Below are positions 1-64,000 of a stretch of DNA of 64,000 nt, one piece after another (position 1 is the first letter of the stretch; the number at the start of each line of letters is the position of its first letter). The position numbers and the translations under genes were made by a program. Under the pieces are notes generated by a model that saw only the letters and a list, made by a program, of their open reading frames with translations, made no database searches and was not told where the DNA came from. Origin of the DNA: Diphasiastrum complanatum (taxonomy: Eukaryota; Streptophyta; Lycopodiopsida; Lycopodiales; Lycopodiaceae); assembly GCA_029204225.1 (NCBI GenBank), contig CM055101.1, positions 61,151,340 through 61,215,339 of the forward strand, written 5' to 3'.

Positions 1-302
1 TTTTTAGAGTGAATTTCATTCCTTGCATCAACTCATGGATCCTAGTTCTCACCAAGATCAAGCTGATCACAATCCGCAAGCAACTAATTCCAACAAACAC
101 TTCTTGTAATAGAACTCCCTGGTTCTGATACAAATCGATCGGATTCGTAATTAGAAACTTTTCTATGTACAAGGATGTTTTCTAATTTACTTCCCTCACA
201 TCTTCTAACTAGATATCCACTACAATCCTTTGAAGGTTCCTGTAATATCAAAAATATCCTATCGATCCTGATTCTAGAAACAGGTGCAGCATAAAAGCCT
301 CG

Positions 303-617
303 GAATTGGTGCAGACATTTGTGGAGCGGCTTTTCAGGCTTTATGGTTTGCCCAGTGATGTCGTGAGCAATAGGGATGGTCATTTCACGAGACAATTCTG
401 GGCCGTTGTTCTTAGTTTCAGTTCAGCTAATCATCCTGAACCTGATGGTTAGACTGAGAGGACCAATCATACAATGGAGGATATGCTATGCGTATTGTCT
501 CATAAGCAAAATGAGTGGGAGCATTGTCTTCCTCTCATCGAGTTTGCTTTTAACAGTCATAAGCATTTGGCTACAGATTATAGCCTGTTCATGCTTATGT
601 ATGGATTTCAACCTTGA
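303..617 (+). pseudogene. Ty3/gypsy integrase core fragment
   Basis: One frame reads as the C-terminal half of a chromovirus-type gypsy integrase: a VERLFRLYGLPSD..SNRDGHF block containing the second catalytic Asp region, followed by ERTNHTMEDMLC and LIEFAFNSH motifs. The frame carries a TAG at 450-452 where the family has Gln (GQTERTN). No other pol domain lies in the same orientation next to it. It is a relic, probably within an upstream intron or the 5' flank of the G-alpha gene. The family assignment is firm; the exact ends are approximate. Confidence 0.8.
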
Positions 618-892
618 TTGCCGGTCATGGTTAGGACAAGAGGAATTAAGATTCAGAAAGCAGCAAATCTCCTAAGGAAATGCAGGAATGCAAGCATTGT
701 TACTTCTAACCCATTCCCAATAGAATATTGACCCAGTACCTTTCTCTTTCCTTGATCTGTTGGGACATCCTGTAACCCAACACCATCAGTAGGATCACTA
801 CCTGCCTGAACCTCTTGCCAATTCGGTCTGGCAGAGCCCTTTCAGCGAAAGATACAGGTCTGTAGAAATCTCAGTGAAGGAAAGTGCATCTG

Positions 893-1183
893 CTACCTTA
901 TTGGTAGCTCCCTTAACATAACGGATCTCTTGCATGAGTTCGGCCCATCTCGCTTTGGGACCACGAAGACCGTTTTGATCGTAAAGATATCGGAGAGACT
1001 GTTACCATCATAGAGATAATGCCTCCATGATTTCAAGGCGTGGATCACAACAAAAAGCTCCTTCTCCTGAGTGGTGTACTTTAACTGTGCATCACTCAGC
1101 TTTTTGCTTTCAAAGGCAACGGGCCTACCCTCCTGGAGTAATACAGCTCCTACTGCAAAATCGCTCAAAGCCGTCTTGACCAC
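893..1183 (-). pseudogene. Ty3/gypsy RNase H fragment
   Basis: The minus strand encodes a typical gypsy RT-linked RNase H beginning: DFAVGAVLLQ, then PVAFESKKLSDAQ, YTTQEKELFVVIHALKSWRHYL. The usual TDAS motif at the start is altered (KTALSDF), and the reading changes to unrelated sequence after YLYDGN. It lies in the opposite orientation to the integrase piece at 303-617, so the two are either separate relics or rearranged. Confidence 0.8.
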
Positions 1184-1190
1184 AGACGGT

Positions 1191-2451
1191 AGGCTGGGAT
1201 CGGCAATTTTTAGTACAGGTGTTGTAGCGATCCTTTGTTGAAGAGTTTCAACCTGTTTTTTTTAGTTAACAGTGTACGGCATATAATGCAGAGGCTATAA
1301 TGATTGGTGTCCTAGCTCTGGCTGCTGTATGATGTTTCTGTTGAAGCAAATATTTAACATAAGTACTGCATAAAAAAAAATCGTATTTGCCTATTGTCAG
1401 CCCTTGCAACTCAAAGCTGCTTTGTTGGAGATGCTTGGCCTTTAACAACATTTTTTATATCCTTAAGTACGCTAGCTTGATGACGTGTTGTAGCATGGTG
1501 TATTTCAAAGACAACTCCAAGATGCAAGTTATGTTATGTTAGTGGACGGCTACTAAAAACTAATCAAAACTCAAAGCCCCAAATCAACAATTTTAAACTG
1601 AATGAAGGTCACTCTACTCAGTAGTGTTATGCTTTTTGGTAGTATCAACCAGTGGGATCACTGAGAATCGAACTTGGGTGGGCAATACTCATAGTATTAT
1701 GGAAGACCATGAATGTAACCACATTGAAAGTGCATTGTGTTCTTTAGTGCTTCATCTTGTAGATGAAGTTGTTCTCAGGCTGGTGGTGTATGACAGGCAA
1801 GTCCTTGTTAGTGACTGCTTGCTTATGAAGTGCTTCCTGTTCTTGGCATTTGATTGCAGGCAAATAATTGGCTTACGTCTTTCCAACTTGCCAACAAATT
1901 TTCTTTCTAAGATAATGTTTCGATAACGAATAATTGTGTTCTCTCATCTTAAACTTTTTGTTTGGGAAGGGATTTTTCTCAAAGTAAAAAATAATCTTTT
2001 TATGTTCCATACGCATGGAGCCCATTTCGTTTGATACTTCTGTTTGGAACGGGTATGTATGCCATTTACATTAGAAGCCCAAAAATTGTGATTTAGGGAG
2101 CAAAAGTTGGAAAACCTTTGTTACCGTAATTATGAAACAAAATTTAATTCGTATTTTATCTTCATTGCTGGTTCTGTTCTTTGCCTATGATGTCAGATTC
2201 ACAAAATTGCTTTTAGAAATTGTTCTTGGTACAAGACCCATTGGAGAAGCATTTTGTCATCCCATTTCACCTTTGAAGCCTACATAGGATGTGCTAGTGT
2301 CTGTCTTCTAGCAAGGTGATTGTTATAAGAACTTTAGATTATCTGGCTTTTTTGAATTACAGTAGCCACAGCCTATGCTAGGATTATATTTGACATGAAA
2401 TGTGCAGGAATAATAGCTCCTTCTCAGTCAGGATGCATGTGTTTTTTGTAG
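1191..2451. other. Unassigned sequence, probably G-alpha intron
   Basis: No gene or element recognised. The next plus-strand exon starts mid-codon at 2452, so this stretch is presumably the end of an intron. I searched it for the exon encoding the N-terminal part of G-alpha and did not find it. Confidence 0.5.
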
Positions 2452-2489
2452 GTGCTGGGGAGTCGGGAAAGTCTACAATTTTTAAACAG
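2452..2489 (+). CDS. GPA1: G-alpha exon: P-loop
   Basis: A 38-bp exon between tttttgtag and the donor gtgcag. It encodes most of the G1 box, [13 protein letters not shown]; the first Gly codon is split with the missing upstream exon (phase 1). Confidence 0.93.
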
Positions 2490-5400
2490 GTGCAGGAATG
2501 TGTTCTCCTATTTTTTAGAAGTTGATGTCAGTAGAAACTACTAATTATTTAATATGCTAAACTTATATTGTTCCTGATCTAATGGGCTTGAGTATTATGT
2601 GAAACAGATCAAAGTATTGTATAAAGATGGACTACACGAGGCTGAACTTAAAGATTATGTTCATGTAATCCATGCAAATGTCTATCAAGCAATCAAAGTG
2701 AGCATCTGGAAAGGGTGAAGTGCGGTAATTCGTTTCTTTGGTGTATAAAAGTGTTCTTTTCATAGCTAAGTTCCCTAGATCTTGGGCTCCATAAGGTTTC
2801 AAAGTATATGATGATTTCCGCAGGCACTGTATGATGGATGTCTTCAACTAGGTGATCAGGTTACAACAGGTGTTTATATTCTACATCCTGATAACAAGGT
2901 AAAGTTTTAGTTCAGCATGTTATTTATGGATAATTGATGTGGTTTGTCGTCGTTGCTATTTGAACTGATATTCTTATAGGAAGTTCATTTCATTTGCTGT
3001 TTGGTGAGGGGTAAAGGTCATTGTAGTGGGCTTTATGCTTTTAACAGCCCTTGTCTGAGGGCCATAGCCAGTGGGCAGGGGCGTGGAAAGTGTAAAGCCT
3101 GACAATCGGGCTTTTACCTGGTGTAAAAATTGCAGGCACAATTTTTTGTTGACTCTCTCTTGGGGATGTGTCATCCATGGGTTGATTTGTGTCGAGAGCC
3201 TCTGGGCTTTATGGGCATAATGTCCTTTATGCTCCAAAGCCCATGGGCATTTCTGTGTAAACAGAAAAGGAGGACAATTACCCTAAAAATTTTAGTTTAG
3301 GTTATCACAAATAAGTAGTGCAACTTGGTTTTGGTCGATCATGGTCAATTATTTACTCTTGATTGAAGCTACAACACTCTATAATGACTGGGGAATGTGC
3401 GAGTGTGGCTTTTTGAACATGCCACACATTTCCAAGTTCCCGAGTCCCGAAGGTTTAAAAGAATGCTGCATTAGGAATGTGACAACTGGGAACATCAAGA
3501 CAACTCATGGGAAGACGTGCCTTCACATGTTCCATGCACAGCCTTAAAACAATAAAGATCAAGGGGGAAACTGGCAAAAGATGGGATAGTACTTCATGTT
3601 CCTTCTACTTGTATAATTGTAGCCCCAACATGAATAAAGTACTCATCTATTTTGTTATATAGTGTAATTTCAAAGTTTGAATTTTTATATATTTCAAGCT
3701 CTTATGTCTATATGTACATTTTATTTGCATACTATGATGAGTACTTTCAATCCTCTTAAATTTGTCCCCTAGTATTGTTGTCTCTTGAACATTTGCTTAT
3801 AGAAATTACATGAGGAGGTTGCTTCATTTGGATCGTGTTATGTCTTTGGGTGGGTTCTCTCTTGACATGTTTAATAGTACAATTCTAAGAACCTTTTCCG
3901 GTTGTTCTATACTTTAAGAAAGATATCTTTTCAAGATCTTGGTATTTTGAGATCTTACTTTTATCAACTTCAAACTCTTTAAAGCCTCTTTTAAAAATCC
4001 AAAGCTAATGTTAAAACTAAAAAATTTCACCTCTAGTAAAGATCTACTTATCACAATTCTTGATTCGCCTTATCCTGACAAAATTAAATTGAGCTCTATT
4101 CTTAGAAAGCTTGAAGTTATGAATGCTCTTCCTCCTTGTGTGAAGACAGTTTAGAACCATCCTATGGTTGCTTGGAAATATGTTAAAACTATAGGGCAAA
4201 AAGCGTTTACTTATATGTTGATATTTGTGAGAATCTTTTAGAAAAGAAAAAGTTGTCTATCCTTAATAGTAGCTCTTGTTATTGTGATAACTCCATTTAT
4301 TCTTAGTTTTGTGATCCTTCTTTGAGTCATATTGTTATTGTAGATACATCAAGCCTTCCCTCATCATTTGTAAAAGACTTGCTTTTCTAAAAGCACTAAA
4401 TTTTGTACTCTTTTTGTTGATGCTTGCTTGTTAATATCTATAACCAAGAGTGTTAATAATTTCATTTACCGTATTGGACGGAGTCCATGGTTTGTTATCT
4501 GAATGGCAAGGTAAATTTCTAAATCATGTGACTTTGAATTTGAAAAAAGTCTTATCTTTTCAATGCTCTAACTTCATTTTCTACCAAGAAGCATGTTCTT
4601 CTTCATAACTTTCATAGATGTTTTGTTATTTTGTATGTGGATAAATGTTGAACCAATTTTGCATTTGTTTGCAAGATCTATTTATTTTGGATTGTTATTG
4701 AATGAAGTCCATGCTCCAATGGGAACTTTTAACGCCCGTTCTCTTTCTAGTACAAGTGTAATAAAAATTTATCAAGATTTTTGCTGATTTTATAACCTTA
4801 ATTGCTACCCAAATCTTCCTTTTTTGTGTTGCATGGAAATATTATGAAGCCTTCCAAAGGGCCTAGGTTATTACAACAACTTGTAAAACTATTCTAACTG
4901 ACTTTTGTAAGTGGCTAAGTAATTGCTTTAAAGCCTTGCTTCCTTTTGTTATTGAACTTTGGATGAACCTACTTAAGGAGCTTTGCATGTTGAGTTTTGT
5001 TGGCTTAAGAAGAGACATCAAGATGTCGATTGAAAAAAGAAAAGATTTACTAAAATTGTTGATGTTGAGGATGTTTGATCTTGGCTGCACTTTCTCTTGG
5101 ATAATTTGCACCTTCTCTAGGCGATTTTATTTCCCAATCAAGGATAGGTATTTTCATGGGTCCTATTTGTATTCATCTAGCAAACTTGTCTCTTTTCTCT
5201 TATGAATTTATGTATATTGACAAATCAATCTCTTATGGTACTTGCCCCATCTTATTGTATAAATTAACTTTGTTCTTGATCTTCCCGGTTTTGGTAGCTT
5301 TCTATATAAAGACCATAATGTTTTTGGTTTAAGAACTTATCCGAAAGACTCGTGTTAACTTAACGATTGAAGTCGAAAGCTACGACCACACATGAAATCT

Positions 5401-8400
5401 TTTATTTTGTAATTTATGCATGAAATCTTTTATTTTGTTTGTGGTTTAAGATCTATGGTGATAATTTAGGTCTCATGCGTGCTTTCAATTACTTTGTATC
5501 AATTGGTTTTTTGCTTGGCAGGTTTTATTTTATCAAACTGTAAAGGCTTGGCCATGAAGCTGTAATTGATGCTTGTCAAAAGTGAAGCTTAATGAGTTTG
5601 CATTGCACGAGCTCAATTTACATGTAAATTTTTGGTTTTTTGTGTTAGGTACTAGGACAGAAGCTGTCTGAGATGGGAGATAAATCTATATCTGAATTGC
5701 CAATTCTTGATGAAGCACTTGCTCAAGAAATCGACCATGTATGGAAAGATCCTGCCATACAGGTGAGCAGGGAGGGCCTTTAAAGTTTCTTGTGTCAGTA
5801 ATCTTATAATCTGCCGAACAGTAAAAGTAGATGTGATTTAAAATCCAAAATTATTCTCTGTATGAAATGAACATATGTTTGGGTATGTTTTCTTTGCAGG
5901 CTACTTATTCTAGGGCAAGTGAGCTGCAGATTCCAGATTGTACACATTATTTCCTTGAGAATGTACTTCGTCTTGCAGGACCAAATTACATGCCAACCAA
6001 GGTATAAGAACAACGTTTAGTGCCTTTGTTTTTAATGCATATACTCACCAACAGCATGACATGTATCTGTAGCTTAAATGATAATGCCATATGTTCAGAG
6101 CATATTGATGGAAGTCTTAGGTCCTTAAATCCCTGGAGGCAAAGGCCTATAAAGCTCCCCTTGTTTCCATGTTCATGTAAAGCATACACATAACACAGAT
6201 AGAATCAGACTTGATTGTTAATAATGTTTCACTAAAATGCGTTTCATTTAATGAAACTCTGTTTCGAAAAATCTGTTTCAAAATGACCATTCGAAACGGA
6301 TTGTAAAATTAGAGCAAAAAAAAAAAGAAAAACCTCCTAGTGTGTCTGTGTGTGTGTGTGAAAGTTTGGCATATTAGTTGGAATTCAGTAGGGAATAGTA
6401 GAATTATCAATACATTGTGCATGTGCATTGTGTGATGTATCTTTATGTCTCATTGAGTCCTCAGTCATCTAAGTGTGTCAATTACCAATTGTTATATTGT
6501 CATTGTATAGAGCTATCATCACTGTCTACTAGACACTTAAGTAACACTTGGTTTTCCTAGAACAAAAGGCTAGGACTAAACCAAGCAAAAAATAAAACCC
6601 CCAAAAAACGTTTCACGGTTTCTTTCCCGACAGAGACGATTCTCTCCTGTTTCAAACACGTTGCAAAAAGGCTTTTCGAAAAGGTCCACGAAACATTGAT
6701 TATTAAAATATCGACCAATTAATGTAGAACAGTGTGAATAATGGACTGATTGATGATCTTCAAGAGTATGCCACTGAATCTAGGCCTAAGCTAAACTAAA
6801 GTGATTCTAAGCTTCTCTAAGATTAGTTACTGTTGAACAAGCGACTTATAAGGTAGCTTGCAAGCCTATTTATAGTCTTTTGGGACTGCAAGTCTGATCT
6901 GATTCTGGAACCTTCTGTTGTAGGCTGCTCAACTACTTGCTTAGAGTATATTTTAAGATTTCTTTTGGGGTACAAATATGATTCTGTAAGTTGTGGGATT
7001 CCAATGTTCCAAGTGCCCATATGAAAGCTTATAAATTGCGAGTCCCACGGGCTGAAGGTGGCCATAAGCTATATAGTGTAACTTTGTTTTGTCATGTATA
7101 TTCAAAAAATTATCTTCTAGTGCTTATATCTGCATATTGTGTTACTCCCACTGTTTGTACGGCTCATCTATGATCTTGCTAATATGCAAATACCTTCGGT
7201 TCTCTGCGAGACAATTTGGAAACTGTACTGGGCACCTATTAACTGCATATTGGAGTGTGGCGTAGGTTCAGAACTAGGGATTGGCAAAAATTTAATTGCG
7301 GTTCTAATTTTTACTACTGGCTTGCAGGATGATATTCTTTATGCCAGAGTCAAAACCACTGGGGTGGCTCAAATAGAATTTAGGTATTTTTTGTTCCTTC
7401 TCAGCTTGGTCAGTTAATCGAGCGTTTCTCCGAGCAATTTGCAACTGTTCTAGCTTAGGCTTTTGTTTTCCATTAGATGGTGCTGATTTTTTGCATCCAT
7501 GCCACAAAAGTAGCTCTTCTGCATAAATGCTCTACATATACAATCATAGATACCCATTTCAAATTTTCTGGGGGCCACGTACCATTCCGCACAAATCACA
7601 AATGGAATCGCAGCTGCATCCATATGGGGATGGACTGCGGTACATATGTTGGGGCGGATGCTTGTGCAAATGCGTACGGCAGAGGCATATACTTTGTATA
7701 CCAAAAACCTATACAAGGTTCTCAACAAGCTCGTTGGCTGTTCACATCTGGCTGCAATAGTTCCTCAATTCATGATAGCTTGCTGATGGGCTTCGAACCC
7801 CTGACCAAAGGGCTGGTAGGACATCCATCAAGCTTCACAACCTAATCAAAGCAATGTCTTTGTTACAATGTGCATTCATTATCAATATAAACTTTTTTTG
7901 AAGATTCTAAACTATCTTCATAGTTTGGTGAACTAGGAAGTATGAATAAGGAGGACATCACTTAAGGGCACCTGTCTTTTATGGTGCGTTGCATATTATA
8001 CAATGTACATACCTTAGAAACACGTTCCGACCCTTTTGGGTCGGAATGTACTAGGTTGTTTTTTATTTTATTTTATTTTTTTAATTTAAAAAAACAGGTA
8101 TTCAAGCCTGAAACTGCAATCCTTCCAAAAGGAAATGAGAAGTCAGAGGCTCCGAAAACCGTCAATTCCCATTCTCAGGTTGTGAATAGAAGGACGCTTT
8201 GTGAACAGAGCTGTGTGACAACGGAAGCAGAAGTGCACAGTGTTGGAGGCTGCAAGTGGAATTATACTCGAGAACATTGTAATCCGTTTGCTTTTCAGCC
8301 ATAGATTCAAAAAGTAAAGACTCGAGAGCTTACCTGGATGTTAAAGATCGTTCAAAAGCAACATAAATCACCTTATTTCCATAGTAGCCAAACGACCCAA

Positions 8401-11400
8401 ACACAAATACTGAAGCTTCAGGTTTGCTTAGGGTAGCCAGACGGAAAACAGATGTATCTGTGACATCCGCGGAATCCCCTTTTTCAGCATCTTTCTCATT
8501 TCCCATCTGAAAACTAGTTCTTTGCTTGCCGTGACCATCACTAAATGAAAAAGAACTACGTAAGCGCTGCGAAGTAGACCTTCTACGAGTATTTGTGCTT
8601 GGGTTGTTGGCTGCAGAAATCCTTTGTTAAAAAATACTTATTTTGCTCAAGTTCCGGAACGGGAAACTATGGTACATACTGTATGTTCATTTTTGTTATA
8701 CCCATATTTTGAGGCATATGGGTATGGCAAACTTTGGCATACTACAAATACTTGCATGGGCGTATGGTGGCAACATTGCATGGAACAATACTTATTGCAT
8801 ACATAGAAAATGAATTCAAAAAATAGATTATTTCTATCAAAGATTTAGTCCTGACTTCCAACTGCTGGTTTCATCCGCCTGACTCTCAGTTGCTGGTTTA
8901 AAGCAATACGGTTCTTGGATCTTGCATTCTCAGTTCTCACCTACAAACTGATTGACATAACTATTTATGTTTCCAATTTGTTGCTGTAAGTTATCATTGG
9001 TGCAAGGAATAGATTAGTTTTAGCAGATTAGATGACAATTTCCAGCTGATGATAGATTGATGTTAAGACAAGTTGAAAAGACAAAAAAACACTGTCAGTT
9101 GTTTTTCATTCTCAGGGAAGAACAGGTTACAGCCTGACAAAAATTCATAATCATATGATCGTTGAGCTTCACGAGCGGCGCATTGCAGGAGGAGCGGGAT
9201 ATTGAAGGAGATTTCCACAAAGCATTTTTTGATAGGAGGGAGAAGGATCTTGTTAGTGATAGGCAGGGACTTGCCGGAGTGTGCATAGAGAAGCAAGAGG
9301 AAGAAGTTTTCAGGCAGTTGGCCACTTAGGTTTCATTTAGTACAACGGGTGAGGTGGGTATTGGAACACGTGATGGAAATTCAGTTGTGGTGGGAAGCTC
9401 TCTGGAGTTGGTAGATGGGACAAATATTGTGGCTATATTGGGGCAGCAATAGGTAAAAATGGTATTAAACATAGACTCCATGAAGTGGAGAAATGTGAGG
9501 CAGATAAAAATGGAACCGTAGGATATTACCTTCAAATCCTCCCTTAATTTTTGAGGCTTGTAACTTAGGTCCTAGGGATGCTTGACCTCCTACCATGCCT
9601 TAGGCTTGCTACCTAAGAGTGATTACGAATGGAAGGTGTTCCGTCCCTGTTCCGTCCCTATTTGACTAGAGTTATGCTAGGGCTGGTTAGGAGTAACTTG
9701 AGGCCAGCATAAGACAGCATTGGCCCTAAGGTTAAAGGACACCCTTAGTGGTAAGGGCTATGACTTCAAGTCTTGGACTTGGGGTTAAGTCATAAGATTG
9801 CTAGAATGGACATGCTGGAGAGTTGTTAATCTCATTAGCACTCTTATGGATATTTCCTGGGCTGTAGTTATGTAAGAGTGAGCTTGAACATCTGTTGACA
9901 ACCATTCCATGGGTGTGTGGCCTAGACTATGGTATAAGGAAGCCTGTGGATCCTCCAACACTTAGGTGAGGCAACTGTGTGTGTTATATCCCTAACTGAC
10001 TAGGGTTATGCTAGGGTTAGTAATTAACCTGAAGCTACCATAAATTAGTTAGTTTAAAGTTTAAACCTAGGCTAAGGAATACCCTGAGTGGCAAGGGCCA
10101 TGACTCTAAGTCTAGGACTTGGGGTTAAGAAATAAAACTGCTAGAATGGACATGCATGGGGAGTTATTATTTGTTATGATCTCTGACTACATGTACCCAA
10201 CCTGCATGCATGTATCCAACTCGACCTTGACTTAGGCCCTTATGAATAATAACTATTATTCATGGCCTACTTGGGGGTTCTATACCAACGTTGGGTCTAT
10301 ACGCATGCACATGCCATTAACGCAGTCTTGCCTTCTAACGGTCCTAACTGAGATGCCCTAGGGTTTAGCATTGATCACAAGCTTGTAGCACTATTCCCAT
10401 GAGGACCAATGTTTTGTGACCATTTCGAATTGGCCGATTGAATCGTTCGATTTGTTCAATTTTAACCGATTCAAATCGACCATTTGGAAACCAACTTGGA
10501 GAATCAGACTCAAGGTTTGTGAAATTGCAAATTTATTTTTTTGGGATCCAGGCATGAATTTCAACATTTAGATTCTAGAAATTAGGTTGTAGATTAAGCA
10601 TCCAAGTAAGTAGATTTCAGAATCAAGATTCATCATTCAAATTCATTCTAAATTCTGAGTTTTGATTCAAGTTTTGAATGTCAACTTTCAACTTTCAACA
10701 AATTACATAATACAATACAATGGACATAGACAATGCAGTGTGCACATACAAAATTGAACTGAAATGCCAACATCAAGATTCAAGACAATAATAGCTATAG
10801 ATCGATCCATCATCCGAATTCTAGATTCCAATCTAAAGTAACTTGTATTATGTATAGGTTCTAGGATGACCACAAAAATTTCATAGCCTCAAGCCTCATA
10901 TGAATCTATGATCACTTTGCACTAGAGTCTATAGTCCTAGCTGATTGCCATGCAACATGCTCTTGGAGCTAATAATGAGTCATGATTGTGATGAGCACTT
11001 TCCTCCTCATCCAAGTGGTCCTCTTGTATATCACCCTTCTCAACATAGTTGTCATTTGAACTCTCCTCTGAATCCTCTTCAATATATCCCTCAACTGTAG
11101 CTACTGCATGAGATTGTTGAGGACGATGAGAGTTTGGAGCCTCTCCTTGTTGCATCCTGATCCTATGTCTAATCACGGATCATGGCTTGAGTCTTGAAAG
11201 TTGACAAAGTTAGAACTCAAAACTGCAAATCACAATTACATATTACAATTTACCTGGATCAGCTCTTCTTCAACTTGCTCAACAGTTTAAGGTTGGCATG
11301 CACATATTCCAACTTCTCCAACTATGAAGTAGAGAGCTTGCTCCTTCTCTTTGTGTGAATCAAAGAGAAGACACTTCAATTTCTCTCACAAGGTGTAGCC

Positions 11401-14400
11401 GAGCAGTCCATGGGAGGATCCAAATTGTAACTGTCTATGGTACGGGGAACATTGTCCCCATACTTCAGCCACCTTCTCACTGGATGCAACATGCTTGGGC
11501 TGCAACAATGGAAAAGCCTCTTGAATCCTGATAGCAATGTAGGCAAGGTTCATGTTCTTTTGCTTATATGACGATATATAAAAGTCCTTGCCTTGGGATG
11601 GACACGGACCCTCGATCTTGATGGTGCACTTGCATCCATTGGCAAAGTGTGAAGCACCAGTTTCTGGTCCTGACTCTCACCCTCAACATTGGATGGTGGG
11701 TGATAAGCTGGGTGTGAAGCTTGTGATGCGGAGGACGCTCTAAAGATCCTATTGACAATGGGCATCATGATTTAGTGTTCATGAATCACGATTCTCAATG
11801 TACAATGGAAAAATGCCAAAGGCAAATGTTTAATGAACAATCAACTATCATTAATACATATCACATAACAACTTACAAGTTACTAGTTAAAAGCAAATTA
11901 TAGTCATAGCGAGTCGTGACTTGTGACAAGTGTTGAAAGTTGAAAGGTGAAAATTGGGTGCAATGGTGAAGGAAAAGTGACAAGCAAACATTCAAACTTC
12001 ACTAACAAGCATAGCATGGGGCACATTCGCTGCAATTGCTATTGTGCCGCCAAGTCTCACCAATCCAATATTTTGTGGGGCCTGTGTGCAAGTAGCTATG
12101 TCGTAGCCATGTACTCCCAGGAGGTTTGCTTGTATCCGCAAAGGATCACCTGTGTAGGTGACATTGCATTACTTGCAAGTCCACCTCTTTGTACATGAGC
12201 TACCATGTCCTGTAGCAACCATGACATGTTCCCAAGCGGGATCTCTTGCCTTAACCATGTCGAATCTTGATTTCGTATACCCGAAGCTGAGAAACCTAAG
12301 CCCTAAGTTCTAACCTATGTAAGTAATTTCAAATGCTATTGGGCTGAATCTAAGATGCTAACAATCAAGAACATTGAACACTTTCAAATCTGGAAAATAG
12401 TAAGCAACCATAGAACAACAATCCTCAAGAAAGAGGAAGCTAAAATTGAGAGAGAAAACTCAAAGCTTGTATTGCACGAATGATTCCCTCATGTTCTCTT
12501 AATGTGGAGAGATACAAATAGACGGAACAAGGTAGATGTAAAGGATAAAGAAAAGAGAGCCAAACACCAACAACCCATAGAATTGAATAGCCAACAAATG
12601 TAACTCCTATATGAAGTGTTAAACTCGTATGAAATGGGCCCCATGAACTTACAAAGTGAATTAACATTAAAAATAAAGGCCCCAATGGGTATACAACATT
12701 GTTGGGGTCTAAGTTTAACATTAAGCTTGACATCAGACCATAGAAACTTGTTATAAAGGTGCGAGTTTCTATTTTTGAAACTCTCCCTTTATGACAAGTT
12801 TGTTTTCCTTGACCCCAAGCCAATGTCGAAAATTTTCAAATCTGTCCCTTGATAAGCTTTTTTTAAATATGTTTGCAACTTTGTCATTAGTGGAGCAATA
12901 AATAAGCTCCAACTCTCCCGCTAGAACCTTCTCACGAATGAAATGGTAGTGTATTTCAATATGTTTGGTACACGCATGGAAAATTGGATTTTTTGCAAGC
13001 TGGATCTAGCTTTGATTATCACAAAATATTTGTGTTGGATTTGATTGATGCAAGCCACAATCTTCCAACAAGGTGCGGCCAAACACATTTGCAAGCGGCT
13101 GTTGCTGCAGATCTATACTCAGCTTCGGCAGCCGAACCAAGTGAGAAAACATATCCAAAAATTGACCTTCGATTTGTGGGATCACTTGCCCAATCTGCAT
13201 GACAATAGCCCAACAATATGAACATGTCATTCTCGGCATATTCGAGTCCATAATCAATTGTATGCTTTAGATAACAAAGAATCCTCTTGGTTGCCTTGAG
13301 GTGGACCTGTTTTGGATTCTCCATTTATTGGCTTACAAAGTTGACAGTATATGGAATGTCTAGCTTGGTTATAGTAGCATATATGAGGCTACTAACCAGT
13401 TGCCTATACAAGGTCTTGTCAACTTCTTTTTCTTCATTTGTATCTAATGCGGAGAGCCTAATCTTTGCTGGAGTTGCAGCAAGTTTGCAGTCCATAAGAT
13501 TGAATTTCTCAAGCATGTCGTATATGTATTTGCCTTGTGTGAGGAAGAGTAAGTGTGGGAGCCTCCACACCTCTAAACCAAGATAGTAATGGACTTGTCC
13601 CAAGTCCTTCATCTCAAATTCTTGAGATAAAGTCTTCTTAACTTCGACGATTTGCTTGGGATTACTTCCTGTGATTATCATACCATCAATATAGAGTGTT
13701 AATAAGAGGGTTTCACCTTCTTTATTCAAGATATAAAGGTTGGGATCAGCCTTACTCTTTGTGAAACCATGAGAAAGTAAGCAATCATCCATTCTTGAGT
13801 ACCAAGCTCTCGGAGCTTTGCTTAAGTTCATACAAAGCCTTAATGAGACAACATAGATGATGTTCTCTCCCTTTTGAAGCTTCTTCATAGGATCGAGGCT
13901 CTTCAATGTTTAGTACTTCGCCATTAAGGCAAAATTCATAGCTGAAATTTTTAGTCTCTCTCTTAAGACTCTTTGAGCCTCTTGTTGGCTAGATTTAGCT
14001 TTATCAATTATCTCTCGTCCTTCAATTGTCTTCAAGTACCATCGAGGGAGTTTCTTGGGTTGAGGAGGACTAGGCTAAGGATTAACCGTTGTAGGTTGTT
14101 GGAAATCACCAATATGAGGGCTGTTTTGATGTCGGATCTGCTCTGCATCTTGAGCAGCACCTTCTTCCTCTTGTCTTAGATCAAGGGGAAGAAAATCCAG
14201 GTCGCTGTCGACTTGGCTGTCTGCAGGTTTCAGATCTGTTGGATTAGTCTCCTTCTTACTAATCGACTAATCGGTTTTAATCCTCATCCATTGTTTATCC
14301 AGTTCTGCGGATTTTCCCGTGTTCTTTTACAGTCTGCAGATTTACAAGTGTTTTTACACAGTCTACAGAAATACACGGAGTTTGACTACAGTGTCGCATT

Positions 14401-17400
14401 TTTCCAGTTCCTCAGTCGACTATTCCCATTGAAGGTCCAAGCTCTTCTACTTCCGACGAACAACAAATCAACGGCAAATCAGAAGATGACGATGTTGCAG
14501 TCCAGCAACTACAGTATGATGGAAATGATCAACTTCCTCTATTATCCAGAAGATCATCAAGAACTAGCAGACCACCAGCCTACCTTGTTCAGGAACCGAC
14601 GTCTGTCCAAGAGGCACTCGGTTAGCCTGATTCAGATCTCTGGAAAAAAGCTATGGATAAAGAGTATCCATCTCTTATCAAGAACCGGACATGGACAATT
14701 GTCGAATTACCTGCCAACAAAAACGTAGTTGATTGCAAATGGATTTTCAAAGTCAAGTACAATGCAGATGAAGCGTCAACATGAGAAAGGCATGACTTGT
14801 TGCCAGAGGATTTTCTTAGGTATACAACGTCGATTACACTGAGACCTTCAGTCCAATAGTCAAGCATTCTTCTATTCGACTTTTGCTATCATTTGCCGTT
14901 GCAGCAGATTTGGAAATACATCAAATGGATGTACATACAACATATCTCAATGGAGTTATCAAAGAAGACATTTACATGGTGCAACTCGAAGGTTATATTA
15001 TGGAGGGTAAACACAATCCTGTGTGTAAACTCCGTAAGGCACTTTATGGCTTGAAGCAATCTGCTCGAGCATGGTTTCAAAGGATCAATACTTTCCTTAT
15101 TGATCACGGCTACGCACCTAGCTCTTTAGATTCAAATGTTTACTTCAAAGCAGTGCAATAGTCTTTTATCATTATCACTTTATACGTGGATGATACATTG
15201 CTTTTCAGCAACAATATCGATCTGATATAAGAGGACAAGAAAACGCTATCTTCCGAATTCGACCTTCTTGGTATAGAAATCCACAGAGACAGATAACAGA
15301 AGTTGGTCTACATTACACAACAAAGGTACATCTACAACATGTTAGTCAGATATAATCTGATGAATTGTAAGTTAGCTCTCTCACCAATGGAACCAGGTCT
15401 CAAATTGTCAAAGGACCAATGTCCCCAAACAATTCATGAGAAGTAGCAGCTGCGTGAGTATCCTTACCATTCTATCATAGGATCTCTTATGTACGCCATG
15501 ATCTGTACCAGGCCAGACATAGGTTTTGTAGTCAGCTCTCTCAGTTAGTTTATGACTAATCCTGGTGTAACACATTGGAAGGCTCTTATCAGAGTCATGA
15601 GATATCTTTGAGCTACTATGGACTTTTGCATTTGTTATGAAGTAGGCAGCAACGACAAACTCAATTTACTCAGTGGTTACACATATGCAAGTTGGGCAGG
15701 AGATGTAGACACTCGTAAATCCACTTCCGGATTTACATTCTTCCTCAACAATGGTCCAATTTCTTGGAACAGTCGCAAGCAATCTTCAATAGCTCTATCT
15801 TCCACTGAATCAGAGTATATCGCAGCCTCTCAAGCTACAAAAGAAGCAATTTGGTTGAGGAATTTACTCTCAGATATCGGTCTGAATCAATATGCTTCGA
15901 CGACATTATTTTGTGATAATCAAATTGCCATCGCTTTATCAACCAACCCTAGATTTCATTCTAGGAGTAAGCACATTGAATTGAAGTATCATTTTGTCAA
16001 AAGCAAAGTTCTCAACGAAGAGGTCAGATTGCAGTACTGTAGAACGCAAGATATGACAGCAGATATTTTTACCAAAGCATTTTGTTTGGATACACACAGA
16101 AGATTCTGTGTAGAACTAAGTTTGAAGGTCAAGGCATTCAAGGATTCAGATTAAGGAGGAGTGTTGGATTAGTCTCCTTCTTACTAATCGACTATTCGGT
16201 TTTAATCCTTATCCATTGTTTATCCAGTTCTGCGGATTTTCTCGTGTTCTTTTACAGTCTGCAAATTTACAAGTGTTTTTACACAATCTGCAGAAATACA
16301 CGGAGTTTGACTACAATGTCGCATTTTCATTTTCTCTCACTTCGGTTTTTTGCCTGTCAGGAATCTCGTGTAAAATCATAGTGTCGCATTTTCGCATTTT
16401 AGCTTTTTCCAAAGTGTCTCAAATGTTAAGGAAATGACTCTGGCAAAGTGTGGGGCAACCCCAAAAGAGATTTTAAGGCACTGTTGGGTTTTTCGCAAAA
16501 TGTCGACACTGTCGCCTTTTTCCGACAGCGTCGCCTGTGGCTGTTTTAGTTCATTTCTGCAGAGTGACAGTTTTGGTTCATATATGCAGACAGACTGTTT
16601 ACGGCCAATTCCACCGCTCATCAACAATTACTGAGAAGGAACTGGATGGATGCCAGCGGACACCAACAAACCAGCGTTATGATCAAGCATTTGAATAGTT
16701 AGCTCTCTCTCTCAAGCTTGCGAGCTTGAACACTCCTGAGCATTCTAGCTCACTTCTTAGAGTTGTTTTAGAGATTGCTATTGCGCTACTGCTTATCAGC
16801 ATTGCGCTTAATTCAGACTTCCATTTTAGCCGCTCAAAGATAGCATAGAGTACGCAGCTTCAATCCGCAAGTTATTGTACTCATTTACTTCTGTTTTGTT
16901 TTCATACTGAATCAATACTATCTTTTATTGCGTTCAACTTCGTCTCAGAATGTATGCGTTTCTGTAGTTCTTCGCGACAAATTATTTGTCTGATAATTCA
17001 ATGCTTAATTGTTTGGCTACGTAATCACTGTAGTACTGATGATTTCAAAGTTAGTTACTATAAGATCAAACGTGATTTCTATCACTATTGTTTTTGTTTG
17101 AAATTGATAGGTGTAGTCATGCATTGAGAAAGAGGAAGATAGTTTATTCCGCCATGCACGAAAAGTTTTCTTTCTAGATGTTCGAATCATTTTTGTTCGA
17201 GTTCGTTTCTTTTCGAGTTCGACCTATCTTCTACACACCTCTTTCCGACAAGATCTGCACCAGCTGCACGAGCTACACCAGCCATCTTATTTTTTGTCGA
17301 TGGTGCTTGCCATAGACACAAGGTTCACATACCTCTTGGCCAATTTCTATTGGAAGTAAGCCAAGTACAAGATTTTGATCATGAAGATACTTGATGCTTT

Positions 17401-20400
17401 TATAATGTAAGTGACCGTATCTTCTATAAACTTTGATTAACAACTTTTGAAAAGCTTGTAAATTTTCCTTCATCTCTAAAGCCGCTAGCAATGATTTTCT
17501 TATCTTGCTTTAAGTCCTTAATGAGCACCTATCATTGTAAAATTCTACAAGCATATCTTGATCGGTTATAGCACCACCGATAAAAGATTTTGAGCAAGGT
17601 TAGGAATAAGCAAAGCATTCTTGATCACACTTGAAACTCCAGAATTGAACTGAATTGAATTGGAATATCACCTTTGCCAACTATATCTTGTGTGCTATTA
17701 TCTCCTAGCAGAACTTGACCATTTATACCTTTGGAAAAGGATGAAAACCAATCCTTTCTAGGGATCATGTATGAAGACACTCCGCTGTCCATTACCCATT
17801 CCTCGCCGCTTGTTGAGTTTGGATTACCATGAATAGGTACTCATCGCTAAGACCACCACCACCACCAACGAAGTTAGTTGATTCGTCTTCGGCTTGCTTG
17901 GTCGATTGAGAGTTTGATTCCCATTTGACTCATGCTTCCGCTGCAGCTTGTTTGATACGGCAATTCGATGCTGAATGTCCGCCATTTTCACAATAGAAAC
18001 AAAGTTCTAATGCTTGTAACAATTCCTTAGATGGATCGTCCTTGAACCAACAATCTGCTTCTTTGTACTTTTCCTACGACAAATAGAACACTTAGAATTG
18101 TTAGAAGCATTAGAACCTTGTTTCTTCTTATTCTTTGGATTTTTCTTGTTGTTGTATGCAACAAGAGCTTGAGATTGTGTATTAAACTTTGCTGTCCCAT
18201 AAGTTCGGGATCTTAATTCTTCTTGAAGAAGAATTCCAGCCACATCATCGTAGCTTGGCAGTTTCTCTCTAACATTTAATGTACACATCTTTGATTCTCA
18301 TCAAGTATGGTGTCATAGCTTCACCCTTACTCATCTTCAAGGTATGAAACTTTTGCTTGAGGGAGAGGATCCTAGGTGGATGATGTGTCAAACATTTGTG
18401 GGAATTTCTTTTCAAGCCTCCTTAGTTGATTTGACTTCAGCGACATGTGGAATAAGGCTATCCTTAACAGACATATTGATTGTGGCTAGTGCTCTACTAG
18501 CTCTTTTATCAAAAATTTCCTCTTGAAAGTAGCATCCTCATCGGATGTATCATTTTCAGGAGGAGTAGATTCTTCTTCTCCTATTGTCAAATCCCATAGA
18601 TCTAACATAACCAAAATATTCTTGATTTTAAATTTCTAAACCATGTAATTTTCACCATCTACTTTGGAACTTTCACCAAGAGAACTGAATTCTCCCTTTT
18701 CAGCCATGAAGTATATGTAAAGATCTTCCTAGAAACCACACAAAAAAGATTAGAAAATACCTCATAGGAAAAATCAGATCAAAAAACCAGATTTGCCTCC
18801 TGCTCCTTTTGCTCCCTCTAGAGAGAGGGAACTAATAAATCCAAATTAAATGATAAAGAGTGAGAGGTTGGAGCGATTATATACAACTCGAAACCATTAT
18901 AGATGCTTCTGAGCTAGGGAAACAAAGTAGTGGAGCTCGTGGTATTGGAGATATACTACATTAAGCTAAGGAGACAATACAAAGAGCTAAGCAATTTTGC
19001 GGGGGGTGAGATTAAAGGGTTAATAAAGGAATGGTTGAGTGAGACTGTGCATACGGCACATGATGAACATTAAACAACCCATGGAGAGAGCTTTGGCATT
19101 TAAGAGTTCGTCATCACATTATTTTATAGAATTTACTAGCTTTGTTTTGCAGAATAAGGAAGCTATTTAGCAGCGATGATGATTTATTTCAGCTATAAGA
19201 GATTTGTATATGAAACCAGATTCAATTTCTCAAGAACTGGTACCTTATTTTCATTGCTGCTTAGATTATCTGCCTCAGCCCTTAAAAATCACATTTAAAA
19301 AATATCAGACTTATAGGGCCTTTCAAGAATTGTTTTTATATGATTCAAAACGTTTTCTTAAGAAAATGACAAAGTTCTGAATAATGCCGTACCTGATTCT
19401 GAGTTGTAAAGCATTTATGTTTGTTCCAGAATGCATTCCACCATAGACATACAAGAAATGATCCTGTTAGACAAGTTGTGATTGCTAGGAGCTAGTGAAC
19501 TTTTAGTGTCATTCTCTCATTATGGGCCATCTGAATGTTGTCAACTAGGAAATTGAAAATGGATCTTCAAAAATAAGATATAAACATTTTGTTTCTAACT
19601 ATCCCTACTAAGCTGCTGACAGTTTTGTAGAATGCCATTTCATACCCATTTGGAAAGCAAGTTACCAAAAGCAAATTAATTGCATTCGAGCAAGATATTT
19701 ATAGACTTCATATCTAGTATCAACTGTAAGTACAGTAAACTGTTTAACTATAGGAGCACTGCTACTTCTGCATTTCTTTAGCATATACCAAATACTACAA
19801 GAAAAAGTTGGCTTCTCAAAATTTTGTATTCAAAGCTCTTTGCTAGGATTTAGTCTCATGCAGTGTTTTTTCTTCATTTTGTTGCTAGCCCTCTTGGAAA
19901 AAAAGAAGTGTACAGGTTGGTTGATGTTGGAGGCCAGAGGAATGAGCGAAAAAAATGGATACATCTTTTTGATGGGGTCACAGCAGTAATCTTCTGTGCA
20001 GCTCTGAGCGAGTAAGTTAAAGTATTTTACTGTTTGGAAATTCAACAGGGATAGTACTTGAAAGGGCTAGTCCTTTCCTGATAGACCTCATAAGTTTCTT
20101 AAATACCTATGGTCCTGTATGCTTGCTACTGATTTTCATCGCTGAATCAGGTATGATCAAACTCTATATGAAGACGAAACAAAAAATAGGATGATGGAGA
20201 CAAAAGAACTTTTTGAGTGGATACTCAAACAACCCTGGTTTGAGGTGAGCAGTTGCTGAAACGATTTACTTCATAGTTACCAGGGAACCCGTTCCCCGTT
20301 CCCCACCTAACCGGGCGTTCCCATGCACCCGTTTGGAAATGTTCCTGCAGCAGAGGGAACATGTTCCCAGGGGTAGGAATGCATTCCGAAGCAGAAAAAG

Positions 20401-21005
20401 TTAAATCATCCACAAAAACCTTCATCTTTTGAAGCTTTTCGGTTTTCTGAAGCATTACTCATAAAAGGGTTCATATGCCTATATAAAAAACCATCAAAAG
20501 TATCAAGATACCCGTTTTTTGGAGAAATAATGTCGGTTCTATTCCTATGCTTTTGCTGATGTTTCTGAGCACTGTTTCAATATATTTAACAATGTGGTGT
20601 TTCCACGTTCCCAAGTTCTCAAAAACGTTCCTGTTCCTGAGAGTCACGTTCCCATTTCATTCCCATTCCCTGCCAACTATGATTTACTTGTCTAAGAGGA
20701 TTATTGTTATATCTCTGTGGATATTATTCTACTTCAAGACACTTGGATCTTTCCGTAAGATTGCTTGTTTGCCTTGTTGTGCAGAAAACTTCGTTCTTAT
20801 TATTCCTCAACAAGTTTGACATCTTCAAAAAGAAAGCCCTAGATGTAAGTGTTTCTTGTGCATTGCGTGAACTCACCACAATAGTTTATCACTTTATAAA
20901 GAGTAAAATGTAGTCGTTTATTTGATATATTTACAACTATGTGATAGCTTGTTTCCCAGAGTGGATGCTAAGGTTGGTACTCTCTTAGTCTCTTAGTCAC
21001 ATATA

Positions 21006-21058
<53 letters not shown>

Positions 21059-24000
21059 CCCTCAAAATCTCTTGAGTAAATAAAAAGTCTGAGCCTTATT
21101 GATAGGTTTGTCTTTTTTATGGACGGGACTAGTAGATATATTTATTGAGTTTGCATAAATGGATGATTGATCAGTGAAAATTTTTGTTCAAACCTACTTG
21201 CATATTTACACGCAACATATCATATATAATCATATCAATCATTGAAATTAGTTGCATTGATATTGCAGTCTACATATTGGTTCTTTGTTTCCTTACTATT
21301 ATGTTGCGTGAAAGGTACATCACCTTGAGAACAATTGAACACTCTGGGCTTTCAAGCTCTACTTTCTATTTAATTGCTGTGTATTGTATTCAGAATCTGT
21401 CTCAAAGTAACTTTTCTTGTAGTTGTTATCAAATTCAATGATCTGCACGTTGAGGAAGATCACCAGAAATAGTCTTTGCCAGGAAATAATCTGTCTTTTT
21501 TATGGACGGGACTAGTAGATATATTTATTGAGTTTGCATAAATGGATGATTGATCAGTGAAAATTTTTGTTCAAACCTACTTGCATATTTACACGCAACA
21601 TATCATATATAATCATATCAATCATTGAAATTAGTTGCATTGATATTGCAGTCTACATATTGGTTCTTTGTTTCCTTACTATTATGTTGCGTGAAAGGTA
21701 CATCACCTTGAGAACAATTGAACACTCTGGGCTTTCAAGCTCTACTTTCTATTTAATTGCTGTGTATTGTATTCAGAATCTGTCTCAAAGTAACTTTTCT
21801 TGTAGTTGTTATCAAATTCAATGATCTGCACGTTGAGGAAGATCACCAGAAATAGTCTTTGCCAGGAAATAATCTGGAAGCATTGAATAAGCCAGTTTTT
21901 TCATAACCAAAAACTTCATTGAAAGGTATGAAGGAATTAATGTAAATGATGTGATGGCTTTGGAAGATGCACAAATGCTCATGGCAAATGAAGCTATTCT
22001 ATAATCTTCTGTCTTGATGTGATTATTAGCATTGCCTGAGTGACAAACAGGATCTACCCAAGGTTGCCCAAGTTTGCTCATACTTCTAAATTTCAATAAT
22101 AGAGAAAATTTTACGAGCCTACTTATAGGATATATCATGTGATTTTTCAAAGAGATTTGTTCATTCAAACTTTGGACCTCCTTATTTTTATTCTGAGTCA
22201 CTTCTGATGAGTGCTTGTTTCTCTGGAGTTGCTCTTGGGAATTTCTTCTCTAGAAAATTTTGGAACTAATGGTCTCTTTCAACACATTTTACTTTGGCGG
22301 AAACAAGAAGTGTTTTGCCTCTTTTATCTTTTGTTCGTTGGATTGAATTGTTTCTGCAGAATTCTTGGGATGCTGATAGCATTGGAGGACCTCGTTACTA
22401 GCAATGGTTTCTCTATTTCCTTTTCAATCCATATCTTGCATCTGTACTTCTCAATGCCAAAGTGATGTAGGGCCTCCTGGGTTGCTAGCAGTCTTGTAAG
22501 GCTAGGAGACTAAATGTTTAAGTGGTTCGGTTGAGACTTGAGTGACACATTTTCTTGATAATCCCATCACTTGAAACTTAGTCAAGATAGAGAGCCATAC
22601 TGGGTTCTACTTATGCGAACATTGGGAAGCATTATTTGAATTGCTTGTAGGCATATTCATGGGGAAACAGACAGCACATGTATTTCCACACGCTAGTCTC
22701 ATTCTAATAAGTAATCACTTTTGTTGGTAATTTGCTTAATCTTGATGGAAAAGCACCACAATCCATTCAGGTGGAATGTACTCAATTAGTTGTTTATTTC
22801 ATGTAACCAAGTCAAGGATCATATTGGACTATTTACGGTCTGCTTGCTTTCACTCGCACTTATGGGGAACAGCATGTAGCATTTTTTCATGGGGAAACAT
22901 ATTTCCCCCGACTATAACATTTGGGAAGTGCCTTGGGAAAACATTATGGGGAAATGGTATTAAAAAATGTTTCCCTATAAGAAAAGCATATCATTCTTTG
23001 AAGGCTAAATTTGACCTTTCTTAGCAATATCTAGGAATCTTGCAATCTAGATCATTTTTCTCAATGTCTTCTCTTTTCCACATGCACTAGTGTACTCACC
23101 TCGCACTAGTTTGCTTTTGTGATAATATGGCGTTCATTCTTTTTGGTATCCCGTTCTCAATTATAGTTTCCCGTCTCTTGGGGGTGCTCCTTTCTCAGGT
23201 GGGAAACGTTTCCTACAACTTTGCTTTGACTTGTCTCCGTTAGAATTGACTTGACTTGTTATTCTAACTCGGCTTGACTTGGGCTGTCGAGCAATTAATG
23301 GTGAGTAGTCAACCGTACCACATTAACCAATTAAGTGCAATAATCGAGGAGCAATCTATGCAATAGAATATGTTTGGGCATCTAGATTTATAGTGAATAT
23401 AAGGATAGACGAGGATCATAGTAGGAATGTTGAAAGGGATCATCACCCATAGAAGGTGATCAACTACAATCGTGCTTCCTCTTTTTGTGTGCTAAGTACA
23501 CATTACTATCAATTTTCTCTATTCAGTTCCTCAAATGTTACATGAGTGATTGTTCTTTAATATATGAATATGATGGCTTGGTTAGGGCCAATGATACCCA
23601 TTCCTAAGGATTTTCCTTAGGAACGGGTACGGTACCGTTCGTTAGGAATGTCAGTTCTGTTCCTAAGGAACGGTTTTAGGGACCATTCCAAAGTTTCTGG
23701 CAAATCGTTCCTGGCAGATTGTTCCTAAAGTTCTGGAAATTTACGAACGGTTTTCAGAACCTGAGCAGATCGTTCTGGCAAATCATTCCTGGCAACCAGT
23801 TCTGGCAGAAGTCATCTCAAAAGTTCTGGCAAATCGTTCCGGCAGTTCCATCAAAATAAAAACGATCAAAATGATTTTTCCTGATGTAATTAACCCACAG
23901 CCTCACAGGAACAGGAACGATCAAATTTGGATCAGACAGGAATGGTAGATAGGAACGATTAAAATCTGGTTTTTTACAAAAATAATCCCCCTAGGAACCA

Positions 24001-27000
24001 TTTCTTGAGGAATTGTTCCTTTGTTAGTTTAGGAACGGTATGGATGAACGGTTCCGTTCCATTCTTAGGAATTATGGTTAGGGCTAACCTTATATAGATC
24101 CAATTGACTAGAGTGGAATCCTCTAGAGTTTGAACCATGGTTGCCCAGAAATGCATTTGTGGGCAGAAACATTCCCAGAAACACGTTTATTTTTATTTTT
24201 TTATACATGATCTAAAAATCAAAATAAGGTCTAGAACTTTTTGTTTTCACATACAGCACAAGATAGGAGCTTTTTCCTTCCTTTTTTCAAAACTATACAA
24301 AGCTAGGTAAATGCCTTGCTAAATGACACAATTATGGTTGTAGTATACTCTTTCCCATAAGAAGGTATCTTTAATCCAACCATGACTATTGCTCTCTTCC
24401 CCAAAAGAAAATCTGACATTTTAGTCTATTCAATGCCAGGCCCTCCCTCTTCTCCAAAAGCTCACATGATCCTCTAATGTGATTACCCTTGTTTCTAGAA
24501 GCTCTTCAGAAAAAGATTCCTGTGCCCTAGAAATTGCTCTAGTGTCAAGCTACAAAAACATGCACATAATAACACCAAAAAATGGATGATCTAGCAAACC
24601 ACAACTTTTTTATACACACTAGAACATGACAAGAACTTGCTAAATTATGTAAGATTCTCTGTTGCCTATGTAGTGCAAGCTCACAACAAATGTACAAATC
24701 TCTCTTTGGGTCAAAATCATGGCTCATGGCAGGAAGAATCACAAGAAACACATTGTTGTGCCTAACCTACAGCACAAATTTAACTTAAAAAACCTTCAAT
24801 TTCAAAGTGCATCAGCCCACCCTATTCACCCACCTGAACTGGACCATCCTGTACTCGAAACATTCGGCAACCTATATAAACGTACTGCCCTTAATTAGAG
24901 CTTTAATCTGATACCCATATTGCCCATAAAAAAACCAATTTTTTTTTTTTAAACATTTCTTAGAAATGCTCCTAAAATCCAGAAACATGGTTCAGAAATG
25001 CAATGCATCTATGGTTTGAAGCATAGATGCAGTACGATTCTGAATCGCGGTTCAGAATTGCGATTTGGAAAAAAACCAGAATCGTACAGAATCGTTTTTT
25101 TTTTTGAATTTTTTTTTGGGCAATATGGGTATCAGATGAAAGCTTTGATTAAGAGCATTATTACTGTGTAGTTTGCTGACTGTGTCGGGTGCAGGATGGT
25201 CCAATTTAGGTGCATTAATCCACGTTGGGTTTTGTCAAGGATAAAAATTCAAAACAAACTTCTAGCCTGTTCATTACGACCACAGATGGTTCTAGTGGGA
25301 CAGAGATAGAGAACTGTAGAGCAATTGTACCCTTGGACCCCCCTGGCGACAGTAGCAAGGGGGGCTGCGGGGCCGCTGCCCTGCACCCCCCCAGATAAAA
25401 ATGGGGGTCCAAATGCGCGCCGATAAGGGCCCAATATTTAGCCCAAACTGTAGCATTAACATTTACTGAGAACCAGAGCAAATAACAACCAAATAGCTAC
25501 TGAAAATAAGATTTGTTTGTGCTCTATCTACTGCACCACTGGGAGGCAAAACGCTGGTTTGACCAGTGCTCCCCTAAAAAAATTTCAGCCATAAGCTATT
25601 GTTCCAATTTTTTAAATTTTTTTTAATTTTACGATTCTGGGTTCGAATCGCGATTCGCGAATCGTGGACCCAGCGAATCGCGATTCGCTGCAACTATAAC
25701 TTTGAACCATAGTTGCAGCGAATCACAATTCGCCAGCTTCGCGATTCTGCGAATCGCGATTCGCTGCAGCGAATCGTGGACAGAATCGCAAAAAAAAAAA
25801 AAAAACAAAAACCCGATTTTCGGCCTCCTTGCGCACAGAACCGCGCCAGTAGTGGAGGAGGCAAATTTTTTTTCTGAGAGCCGTGGGCGTCCAATCTTCG
25901 CAAGTGAATACTTGGCAGGCATCTACTCGACGATACGGAGTTGGTGTGCACGGTGCCGGGTGGGTCTGAGCTTCGTGGAGAGCGAAACGACCAAATTTCG
26001 ATATTTGGTAAGTGTAGGCTTGATTTTTTGCAATTGTTGACATTGAGCTGTAGGCAACCAAATCGAGCGTAGTCTGGCTCTAGACCACCTTTCTTCACGC
26101 CCACAGTGATTTTTACAGCATCAGTTTCAGCCGTCACGACACTCCTAGCGAGATTTGAACACCACATTCCAAATGCTTGTGTATTTTGGCCATTTCCACA
26201 GAATGGCTTGTTGGAAACCGAGTGAGGTGATGTCTGAGCCTAGAATGCATTTCCACATGCTTGCACAGACTCCTATGACCTCCGTTCCGCCCGTCTACGT
26301 TCGTATCACAAATCTCAATTTTCATGCCCTGATTCCATACTTTTTAGGGTTTAGACGTGGACCATCGTGCAAACATCTGCTAGGGGCGCGGTTTAGGCCC
26401 ACACTGCACTCCTTTATGCCTGCACGGACTCCAACGCTAACGTCAGTCGCCTGTTATCCCTCATACAGAAATTATTCTATCCCACGCCCTAATCTCATGT
26501 TCTTCTTTGGCACTTGATATAATGTGTGAACTGGAATCGTTCTGATGTATGCTCTGGTATTTTGAGCTCTATTTGAGCTCGGTTATGTTGTTCAATGCAA
26601 TGTATTTTTTTTTTCTACTGAACGTTTGCCTGATTATTTGTTGTTTGCAGGTTTAGGGTCGTGTTGATACGATGCCAGTGCGGGACCTAGGCCTTTGGGC
26701 CGAGGTTGAGCTTACCGACGGGGATGTGGGCACACACCATGGCTCAGGCACCCGCAGATGGAGATGCTTGCATTGCGGTGGTCACTTCACGGGATCACTC
26801 ACCAGGGTTAGGGCTCACTTGCTACGGGTCAGAGGGCCAGATGGGTGGACATTGGGCATATCTGATTGCCCCAGGATTTCTGATGAGGATCTGCAGAGGT
26901 TGTCTACCATGTACGAGCCCGGTACTGCATCACAGGGTTCTAGACAGGGACAGACAGCAGGAGCAGCTACAGGTAGGCATGCAGGAGGGCTCACAGGCAG

Positions 27001-30000
27001 ACAGGCAGGGCCTACCATGGATATTGGGCCTAGTACATCACGGGCAGGGCATGGTATAGCTGCAGGGCGTAGTACATCATGGGTTGGGCATGGTACAGGT
27101 GCAGGGCCCAGTACATCACGGGCAGAGCATGGTACAGCTGCAGGGCCCAGTACAGCACGGGCAGAGCATGGTTCAGGTGCAAGGCCCAGTAGAGCACCTT
27201 CAGTTCCATCCGCAGCAGCAGCAGGACCATCAGATGAGCATGTTGGTTCAGCAGCAGCGGGTGCTTCTCGACCCTCCTCCTCGGCAGCGGATGCACCACA
27301 TGCTTCGGCAGATGTTGCCAGAGAGAGTGACACACCCACAGATCAGCCATCCGTTGGGCATGTCAGACCATGAGCACCATATACACAGCAGAGAGGGGTT
27401 AGGCCCAGGCAGCAGACCCTTGATCGATGCGGCTGGCAGAGAGAGCAGCAGGCCCGTTGCACTCGACTGTGTGGCCAGTTCTTTTACGAGTGCGGCATTG
27501 CCTTTGCTGTTGCTGACACTTGGGTGTTCAGGGAGTTCTGTGCACAGATGGCGGCCGTGGATGCTACATGGACACCTCCCAGGCGAGAGGCACTACGAGG
27601 CAGGTTGCTTTGTCAGGAGGAGGAGACCATCACGCGGGAGTTGAGTTCCATTCGCTCAGCTTGGCAGCAGTAAGTAACTTGTCTTTGTAATCTCTTTGCA
27701 TGTGTTTAGGATTTACTGGTGCCGTAATTTTTGCATGTAGCTAATGGGTGTTTTGCGACAGGTATGGATGCACGATACTGAGCGATGGATGGACCGACAT
27801 TCGTCGGCGATCCGTCATCAATGTCTTGGTTTCTTGCCCGCTTGGCACAGTATTCCTACGTGGCATGGATGCCACTCGAGGTGGTGACGCCATCACAGCC
27901 GATTTCATATGGGAGGTCATTAGAGATGTTATTGCTGACATCGGAGATGAGCACGTGGTTCAAGTTGTCACCGACAACGCCTCGAACTGCAAGCAGATGG
28001 GCGAGATTATGATGAGGGAACACCCCAGCATTGTGTGGACACCCTGTGCTGCACATTGCATAGACTTGCTCATCCATGACCTATGTGCGCTTCCATGGAT
28101 CAGAGAGGTATAGTTTGTTCTATTTGCTATGCTTTCTTCCTTCGATGCTGCTAACCACGTCTCAACTACTGTCTAAACTTTTTTACTGGGTGTTTGTGTT
28201 GCAGATCACTTCTACGGCCATGCGCCTGGTCACTTTTGTCACCAGGAAGAGGCGTGTGCTGGCCCTGTTCCGCACCTTCTCCACCCTAAACCTGAAGAAG
28301 CCCACACCCACACGCTTTGCGTTTTACTTCTTGGTGCTAGAGCGATTGGTGGTGGTGAAGGATGCATTGCGGCGGATGGTTTCCAGCGTGGCCTTCCGGG
28401 ACTTTACAGATCTCCCCCATTCGGCATTTTTCCAGTCCACTGTGTACGGCGACAAGTTCTGGAGAGCTGCTGAGGAGATTAGTGGGATCCTACTACCCAT
28501 TTACAGAGTGCTGCGTCTGGTAGACCGTGAGGGGTGCACCCTCGGTCTCATTTACGAGTTCATGGAGCGCATCGGCGAGGGGATTCTGTTGTCAGCCTTG
28601 GACGAGCATAGGTATGACTCTTCAGTGTCTAGTTTGTTGTTTCTCACTCGAGTCTGATGCGTTTCTTTTATGCTATGGTTTAGTGATTGTTGTAATTTGT
28701 CTGCTGCAGGAGGCGCGAGATCTCACGCATCTGGGAGGCCAGATGGGACTACTTCCACCGACCCATCCACGCCGTAGCCCACATGTTACACCCCTTGTGG
28801 CGCTCTACACGAGAGAGGACGATCCGGAGCTGCACCGGGGATGGGTGGAGTACACGGAGCGCGTATGGCCCGGACCAGGTACGTGTGAGAAATCATTTGG
28901 TAGCAATGTTACTGCAGCATTGTACTCATTGGTAGTGTCTGAATTTGAGGGGTCTTACATGTGCCATGTTTTTCCTTTTGCCAATAGGTCCGATGCTGGC
29001 CAACATTGCAAGCCAGCTGCTCGCATTTGAGCGCTTCCAGTTTCCTTTCGATGGAGAGCAGAGTCGGCGGAGGGAGGATCAGCTGAGGCCCGTTACATGG
29101 TGGTGCATCCACGGGCGCAGCACAGGTGACCTGAGGCGATTGGCTGAGAGAGTCCTTGCACAGGTTTGTTCTGCAGGAGCTTGTGAGCGGAATTGGAGCA
29201 CCTGGGCCTTTTATCACACGCAGAAGAGGAACAGGTTGTCCATCGAGCAGTGTAGGCGGTTGGTGTTTGTGAACACCAATGGCCGTATGCTGAGGCGCAC
29301 ACGAGGAGAGGGTCAGATGCTCGAGGTGAGTCACATCATCACCCCTTTTTTCTTGGTATGCTTTGGTGAATTGATTTGCTTTCAAAATATGCAGTGAGTT
29401 GCACAATACCTGCCTAACAACAATGTATTGTTTTTGGTTGCAGGTGGACCCCGACACTTGCTTGGTGGATTCGATAGCTGCTGCTCCTCGGGCACCACCC
29501 ACACAGGAGGAGATGGATGATGAGATCCATAGAGAGCTCTACAGACAGGCACAGGCTGACGCACGGGCTTTACGGCGGCAGAGGAGGACAGAGAGGCAGA
29601 GGGAGAGGGCTGAGGAGGGAGATGACGAGGTCTCGGAGGGTGGAGAGATGCTCGGGGCACACTATGTGGAGGAGGAGGAGTGGGTTGAGGGAGATACAGA
29701 GGAGGACGAGGAGATGTGGGCGGAGGCACAGGTGGATGACCTGGCTGACCTGCTAGTGGACCCTGATGCAGAGACAGAGGAGGAGCCAGCCATTCCTGCA
29801 CGTAGGCCTAGGGGGAGACCTAGAGGTTCTAGGAGGGGGGGGCTGAGTACTCTTTTTGTAGACTGGAGTGGATCATCACAGGCAGTCGTCGGCCAGGCAT
29901 CATCACAGTGGGTAGGGCCATCCCAGGGCGTAGGGTTACGGCCACCTGACACACAGGCACGACGGAGTAGACACAGGGCTGGGGGCCAGAGGAGGGGAGA

Positions 30001-30380
30001 GAGGCAGAGGTAGAGGCAGAGGCAGAGGTAGAGGCAGGGAGAGGGGGGTGGTCCAGAGCCAGGGCACGCAGCAGGGATCCAGAGCACGCAGCAGAGCCAG
30101 GGCCACACCACGACATATGGCTCCCTCCAGTTCCGATTCATCTGCGGACCCATGGGATCTGCAGTCCACAGATTCGGATGATTTATCCTACCATGACTCT
30201 GACGAGCCTTAGTTATATAGTTTTCATTACGTTCATGGAACATCATTGTACCCCTTTTTGGTGCCATGTGGCCCGATATTATATATTATGATGATCCTAT
30301 TCACAGCATTGTCGTGATTCAGTATTGTTCTTTGTGGTTTTAGTTCAGTAACTTCGGTTTTATGGTTTATGATTTATGGT

Positions 30381-30471
<91 letters not shown>

Positions 30472-33400
30472 AGTATGGTTGTTTTGTCAAAAATTGTTTC
30501 ATTTAAGGCTAAAGTTCAGAATGATTCAGCTAGATTTTTGTTCAGCATGGTTTTAGTTCCGTTTGTTGTGAATCGTGATCAGAGAGAGATAGAGAGAGGG
30601 AGAATCAGAGAAGGGAGATTCCTGCTATGTTCACTAGGAATGCCCCAATGTGTTCACTTTTTTTTATATGGGATGCAGCTTTAGCGTAAAGGGACCATCC
30701 TGCACCTGAAACAGTCGGCAAACTACACAATCATACTCCCCTCGATCAGAGCTTTCATCTGATACCCATATTGCACAAAAAAATTTCAAAAAAAAAAAAA
30801 AATTTCGATTCTACACGATTCTGGGAAAATCCCGAATCGCGAATCGGGATCGCGATTCTGATCGCGATTTTGAATCGCGATTCGCGAATCGCGGTGCAAC
30901 TATGCTTTGAACATAGGACTCACAAGCCAATTTTAGAGAAAATCCATGATCACTCAAGCTTGGAAATCTGCATACCATACATGATCAATCTTAGACAATA
31001 CCGGTGGTGCCTCCTACCACGAAGATCCATCCTAGTTTGGAGATGCCTCTCCTAGGCCTTAATCTAGATGATCACCAAAACTTCGTGGGTGGACTTCAAA
31101 GCGTTGAAAATTGCACATTTCCTTTGTTATGAAGGGTGTTATCCTAGAGTCCCATAGATGCACCAGCGATTCTAGAATCGCTGTAAAAAATTCCAGCGAT
31201 TTGCCCAGAATCGTTGTTTTTCTTTTTTTTAAGAGAAAACATCCAGGCAATATGGGTATCAGTAGACAGAGAGAAAATAGATGATTAAGATTACAGTAGT
31301 TTCCGGTCTATTTTCAGTAGTTTCAGAAATATTTTTGGGCCTGAAATGAACCTGAAAATGTTCATTTCAGGTCCAAAAAAATTTCTGACGAGTAATTTTT
31401 TTTTTCTGGTGATTCTGGGCAGCGAATCACGATTCTGAGAATCGCGATTCGCGAATTGCTACTACACCCTCAGAATTGCAATTCGCTGCAACTGTGTCCT
31501 AGACATAACATCGATATACTTACGCATCTACACTGATCGTAATTTCCAATTGATGCCTTTTAAAGCCATAACATGGGTTATCTAGCACGATAATTTGTCT
31601 TGTCAATTCTCGTGTGTACGTGTAGTCTTGTTTTCCACTAATTGTCACCGATTTCCTAACTCTAGCCATATTCTAGTCTAACCATGATCAATCTTGAATT
31701 GAACTCTATTTGTCATCTATTCCATTGGGGTTCCCTCTATCCAAGGTAGATGTTGACTAACCCTACATTTTCAGATGTGATGTACTTCCTGAATGACGAT
31801 GCAATTCCTTAACCACCCTTCTTGTTGATCTAGTACCATCTCAAGCTCTCTCAGCCTAAATCAATCAATTGAGAAGCAAGTGAATCCTCATCATGTAGAC
31901 TCGTCTTTAGTCAACTTATAAATAATAAAGTTATATGAAAGACAAGGTACACTTTGATATTTGCTAGAAGTTCTAGCTTGTAAGCTGCATCATGAACTCA
32001 TTTTATAACTTTTAAGGTCTACAATACCTTGTACACCATTTCTAATGCTTTGTGTTAGGCCCCAGTTGTGGACCAGTGACCAAGTGGGTCAGGTGACTGC
32101 CAGTGGTGAGGCACAGCCCACGACACGTGAATAGGTAACCACCAATAGTGGGCATGACTCACAACCCAATCTAGGCACCTGACGATATTAAAGGTTATTG
32201 GGTGTGTCACTGTATGTGACCTGGTGAGTACATGCTCAAAACTAGTCGTGTGGCGAGGTGTGTAGATCCGACATGCAACTGACCAAGTCAACCCATGGAG
32301 CCAATGAGCAGTGACTAGGGTTAGCCGGCTAGAGGTTGGAGTGGACCAAAGGGACACTTTAACTTAGGCTTGATGAAGCATGGGGTGGTAGTTCGTCTTA
32401 GCCATGACACCTATCTAGCATGTTCGTGCTTGTTTTGGCCAACCTACATGGGTTAGCTACCCATGCATGGATGTCATGTGCCCCAAGACAAAGATAGCAG
32501 GTAATTAGCAGAAGAGTTTGCGTAAGGTTGGGAGGAGATTCATTTTTCACCAACTAGTTGTTTCTTGAGGACCTTGGAGAGCTAAGCTCCTTTGATTTGT
32601 TATCAGAGCTTTAGGAGAAATCCATTCTAGAACATGAAAATCTTTTCTAGTGAGAGAAAGCGTCAAAAGCACTATTCTCTACTTCCTCTTGGGGATTTTG
32701 GTAGGAAGATTAAAGGGAAAAGCTTGTGGATACAATTTGAGGCAGCATACATTGATTTGTTCTTGGCCAGGAAACTGATTTCTCCAGGGGTGACGTTTTT
32801 TTAAGGGTAATGCACCTTTTCAAGAGCAAAAATGTTCATAACTTCAATCAGTCAGCAAGCTGCAAAGAGGTTTTGGGGCTACCTTCCCAGCACTAAATCG
32901 CTCCCTAGGAAGGGATCAGCCAAGACAAATGGGCAACTATTGATCAGTTTGGACAAATATCCATGTTTTGAGCAATTTCCAAGCTTTTGGAGTTGGTAAG
33001 TCATAAGTCCCTGATTTTTTGTCAGTTGAGCTTGAGAATTGGCATGAAGCATCCAGACAAGAGGATGGGCTAGTGTGGGGGTGTCAGACCTAATTGCAAG
33101 AAATTTACATTCAACTAGAGGCTGTTTTTCTGACTTTGGTGGAGCTGAAAGTTTGAAATTTTGCACAGCCCTACTATTACGGAGATTTTGAAGGCTAGAT
33201 ACTGATTTATTGTGCTCAAAGGGGGGCAGCCAACAACAAAATTAAGGAAGCACTCATCCTCTCTTTGTTTTCTAGAATTAGTTTGCTAATTTCTTGAATT
33301 TTATCATTCGTTTATTGTGCATTTTTCTGTGAAGTAAAATTCTAGCTACCAATTTCCTAGTAATTTTGTAGCTTTGTTTTGTGCTACAATAACTTCCTTT

Positions 33401-36400
33401 GATCATTTCTTTCCTTTTAAAAAATTTCGCAGTTGCAAGTTGCTATGTTGCAATGGATTTTGCTAAAGAGCAAGTTCCCATCCCAACTTTGCCAGTTACA
33501 TGCCTTTCCTGGAGTCCACAGCACGAACCACAATTCACTACAGATGTTAAAGCATCTAATTCAGGTGGTCCACCTCTAGACGTGCAAGATTGTCTATCTG
33601 TGTTGGAAAGGTCCTTGAATGACATCCGGGGCATGCTACAGGTTTTGGTTAGTGATGTGTTGACTCCATCTCAATTTCCAACTACGGGGCCTCTTCATGT
33701 ACACCATACCCCACAGTATCCCTGTCCTTGTCCACCGTTCCATGGTTCAGATGACTAGTAACCGGTTTGTCCCACCACATGAGTATGTGAAGGCTATGGA
33801 CACCTGACATCCGCATAGACAAAGAAATAACCTTGTTTAAGTTTCTGCAAATCTAAATAAAAGTTCCTAACGATATTCTTGAGTGGATGTAGGTCACAAG
33901 TTTATATCTGGTTTGCAGGGGGATTCATGATCTCCAATTTTGCATGAGGCTTGTACCATGCTTGAGCACACCATAGTGACAGCTCTGATTTATGATGGTG
34001 GTGTCAAGGGAAAAGGTTGTCATGGACAAATTGCGGTAGGTACATAGTGCTAGGGCCATAGCTTGACAGGCGACATTGTTACTTTCAAACGTGTTTGAAA
34101 CTTTACTTTGGTCCCAATTGACCTTGATGACTAGTAACAAGATTCATGGAGATAATTTCCCACCTCATATTGAGAATTTTCTAGTGGATGTAAAGCCCTT
34201 GCTCAAGTGTGAGCTTTATGGAGTTGGCACTATCTAAAATACAAACTGTAAATATCCACAATGATTCCCATTCTTGATCATTATAAATGCCTCCGTATGT
34301 GCATGCATGAATGTCCAATGCTAGGGGATCATGCCATTCATACAACATTCGCTCATCCATTGAGAGGTAAGGAAGGAAATGTATTCACTTAATTATCCTG
34401 CTAAGGCCATTTGTTCTGTTGGCAATCTTAACATTTGTGGTCTCAAAGTTGAACTTTTGCATGAGTCCAAGCCCACCTAGTGTAATGTGTGGATCATTGT
34501 CTAAAGCTTTTTTTCTCGAGTGGTGCACTTTATCCGCACATCACTCAAGTTCTTGCTTTCAAAGGATGTTGTTTGCCATCTTGGAGCAGCACTGATTGTA
34601 TGCATTGCTTGTTAGTATAAGCAATATGTAACTGCAAACTTGAGGCAAATAGACTCCTGAGAGCTAAAAAACTCTCATCCCATTTCTCATTTTATTGGGT
34701 GGACTTAAGCGGACCTTTTTCTCTCAATTCATTAGCTTATGCTTAGAAACCCGTTCCAACCCAAACCAGTCGAAACGTACTGGGTTGAAACGTTTTACTA
34801 AGTAAAAAAAAAAAACATTTTCTCCTTTGTTAAATACTTACGATTTTTTATTTCTATTTAAATTTGGCCACGTTCCGGAACGAAGTCCGTGGCAAAAATT
34901 GTAGCAACGAAGGCCACCCCATCTTGTGCCTGGCTGTGGTCCCAAGCAATAAAATCCATAGATGTGGCCATCATGCCTAGTGGCTCTCGACACTTGAGCA
35001 AGCGCTCAAGCACCAATACATGATGGTATCCGAATTTGGTGGAAGCAGGCTTCCGCAGGTCCAATCTGCTGTGCATGTGAAACATGGCCAAGGCTTGACG
35101 CTTCCGTCTGACAAAGTTGACAACAGTCATGGCTCTAGATGTGATAGCAGTGACCCAATCTAGACGTGAAATCTCCTTGAACATCAAGTCAATGGATTGG
35201 GCTGCACAAGGTGTCCAGACAATGTGGGGGTAAGTAGCTGTCAAAATCCTCCCCATCTCAAAGCAGTTGGATGCATTGTCTGTGACAACCTACACCACAT
35301 GAGTGGGGCCAACATGTTGTATGGCTCCATCAATCTGCTCAAATATGTAGCGAGCGTCCTGGATGGCACCCCCACGAGATGAGTCAACTGCCTTCCAGAA
35401 CATGGTGCCCATGCAACTGGAAATCAAGATGTTGACGACTGACCTACTCCGCATGTCAGTCCATCCATCTTCCATGATAGAGCAACCAAAAACCTCCCAG
35501 CCTGACCTAAGCTGCTGCAACTATGTATCAACGCGGTCGTATGTTGCCCTAAGGTGTGTGGTGCGAAGGGCCTCAGTGATCGGGGGCCTAAAGGCAAGGG
35601 TGCATGCAGCTACAGTAGCAATGGCATCTCTGAATAGGTGGGTATCCGCTATAGCAAATGGTAGGTTCAGGCCATAGAACATGTCTGCCAATGCCCTCTC
35701 AGCTACCTCATCATTGCCCCGTCGAAAGGACCGACGAATGGTGCTCTGAGGTAGGGTGGAGCGTGAGGTGGATCTGCCTCGAGGTGAATGAGGTGCCTGG
35801 GGTGGTGCTCGGTCATTGGCAACAGGCTCTGCGTTTGACGAAAGTGGGACACTACCAGTAGATGAGGGCACGGCTGGGGTGGCCTTGATGTGCTAGGCCT
35901 GTTAGCTGCAGCAGATGTGGAAGGTCTATCAGGTGTAGCATAAGTGGAAGGTCTCTCATGATGGCCCGATGTGGTGGGAGGTGTGGTGGATGTGATAGGA
36001 GATGTCGTAGATGTGGATGGTCGGCTAGTGGAAGCAAATGCAGCAACACGTGCCTGCCTCATCCTATGCTCGAGGGAGCGACTGGTGGCTCATGGCTAGA
36101 GGAGGGCAACTGGTGCAATAGCAGGTGTGGGAGCTATAGGAACTGCAGTGCCTGACTGTGAGTAAGTCTCAATCATACGATGTCGCTCCGCCTCTGGAAT
36201 CATGGGGCAACCTCGTATGCCAACTGTGGCCCCCTCTGATGAACTGACAAGGTGAGCCCTGACTCTGGTGAGTGTGCTGGAGTAATGAGACTGGCAGAAC
36301 GGACATTTCCAGCGCTTAGCACCAGTCCCCCCATACCTACCATCCTCATCTTGTAAAAGCTGCACCTCATCCCAATATGACGGCCTATGCATGATGAACC

Positions 36401-37992
36401 CTAAACCAGAAACTAAAAAAATCCCAAAAAAAAAAATCGCAAACTCTAAATCTCGACGACCACAAGCAACTTGACCACTAAACTCGAAAAACAAAACACA
36501 AAACAACAAACATCAAACAACAAACAACAAACACTGAACCCTGCAGATTTTTTGAAATCCTAAAAAAATACACAAAAAAACCCTAACTCTAGCCTACGTA
36601 GTGGGAATCCCAAAAAACTACAAGAACTTGAGAAAAGAAACAACGAACGGGTTCAGACACTTGTATACATACTAAAAGAAACTAAACACACAAACAAGTA
36701 TCCTAATCTGATGCCTACAGCCCATTCTATGCCCATCAAATTAGAACACTTAAGAAAAAAAGATGTTGCAGCTGATCACACTGACATACCCAAACAATGA
36801 TGACAGAAAAAGCACATTATAAAACCACGGACCCCAGATTCCAACTCACATGCTTGACAAATGAGCAATGGATGGCGTTCACACAATTTGACTCACACAT
36901 TCCTTCATTCAACTGGATCTTTCCACACCCTAGTGTAGCATTTAAGAAACCATAATCAAAATGTGCATTAAATGTTCTCACCAAGCTTTACCTTTAGCAC
37001 AAATCATATTATTTAAATAATCTTAAGAGTGACCTACGCACTTGCTCTCTTCTAAGTTCTAACAAACTTCAACACTACCTTTATGCAATTCTACTGATTG
37101 TGTAGAGTGTAGTTTCTCACTTCATGCTTTGAAATGTACAATTCCTAGCAACATCCTAGCTTTTGTTATCCATGACACGTTCTCTTTTCGAGACCTTGCA
37201 TTGGACTCTTGCTTGGGGATTTTTTTTATTGTTGACCCACTTTGGGCTTTACTATCAATGCAGACCTCAAGGTTGCTTGTGCTTGTATTCAGGTGTCCTT
37301 GACTTCTTGTGAGTGGTTCCAAGATTATACACCATTGTCATCTGGGAGACCTGAGTATGATGTCGAACATGCATACAGGTAAGTTGCTGAACAGTTATCA
37401 TAAATTAGCTACAAGGACTTTTTTCCCCCCATTGTTAGGTTCTTTGTTCATCTTAGCTGTATCTCTGAATGATTCTTCAGAATAGGTGATTATATTATGT
37501 CACTATGAGTCTGCCACTATGAGTCTGCTGAATAGAAGCTGATAAAATGCTGTTTAATAAAGTCTCCACTTGAGCCAAATCCTCCAACATGCTTGACGAC
37601 TTGACGAGCATCATTCTTATGATGGTTTTCAGTTGAGGCTCAAAGATGGCAGTTTCTGTCTTTTAAATAAGAAAAAAATGCAACACTGAAGAAATCACTT
37701 ATGATACCATAATGAAGTCAAATCTTAGGCCTCAGATCTTTCTTTGGATCACTCAATGAAAATATTGGAATATCATTTGACTTGACATTTAAGTACTGTT
37801 GGTGCATGATACAGGTATATTAAGAAGAAGTTTGAAGACGTATATGCCCAAAATACTCCTCAGTCGAGTGTCGAGAAAGTGTTTAAAATATACAAGACAA
37901 CAGCGTTAGATCCTGAGCTTGTCAAAGAAACTTTTGAACTTGTGGATAAGACACTCACTATAAGGAGGCTAAAAGAAGCCGACTATTTGTAA
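2452..37992 (+). CDS. GPA1: Heterotrimeric G-protein alpha subunit, 3' eleven exons (5' partial)
   Basis: Eleven plus-strand exons with GT-AG borders and compatible phases encode about 338 residues of a plant G-alpha: 2452-2489, 2608-2697, 2824-2898, 5649-5762, 5900-6001, 7328-7383, 19889-20011, 20151-20244, 20785-20844, 37293-37378 and 37815-37992. All five G boxes are intact: GAGESGKST (P-loop), RVKTTG (switch I, with the ADP-ribosylatable/catalytic Arg and the Mg-binding Thr), DVGGQ (switch II, catalytic Gln), NKFD and TTALD. The protein binds and slowly hydrolyses GTP at the plasma membrane and partners G-beta/gamma. About 45 N-terminal residues, including the lipidation site, are missing and must lie upstream of the window. 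Oddities: the loop between IEFSP and EVYRL is about four residues shorter than I recall in Arabidopsis and rice, and the protein ends ADYL. Two introns exceed 12 kb and are filled with transposons. No stop or frameshift is seen in the exons, so the gene is probably functional. Confidence 0.95.
2608..2697 (+). CDS. GPA1: G-alpha exon: start of helical domain
   Basis: A 90-bp exon, frame-preserving, acceptor aaacag, donor gtgagc. It encodes IKVLYKDG...[12 protein letters not shown], the conserved alpha-1 end and first helical-domain helix of plant G-alpha. Confidence 0.93.
2824..2898 (+). CDS. GPA1: G-alpha exon: helical domain
   Basis: A 75-bp exon, acceptor ccgcag, donor gtaaag, starting [10 protein letters not shown]. 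This is the variable part of the all-helical domain. Confidence 0.88.
2899..5648. other. G-alpha intron, about 2.75 kb
   Basis: No reliable gene. Short open frames here have no recognisable domains. Around 2990-3240 there are several GGGC...TTTATG-type words that recur near 63860-64000, suggesting a dispersed repeat whose limits I cannot set. Confidence 0.6.
5649..5762 (+). CDS. GPA1: G-alpha exon: helical domain
   Basis: A 114-bp exon, acceptor tgttag, donor gtgagc. It encodes [10 protein letters not shown]...[15 protein letters not shown]; the LAQEI..(L/V)WKDPAIQ block is highly conserved in plant G-alpha. Confidence 0.93.
5900..6001 (+). CDS. GPA1: G-alpha exon: helical domain end
   Basis: A 102-bp exon, acceptor ttgcag, donor gtataa, encoding [22 protein letters not shown] ending PNYMPTK. 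It matches the ELQ(V/I)PDCT.YF(M/L)EN block of GPA1. Confidence 0.93.
6221..6697. mobile_element. Candidate hAT-type MITE in a G-alpha intron
   Basis: The ends are inverted copies of an AATGTTTC(A/G) word, with further GTTTC/GAAAC subterminal words inside. The flanks are GATTGTTA (6213-6220) and GATTATTA (6698-6705), an 8-bp target duplication with one mismatch. No coding capacity. The exact ends are less certain than for the other MITEs here. Confidence 0.5.
7328..7383 (+). CDS. GPA1: G-alpha exon: switch I
   Basis: A 56-bp exon, acceptor ttgcag, donor gtattt. It encodes [18 protein letters not shown] plus two bases of a Ser codon completed across the 12.5-kb intron. It contains the catalytic Arg and switch I Thr. 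Confidence 0.94.
7384..8012. other. Start of the 12.5-kb G-alpha intron, unassigned
   Basis: Overlapping open frames occur on both strands at 7450-7845 but none shows a domain I can name. Ends in GTACATAC (8005-8012), the left target duplication of the next element. Confidence 0.5.
8013..8671. mobile_element. Pack-hAT: small hAT element carrying host gene fragments
   Basis: The left end starts CTTAGAAACACGTTCCG and the right end, reverse-complemented, starts CATAGTTTCCCGTTCCG, giving imperfect terminal inverted repeats. The 8-bp flank GTACATAC is exact on both sides (8005-8012 and 8672-8679), the hAT signature. The left end closely resembles the left end of the hAT transposase relic at 34742, CTTAGAAACCCGTTCC, so that family is the likely source of transposase. 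The interior holds an ABC-transporter exon on the minus strand and an open frame on the plus strand (8098-8304, after an AG acceptor-like site). Confidence 0.78.
8334..8610 (-). pseudogene. Captured ABCB (P-glycoprotein) transporter exon
   Basis: A 277-bp minus-strand exon bounded by a good acceptor (ttctgcag) and donor (gtaagc). It is open throughout and reads as the linker between nucleotide-binding domain 1 and transmembrane domain 2 of plant ABCB transporters: a basic Ser-rich stretch ([16 protein letters not shown]), then [21 protein letters not shown], matching the RLA.LNKPE..VLLLGS signature. No neighbouring ABCB exon is convincing, and it sits inside hAT ends, so it is a transduplicated fragment rather than a nested gene. 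The ABCB call rests on recognition of the linker motif only. Confidence 0.6.
8672..10936. other. Unassigned intron sequence
   Basis: Between the Pack-hAT and the hAT relic. Minus-strand open frames at 9095-9535 have no named domain; a stretch [15 protein letters not shown] is faintly like an ABC transporter but too weak to call. Around 10405-10520 there are GATTCAAATCGA-type words resembling hAT subterminal repeats. Confidence 0.45.
9664..10170. repeat. Diverged direct repeat pair
   Basis: Copies at about 9664-9832 and 9998-10170 share GACTAG.GTTATGCTAGG, the phrase TCTA(A/G)GACTTGGGGTTAAG and GCTAGAATGGACATGC in the same order. They are clearly diverged, so the duplication is old. No coding content recognised. 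Confidence 0.7.
10937..11768 (-). pseudogene. hAT transposase C-terminal relic
   Basis: Reading the minus strand across several frames near 11300-11420 gives the hAT dimerisation block: [19 protein letters not shown], followed by [14 protein letters not shown]. An acidic tail follows ([17 protein letters not shown]...). Stops and frame changes interrupt it. It is a third hAT lineage, distinct in sequence from the elements at 25708 and 34742. Confidence 0.6.
11947..12229. other. Unassigned sequence between hAT relic and Copia
   Basis: No recognised feature. The boundary between the hAT relic and the Copia long terminal repeat to the right lies somewhere in this interval. Confidence 0.4.
12230..12835 (-). 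mobile_element. Probable 3' LTR of the minus-strand Copia element
   Basis: It follows the end of the RNase H coding region on the minus strand after a purine-rich AAGGGAGAG tract. It is non-coding with long T-rich runs, as expected for an LTR. I could not find a second copy in the window, so the limits are approximate. Confidence 0.45.
12836..13906 (-). pseudogene. Copia reverse transcriptase/RNase H, broken
   Basis: Minus-strand reading gives the Copia RT palm and RNase [15 protein letters not shown], then [12 protein letters not shown] where the family has YVDD(M/L)[12 protein letters not shown], then [19 protein letters not shown] and the RNase H motifs ([11 protein letters not shown], ...[14 protein letters not shown]). 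There are frameshifts at about 13324 and 13020, and the YVDD catalytic box reads YIDG, so the enzyme is dead. The region 13907-14236 continues into the integrase-RT linker. The remainder of the element lies at 17251-18705, separated by the nested insertion. Confidence 0.85.
14237..14405 (+). repeat. Truncated 5' LTR of nested Copia
   Basis: Matches the first ~165 bp of the right LTR (16162 onward) with few differences, then leaves it abruptly near 14400 at the internal deletion junction. Confidence 0.85.
14406..16154 (+). pseudogene. Copia RT-RNase H, multiple stops
   Basis: In one mostly continuous frame: [32 protein letters not shown] (RT start), [15 protein letters not shown] (first catalytic Asp region), [24 protein letters not shown] (the catalytic box, intact), [12 protein letters not shown], then RNase H with [25 protein letters not shown] and [10 protein letters not shown]. 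Several stops interrupt it, for example near 14782 and 15161. It ends with a stop at 16154, just before a purine tract TTAAGGAGGAG and the 3' LTR. Confidence 0.9.
16162..17250 (+). repeat. Complete 3' LTR of nested Copia (1089 bp)
   Basis: Begins TGTTGG immediately after the polypurine tract and ends GACA before the AGATC duplication. Confidence 0.85.
17256..18705 (-). pseudogene. Minus-strand Copia gag, protease and pre-integrase region, broken
   Basis: Continuation of the old Copia element. From the right, a gag start [11 protein letters not shown] near 18705, gag pieces such as [16 protein letters not shown], and [25 protein letters not shown] at 18288. A degraded zinc-knuckle region follows, then a protease/pre-integrase stretch ending in [19 protein letters not shown] and [13 protein letters not shown] (17273-17491), the Copia GAG-pre-integrase signature. 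Many stops. No primer-binding site or 5' LTR was recognised to the right. Confidence 0.8.
18706..19888. other. End of the 12.5-kb G-alpha intron, unassigned
   Basis: May hold the 5' LTR of the minus Copia near 18720-18990, but no paired copy is seen. The remainder shows nothing recognisable up to the acceptor gttgctag. Confidence 0.5.
19889..20011 (+). CDS. GPA1: G-alpha exon: switch II
   Basis: A 123-bp exon, acceptor gctag, donor gtaagt. It encodes [20 protein letters not shown], continuing [20 protein letters not shown]. It carries the G3 box and catalytic Gln. The PLGKKE loop is short relative to the PVGENK..GGE form I recall in angiosperms. Confidence 0.95.
20151..20244 (+). CDS. GPA1: G-alpha exon: alpha-3 region
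   Basis: A 94-bp exon, acceptor aatcag, donor gtgagc. It encodes [20 protein letters not shown] then [11 protein letters not shown], near-identical to other plant G-alpha proteins. Confidence 0.95.
20272..20681. mobile_element. hAT MITE in the intron between two G-alpha exons
   Basis: 410 bp with an exact 8-bp target duplication ATTTACTT (20264-20271 and 20682-20689). The left end is CATAGTTACCAGGGAAC; the right end reverse-complemented is CATAGTTGGCAGGGAA. The interior is rich in GTTCCC/GGGAAC words in both orientations, the usual subterminal repeats. Non-coding. The CATAGTT end matches the hAT family of the 25708-30904 element. Confidence 0.9.
20785..20844 (+). CDS. GPA1: G-alpha exon: NKFD box
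   Basis: A 60-bp exon, acceptor tgtgcag, donor gtaagt. It encodes [20 protein letters not shown] with the guanine-specificity NKxD motif. It is followed by a 16.4-kb intron. Confidence 0.95.
21006..21057. repeat. (GT)n microsatellite
   Basis: About 26 GT units, interrupted only at the start. Confidence 0.97.
21109..21874. repeat. Tandem duplication, 2 x 383 bp
   Basis: The unit 21109-21491 is followed at once by 21492-21874. The two copies look identical along their length, including the same 85-codon open frame in each (21184 and 21567). Such identity implies a very recent duplication or an assembly error. The open frame shows no domain and lies in an intron, so I do not call it a gene. 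Confidence 0.93.
21875..23588. other. Unassigned intron sequence
   Basis: No gene recognised. Around 22660-22960 and 23150-23215 there are GGGGAAA/TTTCCC words that may be remains of a MITE, but no paired ends or target duplication could be set. Ends in GTTAGGGC, the left target copy of the next element. Confidence 0.5.
23589..24076. mobile_element. hAT MITE
   Basis: 488 bp, flanked by exact 8-bp copies GTTAGGGC (23581-23588 and 24077-24084). The ends are CAATGATACCCATTCC and, reverse-complemented, CATAATTCCTAAG. The interior has many GTTC(C/T) and GGAACG words in both orientations. Non-coding. Confidence 0.88.
24136..25013. mobile_element. hAT-family element A, first of three in series
   Basis: Starts CATGGTTGCCCAGAAATG and ends TGCATCTATG. 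Flanks are GTTTGAAC (24128-24135) and GTTTGAAG (25014-25021), one mismatch in 8. Subterminal AGAAATGC words recur at both ends. Its right subterminal part (GGACCATCCTG...TACCCATATTG) is also found near the right end of the coding element at about 30690-30775. Non-coding. Confidence 0.72.
25022..25698. mobile_element. hAT-family element B, second of three in series
   Basis: Starts CATAGATGCAGTACGATTC immediately after the target copy GTTTGAAG and ends GATTCGCTGCAACTATA just before CTTTGAAC. Both ends carry GCGATTCGCGAATCG-type words. Its left part is the inverted counterpart of the right end of the 25708-30904 element. The G to A change in the last base and one extra A before the next target copy suggest later mutation. 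Confidence 0.7.
26672..30013 (+). pseudogene. hAT transposase: BED zinc finger, DUF659, hAT dimerisation domain
   Basis: Six exons with GT-AG borders: 26672-27669, 27762-28107, 28205-28611, 28710-28878, 28988-29325 and 29444-30013. The first has a BED finger ([16 protein letters not shown]) and a Gly/Ser/His-rich repeat. The second and third have the DUF659 transposase core ([32 protein letters not shown]). The fifth has the dimerisation block (WWCIHG..., [14 protein letters not shown]). The last is acidic, ending in RGG-like Arg-Gly runs. Defects: an in-frame TGA at 27371-27373 in the first exon, and a frame change in the fourth exon (the second frame reads [18 protein letters not shown]). 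At the C-terminus another frame remains open to 30210, rich in RG then SSSDSS. Otherwise well preserved, so inactivated recently. Confidence 0.85.
30382..30469. repeat. (GA)n microsatellite inside the hAT element
   Basis: About 44 GA units 3' of the transposase gene. Confidence 0.97.
31153..31496. mobile_element. hAT MITE related to the 25708 element
   Basis: Starts CATAGATGCACCAGCGATTC and ends AATTCGCTGCAACTGTG, with GCGATTCGCGAAT words inside and the GGCAATATGGGTATCAG phrase shared with elements A and B. The flanks TCCTAGAG (31142-31149, three bases from the start) and TCCTAGAC (31497-31504) are an imperfect 8-bp duplication. Confidence 0.7.
31505..32052. other. Unassigned intron sequence
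   Basis: Nothing recognised. Confidence 0.5.
32053..34612. pseudogene. Degenerate LTR-retrotransposon remnants
   Basis: TTATCAGAGCTTT near 32600 is one mismatch from the initiator-Met tRNA primer-binding site and follows a 550-bp non-coding stretch that could be an LTR (start about 32053, TGTTAGGCCCC). Gag-like frames follow on the plus strand (33452-33758: [13 protein letters not shown]...). At 34498-34612 the minus strand shows a gypsy RNase H scrap ([19 protein letters not shown]). The mixed orientation means at least two relics. No intact ORF. Confidence 0.45.
34742..36392 (-). pseudogene. Second hAT transposase, truncated and broken
   Basis: Minus strand from a start at about 36392: BED finger ([21 protein letters not shown]), a Ser/Thr/Pro-rich linker, an [12 protein letters not shown] motif, then DUF659 ([59 protein letters not shown]). 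The gene stops at 34858, well before the dimerisation domain, and runs straight into an end CTTAGAAACCCGTTCC at 34742, which is an internal deletion. There are stops near 35520 and at about 35288. The second is TAG where the paralogue at 27762-28107 has Gln. The right end of the element was not found. Confidence 0.83.
36510..37292. other. End of the 16.4-kb G-alpha intron, unassigned
   Basis: A/C-rich sequence with no recognised gene or element. Ends in the acceptor tattcag. Confidence 0.5.
37293..37378 (+). CDS. GPA1: G-alpha exon: after the NKFD box
   Basis: An 86-bp exon, acceptor tattcag, donor gtaagt, encoding [18 protein letters not shown] then [16 protein letters not shown] is diagnostic of plant G-alpha. 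The Arg codon is split with the last exon. Confidence 0.95.
37815..37992 (+). CDS. GPA1: G-alpha last exon
   Basis: A 178-bp exon after acceptor atacag, ending with TAA at 37990-37992. It encodes the KKKFED helix, [20 protein letters not shown] (G5 box TTALD) and the C-terminal receptor-facing helix ending EADYL. Confidence 0.95.
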
Positions 37993-40790
37993 TTCCTTTG
38001 GCACATTGTTTTTCTCCGGAAAAACAATTATCATATGTTGCCGGCATAGGAGAGTTTTCAATCCTGTCGTGATAGTGATCTTATTGTGAATCTCTATTTT
38101 GCCCTTCTGACATATCCATTGCAGCATCGCAGAATTGTAGTTGTCAGGAACAACTTGTTGAACATATTGGAAATTCAAAGGGTAATAACAGAAAAGTTTA
38201 CTATGTAACGTAGTAGTGTAAGCACATATAGCTTAATACATCAGTAGCAACTATCATGAATAAATTTGTGGGTAGTGGTATGACCTTGCTTACTAAACGG
38301 GTCTGGTTGATTTGATTGTATCCATCTCAATTGCTAAAATTGGCAAGCATGATTGAAATGGCAATGACCAAAATTATGAGGTTAAGCTTTCAGCGAAAAT
38401 TTATGGCTACCAACCATTGGCATTTTCTTGTAAGGATTACTGTGTACAATTTTTGAAAAACATAGTAGTACTTCAACTAATGTATCTGCCCATATGAAAA
38501 GTAGATAATGTTTTGAACATTCTGGTATAGATGGCACCAAGATCAAGATTGCATTATAGATATTAATAATTCCTTATAAGATTAATCTGAAAATTTAAAA
38601 TATGGTCAGAGTATTTGGTGTAGTCATGATGGGGTCACAGCTAAAATTATTGGAGAATAGTCTGAAATTTGTTGTTTCCTAGTGGACCCCCACACCGTTG
38701 CACTTATCTGGAGCCCACTTAACTGAAGCGATGGGATCTCTTGGGCACCCATTTCAGAGGAACAAATCTTTGTAGTCTTGCATGTTATTTTGGTGGATTT
38801 TATTCGCTCCCAAACTAGCGAAACTTGGAACCAATGTTTGACACAAGAACATCTTTCTTGGGTCTATGCATAGACCAACATAGGTTTTTGCAACCTATCC
38901 ATCACAATGCAGTCTAACACATGGGTAGATAAATCGTGATTACAATCCATGACTCTTGTTGGCTAGCCTTTTTGCTCACGCTCATCTGATTGTTCTTCCT
39001 TTAACACGGTCCTGTTTTCCTAGATCTCTTGTGTACCTTCAATATGTTAATTGTCAATGCCATCGACTTCTATCATTGCTACAATAATTGTAGCTAAATT
39101 GTAGCTAGATGCTTGGATATTTTAGTTTGGGCACTTATCTCGCCAAGAAGCTTTAAAGATTCTAGAGCCTACATGGTGATTATTGCTATTGATTCTACTT
39201 TTTCTTGGTCCCTACACTGATGTGAGGTATACTCTGCCTTAGAGATGCTCCCAAGGCTTGCTTACGGTATTCCATCCATAAGGTTTTTTATGCCAGTTGC
39301 TATTCTTCTATGTGGTATAGGCGATATTCAAACTATCTTTTGTTTTATAAGGTTTATTTTTTTATTGCCCGTTATATTTACAATCTTTCCCATCTCATTA
39401 TGACTGATGCACAAACTAGTAGTATGCTAGTTGAGAATTTCTTATCTCAATTTTTTGAGTTCGATCCCACTCATCACACTTATAGAAAAAAGAAGACCAA
39501 AATTACAATTACAATTGTCTCCTTACAGCTTGCTTACATTTTTTTTTATGGAATCATTTTATATATCCTTGCAAACTGCTTAAAGCTGTAATTTTTTGGT
39601 ACTTGAATTTGCCATTATAATACCCCTGTCCACTTGTCTTGATATATAGTATATGGAGACTATTAATTTTGGCCTTCTTCCCAAACAAATTTTCAGGTTG
39701 ACATTCTTGGTCTACAGGTCATCGCTTTTTCTACAGGCAGTCCATAAATAAGGCATTTGAAGGCTTTGAAATATTCAACTCTTCGTGCATTCAAATTTTG
39801 AATTTGTGCCTTGGATATGAATGTCACATTGTCATTCACGAGTTAGGGAAAAAAAGTCAACTACAGGATTATTGGGTGAGTTAGATTTTTTAGGTGTACC
39901 ACATGATTTAAGTTGGACAATTTGATGTGTCGTGTTATATGGATCATGCTTGCTAATTGGCAAGTTGTCATTAATTTTAGCATGGCCCTTTGATTTAACA
40001 CTTCCAATTAAGCTCAATCATTGAGCTTTTCTAGAATTTCAAAGACACTCTAAAATGCTCATCATGCTCCATTAGGAGGGAATACATTATCTCAACCAAA
40101 ATATATCGATGTATGACTAAATTAGGACCTTATGACTCGAGATTATGGTACATGGATTCAATTGTATCCTAGAATTCATGTCAATCTTACTTTCCTAAGT
40201 TTACTTTACAGAGAGATGCTAGCATTCCATACCACGAACACCTATTGCACACTCCAATCTAAGTGCAACTATAGGTAAAACTTACACTAACCAAGTTCAA
40301 GATAAGAAAATATTGTGATCAACAATACTTCATTTTTCATCAATCACGTATAATGGAAATACTAGACAGTTCATCTTGGAAAGACTCCAAACAATAGAGA
40401 GATTTTGACAATAGATGAAAAATCTCAATTTGTTCATGGATGAGACCTCATAGATTATCAGAGTATAGTAATGAAACTCTCTATGATTTATCTGAGAATG
40501 AGACTAGATGACTTTGGATTTAATTATGGTCATATTGATCTAATTGATCAGAGCTCTTATAACTCTCAAATCCATAATGCTAATTGTGACAGATTTTAAT
40601 GACTAAAAATGGTTATTTTATCGAGTTTTAGACAATCTTGTGACTATCATAAGATTATCAAATGAATTTTGTTTCTCTCGAAAGAAGTAACCATTGATTA
40701 ATGACTTTTTATAAAAGTACAATAAAAGCTCAAATGCACATAAGTTTTGGGAGATGACAAAGTCGCCATTCCCAAATTCCCTCCTATACC
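37993..40790. other. Intergenic sequence 3' of G-alpha
   Basis: Contains the G-alpha 3' UTR at its start. No polyadenylation site could be assigned with confidence. No other gene or element recognised. Confidence 0.5.
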
Positions 40791-40799
40791 TTTCAAGCC

Positions 40800-41914
40800 A
40801 AATGATCCAAGAGTAATTATTCTAATGCATTGCCAAAACTTATTAATTTGAGTATCATAAAAAATAATGTCATGAAATAACAACTCTGTCTGATCGAATC
40901 TCCTAAATCTGGTATGGAAAATGAAGAGATTAGCAACTGACTTCCAAAGAGAAGCATAGCAATGGAAAAAAAAGGCGAGCCACATCCTTGTCTACTAATT
41001 TGCATTTTGAACATACATGCATCACATCTCCTCTATAATGAGCACGAACAAGAAAAGAAAGCTATAGAATTCTAAGAGAGAAGACGTTAAGTTTGCTAGT
41101 TTTAATTTTGTGAGTGCGCCTAAATTTGGCTTTCCAAATGTGGGGTGGGTCAAAGAGAACCCATTTAGAATTGAACTAAGAAAAAATGAAATTCGGTTAT
41201 TTGGTGTCAGCAAAAACAGAAGAATAGGAGATTTTCCCAGATTTATCGGCCTTAAGGAGCCAATAACTATCCCGGTCAGATGAGGAAGTGGTCAAAGGCC
41301 CAAGGTCGATAAAGTTGGTTTCACGAGCGGAGAGACCAAAGTCAAATCTGAGGCGAGAAAGACTAAGGGAATAAATGGAATTCATAATATAATCCCATGT
41401 AACAAGGCCCTTGCGTGAAAGGTTACAACAAAGTTTGTTTTCAATCAAAGCAAGAGGTTTGGAATTGATAGTGATCGCTTAAGAGAACCATAATGATTCC
41501 AAAGGGGAGATAGAATTGCCACTAGTCCAAAAAGTGAGATCGTGCGTGGAGAGGAGAACTCTATAGATAGACTTGAAAAGAGGGGGAAGAGAGACAGAGA
41601 ATGATAGAGCAAGTAAATTCTAGGAAGTAGGATTGAGAGCCGTTATCAAGAATAGAAAGAAGGGGGGGGGGGATGGAGGTCATCAGAAGAGTGAGGTTGG
41701 GAGAAATTGGAGTGGATTCGTCTGTAAAGAAGAGAGAGAGTTGTAAAGAGATCAAGAAAACCAAGACCACCAAGTTTCTTAGGAGCAATACTGATATCCC
41801 AGTTGAGAGCTCTTTTCCCTTTAAATTGTTGCAGTTTGGCTCTAATTCCAATTTGCAAAGCAAGGTTTTAAATGATAAAGCCTTTGTTGATGTGTTTGTA
41901 TTAGAAGTTAACAT
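40800..41914 (-). pseudogene. LINE (non-LTR retrotransposon) 3' relic
   Basis: Minus strand: LNWDISIAPKKLGGLGFLDL (41646-41858) is the post-RT motif of plant L1-type LINEs. It is followed downstream by DSYWLLKADKSGKISYSSVF and a zinc-binding zf-RVT-like stretch (CSKCKLVDKDVARLFF). Frames change at least four times. No poly-A tail or target duplication could be set. Confidence 0.7.
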
Positions 41915-42472
41915 GTCCGTAATATTATCATTGCATTCACATCTATTAGAATAGTCTTCATCTATCTCTATATTCTTGTCGGGATAAATAGTCTTCTAAA
42001 CATCATGTATATGTCTCTTTGGTAGAGGCTTAACTGGTCGGGTAAGCTTCCCTTTGTTGCTCATGGACGAAGGAGAATTTATAGCAGTTTGATCCATGTC
42101 TTTGGTTTTAATCTCAAAACGTAATACACTACCCTTATGGTTTTAGGGAGTGCACCCTCAATGTTCAAGATGTTGCCTTAAAGGCCTAGGGCCGACTTCT
42201 CATGGGCTCAAAATGTGATTTATGCCCTTCATTTTAGGGGTATTAGGTTTCTTGAACTACGTAAGATAGGGCTCGTGAGAGAGGTGTCCGACAATAAGGC
42301 CAATACTCATATGATTTCATGCTCATCATTTATTATCGACGATTAGCGTGCATGCATGACAAGGTCGTAAAACAATTGTGGTATTCGACTAGCTTTCAGT
42401 GTTGACTAGTTTTGCTCTGATCAGCGATGGTCAAAATGCGGGACATGAAAATATCTCTACTAGTCAAGGTTA

Positions 42473-42920
42473 AGTGCTTGTCAAATACTATATGAGGCTC
42501 TTTTTTGCGTATCAAGTGCTTGTGGGGTGCAAATTATACACACTGCTCTATTTGATGAGCGACGATATTTCGCAGATCGTCGGGCCTAGGTATTTCGCTA
42601 GACAATTTCGACGACTAATGTGACACTTAGCCCAAAGTGGCGTATTTCGGCCATGTTTGGTAGACTGCTCGCTCTTGTGTTTCAAAGAGGTCAGGTTTTA
42701 TTGACTCAAGCATTCACAAAACATTTCATTTCCAAATACAATATCCACGTTCCTTGAAACTAGATGGATAAAGCAAGAGTTAACTTAGCTTTCAAACTCG
42801 AGAAATTATGACTACGAACAAGCACTTTTCCTACCATAAGCATTGAGCAGAAAAACCATCACAATAATCAGCTAGCACATAACTAGATTTCATATACTAG
42901 AATGCGATATGATGCGATAA
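42473..42920 (+). repeat. Direct repeat copy 1 (pair with 49317-49748)
   Basis: Shares in order TCAAATACTATATG, GCGTATCAAGTGCTT, GGGTGCAAATTATAC, TTTGATGAGCGACGATATTTC, AAACATTTCATTTCCAAATACA and GAATGCGAT with the second copy, same orientation, with scattered differences. The pair lies about 6.8 kb apart and brackets the histone-like gene cluster. It does not start or end with clear TG...CA. Confidence 0.85.
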
Positions 42921-44156
42921 TATGTGGCATTTCTTATAAGGTCTTTTTCTAGTTTGAAACTCTTCTAATGAAGTAGAAACAGACTTTCTTTGACTTCATG
43001 TACTCATGGAAGTTGATACTTCCCATTTTGGTATGGGGGCTCATTAACAAATGCAAGGGTGATTGTACGGTCCCTCTTTGATGGTGCACTCATTGGGGTA
43101 TAGCCTTGGAGATCAACTCCTACTAATCTTGGATAGGTGGTATTTCTCATGTTGTATTTGACCTCCCATGTGCATTTTCCAACTTATGTGTTACCACTGC
43201 ACTCTGCCTTCCCCGTCCTCGGAATTTACACATAAACCATTGTTGTTAATTTCCATTTTCTTGATCCTATCCCATAATTTGCCGGTGTTCTTGTCGAGCT
43301 ATTTCCCATTGTCGGTTTTTCTTGTTTGAATTGTCTTTTTCGTGACTTCCAGGACTTATCATGCCATCGATGTGTGTGTGCATGCATCATAGATCCTGGA
43401 TCAATTTCAGAGAGGTATGATTGACCAGATCTATGTGAGATCATAAATCCATCGGTATCGTAATCTCATAGCCAAGTCCATGACTTAGGATCTCTGTTGC
43501 ACCTCGTTCTCAATCATGTTCAATCTTGTTAACCTATCATTCACATGCCGATCGTAACATTGTGGTATCTCTCAAATTCTAAGTTTTGATCATAATGGAT
43601 CTACATGAAAACCTTAGGTGTAAGCTGTTGGCATCTTTTGATAGAATCTTAACTGTATGGTCTGCTAAGTGATGTCCACCATGATTGGAAGCTAAATCTT
43701 GAGCTAGAAGAGATCTAAGACCATTTGAGATTGCCTACTAATAAGATCCAATCAAGTACTGGGAGGAAAGATGTCGAATCGATCTTAATCTCACAAATTT
43801 TTGTCGATCCAATCAAGCATCATCGATATGAAATTTTTTCTTTTCTTTTCCAGTGCTTTACCCATGGGCAATAAAGTCACTCCCCTCCCCGCTGCAATGT
43901 TTTCATTCTCCAACATGCTCCTATGTCACACTCATGTCTACAAGACTAGAACCAGATGATGCCCAATGGACTTGAGAGTATATGCAAAATGCACGGATAT
44001 GGATGGAACCATTCAAGCTTGCAACAAATGTTTCAAACATACTGTGTGGGTGCAATGATGGTGGGTGCAAATGATTTTGACTACCGAATCAACTGATTCT
44101 TGCACTTCAAAAAGAGTTAGTGCATATATGATCAACTTTCATTTCTAGGAATACCT
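42921..44156. other. Unassigned sequence
   Basis: No gene or element recognised between the repeat copy and the next open frame. Confidence 0.5.
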
Positions 44157-44698
44157 TTGATAGGTTTTCTTTTGAGTACTATCCTATTGGTTCTTATAAG
44201 TTTCGAGGGGAATGACCTTGTGTTACCCTATGAGAGAGTCATTTCTTCTACCCCTAGTACTGATCTAAAGTCTGGCCTGTCTTCACTGGTAGTGGACTCG
44301 AAATCATCCTCACTACTAGATATTTTCTCACATTCAAATTCAAGTATGGGTGTTCTTTTTAATTGGGGTACTTCTGGGTAGCCATCTACCACTACGTGTT
44401 CTCGGCCTCGCCCAAAGATGAGTACTTCGGCAGGGATATCTACGATGCAAAAGTCTGAGCCAAGGTCGGCCTAGCAACATAGAATATCCTCTGTTCCTCG
44501 CATTCAAAACAAAAAAAAAAAATTGAGATTATATACAATGATGCAGTTTTGACATGTGTTGAGGTGGAAGAGGATTGGAGCCTAAATTACATCAGGCATG
44601 AACTATTGCTTCTACAAGATGATATACTTTCAAACTTCAGATTCATTTGCAATGGTAAACTCGTCAGTAACTACAAACACTCGATTTTTTATAAATAG
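44157..44698 (+). pseudogene. Possible gene with a ubiquitin-like C-terminal domain
   Basis: Ser/Thr-rich frame from 44157 (ends TAG 44379-44381, reopening in the same frame), then after an A-run at 44511-44522 the frame shifts. The new frame reads IEIIYNDAVLTCVEVEEDWS, then LNYIRHELLLL and FRFICNGKLVS, stopping at 44698. The pattern of strand-strand-helix-strand with FxFxxxGxxV resembles a beta-grasp (ubiquitin-like) fold. I do not recognise the family, and linkage of the two parts is inferred. Confidence 0.4.
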
Positions 44699-44748
44699 TT
44701 TCTTTCAAAACTTTCTCATACAATCTCTATACTAATTGTAACTCACTT

Positions 44749-44930
44749 TGTATTAGATTTACGTAGGTATGTAAAAGACATAAGCTCAAGATCAAATGTA
44801 GAGATATTGGCGAACAATCCAACTATATCTACAACGACTTGTAAATTGTACCACTCAAAAAAGACCTTTGTATTGTACAGAACGAACCATGCACAACTAA
44901 AAGCATTCCTTTGTTGTACACATTGCATAT
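44749..44930 (-). pseudogene. Exon resembling the Ulp1/C48 protease catalytic-Cys segment
   Basis: The minus strand reads QQRNAFSCAWFVLYNTKVFF, with the Q-x5-C arrangement (oxyanion Gln and catalytic Cys) of Ulp1/adenain-type proteases, then a tail ending at a good donor (gtgagt) at 44748-44743. The acceptor side is unclear. A second, related segment lies at about 50475-50585. It is probably the downstream exon of the gene starting at 46340. The motif is short, so the call is tentative. Confidence 0.42.
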
Positions 44931-45029
44931 ATTGAACAAAAATTAGTAATATTATGACATAAAATTTATTCATGCTATGACGATAGATTTAAACTAGAAA
45001 AAATAGATGCATATTAGAGATAAATTGTA

Positions 45030-45190
45030 TATACCTTGAGAGATTTAATGGTTATCTCTCCAATCGAGGTTGTCGTTGTCGGTATTTCATGAACGGCCTC
45101 ATGAAGTAGAGAATCAAATTCTCCATGTGTATTATCAGTTGAGTTTAGTTTTACACATAGAAAATTTGATACTCGTGTTAATCATCCAAA
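45030..45190 (-). pseudogene. Likely exon: putative Asp segment of the Ulp1-like domain
   Basis: The minus strand is open as FLCVKLNSTDNTHGEFDSLL, then HEAVHEI..., ending at a donor gtatat near 45036. FDSLL fits the catalytic Asp region (DSL) of Ulp1-type proteases. The upstream exon ends YFIPYEN, which fits the strand before the catalytic His; the expected HW dipeptide is not visible at the junction. The exon phases do not match perfectly. Confidence 0.33.
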
Positions 45191-45220
45191 TAAAACGCAA
45201 CAAAAGCAAACTAACAATCC

Positions 45221-46340
45221 TTACTTATTCTCATATGGAATGAAATAAAATTTTGCCACGGGACTGTAGTCGATGAAATATACAGCCTTTTCAAATGTGG
45301 CCTCTTTTGCCTTCACTGCAGCCATGAAAAATGGACTGACAACAAAAACAACTTCTTGGGAATCCAAACTAATACTATGCTGCAAAAAATTTCCACCGGC
45401 ATCTACAATAATATGTGTAATCTCTGAAGTTTTATCTTTCAACTCTATACAAAATTTGGGACCTAATCTATAGCTTCTATTTGAATCTGGAAGAAAAAAA
45501 TCAGAATAATTGCTGAGCAGATCAATTTTATTAGCTAAATAAGTCTCGTATTGGTTATAATGGTCAGAATCAAAATAAACTGGGTTAGGATCATATGGAG
45601 TTCTGACAAAAAGATTATGTGCAGGAAGAGAAAGAGATGTAGACACAATATTTACAGATTTTTTAGTTATTTTGTCAAGCTCTTCTTGGGTTATCATCAC
45701 TTTCAGTGAAGAAACCTTCTGAGGAGCTAGACGAGTAACATGAGGAGGAGAGGATGATTCTACGTCTGAATCCGATTCTCCAACATCTGATTCAGAGCTC
45801 AGGAAGATGCGGGGTCTCTTGCCAAGGATAACTATAGGAGGAAGGGACGCAACTGGCCTTCGAGATCCAGCTTTCTTAGGGACAACCTGCTTCCTTTTCT
45901 TCCTTGAGGTAGTTGTCAAGTCTGATCTATCCAGAGGCAGGTCTCTGGAGGTGCTGGCGTTATCCACATGTTAACAAGCTCGTAGTTTTTTGAGAAAAAC
46001 GAAATCCTTGGGAATGATGGTAACACGCTTACCATGCACGACCAAAAGACAAGAATCCTCAAAAAACTGGGACAGAAAATCTTCTGCAGCACTCTATAAA
46101 GCCTGCATGGCTGTCACGGCAAAACGAACATCAAGTCCAAGTGACATGGTGGCATTCCTAACAGATTGGCCGAAAGGAGTTCTAGGGATCAACAATTCAG
46201 TTGATCTCTGGAGTTTTTTTTATCTCCCTCAGCCAGACCTGCTTTTTGCCACGTCTACGACCAGTACTAGGGAAAACACGGGCACAGGAGTGCTGTACAG
46301 AAGTAATGGCAAGGGTAGTGGATTTCGTCATAGCCATCAT
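45221..46340 (-). pseudogene. Divergent histone H3-fold gene with a long in-frame C-terminal extension
   Basis: From ATG 46340-46338 the tail reads MAMTKSTTL..., unlike the canonical ARTKQTARKS. The H3 core follows: LREIKK, STELLIP, RFAVTAMQAL, SAAEDFLSQFFEDSCLL, HGKRVTIIPKDF, LKKLRAC. Loop 1 has the canonical length, without the CENH3 insertion. Defects: a frame change just before STELLIP (about 46203-46207), TAG at 46094-46096 where H3 has Gln (ALQ), and TAA at 45971-45973 after the core. Beyond the TAA the same frame is open to 45221: a basic stretch (SRKKRKQVVPKK), an acidic Ser stretch (SSESDVGESDSDVESSS), then about 150 residues ending FYFIPYEN at a donor (GTAAGG). Thus the H3 fold is apparently the N-terminal domain of a larger protein, not a free histone. 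Confidence 0.75.
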
Positions 46341-47247
46341 TCTAAGATACAAAAAAAGTAAATTTGAAAAAAAGCCTCTGATTTAAATATCAAAACAAAG
46401 TACAGAGAATGAAAACAAAAAAATTTGCGAAAGAGAGATGTTTGAAATCAATACCAGGACTAAATATTGGTTTCGAACACATGAATACAAGAGAAAAAAA
46501 AGAGGAACGAAGTTCTGCGCTTGAAAGCAATATCGATTATATCGCAGTATTGGTCTCGAACGCGGGGAGTGCTAGCGGAATTGAAACGTACAAAGAGCGT
46601 GCTTGCGATCAATATCGAGAGTCAAAAACGAGAAATTTGCGAGGAAAAATAAAAATTCGGTGGGGGTATTTAAAAAAAATTTGCACGTGTGAAAAATGGC
46701 TGCGAACACGTGGCATCATGTAATTGGTCCATGTGTATTGTCCGTACAGGTCATTATGATGCAATAATGAGGCCACGTGGGGGTCATACACGTGCACGAA
46801 TCAAAATACGATACATGTCATTCTGCACGTGACAAATGTCAGATCAATCATTCTTTGTACGACAGAATATTTTCGACAAATCACGCAACGACACATGTTC
46901 TTTCGGACCTCATTCACACGTGCAAATTTCTTTTATAAATTCGTCATTTTCGACACATATTTTCACAAAAAATTTCTGATTTCTGCGCCGGATATCGATT
47001 TCAAGCGCACACTTGCCACTGCTTCGCATCTGTTTATACATTTGCGCCTTGAACCGATACTGCCTGCTCCGATATCGCTCTCAAGCGCGTCTTGTTGATT
47101 TCCTGTTTTTCCACTCATGCTCGGATCTGATATTCGGTTTTCTGATATCTCGTTCGAGCGCATAGGGCATTGTAGTTTTGTTTTAACTTGCATTTTGCGT
47201 TTGAGTCCGATATTCAAAATCTTTCTTTTGGTATTTTTTTTGTTGAA
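46341..47247. promoter_or_regulatory. Divergent promoter with G-boxes and ten iterated motifs
   Basis: It lies between the start codons of the minus-strand H3-like gene and the plus-strand gene at 47248. Six CACGTG G-boxes sit in the middle (46684, 46707, 46774, 46789, 46826, 46917). On each side are five copies of a ~17-bp motif close to ATATCGATTTCAAGCGC. Forward copies are at 46464, 46548, 46992, 47072 and 47145; reverse copies at 46441, 46517, 46597, 47044 and 47197. TTTATAAATT at about 46932 (+) and TTTAAATACC (−, about 46665-46675) could be TATA boxes. The repeats would then lie in both 5' leaders. Confidence 0.65.
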
Positions 47248-48051
47248 ATGTCTGATTTCGATTCTAGTCTGCTATCTTTTTTTCATGAATATAGAGTATT
47301 TCAAATCTTTTTGTTTTTTCTTTTTGTTCTTCCTTCTATTACTGAGGGTCCTGGTGTGAAAGCATTTTTTGAGATTTATCTCAGATTTAAGTCTCTACTC
47401 AGTACTCCCTTGTTCAGATCTCTAAATAAGGACATAATTCATTATCAGGACCTGGTGACACTTGATAAGAGCTATAAAGCTAAGCTTGAAAGAATGTTCA
47501 CCAAGTTACATAATGATTTCAAGTATATAGATGATTGTCTAATTCATAATAAAAAATGTAGATTTGTAGGGTTTCAGTTTGCATTTTTTTTTTTTGGTTA
47601 AATATTTCTGATGATTCGGAAGCTGGCCCTTCTACTTCTGAAGCTGCTTTTTCCAGCGGTACAAAATCTGAAAAGTCAAAGACTATAGATATAGAAACGT
47701 TTTTTTATTGATACGAGCGTTAGTTTAGATGATTGTATAGATTTTGATAATAATGAGATAAGTGTTGCCCATTCAAAGTTTCATCAACGTGGTGATACAA
47801 TGATTATGACAATCAAGACACTTTCTCATTTTCTTGGAGGACATAATTTTAATAGGGTGCATAAAATAATTTTTGTTAGGAAAAATATTGCACTTAAGAT
47901 TTTAGAATATGGTCCAGTGAATTCCATGCTTAGATCATCTCATTTTGCATTGTATGCAGCCTACGTTGATCTGAGTGAGCATGAAAACTATGAGCTCTTG
48001 GATCCTTACGAGATAAGAAAATTGTTGCATGATTCTAAATTGCAACTTTAA
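47248..48051 (+). pseudogene. Unknown protein, partner of the divergent promoter
   Basis: ATG at 47248 (MSDFDSSLLSFFHEY...). The frame is open to about 47600, then shifts at a T-run (47585-47597) and again at a T-run near 47700-47706. After the second shift it is open to TAA at 48051. Parts: a hydrophobic stretch near residue 20, a helical Lys-rich segment (DKSYKAKLERMFTKLHNDFK), an acidic Ser linker (SDDSEAGPSTSEAAFSSG), and a C-terminal ~100-residue domain (KTLSHFLGGHNFNRVHKIIF, ...DPYEIRKLLHDSKLQL). I do not recognise the family. The hydrophobic stretch LFFLFVL could instead be an intron. Confidence 0.5.
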
Positions 48052-48250
48052 TTAGAGAAAGTGTCGAAAGTAGAGTAGATATTGAATAACCAAACTTTGT
48101 AAAATTTTCATTTAATATACAAAATCTCTCTGTGTGTCTATCGCCTATTTGCTTGTATAAATTTGCATGCTTTTTGAAATTTTTTATAATTCGTCAACTT
48201 TGTGTTATGATGAATTTGGATTCTTTTGTAAAACCATTGGAAAAATTGCA

Positions 48251-48722
48251 CTATATAGTTGTTCTTTGTGCTAGTCCCGCCATGTTATGTACTTTTATGA
48301 AATGCCGCTCTTGCTTGCCAATGAGGTTTTTCCATTTCTTACGATGACCATATGCTAAGACTTCTACTATTTCTTGCAAAGAATGTCGAATGATGCCGTA
48401 ATATGTGCTGCATGTCATAAAAACAAAATACAAATCAGTACCAAAAGCATGTAAATTAATTGCACATATTTGTCTATACTAGTGCAACATCAAAATCTTA
48501 CCATATAATGAGTTATATGATCTAAACCCCATGCACTTCAAACTGCATCCACAAATTCACTGGTTGTTTTCTGTATCATTTGTACATCAGTATTTGAATA
48601 TTTATCTTTTCTGAAGTCTTCCACCATGTTGTCTAATTTTCTCCAAACATCTACTTTGTGTACACGAGTAGAACCTTCTTTTTCGAAATCTTGAGTTGCG
48701 CTATTATGTCTTTCCAAACCGA
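48251..48722 (-). pseudogene. Unknown two-exon gene fragment
   Basis: The minus strand has a coding-like exon at about 48722-48502 (VDVWRKLDNMVEDFRKDKYS, then QKTTSEFVDAV, a TGA, SAWGLDHITHYM) ending at a donor gtaag. A second segment at 48407-48251 follows an acceptor atgcag (IIRHSLQEIVEVLAYGHRKK...NMAGLAQRTTI, stop). Phases across the intron do not match exactly, suggesting an indel. No family recognised. It converges with the plus-strand gene ending at 48051. Confidence 0.4.
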
Positions 48723-49316
48723 GTATTGAATCTTGGATTGTTTGCTAGAATAATTTGATGAAAATCTACGAGCTTTGAATCCTCCAATGCTCGGCTTGCA
48801 TGGAATATTTCATGTTTTACCTGATAGCTTGTCGTCTTTTTTTTTAATGTGGCCTTTATGTAAGCCTTCTTTAGACAACACATCCTCTAATATGGAAATA
48901 GCTATGTCTCTGGCTCGAAATTATCCACATGAAGATGATAAAGCTTTGTCATCAGTACAATAGTATAGTAACAAACAACACAATGACAATAACAAAGTTG
49001 GAGATGGCGTTCGACCCTGGAGATAGAGATGGCGTAGGCTTTGTTTCTGAAATGTCACTCCTAATTCAAATTTTTGAGTGTTCCCAACTATTGGGAGGGA
49101 ATATTTCGGCATTTTGAAAATCATACTTTAACTGTGGTTAAGCACCAGTGAAGTTTGAAGTGACTAAAATAAGGTGCATTCATTTACATGGAAAGTAGTG
49201 CGAGCAGATGCGTAAAGAAGTTAGAAAATATCCCTTTATTGTTATTTTTCACTCTCCTACATGGCATTTTTTATAGGGCCCTCTTTGGGCCCATATTTTC
49301 TCTAATGCAAGGTTTA
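48723..49316. other. Unassigned sequence
   Basis: No recognised feature; may include upstream exons of the preceding minus-strand fragment. Confidence 0.4.
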
Positions 49317-49748
49317 GTGCTCGTCAAATACTATATGGGTCTCAAAAATGTTTTGTTGCGTATCAAGTGCTTTGTCGGGTGCAAATTATACGCACCGCTC
49401 TGTTTGATGAGCGACGATATTTCATAGACCGTCAGGCCTAGGTTTTTTGCTAGACATTTCTGACATCGGGTGTGACTAGTGCGACCAAATATAGTAGTCT
49501 TCCCGCTCTTGTGTTTCAAAGAGGTCGGGTTTATCGACTCAATCATTCACGAAACATTTCATTTCCAAATACAGTATCAACATTCCTTGAAATTAGATGG
49601 ATAAAGGAAGTGCTAACTTAGCTTTCAAACTCAAGAAATTATGACTACAAACAAGCTCTTTTTCTACCATAAGCATTGAGCGGAAAAACCATCACAATAG
49701 TCATCCAACACATAGCTCGATTCCCTATACTAGAATGCGATGCGATGC
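49317..49748 (+). repeat. Direct repeat copy 2 (pair with 42473-42920)
   Basis: Same word order as copy 1, same orientation, moderately diverged. Ends with GAATGCGATGCGATG where copy 1 has GAATGCGATATGATGCG. Confidence 0.85.
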
Positions 49749-49983
49749 ACTTGTGCATGAAAGTACCGCTAAGGATGCACTACATATGTGAGTAACAATG
49801 AAGTGAGTAATTTGGAAGATGCCATCCAAAGGTTGTACAATGATAGAGAAAGAAGACTGCCTCGTATTTGGTGATAAGGGAACCGGCCTGCCGTCACTCC
49901 TCCCAAGTCATGAATCTGAAGAATTTCCGTTGTCCCTCTTTTGCCAAATGTGTCTTTAAGTTGTAGGAATATTCACTATGGAA

Positions 49984-50370
49984 GATACCAGTGTTGGGCG
50001 GGTATATAGGGTCACGACTGGTATCAATAATGGGTATCAACATGGTATTAAAAAACCGATTCGAGTGGTATATGATTTCTAATACCAAGGTCTAGAACCG
50101 GACACCCAGTATTAACTATTTTACTACTCATGTTGATACCCAGATTGGGGAGATTTTGTGGATTTTTGTCATGGTATCAATAGTAGTACTATTTTTAGTA
50201 TTTTTTTCATATCTCAAAATTTTTATATTTTAAATTATGATATTACACTTAAAAAGTATATTTATAGCAATTCGTACATGTTGATACCCGGGTTGCTAAC
50301 AGGCTGGTATCACCCCAGCCCGTCTATACCAGTCTACAACTCCTATACCTCCTTATGTTGATACTCTACT
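49984..50370. repeat. GGTATCA-rich region, possible MITE
   Basis: GGTATCA/TGATACC words recur many times in both orientations near both ends of this AT-rich stretch, suggesting a decayed MITE. No target duplication was found. Confidence 0.35.
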
Positions 50371-50474
50371 AGTTCATAAACTACAAGATCGAATATTCAC
50401 ATATTAGTTACTATTAAAAAAATTCACAGAATAACAAAATTGATCACCATTGCATCATTAAGAACAAACAAAAT

Positions 50475-50585
50475 AAATCACCTTTGAAATATCAACCTCT
50501 TGTTGGAGATTGTACTACTCAAAGAATAACTTTGCATTATACAGAGTATACCACCCGCAGCTGAACGAGTCATTTTGTGTGAAAA
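50475..50585 (-). pseudogene. Second Ulp1-like catalytic-Cys segment
   Basis: The minus strand reads QNDSFSCGWYTLYNAKLFFE, a stop, YNLQQEVD. It parallels the segment at 44749-44930 residue by residue (SCAWFVLYNTKVFFEWYNLQ). This copy keeps the SCG form typical of Ulp1 proteases. No flanking exon is visible. Confidence 0.45.
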
Positions 50586-50834
50586 AAATCAGATCCAAAA
50601 TACACTTGATGGATCAATTGGATCTTGGCTAAATTTGGATGCACATCTAGATTCAACTACAAGCTAGAGATCATGCATCTACCATGTTAGAACTTGGAAA
50701 TACATGAAGATTTCATCAAAATCAATAAGATATGATATAATAATGTCCATGTCCATACACTAGCAGTAATAGACTTTCCTTCACATGTGTGGATCCAAGT
50801 ACAAGAAGAAAATTCACATTCTATACACTAGAAC

Positions 50835-51971
50835 TCACGATATCATGAGAAATATGAAAGAGATGGACATAGAATCAAAAGAGAAAAGTTCTCCATACAA
50901 AATGAGAACATGAAGATGATTTATCAACGAAATAGATCGAAACGACTTCCCTTTGATGCTCTTGACTAGCTCAAAATTGACACTTTCTCTTTTGTGTTGT
51001 TGAAGCCCTTTGAGATCAGCCTCTTGATCTTCCACTTGACCATCAAAGTCATTGAAAAAAACTTCTTTTATAGATCCACTAGTTGCTTGAAATCCACGAC
51101 ATGGCCTCATCTACACAAGAAGATTCACCAAAATATGTGAGAATAGGTTTTCATGTTAAATTGACTCTCCACAATATTCTTGAACTTGAGAAAAATATCA
51201 AGGACTTCTTTCTTACTATTTAGAAGATATATCCAACAATATATACTAAAGTCATCAATGTAAGTCACAAAGAGTCTTTGCTCCTCCGTTGCTCAAAGCA
51301 CTAGTACAAGGCAAATCCAAATGTACTAAATGAAAAGGTATCTTAGATCTTGAGCTAGATCTAGAATAAGACAACCTTTGTGACTTTGACATTGAACAAA
51401 GCTCATCAACCTGCATTCCTTTTGATCAAGCAAGAATCACCAACAAATTTTACTTTAAGCCCATTTTCAACCATTTGACACACTAAGAAAATTCTTAGTA
51501 ATTGAAGGTATGAACAAAACATTCTTCAAGCTTACATTCCTATTTGTGGATGAGAAAAAAATAGGAATAGTACCAATGCCCTTGATAACAACTTTACCAT
51601 CATTGGCCATGTTGATGACCTTCTTCTCTCCTTTATAGGGCACCAAAAATGTGAAGTACTCTTTGTGAAATGTCATATGAAAGATTGCTCCACTATCAAT
51701 CCACCACGGAGCAATATCTCCATCATTGGTTAGCAAACAAGAAGACATAAAAAAAGAATCACTTAAATTTTTTTCATCAACACCATCCGCATCAAAAGCA
51801 AAATTGTCTTGCTTGAAGCAATCACTAGCAAATGTCCTTTGACTCCACAATAGAAATATTTCAACTTTGAATTGCCATTTTTACCCTCAAAATAAGATGG
51901 CTCACCTTGATCTTGTCCTTTAGACCACTTGCCTTTGTCCTTGTCCGTGAACCCCCTTGAGAACATAGCTT
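50835..51971 (-). pseudogene. Old Copia element, 3' part: zinc knuckle, protease, integrase start
   Basis: The minus strand reads on from the gag piece to the right of the nested element: a degraded CCHC knuckle (YFYCGVKGHL), protease WWIDSGA..HM, LKNVLFIPSITKNFLSV. After frame changes there is the integrase beginning with its first Asp (TYIDDFSIYCWIYLL near 51200-51290). It fades out near 50840. Multiple frameshifts. Confidence 0.8.
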
Positions 51972-51976
51972 CCTCC

Positions 51977-52676
51977 TGTGAAGTACTGTACTTTAGGACC
52001 ATAAATGGATCTACAAAAGATCCACAAGAGTGATTGGATGCTTGCTTAACAATCTATCAAAAAACTAGACACAAAAAAGTTGATCCAGATTGGCAATTTG
52101 ACAAACAACAAGTATTAACAATCAAAAGCATTGATAAACATTGAAATCCGAGCCCACACGTGTGTACTACAGGCTGTAGTACGGCCTTCAACCTGAGAAA
52201 CAAGTAGAAATTGATTTGGTTTCGTTTGGATCACAGAAACTCAATGTACATAGTGAACTAGCTTGAGATTGCCAATGAGCTCCAAAAATTTTCTATCTTC
52301 TCACTATGGAGAGAGGGAATACATAGCAAATTCGACTTCCTTCTTGAAGTTAGGTGGATTTTCAGCATGTAATAAGGAAGTTAACTCACTCTCCTTGACC
52401 TAAAATGAAACCCTAGTCTATTTCCTAGAGTTATGCTTGGTAGGTAGCTAGTTGGTCAAATTTTCACCTTAAACTTCGGTGTAGGTCCTATAAAGTAGGG
52501 ATGACCACCAAATAGACATGACCAACTCTCTTGACTTGACCTAACCTACATTAGGATGGGTTTCACATGTGGCATCATGGCCTCACATGTGTGGGACCCA
52601 CTTGTGTACACAATTTACACTATTCTACATGGTTTTTGATCAAGCTAGATTTGCCAATTTTTGGCAATTCTTCACA
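51977..52676 (-). repeat. 3' LTR of young Copia
   Basis: In plus coordinates starts TGTGAAGTACTG and ends ATTCTTCACA. Contains palindromic CACACGTGTG and several CACATGTG words, potential bHLH/bZIP sites. Confidence 0.93.
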
Positions 52677-53156
52677 CTCCTCCTCAAATTTAGCTTGATC
52701 TATTTACAACTCTCTTGATAGATCAATGAAAGCTTTTAAAAGTGTCTAAAAAATCCAGCTACAAAGAAGGAACTTTTGAGACTCCAATAGAAAATGATGT
52801 CCATGAAGGATCTTTCACCACCTCTTAGAGGATCCCTTACAAGATGTTCCATAAATGTGTCTATATACATGTAGCACACTTCAAAACTAAACATCATGCC
52901 AAGCCATGGATTCCAAGGCATTATGTGCACTTGAAGATACATCAATTAAAATATTAAGTGCATAAATAATGTTGCCAAAGACAACTTGCCTTGCTTGATC
53001 CATATGATTGAACCTTGATGGCTCCATCTTGATACTCAAGATTCTTCTTGGAGTCCTCGGGTCTTGAGCTTGCTCCTCCACTTGACTTGACTCCAAACCA
53101 TCAATGAATTGAATAAGGTGTTGATCCAAAGGTGCTTCTTCAAGTTTACAAATCTT

Positions 53157-53477
53157 TCACTCTTGAAAGATCACATTTCCACCATTGACAAATTCTTTGG
53201 CTGAAAACAAGTAGATTCTACAATCTCTACTTGAAGAGCAAAACACTACCATTATTCCTATCATTGAAATAGGATAATCTTTGGTCCTTACATTGGAATG
53301 ATCACGCACAAAGCATGTGGACACAAATATTTCCAAAGCAAATGATGTTTCATCTTTTATGACTCTATTCAAACTATTACAAAAATAGTTATCCAATGAA
53401 ATTGCTTTATCAACAACAAATGTAGATTTCAAAGCATCCCATTTCATTGTCTTGTCATACAAAGTAATAAACACCAT
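53157..53477 (-). pseudogene. Integrase C-terminal scrap
   Basis: The frame ends RIYLFSAKEFVNGGNVIFQE, the conserved end of Copia integrase (…SRDVIFxE). The catalytic core of integrase and all of RT-RNase H are absent, showing where the internal deletion lies. Confidence 0.6.
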
Positions 53478-55062
53478 GGATAGATAAGAAACAAGTCACC
53501 TCATGTCTACTACTACTTTCCAAAAAGTATTCAAAGATAGTAGACTCTCCAATGCTCACCACCCTTGCAAGATGCACACTTGAATGGACAATTTGCATGC
53601 AATTTGATGACTCGGCCATTGTCATTGAGGACTCCCTTGGAACTCTCATGCTTTGAGACTGATCCTCAAGATCTTCTTCCTTTTGATGCTCCTCCTCAAT
53701 GCAAGCAAAATCACACTTTGCCAAGATCTCCTCTTGAGTGATCTCCTCCTTTGCCAAGCTCATTCTTTCAAAAGCAACACTAGCTTCCAACTTAAACAAT
53801 CTTCCATGTTTAAATCCCTTTGCAATGCAAACATCATTCTTCAAGATGAAGCAAACACCATGCTTAAAGTGGACATCCAAACCACTTTCTAAGAGTAGAC
53901 CAACACTAAGCATATTCTTGGTGATTGATGGTACATAAAGGACATTTTCTAGATCCATGCATTTTGAGGATTCTAGACACAAAGATATGGTGCCAACACC
54001 ATCTATCCTACACTCTTCATCATTTGCAATAAAGACAAACTTTTTAGCATCATTGAATGAGTGTAAGGTTGAGAAAAAGTCCTTTTCACAAGACATGTGG
54101 GAGCTAGCCCCACTGTCGATCCACCAATTGTCTCTTGAATTGCTATTGCTTGTTGGTGAGGATGTAGATGCCATCAAGAATACATCTACTTCATCCTCCT
54201 CCTCCTCCTTTGCAAGGTTTCCTTGTTTGTCCTCCTCCACTTGTGCTCTTAGCCTCTTGTAGCATTCAGATGCATAATGCCCCTTCTTTCCACAAAAGAA
54301 GCATTTTTGCTTTGACTTGTCCTTTGAGCTTGATGCATCATCCTCTTCTTTGGCCTCCTTTGGATGCTTCTTCTTTCCATTGGTCTTCTTTTTGCCCTTG
54401 AATGAGAAATTGGCTTTCTCATCACCATCCTGCAACGACAAGGAACTCATCCGAGATTTTGCATGGAGCATCCTACACTCTTCAGCCACTAATACACTAT
54501 GAAGTTTTTCTATAGTTGGCAAAGTGTCTTGGATGGCAAAACTTTGGACCAAATTTGCAAAGTCATCTCCTAGACCATTAAGGACAATTTGTACAAGCTC
54601 TCCATCATGAATCTTCTCTCCAATGGAAGCCAACTCCCTACTTAGAGACTTGATTCTGAGTACATAATCCTGTGCACTCTCCTCACTTCTCCTCATGCTT
54701 TGCAAAATTTGATTTCTAAGCATAAGAACTCTAGAAGTGTTGCTAGACTCATAGATTGATTTTAAAGACTCCCAAGCCTCTTTAGCATTAGTACAAGCTG
54801 ATACTTCTCTCAACAAATCATTGCTCACATTCATCTTCACACAATGAAGTGCAAGCCTAGATCTCTTCTTGTATCTAGCTAACTCCTGTGCACCTAGAGG
54901 TTCATCTTCATCTTCAATCAAGAACTCATAAAGGTCTTGGAGCACCAATAGTGACTCCATTCTAACCTTCCAAATAGCATAATTTGTAGAATTCAACCTC
55001 TCACTAGCTTCTAGAAGGTATGCTCCAGCAGATCCCATCTTACTAGTGACTTCTACAAACAA
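53455..55062 (-). CDS. Copia gag-protease polyprotein, intact frame
   Basis: 535 codons, open throughout. The likely true start is the Met at residue 9 (MGSAGAYLLEAS). Order: the gag N-terminal domain (LNSTNYAIWKVRMESLL; LALHCVKMNVSNDLL; the UBN2-type gag fold), a Lys-rich stretch, a CCHC zinc knuckle (CFFCGKKGHYASEC) at about residue 265, an aspartic protease site WWIDSGASSHMS at about residue 315, LYVPSITKNMLSVGLL, and the pre-integrase GRLFKLE motif. After about residue 445 the sequence is unlike Copia. Gag forms the particle and packages RNA; the protease frees it. With RT missing, mobility would need enzymes supplied by another element. Confidence 0.9.
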   Translation of the reverse strand: MFVEVTSKMGSAGAYLLEASERLNSTNYAIWKVRMESLLVLQDLYEFLIEDEDEPLGAQELARYKKRSRLALHCVKMNVSNDLLREVSACTNAKEAWESLKSIYESSNTSRVLMLRNQILQSMRRSEESAQDYVLRIKSLSRELASIGEKIHDGELVQIVLNGLGDDFANLVQSFAIQDTLPTIEKLHSVLVAEECRMLHAKSRMSSLSLQDGDEKANFSFKGKKKTNGKKKHPKEAKEEDDASSSKDKSKQKCFFCGKKGHYASECYKRLRAQVEEDKQGNLAKEEEEDEVDVFLMASTSSPTSNSNSRDNWWIDSGASSHMSCEKDFFSTLHSFNDAKKFVFIANDEECRIDGVGTISLCLESSKCMDLENVLYVPSITKNMLSVGLLLESGLDVHFKHGVCFILKNDVCIAKGFKHGRLFKLEASVAFERMSLAKEEITQEEILAKCDFACIEEEHQKEEDLEDQSQSMRVPRESSMTMAESSNCMQIVHSSVHLARVVSIGESTIFEYFLESSSRHEVTCFLSIHGVYYFV

Positions 55063-55843
55063 GAAATAGATTTGATTGACTTGAAACTCACAAAGGTCTC
55101 ACACTTGCAGTGTTTCACTCAAATTTGATTTCTAATCCAACAAATGGACTTATAATCACAGTTCTATCACTCCCTCACAAAGCTGGAATGAGGATAAGAT
55201 GAAGTGAAAACTACTTTCAAACAAATCTTGCCAAGAAATGGATTTGATTGTCTCTAGAAACTCACTAAGGTCTCTCTCTTGTAGTTTTTCACTCAAATTA
55301 GATTTTTAATCCAACAAATGGACTTATAATCTCAGTTCTAGCACTCCCTCACAAAGTTGGAATGAAGATAAGATGATGTGAAATCTACTTACAATCAAAT
55401 CTTGCCAATTTTGGCTATTTTTGGACAAAAAAATGACTTAATCTCTTTCTTCCTTCTTAGTGTACTTTCAAGACCTGTTTTTAACCTTAATAGGACTTGA
55501 ACTCAGCCTAGATTAATTAGATTCCATGAAACAAATTCAAATCTAATCAATGGCAAATGATCTTGGTAGATTATCCTAGGATCTCCGCCAAAAATTACAC
55601 CAATAGCTCACAAATTGAATTTTTTTGGATCAAATGAACACCATGCATTAAATGTAGGTTCAGAGGTGCCCACACATGTGGACAGTACAGATTTGGACCC
55701 CTACCAAGTTTGGGATCAAATCTCCTCACCAAAATCAAGATTCTAGCTTGCCCTCTCAAGACTAGTTTTTAGCACCAAAACTTGCTAAAAATGGATTTGC
55801 ATTAGATCAATGGCTTATGCTCTTGTACTTGGCTCTGATACCA

Positions 55844-56544
55844 TGTGAAAGTACTGTACTTTAGGACCATAAATGGATCTACAAAAGATCCACAAGAATG
55901 ATTGGATGCTTGCTTAACAATCTATCAAAAAACTAGACACAAAAAAGTTGATCTAGATTGGCAATTTGACAAACAACAAGTATTAACAATCAAAAGCATT
56001 GATAAACATTGAAATACGAGCCCACACGTGTGTACTACAGGCTGTAGTACGGCCTTCAACCTGAGAAACAAGTAGAAATTGATTTGGTTTCGTTTGGATC
56101 ACAGAAACTCAATGTACATAGTGAACTAGCTTGAGATTGCCAATGAGCTCCAAAAATTTTCTATCTTCTCACTATGGAGAGAGGGAATACATAGCAAATT
56201 CGACTTCCTTCTTGAAGTTAGGTGGATTTCCAGCATGTAATAAGGAAGTTAACTCACTCTCCTTGACCTAAAATGAAACCCTAGTCTATTTCCTAGAGTT
56301 ATGCTTGGTAGGTAGCTAGTTGGTCAAATTTTCACCTTAAACTTAGGTGTAGGTCCTATAAAGTAGGGATGACCACCAAATAGACATGACCAACTCTCTT
56401 GACTTTACCTAACCTACATTAGGATGGGTTTCCCATGTGGCATCATGGCCTCACATGTGTGGGACCCACTTGTGTACACAATTTACACTATTCTACATGG
56501 TTTTTGATCAAGCTAGATTTGCCAATTTTTGGCAATTCTTCACA
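55844..56544 (-). repeat. 5' LTR of young Copia
   Basis: Starts TGTGAAAGTACTG, ends ATTCTTCACA. Next to the primer-binding site on its left side. Confidence 0.93.
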
Positions 56545-56549
56545 CCTCC

Positions 56550-57238
56550 TCTCCAACTTGAGATGTAGAAGATAATCCTCCTCTTGCTTGGAGTCTAAAC
56601 TCTTCAACCACCAAGACCTCTTGCAAGTCCTCCATACTTGGCAATGTCTTTTGAATAGCAAAGCTTTGCACCAAGTTAGTATGGTCATCCAGTAAGCCAT
56701 TAAGAACAACTTGAACAAGCCCCATATCCTTAATGCTTTCACCAATACATGTTAATTCATGATTGAAAGCTTTAACTTCAAAACAAAAGCATGAGCACTT
56801 TCATCCTTCTTTTGAAAATTTTGAAAAACTTGCCTCCTTAGGGTTAGAACCCTAGATCTAGACTTGGATTCATAAACCTTCTTCAAGGTTTCCCAAGCTT
56901 CATTAGATGTAGCGCACTTACCGACTTCCTTGAGAAGTTCATTAGTCACATTCATCTTGATCACATGAATAGCTTTATTTGCCCTCCTATCATACCTCGA
57001 TCATTCTTGAGGTGCCAAAGGTCTCCTCCTCCACACTTACAACAATATTCATCAACTCATTCATCTCTAGCAAAGACTCCATCCTCACCTTCCAAGTCGA
57101 ATAGTTGTTTGAGATAAGCGTATCATTGCTTTCCAACATGAAGCCACTTGAGGTTGTCATGTTGCAATGATTGATCTTCTTATTTGAACCTGTTCCAATG
57201 CACCTAGCACTCTCTTGAAAATCAACAAATGATGACAA
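56550..57238 (-). pseudogene. Old Copia element, gag N-terminal part
   Basis: The minus strand reads YSTWKVRMESLLEMNELM, MNVTNELLKEV..CATSNEAWETLKK and LVQVVLNGLLDDHTNLVQSF, broken by several frameshifts. It ends at 56545 exactly where the young element's target duplication begins. Its last frame matches the frame of the knuckle region on the far side (51971 down), so the young element landed inside this gag gene. Confidence 0.85.
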
Positions 57239-57240
57239 GA

Positions 57241-58059
57241 TGTTGACTGATTCTGACGAATCCCCAAGATACTCGGACAGAGCAACTCAAGGGCACCTCT
57301 CACCTTAGACCGAGGAGGTCTCTGAGAAGACGAGAAATACTAGTAGTAATGACAAGCAAGAACTATGTAAGCCTCATGGTGAATCCCGAAAGATGGAATG
57401 ACCATGTAGGAACTAGTATTTCTAGGCAAATGTAATAAATGCAAGTAGACCCCTCTTAAAGAAAGTGGAGTGAGCCACCTTTTGATGGTGACCCCTAGTG
57501 GAGAGCATTATTTCACTTGTAATTTGTGAGATGTGGAAATTCCACTAGGATGCCACCTAAGGAGCTCTCTTGCTTATTTAAGAGACTCCCTCTTTGTGAA
57601 GAGGAGCTTTTTGTGTATTGTATCAACTCCATGCTGAAATGAGAAGAGCCTCACTTATCAATAGATCAGTTCATTGTTGGAGCGTGAAGACGTAATGATT
57701 TGATACTTGGAATCCCTTGTAAATCTGCAGATGGCTGATGTGACACTCCTTGGATTTTTGGCCTTTGCCTCTAGTTAAGGACAACCTTTGACATTTGTAG
57801 GACACCATCGCAATTTTAAAGACAAGTGTCACATTTTATATACATTTTTCTCATACATTTAGAAGTACAAGATGGTATGAATGTTCACCATTAGATTAAG
57901 AGCCCTAAAATCAGACAAATCCTAGCCGTGGAAATAGGAGACTTGAGGTGCAAGTTAAGAACTTTTTCCAAAATCTCCAAACAATATGATTTTGAATTTA
58001 GTCCATACTTTTACATAAGTTTTTCATACTTACAAAAGTGGATTAATTCGGTGTGCTTG
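57241..58059 (+). other. Possible solo LTR and unassigned sequence
   Basis: Begins TGTTGACTGATTCTG, directly after the leader of the old gag gene. It has a TATA-like TTATTTAAGAGACTCC at about 57572 followed by a leader-like stretch, as in a plus-strand LTR. No paired copy, clear CA end or target duplication was found, so this is only suggestive. Confidence 0.35.
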
Positions 58060-58064
58060 GCAAA

Positions 58065-58884
58065 TGTTGAATTTCACACGTGTGGACTGTCCACTACATG
58101 TACTTGTGATCTCCTAAGGTGTGTAGATGCACCAAGATCAAGACTAGATTGAGATTCAAGATCAATCTTGAATCCTATGGCAAAAACACACTACTACATG
58201 CATTCAATCACTTCCAACTTTCACTCACACGTGTGGAAAGTGTTCCAAAAGTATTCTAAGTAAAAACAAGCTGCCCTCCTTGGGTAGAGAGAGAAAAACC
58301 ATCATGAGGTCTCGGGTAGAGAGAGAAAGCTAGAAATTCAATGACACTCAAAATCCACTCAATCTCAAAATCAATTAGATCCAAAAGGAGGAGTACAATG
58401 ATACTAATAGATTCATGAGCTACCACTATGCTTAACTATGATTGGATCACACTTTGCCACCTCTTAATCCTATTGGACCATTGATCCATGCACCTCTAAA
58501 TTCTATTGGACTATATTCAAGCACACCTCAATTTTCTATTGGACCTCGCAAGGTTCCACCTCTAAATCCTATTGGACCTCTTAAACTTCATCAAACAAAT
58601 GCATGACACTTGTCTACACTCTAATTGGCACAAGTTTGGCTCTATTTTGGCTCAATATTGGCATTACAAGTGGAAATGGATAATTTGCCATCTATGCCAA
58701 ATTTGACCCTATCAACATCCTACACCTAAATGCTTGACTATGAAATTCTATGAGACCCCTATATCAAACATTTCGATTTACTTTACAATTCTCCACACGT
58801 GGGAACATCCTCCACACATGTGAGATTCACTTACAAACTTCTATCATAAAAAATACCAAGCTAGATATTTGCCAATTTCTCACA
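58065..58884 (-). repeat. 3' LTR of second young Copia (820 bp)
   Basis: Starts TGTTGAATTTCACACGTG and ends TTTCTCACA. Rich in CACACGTGTG, CACGTGGG and CACATGTG words. Confidence 0.93.
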
Positions 58885-59010
58885 CTCCTCCTCAAAAAAT
58901 AGCTTGGAAAGGTACTAGATCACTTGAGAAGTTTGTAAATCTTTTTGAGTGGATCCTTTGGTATGCATAAGAAGTGAAGATCAGCCAAGGGATCCATCAT
59001 AGCAGCACCC

Positions 59011-60375
59011 TCACCATATCCATGATAAGATCTCTTTGGTAGAGATCTCTTGCCAATGCCTTTGAAGAGTGCTCCACCAATATGCCACTATTATCATGGG
59101 ATTCCTCCATGCTTGATGATGATCTTTGCCTTGAAAGTTCCACTTGCATGATGGATGCACCATAAATAGAGAAATCTGAGTCTTCCAAGCCTCATAAGGA
59201 TTATGGAGATCAAGATCATAAGATGTGAAACAATGATGATTATCAAGATTATGCTTTCTAGCTTGACTAGTCCACATACAATGAACTATATCCATGATGG
59301 ATCTAATCTTGATATCAAAGAATATCTTGATCTTATTTAGGCTAGTTACTCTCTCAAGGATGTAAGTGTCCACTTTGGATGCTTCACTTAATCTCAAGAG
59401 GAGTTTACAATTTGCCTCAAAACATGTGAAAACATGATTTTCAAAAAAGTGAGTACCAAGCTCAATCTTGTTCTTACTAGAACCAAGAGCATACTTTTGA
59501 CAATACAATATCTTGCTTTCAAAAAGTATTGAAAACACATCTAAGTCAATAATGACAAGAAACATGTCCATACCATAAGCATCATACAAAACTAGTATAG
59601 CTTTTCTTGAACTTTGAGATCCAAAAAATTCAATGAAGCAAGATAGCATTTCAAGCAAAGGAAGAGAAGCATATATGAATGTGTTGTAGTAGATACAACA
59701 TGAAAGATGCCCCTCTTTGCCATATAAGGTGAGCCATAAAGACTCGGCCATGCATCTTGAAGATCTTCTTGAAATCATATGAAGAAGAAACTCCTCCTCA
59801 CACATTGGCCCCATCATAACTTGAATACCTTCAAAAAGGATAACTTGTGATGCTTCTTGAGAGGCCTTGATCTCGGCCACTTCCAAGATTGAATCTTCAT
59901 GCAATATGACATCTCTATTCACGATCACATTTGAAATAGAGAGTGTAAAGACACTAAAGGCCTCCTTGATGGATGAGTATCCAATCATGATCCATGAGCT
60001 TGGATCATCCTTCCTTCTTGTTGCCAAGGGAATATGTGCAAAGCAAGCACTACCAAGTTCACTAAGGTGATCAACCTTAGGCTTCATCTTGAATAAAACT
60101 TTATATGGTGCTATTCCTTCAAGAGCTCCAATACTCCTCAAAGCTTTGATCTTCAATGATAATTTCTTCTCAACATATGCTTTGAATAATAAGGAATAAT
60201 CATACACCATAATACTTGAAGAGAGAAGATATGTGCATCTTGTGTAATCCTCCTCCTTTGAAATATTGGAAATATAAGAAACATCAAGAGAGTTTGCACA
60301 CTCACTTGGATCCAATTTGTAGATGCCTTCAAATCTTGATCCATATGCAAGGATCTCACCATCCTTCTTAATCAC
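59011..60375 (-). pseudogene. Copia pre-integrase joined to integrase end, with unknown tail
   Basis: A frame of 454 codons continuing gag after a one-base shift. It begins VIKKDGEILAYGSRFEGIYK (pre-integrase). It then passes to APYKVLFKMKPKVDHLSELG and SWIMIGYSSIKEAFSVFTLS to VNRDVILHED, the integrase C-terminal region. The integrase catalytic core between them is missing. The ~270 residues after that match no Copia domain I know (ISRRSSRCMAESLWLTLYGK...), yet the frame stays open. Confidence 0.75.
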
Positions 60376-61583
60376 ACAATTGTCAATATGAAATTGACAT
60401 CAAAGCCACTATCAAGAAGTTGGCCAACACTTAAGATGTTCTTTGTAAGCTTTGGGACAAAAAGAACATTGTTGAGAAAGAGATCTTTAGAAGATGCAAG
60501 CTTCAAGGGAATAATCCCTACTCCTTCAATATTGCACTCATGCTTACTTGCAAAGTATATGGTCTTCTTGACTCCATCATAAGGCATAATAGATGAAAAA
60601 AAGTGCTTGGAGCCACACATATGTGAAGATGCTCCACTATCAATATACCATGAGTCATCCTTGTTGAAGGTGGAAGATAAGAAGCTTGATGCCATAAGAG
60701 AGCCTTCTCCATCACTTGCAATATAGTCTTCTTTCTCATTGGTGATGTTGGCTTGATTGAGTTGATTCTTCTTCTTGAAGCAATTGGTGGCATAATGGCC
60801 TTTCTTGCCACAATAAAAGCACTTGATCATCTTCTTCTTGTGATTTGAATTAGAAGCATGAGAGGTATTCTCCTCCTCTCCATCTTGGTCTTTAGCTTTG
60901 TCATTAGAGAAGTGATGGTGTTGCTTCTTACTCCTCTCTTTGTGCTTGGCAAATAGAACTTTGCCATCATCATGATTGAGTGATAGCTTGTCCATCCTCA
61001 AGAGTTTGTACTCTTGTCTTGATTCTTCATAAATAAGCACACTTTGAAGGGCCTCCAAACTTGGTAGCTCCTCCTTAATAGCATAGGATTGGACAAGGTT
61101 GTCATATTCATCTCTCAAGCCATTGAGAATGACTTGGACTAGCTCACTTTGATTGATTGAGTCACCAATACATGCAAGCTCCCTATGAATATCCTTGACT
61201 CTCAAAACATAATTAGATGCACTCTCATCACTCTTTTGACTACTTTGGAATATTTTATTTCTAAGAGTGAGGAGCCTAGAGGTGTTCTTCGCCTCATAGA
61301 TGGACTTGAGACAATCCCAAGCTTCCTTGGATGTAGAACAATCACCAATCTACCTCAATATCTCATTAGAGACATTCATCTTAATGTAGTGGAGAGCCAT
61401 CCTAGCTCTCTTCTTGTATTTTTGTACTTCTTGAAGGACTTGAGGCTCCTCCTCAATCCCAAGTACAATGTCCATCACATCTTGGAGTATCAAGATGGAC
61501 TCCATCCTCAACTTCCATATTGAATAATTGGAAGTAGACAATCTCTCACTTGGTTGCAACAAGTATGAACTCATTGAAGTCAT
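60372..61583 (-). pseudogene. Copia gag-protease, one stop and one frameshift
   Basis: From MTSMSSYLLQPSERLSTSNY the gag domain parallels the 53455-55062 protein. A single in-frame TAG at 61350-61352 follows NVSNEILR. Then come LVQVILNGLRDEYDNLVQSY, a CCHC knuckle (CFYCGKKGHYATNC), protease SWYIDSGASSHMCG and LFVPKLTKNILSVGQLL. The frame breaks near 60385, where one base appears missing from a T-run before the pre-integrase motif. Confidence 0.9.
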
Positions 61584-62340
61584 GTAAAGTGGAGATAAAT
61601 AAAAGTGATGAACAAAAAATGTTGCTTCTCTCTCACTATAGGATCCAATAATGGTGTGCTACCATCTCCTATGCAAGATCTTGCAACAAACTGTGAGATG
61701 ATTCTCACTAGCTATCTCAATCTCTCCAAAACTAGATCTACTTCACATCAAATGATGGAGTATGGGAAAAGTTAGGATCAAACACTCTTAGCACGTGTGA
61801 AATACACTAAAAAACCAAAATTGACTCAAATACAATGATATTGCATGAAACAAAATGGCTAAGATCTCAAAACAGTGCCTAGATCACATATAGATGAGAT
61901 TGGTAAGCATTCAACTGTGATTCTGGATCAAACAAGCAATCTTTTGACCAAACCAAATGTGTCCACCCAGGTCTAGGTGCCCTACCTAACCCTCTTCAAA
62001 AGCTTATAACTTTTGATTGGCTCAACCAAATGGAATGAAACTGATTGCATCAGAAACTAGACAAAAATAGCTTCAAAACAAGCTATCTAGCAAGATTTTT
62101 GGATCAAACATGAAAGAGAACTCCCAAACTGAAATCGGATGTTCCTCACACGTGTCTGAGCACCTGATTTCGTACAGTACCAGGTCAGACCCAATCAATG
62201 TCCTTTTGATCTCTTTTGATCCAAAATTGAACAAGATAGCTAGGAAAATGGGCCTTGACAATTTCTAGCTCAAGATTGATGAATAGTTTTCACTCAAATG
62301 GATCAAAATGCATGGTAACCTTAGGTAGGCTTTGATACCA

Positions 62341-63160
62341 TGTTGAATTTCACACGTGTGGACTGTCCACTACATGTACTTGTGATCTCCTAAGGTGTGT
62401 AGATGCACCAAGATCAAGACTAGATTGAGATTCAAGATCAATCTTGAATCCTATGGCAAAAACACACTACTACATGCATTCAATCACTTCCAACTTTCAC
62501 TCACACGTGTGGAAAGTGTTCCAAAAGTATTCTAAGTAAAAACAAGTTGCCCTCCTCGGGTAGAGAGAGAAAAACCATCATGAGGTCTCGGGTAGAGAGA
62601 GAAAGCTAGAAATTCAATGACACTCAAAATCCACTCAATTTCAAAATCAATTAGATCCAAAAGGAGGAGTACAATGATACTAATAGATTCATGAGCTACC
62701 ACTATGCTTAACTATGATTGGATCACACTTTGCCACCTCTTAATCCTATTGGACCATTGATCCATGCACATCTAAATTCTATTGGACTATATTCAAGCAC
62801 ACCTCAATTTTCTATTGGACCTCACAAGGTTCCACCTCTAAATCCTATTGAACCTCTTAAACTTCATCAAACAAAAGCATGACACTTGTCTACACTCTAA
62901 TTGGCACAAGTTTGGCTCTATTTTGGCTCAATATTGGCATTACAAGTGGAAATGGATAATTTGCCATCTATGCCAAATTTGACCCTATCAACATCCTACA
63001 CCTAAATGCTTGACTATGAAATTCTATGAGACCCCTATATCAAACATTTTGATTTACTTTACAATTCTCCACACGTGGGAACATCCTCCACACATGTGAG
63101 ATTCACTTACAAACTTCTATCATAAAAAATACCAAGCTAGATTTTTGCCAATTTCTCATA
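62341..63160 (-). repeat. 5' LTR of second young Copia (820 bp)
   Basis: Same sequence as 58065-58884 apart from scattered substitutions; ends TCTCATA. Confidence 0.93.
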
Positions 63161-63214
63161 GCAAAGCCAAAAACAGAGTTTGGAACAGGGATTTTGCATA
63201 GTCAAATGGAGTCC

Positions 63215-64000
<786 letters not shown>

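Follow-up and report, generated by a model that had tools for sequence, protein, structure and literature searches.

A decayed histone H3 fusion gene in Diphasiastrum complanatum, probable cargo of a DNA transposon with a RAG1-fold transposase

How does a histone H3 fold come to stand at the front of a larger protein, and what kind of gene encodes such a fusion? The question is raised by positions 45221-46340 of a 64,000-nucleotide stretch of the Diphasiastrum complanatum genome (contig CM055101.1, positions 61,151,340 to 61,215,339, assembly GCA_029204225.1), referred to here as the window. The original prediction, made from the sequence, placed at this site an H3-like gene whose frame continues past a stop codon, could not assign it to a familiar gene type, and offered three origins: cargo of an undescribed mobile element, a DNA-virus insertion, or a decayed host gene. 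The best overall explanation, to which we give a probability of about 85%, is that the locus is a decayed H3-extension fusion gene of a family of DNA transposons that have terminal inverted repeats (TIRs) and a transposase, T, with the predicted fold of RAG1, an enzyme of the human immune system.

The fusion gene in the window and its relatives

The minus strand at 45221-46340 carries a decayed histone H3 gene with one frameshift, one TAG and one TAA. Its parts are listed below, where types A and W are two of the families of relatives found in the same genome, W being the window's own.

46340-46200, minus strand: N-terminal piece of H3, MMAMTKSTTLAITS...RRRGKKQVWLREIKK, in a single frame
46200..46340, minus strand: start of this piece, MMAMTKSTTLA.., for which the equivalent in copy L039 is MMARTKSTARA
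46219-46097, minus strand: first part of the H3 core, KKLQRSTELLIPRTPFGQSVRN...MQAL, in a frame that differs from that of the N-terminal piece
46096-46094, minus strand: in-frame TAG in the H3 core
46093-45974, minus strand: second part of the H3 core, SAAEDFLSQFFEDSCLLVVHGKRVTIIPKDFVFLKKLRAC
45974..46219, minus strand: H3 histone-fold core as a whole, with PF00125 on both pieces and 55% identity to type A over 121 columns
45973-45971, minus strand: TAA between H3 and extension
45221..45970, minus strand: C-terminal extension of the H3 fusion, an open frame of 248 codons from 45970 to 45224 that ends ..IPYENK
44825..45174, minus strand: probable further exon of the fusion, with 86% DNA identity to another window-type copy and 37.5% identity over 48 amino acids to type A

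The Pfam Histone family (PF00125) matches the two core pieces independently and at adjoining profile positions, 43-83 (E 0.0031, under the curated cut-off) and 85-115 (E 3.5e-7, over the cut-off), with no Pfam match to the N-terminal piece of the window H3. The H3-like gene that had been proposed here is therefore real, as is the 248-codon open frame that had been described after the TAA. The motifs on which the original prediction relied (LREIKK, STELLIP, FEDSCLL and HGKRVTIIPKD) are all present, but a frameshift in a T-rich run near 46215, which had been overlooked, puts LREIKK out of frame with STELLIP and the others; the transposase and the TIRs were likewise absent from that account. The “stop” of the extension frame coincides with a donor-like sequence, GTAAGG.

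A search of the genome with the histone family (1.74 Gb, 5176 contigs; best 150 scored of 6325 candidates) yielded 153 matches, and the 150 listed comprise 13 near-canonical H3s, 134 divergent H3s (E 1.6e-28 to 3.7e-24 among the matches listed) and 3 partial ones. As the same genome holds many divergent relatives, the match of the window H3 is not due to chance. Twenty of the 134 listed divergent loci were fetched, picked for long open frames, and they fall into 7 copies of type A and 13 of type B (PF00125 match E 8.8e-28 and 6.7e-29, respectively). Because all loci were selected by histone match and open frame, the sample is biased toward conserved copies.

H3 and extension lie in one open frame across the joint in all seven type A copies, five of which are free of stops to a shared C-terminus, ..KYLVIPYHTK; the exceptions are L022, interrupted by a TA repeat, and L028, interrupted by a late frameshift and a stop at tail residue 5. 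When the two parts of the window gene were searched separately by profile, the core matched PF00125 and the 248-codon product matched the profile of the type A extension with 52.7 bits. In type W, the subfamily of the window itself, the extension is present in at least 150 copies at 69-100% identity, the window included (best 150 scored of 5619 candidates), and 36 of the 150 matches listed, again including the window, are stop-free by a count made by eye. Among six type W copies picked for long open frames, five have H3 and extension in one frame of 366-427 amino acids and the sixth starts in the middle of the H3 core. The fusion proteins of types A and W can be aligned end to end. Type B is built differently: in place of the C-terminal extension of types A and W it has a long insert that separates an ARTKQTAR tail from the H3 fold.

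The joint being open in 7/7 type A and 5/6 window-type copies, the fusion is real, and the paralogues bear out the proposal of an H3 fold at the N-terminus of a larger protein: the two parts stay joined where the stop codons are missing, and no examined intact paralogue had its H3 ending at the TAA. As the frame is open in these relatives and types A and W align throughout, the TAA, TAG and frameshift of the window are the result of decay, and the window copy is a fossil of a real H3-extension fusion gene. One type A element is represented by a 2.1-kb piece (L009) that has little besides the H3 fusion gene and does not match the part of other copies that encodes T.

The extension consists of a basic stretch, an acidic serine-rich stretch and a conserved C-terminal part. 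Compared with the protein database it gave 428 candidates, none with an E up to 1, and a structure model built from the single sequence had a pLDDT of 36. A search for relatives of the fusion gave 34 hits, of which eight were examined as full sequences. The two best, proteins from Nymphaea and Actinidia, were rejected as relatives in spite of their E-values, each being a pair of canonical H3 genes that gene prediction had joined, and P0022 was rejected since its C-terminus is not matched by the extension profile and it is closer to CENH3. P0022 (391 amino acids, from a sequence archive) is itself a CENH3-like H3, with MARTKQTMRK as its tail, a long loop 1 and, at the C-terminus, a long extension that does not match the window's.

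The transposon and its transposase

The H3 fusion gene belongs to a family of TIR DNA transposons with the gene order TIR-T-X-H3-Y-TIR, an order common to types A and B. An H3 of this sort is carried by three transposon families of the genome, namely type A, the window type and type B. The inverted repeat that terminates type A is 35 bp long, CATTAGAGGAGTTCTCAATATCAAAAAGACCCTTT, with no difference between the two ends of copy L023, and type B has CATTAGGGCCCTTTTTGGACTCAAAAAGGGCC at both ends. The TIR starts with CATTAG in types A and B and at the window end, in contrast to the CAC of RAG and Transib. Pieces of all four genes can be identified in the window, where the following parts of the element and its surroundings accompany the H3 gene.

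49235..49307, minus strand: 5' TIR of the element in the window, with its outer end at 49307 and a local alignment score of 68 against the type A 5' end
48219..48902, minus strand: decayed C-terminal half of T, matched by tblastn to T exons from the C11 element at 52-64% identity (lowest E 7e-26) and to T of type B at 26-43%
47188..48033, plus strand, opposite to H3: gene X, tblastn 39% (47341-47562) and 49% (47743-48033, E 8e-27) identity to X of the C11 element
44546..44743, plus strand: C-terminal part of gene Y, 57% identity over 42 amino acids to Y of the C11 element and 86% DNA identity (44579-44743) to a window-type copy
42917..42970, minus strand: second TIR-like end in the same orientation, weak (score 43 against a null maximum of 41)
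42465..42915, no strand assigned: left flanking direct repeat, 81.5% identical to the right copy over 460 columns
49308..49748, no strand assigned: right flanking direct repeat, starting immediately after the 5' TIR

The null for the TIR scores is the best of 50 shuffled controls, 41, obtained with the 3'-end query on 40001-46000. The 3' end of the window element was not found, and the TIR-like end at 42917..42970 belongs either to a neighbouring related element or to a rearranged end. The direct repeats that had been reported around the cluster are real (42465-42915 and 49308-49748). They were considered as LTRs and rejected as such: the right copy starts directly after a TIR, and the pair does not bound the element as LTRs would. 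One repeat lies inside the TIR-like end on the left (42465-42970) and the other just outside the 5' TIR on the right (49235-49748).

In the whole genome, at least 10 of the 51 best places for T lie within 10 kb of a listed H3 place, where 0.08 would be expected. One window-type copy, read over 10.5 kb, has no T, which counts against the preferred explanation. Target site duplications of 2-12 bases were sought in the six copies with both ends read and none was found in 6/6, one copy having a 2-base match; neither the 5-bp duplication of RAG and Transib nor the 8-bp duplication of hAT elements occurs in these six. In type B, the half that contains T is inverted relative to copy L016 in 7 of 12 other loci, so that L016 itself looks rearranged, and the other five loci had no match to the L016 T half within the stretch compared. 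The inverted T-bearing half of L016/L030 (joined stretch 6224-10787) leaves a TIR in mid-element.

T is a transposase with the predicted fold and the active-site layout of RAG1 and Transib. In a fold search with the AlphaFold model of a T homologue, P0044, matches to RAG1 and Transib were far above all others, and no hAT transposase fold was among the structure-search rows shown. The model has a mean pLDDT of 69.9 but is uncertain at 774-828 (pLDDT below 50), the region of the third catalytic residue. The order of motifs, D-D-CxxC-HxxxxH-E, is that of RAG1 and Transib, with near-identical spacing to RAG1. The full D, D, E and C2-H2 zinc set was found in the host copy and in 2/29 homologues (P0043 and P0044). 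The E was located in four homologues, including P0050, which has a different H-E spacing, and P0060, in which a regular expression found no H pair. Both D1 and D2 were found in 20/29 homologues, many of which are fragments, and the distance from D2 to CxxC is 19-20 in 17/29.

Sequence profiles gave a different picture, as a profile of 25 T sequences found no RAG1 or Transib chain among PDB sequences up to E 10, and a Pfam scan of the 25 members produced chance-level matches (best E 0.009, in one member) and no hAT family. It is thus predicted fold and motif layout alone that link T to RAG1. This discrepancy, together with a TIR start and target sites unlike those of RAG and Transib and the broken state of the window copy, is counted against the preferred explanation. 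The relatives of T in the set P0035-P0060 represent clusters of up to 62 member sequences at 90% identity, an indication that this family of transposases moves in further organisms as well; the only organism named among them is a fern. Pattern searches gave 61 matches in IMG/VR and 12 in prokaryote genomes, none of which was confirmed as a relative of T. Gene X had no Pfam match at E 0.01, and in the pieces of X and Y that were scanned there was no Pfam match and no kelch or PHD partner was recognised.

Elsewhere in the window there are two copia-type LTR retrotransposons. One, at 51981-56148, is young, with 300-bp repeats at 51981 and 55849 that are 99% identical and with gag and Pol_BBD in the open reading frame 53455-55062; the second, at 58064-62639, has 99% identical repeats at 58064 and 62340 and gag, zinc knuckle and Pol_BBD in 60372-61205. 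A perfect 383-bp tandem duplication occupies 21109-21876. Dense overlapping open frames fill both strands of 26672-30267, with a 39-bp tandem repeat at 27026-27191, and the two frames scanned in this region had no Pfam match.

The character of the H3 and the explanations for its presence

In the tree, type A, type B and window H3s fall into a single clade (bootstrap 83), within which type A and the window group together (97), and a single capture is accordingly likely. Seven near-duplicate rows (L001, P0008, P0009, P0011, P0028, L020 and L021) were excluded from this tree, and the window was the sole representative of type W. Like canonical plant H3, these proteins have the H3 fold, and seven transposon cores are 49-57% identical to the canonical H3 of the host. 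Residues H113, R116, T118 and D123 belong to the H3-H3 interface and the DNA contacts of the histone. H113 and D123 are kept in 18/18 type B and W cores (13 B, 5 W), and in the alignment of type A they occur in 7/7 and 6/7 copies, respectively, with N in place of D123 in L018; R116 and T118 are present in the B and W cores, but the pattern by which those cores were picked required both. Loop 1 has the canonical length in the window and in type B, as had been stated, and is one residue longer in type A.

Other features set these proteins apart from canonical plant H3, among them P-R in place of R63-K64, a long extension (types A and W) or insert (type B), and the existence of many transposon-borne copies. 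The tail differs as well. Of the N-termini, 25 are readable (7 from type A, 13 from type B, 4 from type W and that of the window; two W copies are unreadable). Every one has lysine at position 4, whereas position 9 is lysine in none of them, being D or G in types A and B and A in type W; K4 was not required in the pattern by which these termini were counted. The exact sequence ARTKQTAR is found in 6/13 type B copies. Inspection by eye of the printed type A, B and W proteins found no ARKS, in agreement with the description of the tail in the original prediction. The canonical H3 of the host has Ala31, Tyr41, Ser87 and Leu90 in 8/8 copies read (L001-L008) of the 13 near-canonical places; for comparison, a published report has Phe41 of H3.1 first appearing in ferns (PMC5809374). 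The host residues thus point to a lineage that diverged ahead of the ferns, and with a fern as the sole organism named among the relatives of T, a seed-free host such as a lycophyte is likely.

For the H3 part, dN/dS is 0.29 in type A and 0.55 in type W, compared with 0.62 and 0.82 for the extension (5 copies and 10 pairs each). The histone part is thus constrained and the extension weakly so, and the extension values count against the preferred explanation. Tentatively, at a likelihood well short of even, the fusion H3 would pair with H4 and enter nucleosomes on the element's own DNA. Methylation of H3K9 and H3K27 silences plant transposons, and K4 is linked with active marks. As the tail lacks K9 and ARKS, nucleosomes of this kind could not carry the silencing methylation and may resist the silencing marks of the host. 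The extension would recruit T, X or Y, and the retained K4 tail, together with the extension, may serve activation or the recruitment of T. The selected function would be either escape from silencing or the guidance of T.

Guidance can also be framed as an explanation in itself, with the H3 fusion acting as a cofactor of T in the place of RAG2, marking or binding nucleosomes at the target or donor and bringing T to them through the extension. The predicted RAG1 fold of T and the retained K4-bearing tail point this way, as does the failure of Pfam to recognise a kelch or PHD partner in the pieces of X and Y scanned. Against it, X or Y may yet be a RAG2-like partner and the insertion flanks that were read show no common target by eye, and we regard the idea as rather unlikely. 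Somewhat more credit, though still doubtful, is due to the view that the H3 was captured once by transduplication and is merely carried, with no function for the element. Many copies in this genome hold stops, the extension of the window type has the dN/dS of 0.82 given above, and the H3s captured by fungal hAT elements are described as passengers in one report, with hundreds of inactivated copies in Pseudocercospora fijiensis (PMC6710886). A mere passenger does not fit well with the retention of H3 beside the same neighbours in three diverged families, with a tail pattern common to all three or with the dN/dS of 0.29 in type A.

Descent from CENH3, which would direct insertion to centromeres, appears improbable. 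The stretches LLIPRAPF, AAEDYL and KDF resemble plant CENH3, and the tree places the transposon H3s beside the Arabidopsis CENH3 used as reference and P0022. That branch, however, has a support of 28, canonical H3 gives all seven transposon cores a higher score than does the CENH3 reference, and loop 1, canonical in the window and in type B, argues against it, in line with the view in the original prediction that this is not an obvious CENH3. A CENH3 query returned canonical and transposon H3s from the host genome and no CENH3. An endogenous DNA virus with a histone of its own, as in some viruses, is very improbable. The element is large, with terminal inverted repeats and several genes that have no known family, but its sole recognised enzyme is the predicted RAG1-fold transposase, no relative of T was confirmed in viral contigs, and Pfam scans of the element genes gave no capsid or polymerase family and no viral family at a significant score (baculovirus Ac75 appeared in 2/25 T members at E 0.12). 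Of the three origins proposed at the outset, the cargo of an undescribed mobile element is thus supported by the TIRs, the transposase and at least 150 copies, and decay applies to this copy, whereas the DNA-virus insertion is not upheld.

Known histone-bearing elements and what this family would mean

The remark that the gene type was unfamiliar needs correcting, as H3 genes inside hAT transposons have been published from fungi (PMC3538342, PMC6710886). The first of these reports describes a 5.6-kb hAT element of Pyrenophora tritici-repentis in which an H3-like gene, H3L, accompanies a transposase and an ORF of unknown function; there are transcripts of H3L (PMC3538342). In Pseudocercospora fijiensis and its relatives, an hAT element amplified H3 to hundreds of copies that are inactivated except for the original gene, and that report regards captured H3s as passengers or transduplications, mostly inactivated (PMC6710886). 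As described there, the fungal elements share with ours the character of multi-copy TIR DNA transposons with a transposase, an extra gene of unknown function and an H3-like gene. They differ in having an hAT transposase rather than one with a predicted RAG1 fold, and fungal rather than plant hosts. Their H3 is described, in the text accessible, as an H3-like protein with one mention of a “chimeric protein”, whereas here H3 is fused to a conserved partner domain. The copies in P. fijiensis are inactivated. Here, by comparison, three diverged families have H3, T, X and Y in common.

Transposon-borne H3 is therefore already known from fungal hAT elements, and the novelty here lies in the host being a plant, in a transposase with the RAG1 fold, in the domain fused to H3 and in a tail pattern, K4 kept and K9 lost, that the families have in common. 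The open-access literature, to which the search was confined, held no report of a transposon-borne H3 from a plant, none beside a RAG1-like transposase and none fused to a conserved partner domain. With RAG1 and ProtoRAG the family shares the predicted fold of T, its D-D-E and CxxC...HxxxxH zinc layout and the form of a multi-gene TIR element. Published features of RAG-like transposons include a 5'-CAC TIR, a 5-bp target site duplication and a RAG2-like gene (PMC7204232). The present elements have CATTAG, no 5-bp duplication in 6/6 copies, no RAG2-like gene that was recognised, and H3 aboard; from Transib they differ in TIR, in target site duplication and in the failure of the T profile to find a Transib chain. 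Transib, moreover, is a single-gene element. Viral histones such as bracovirus H4 and the Marseillevirus doublets are likewise cases of selfish elements that encode a histone with extra sequence, but in the present case a TIR transposon is the carrier and the histone is an H3 joined to an unrelated domain.

That unrelated transposons have repeatedly taken up H3 is compatible with chance capture and with recurrent benefit alike. The proposal we put forward, speculative and with the odds against it, is of a kind of transposon whose standard gene set includes a nucleosome component of its own, an H3 without the silencing lysines, so that the element would write its own chromatin, which the host could not mark and T would recognise. 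This would be an alternative to the reading of H3K4 by RAG2. If it is true, then, taken with the fungal hAT H3s, transposons have taken up H3 more than once and to the same end. A RAG1-fold transposase in a multi-gene plant element bears on the origin of the RAG machinery, and the shared tail pattern makes the idea of silencing escape directly testable. Should the H3 prove functional, it would mean that silencing is being attacked by a transposon at the nucleosome itself, and in a second kingdom.
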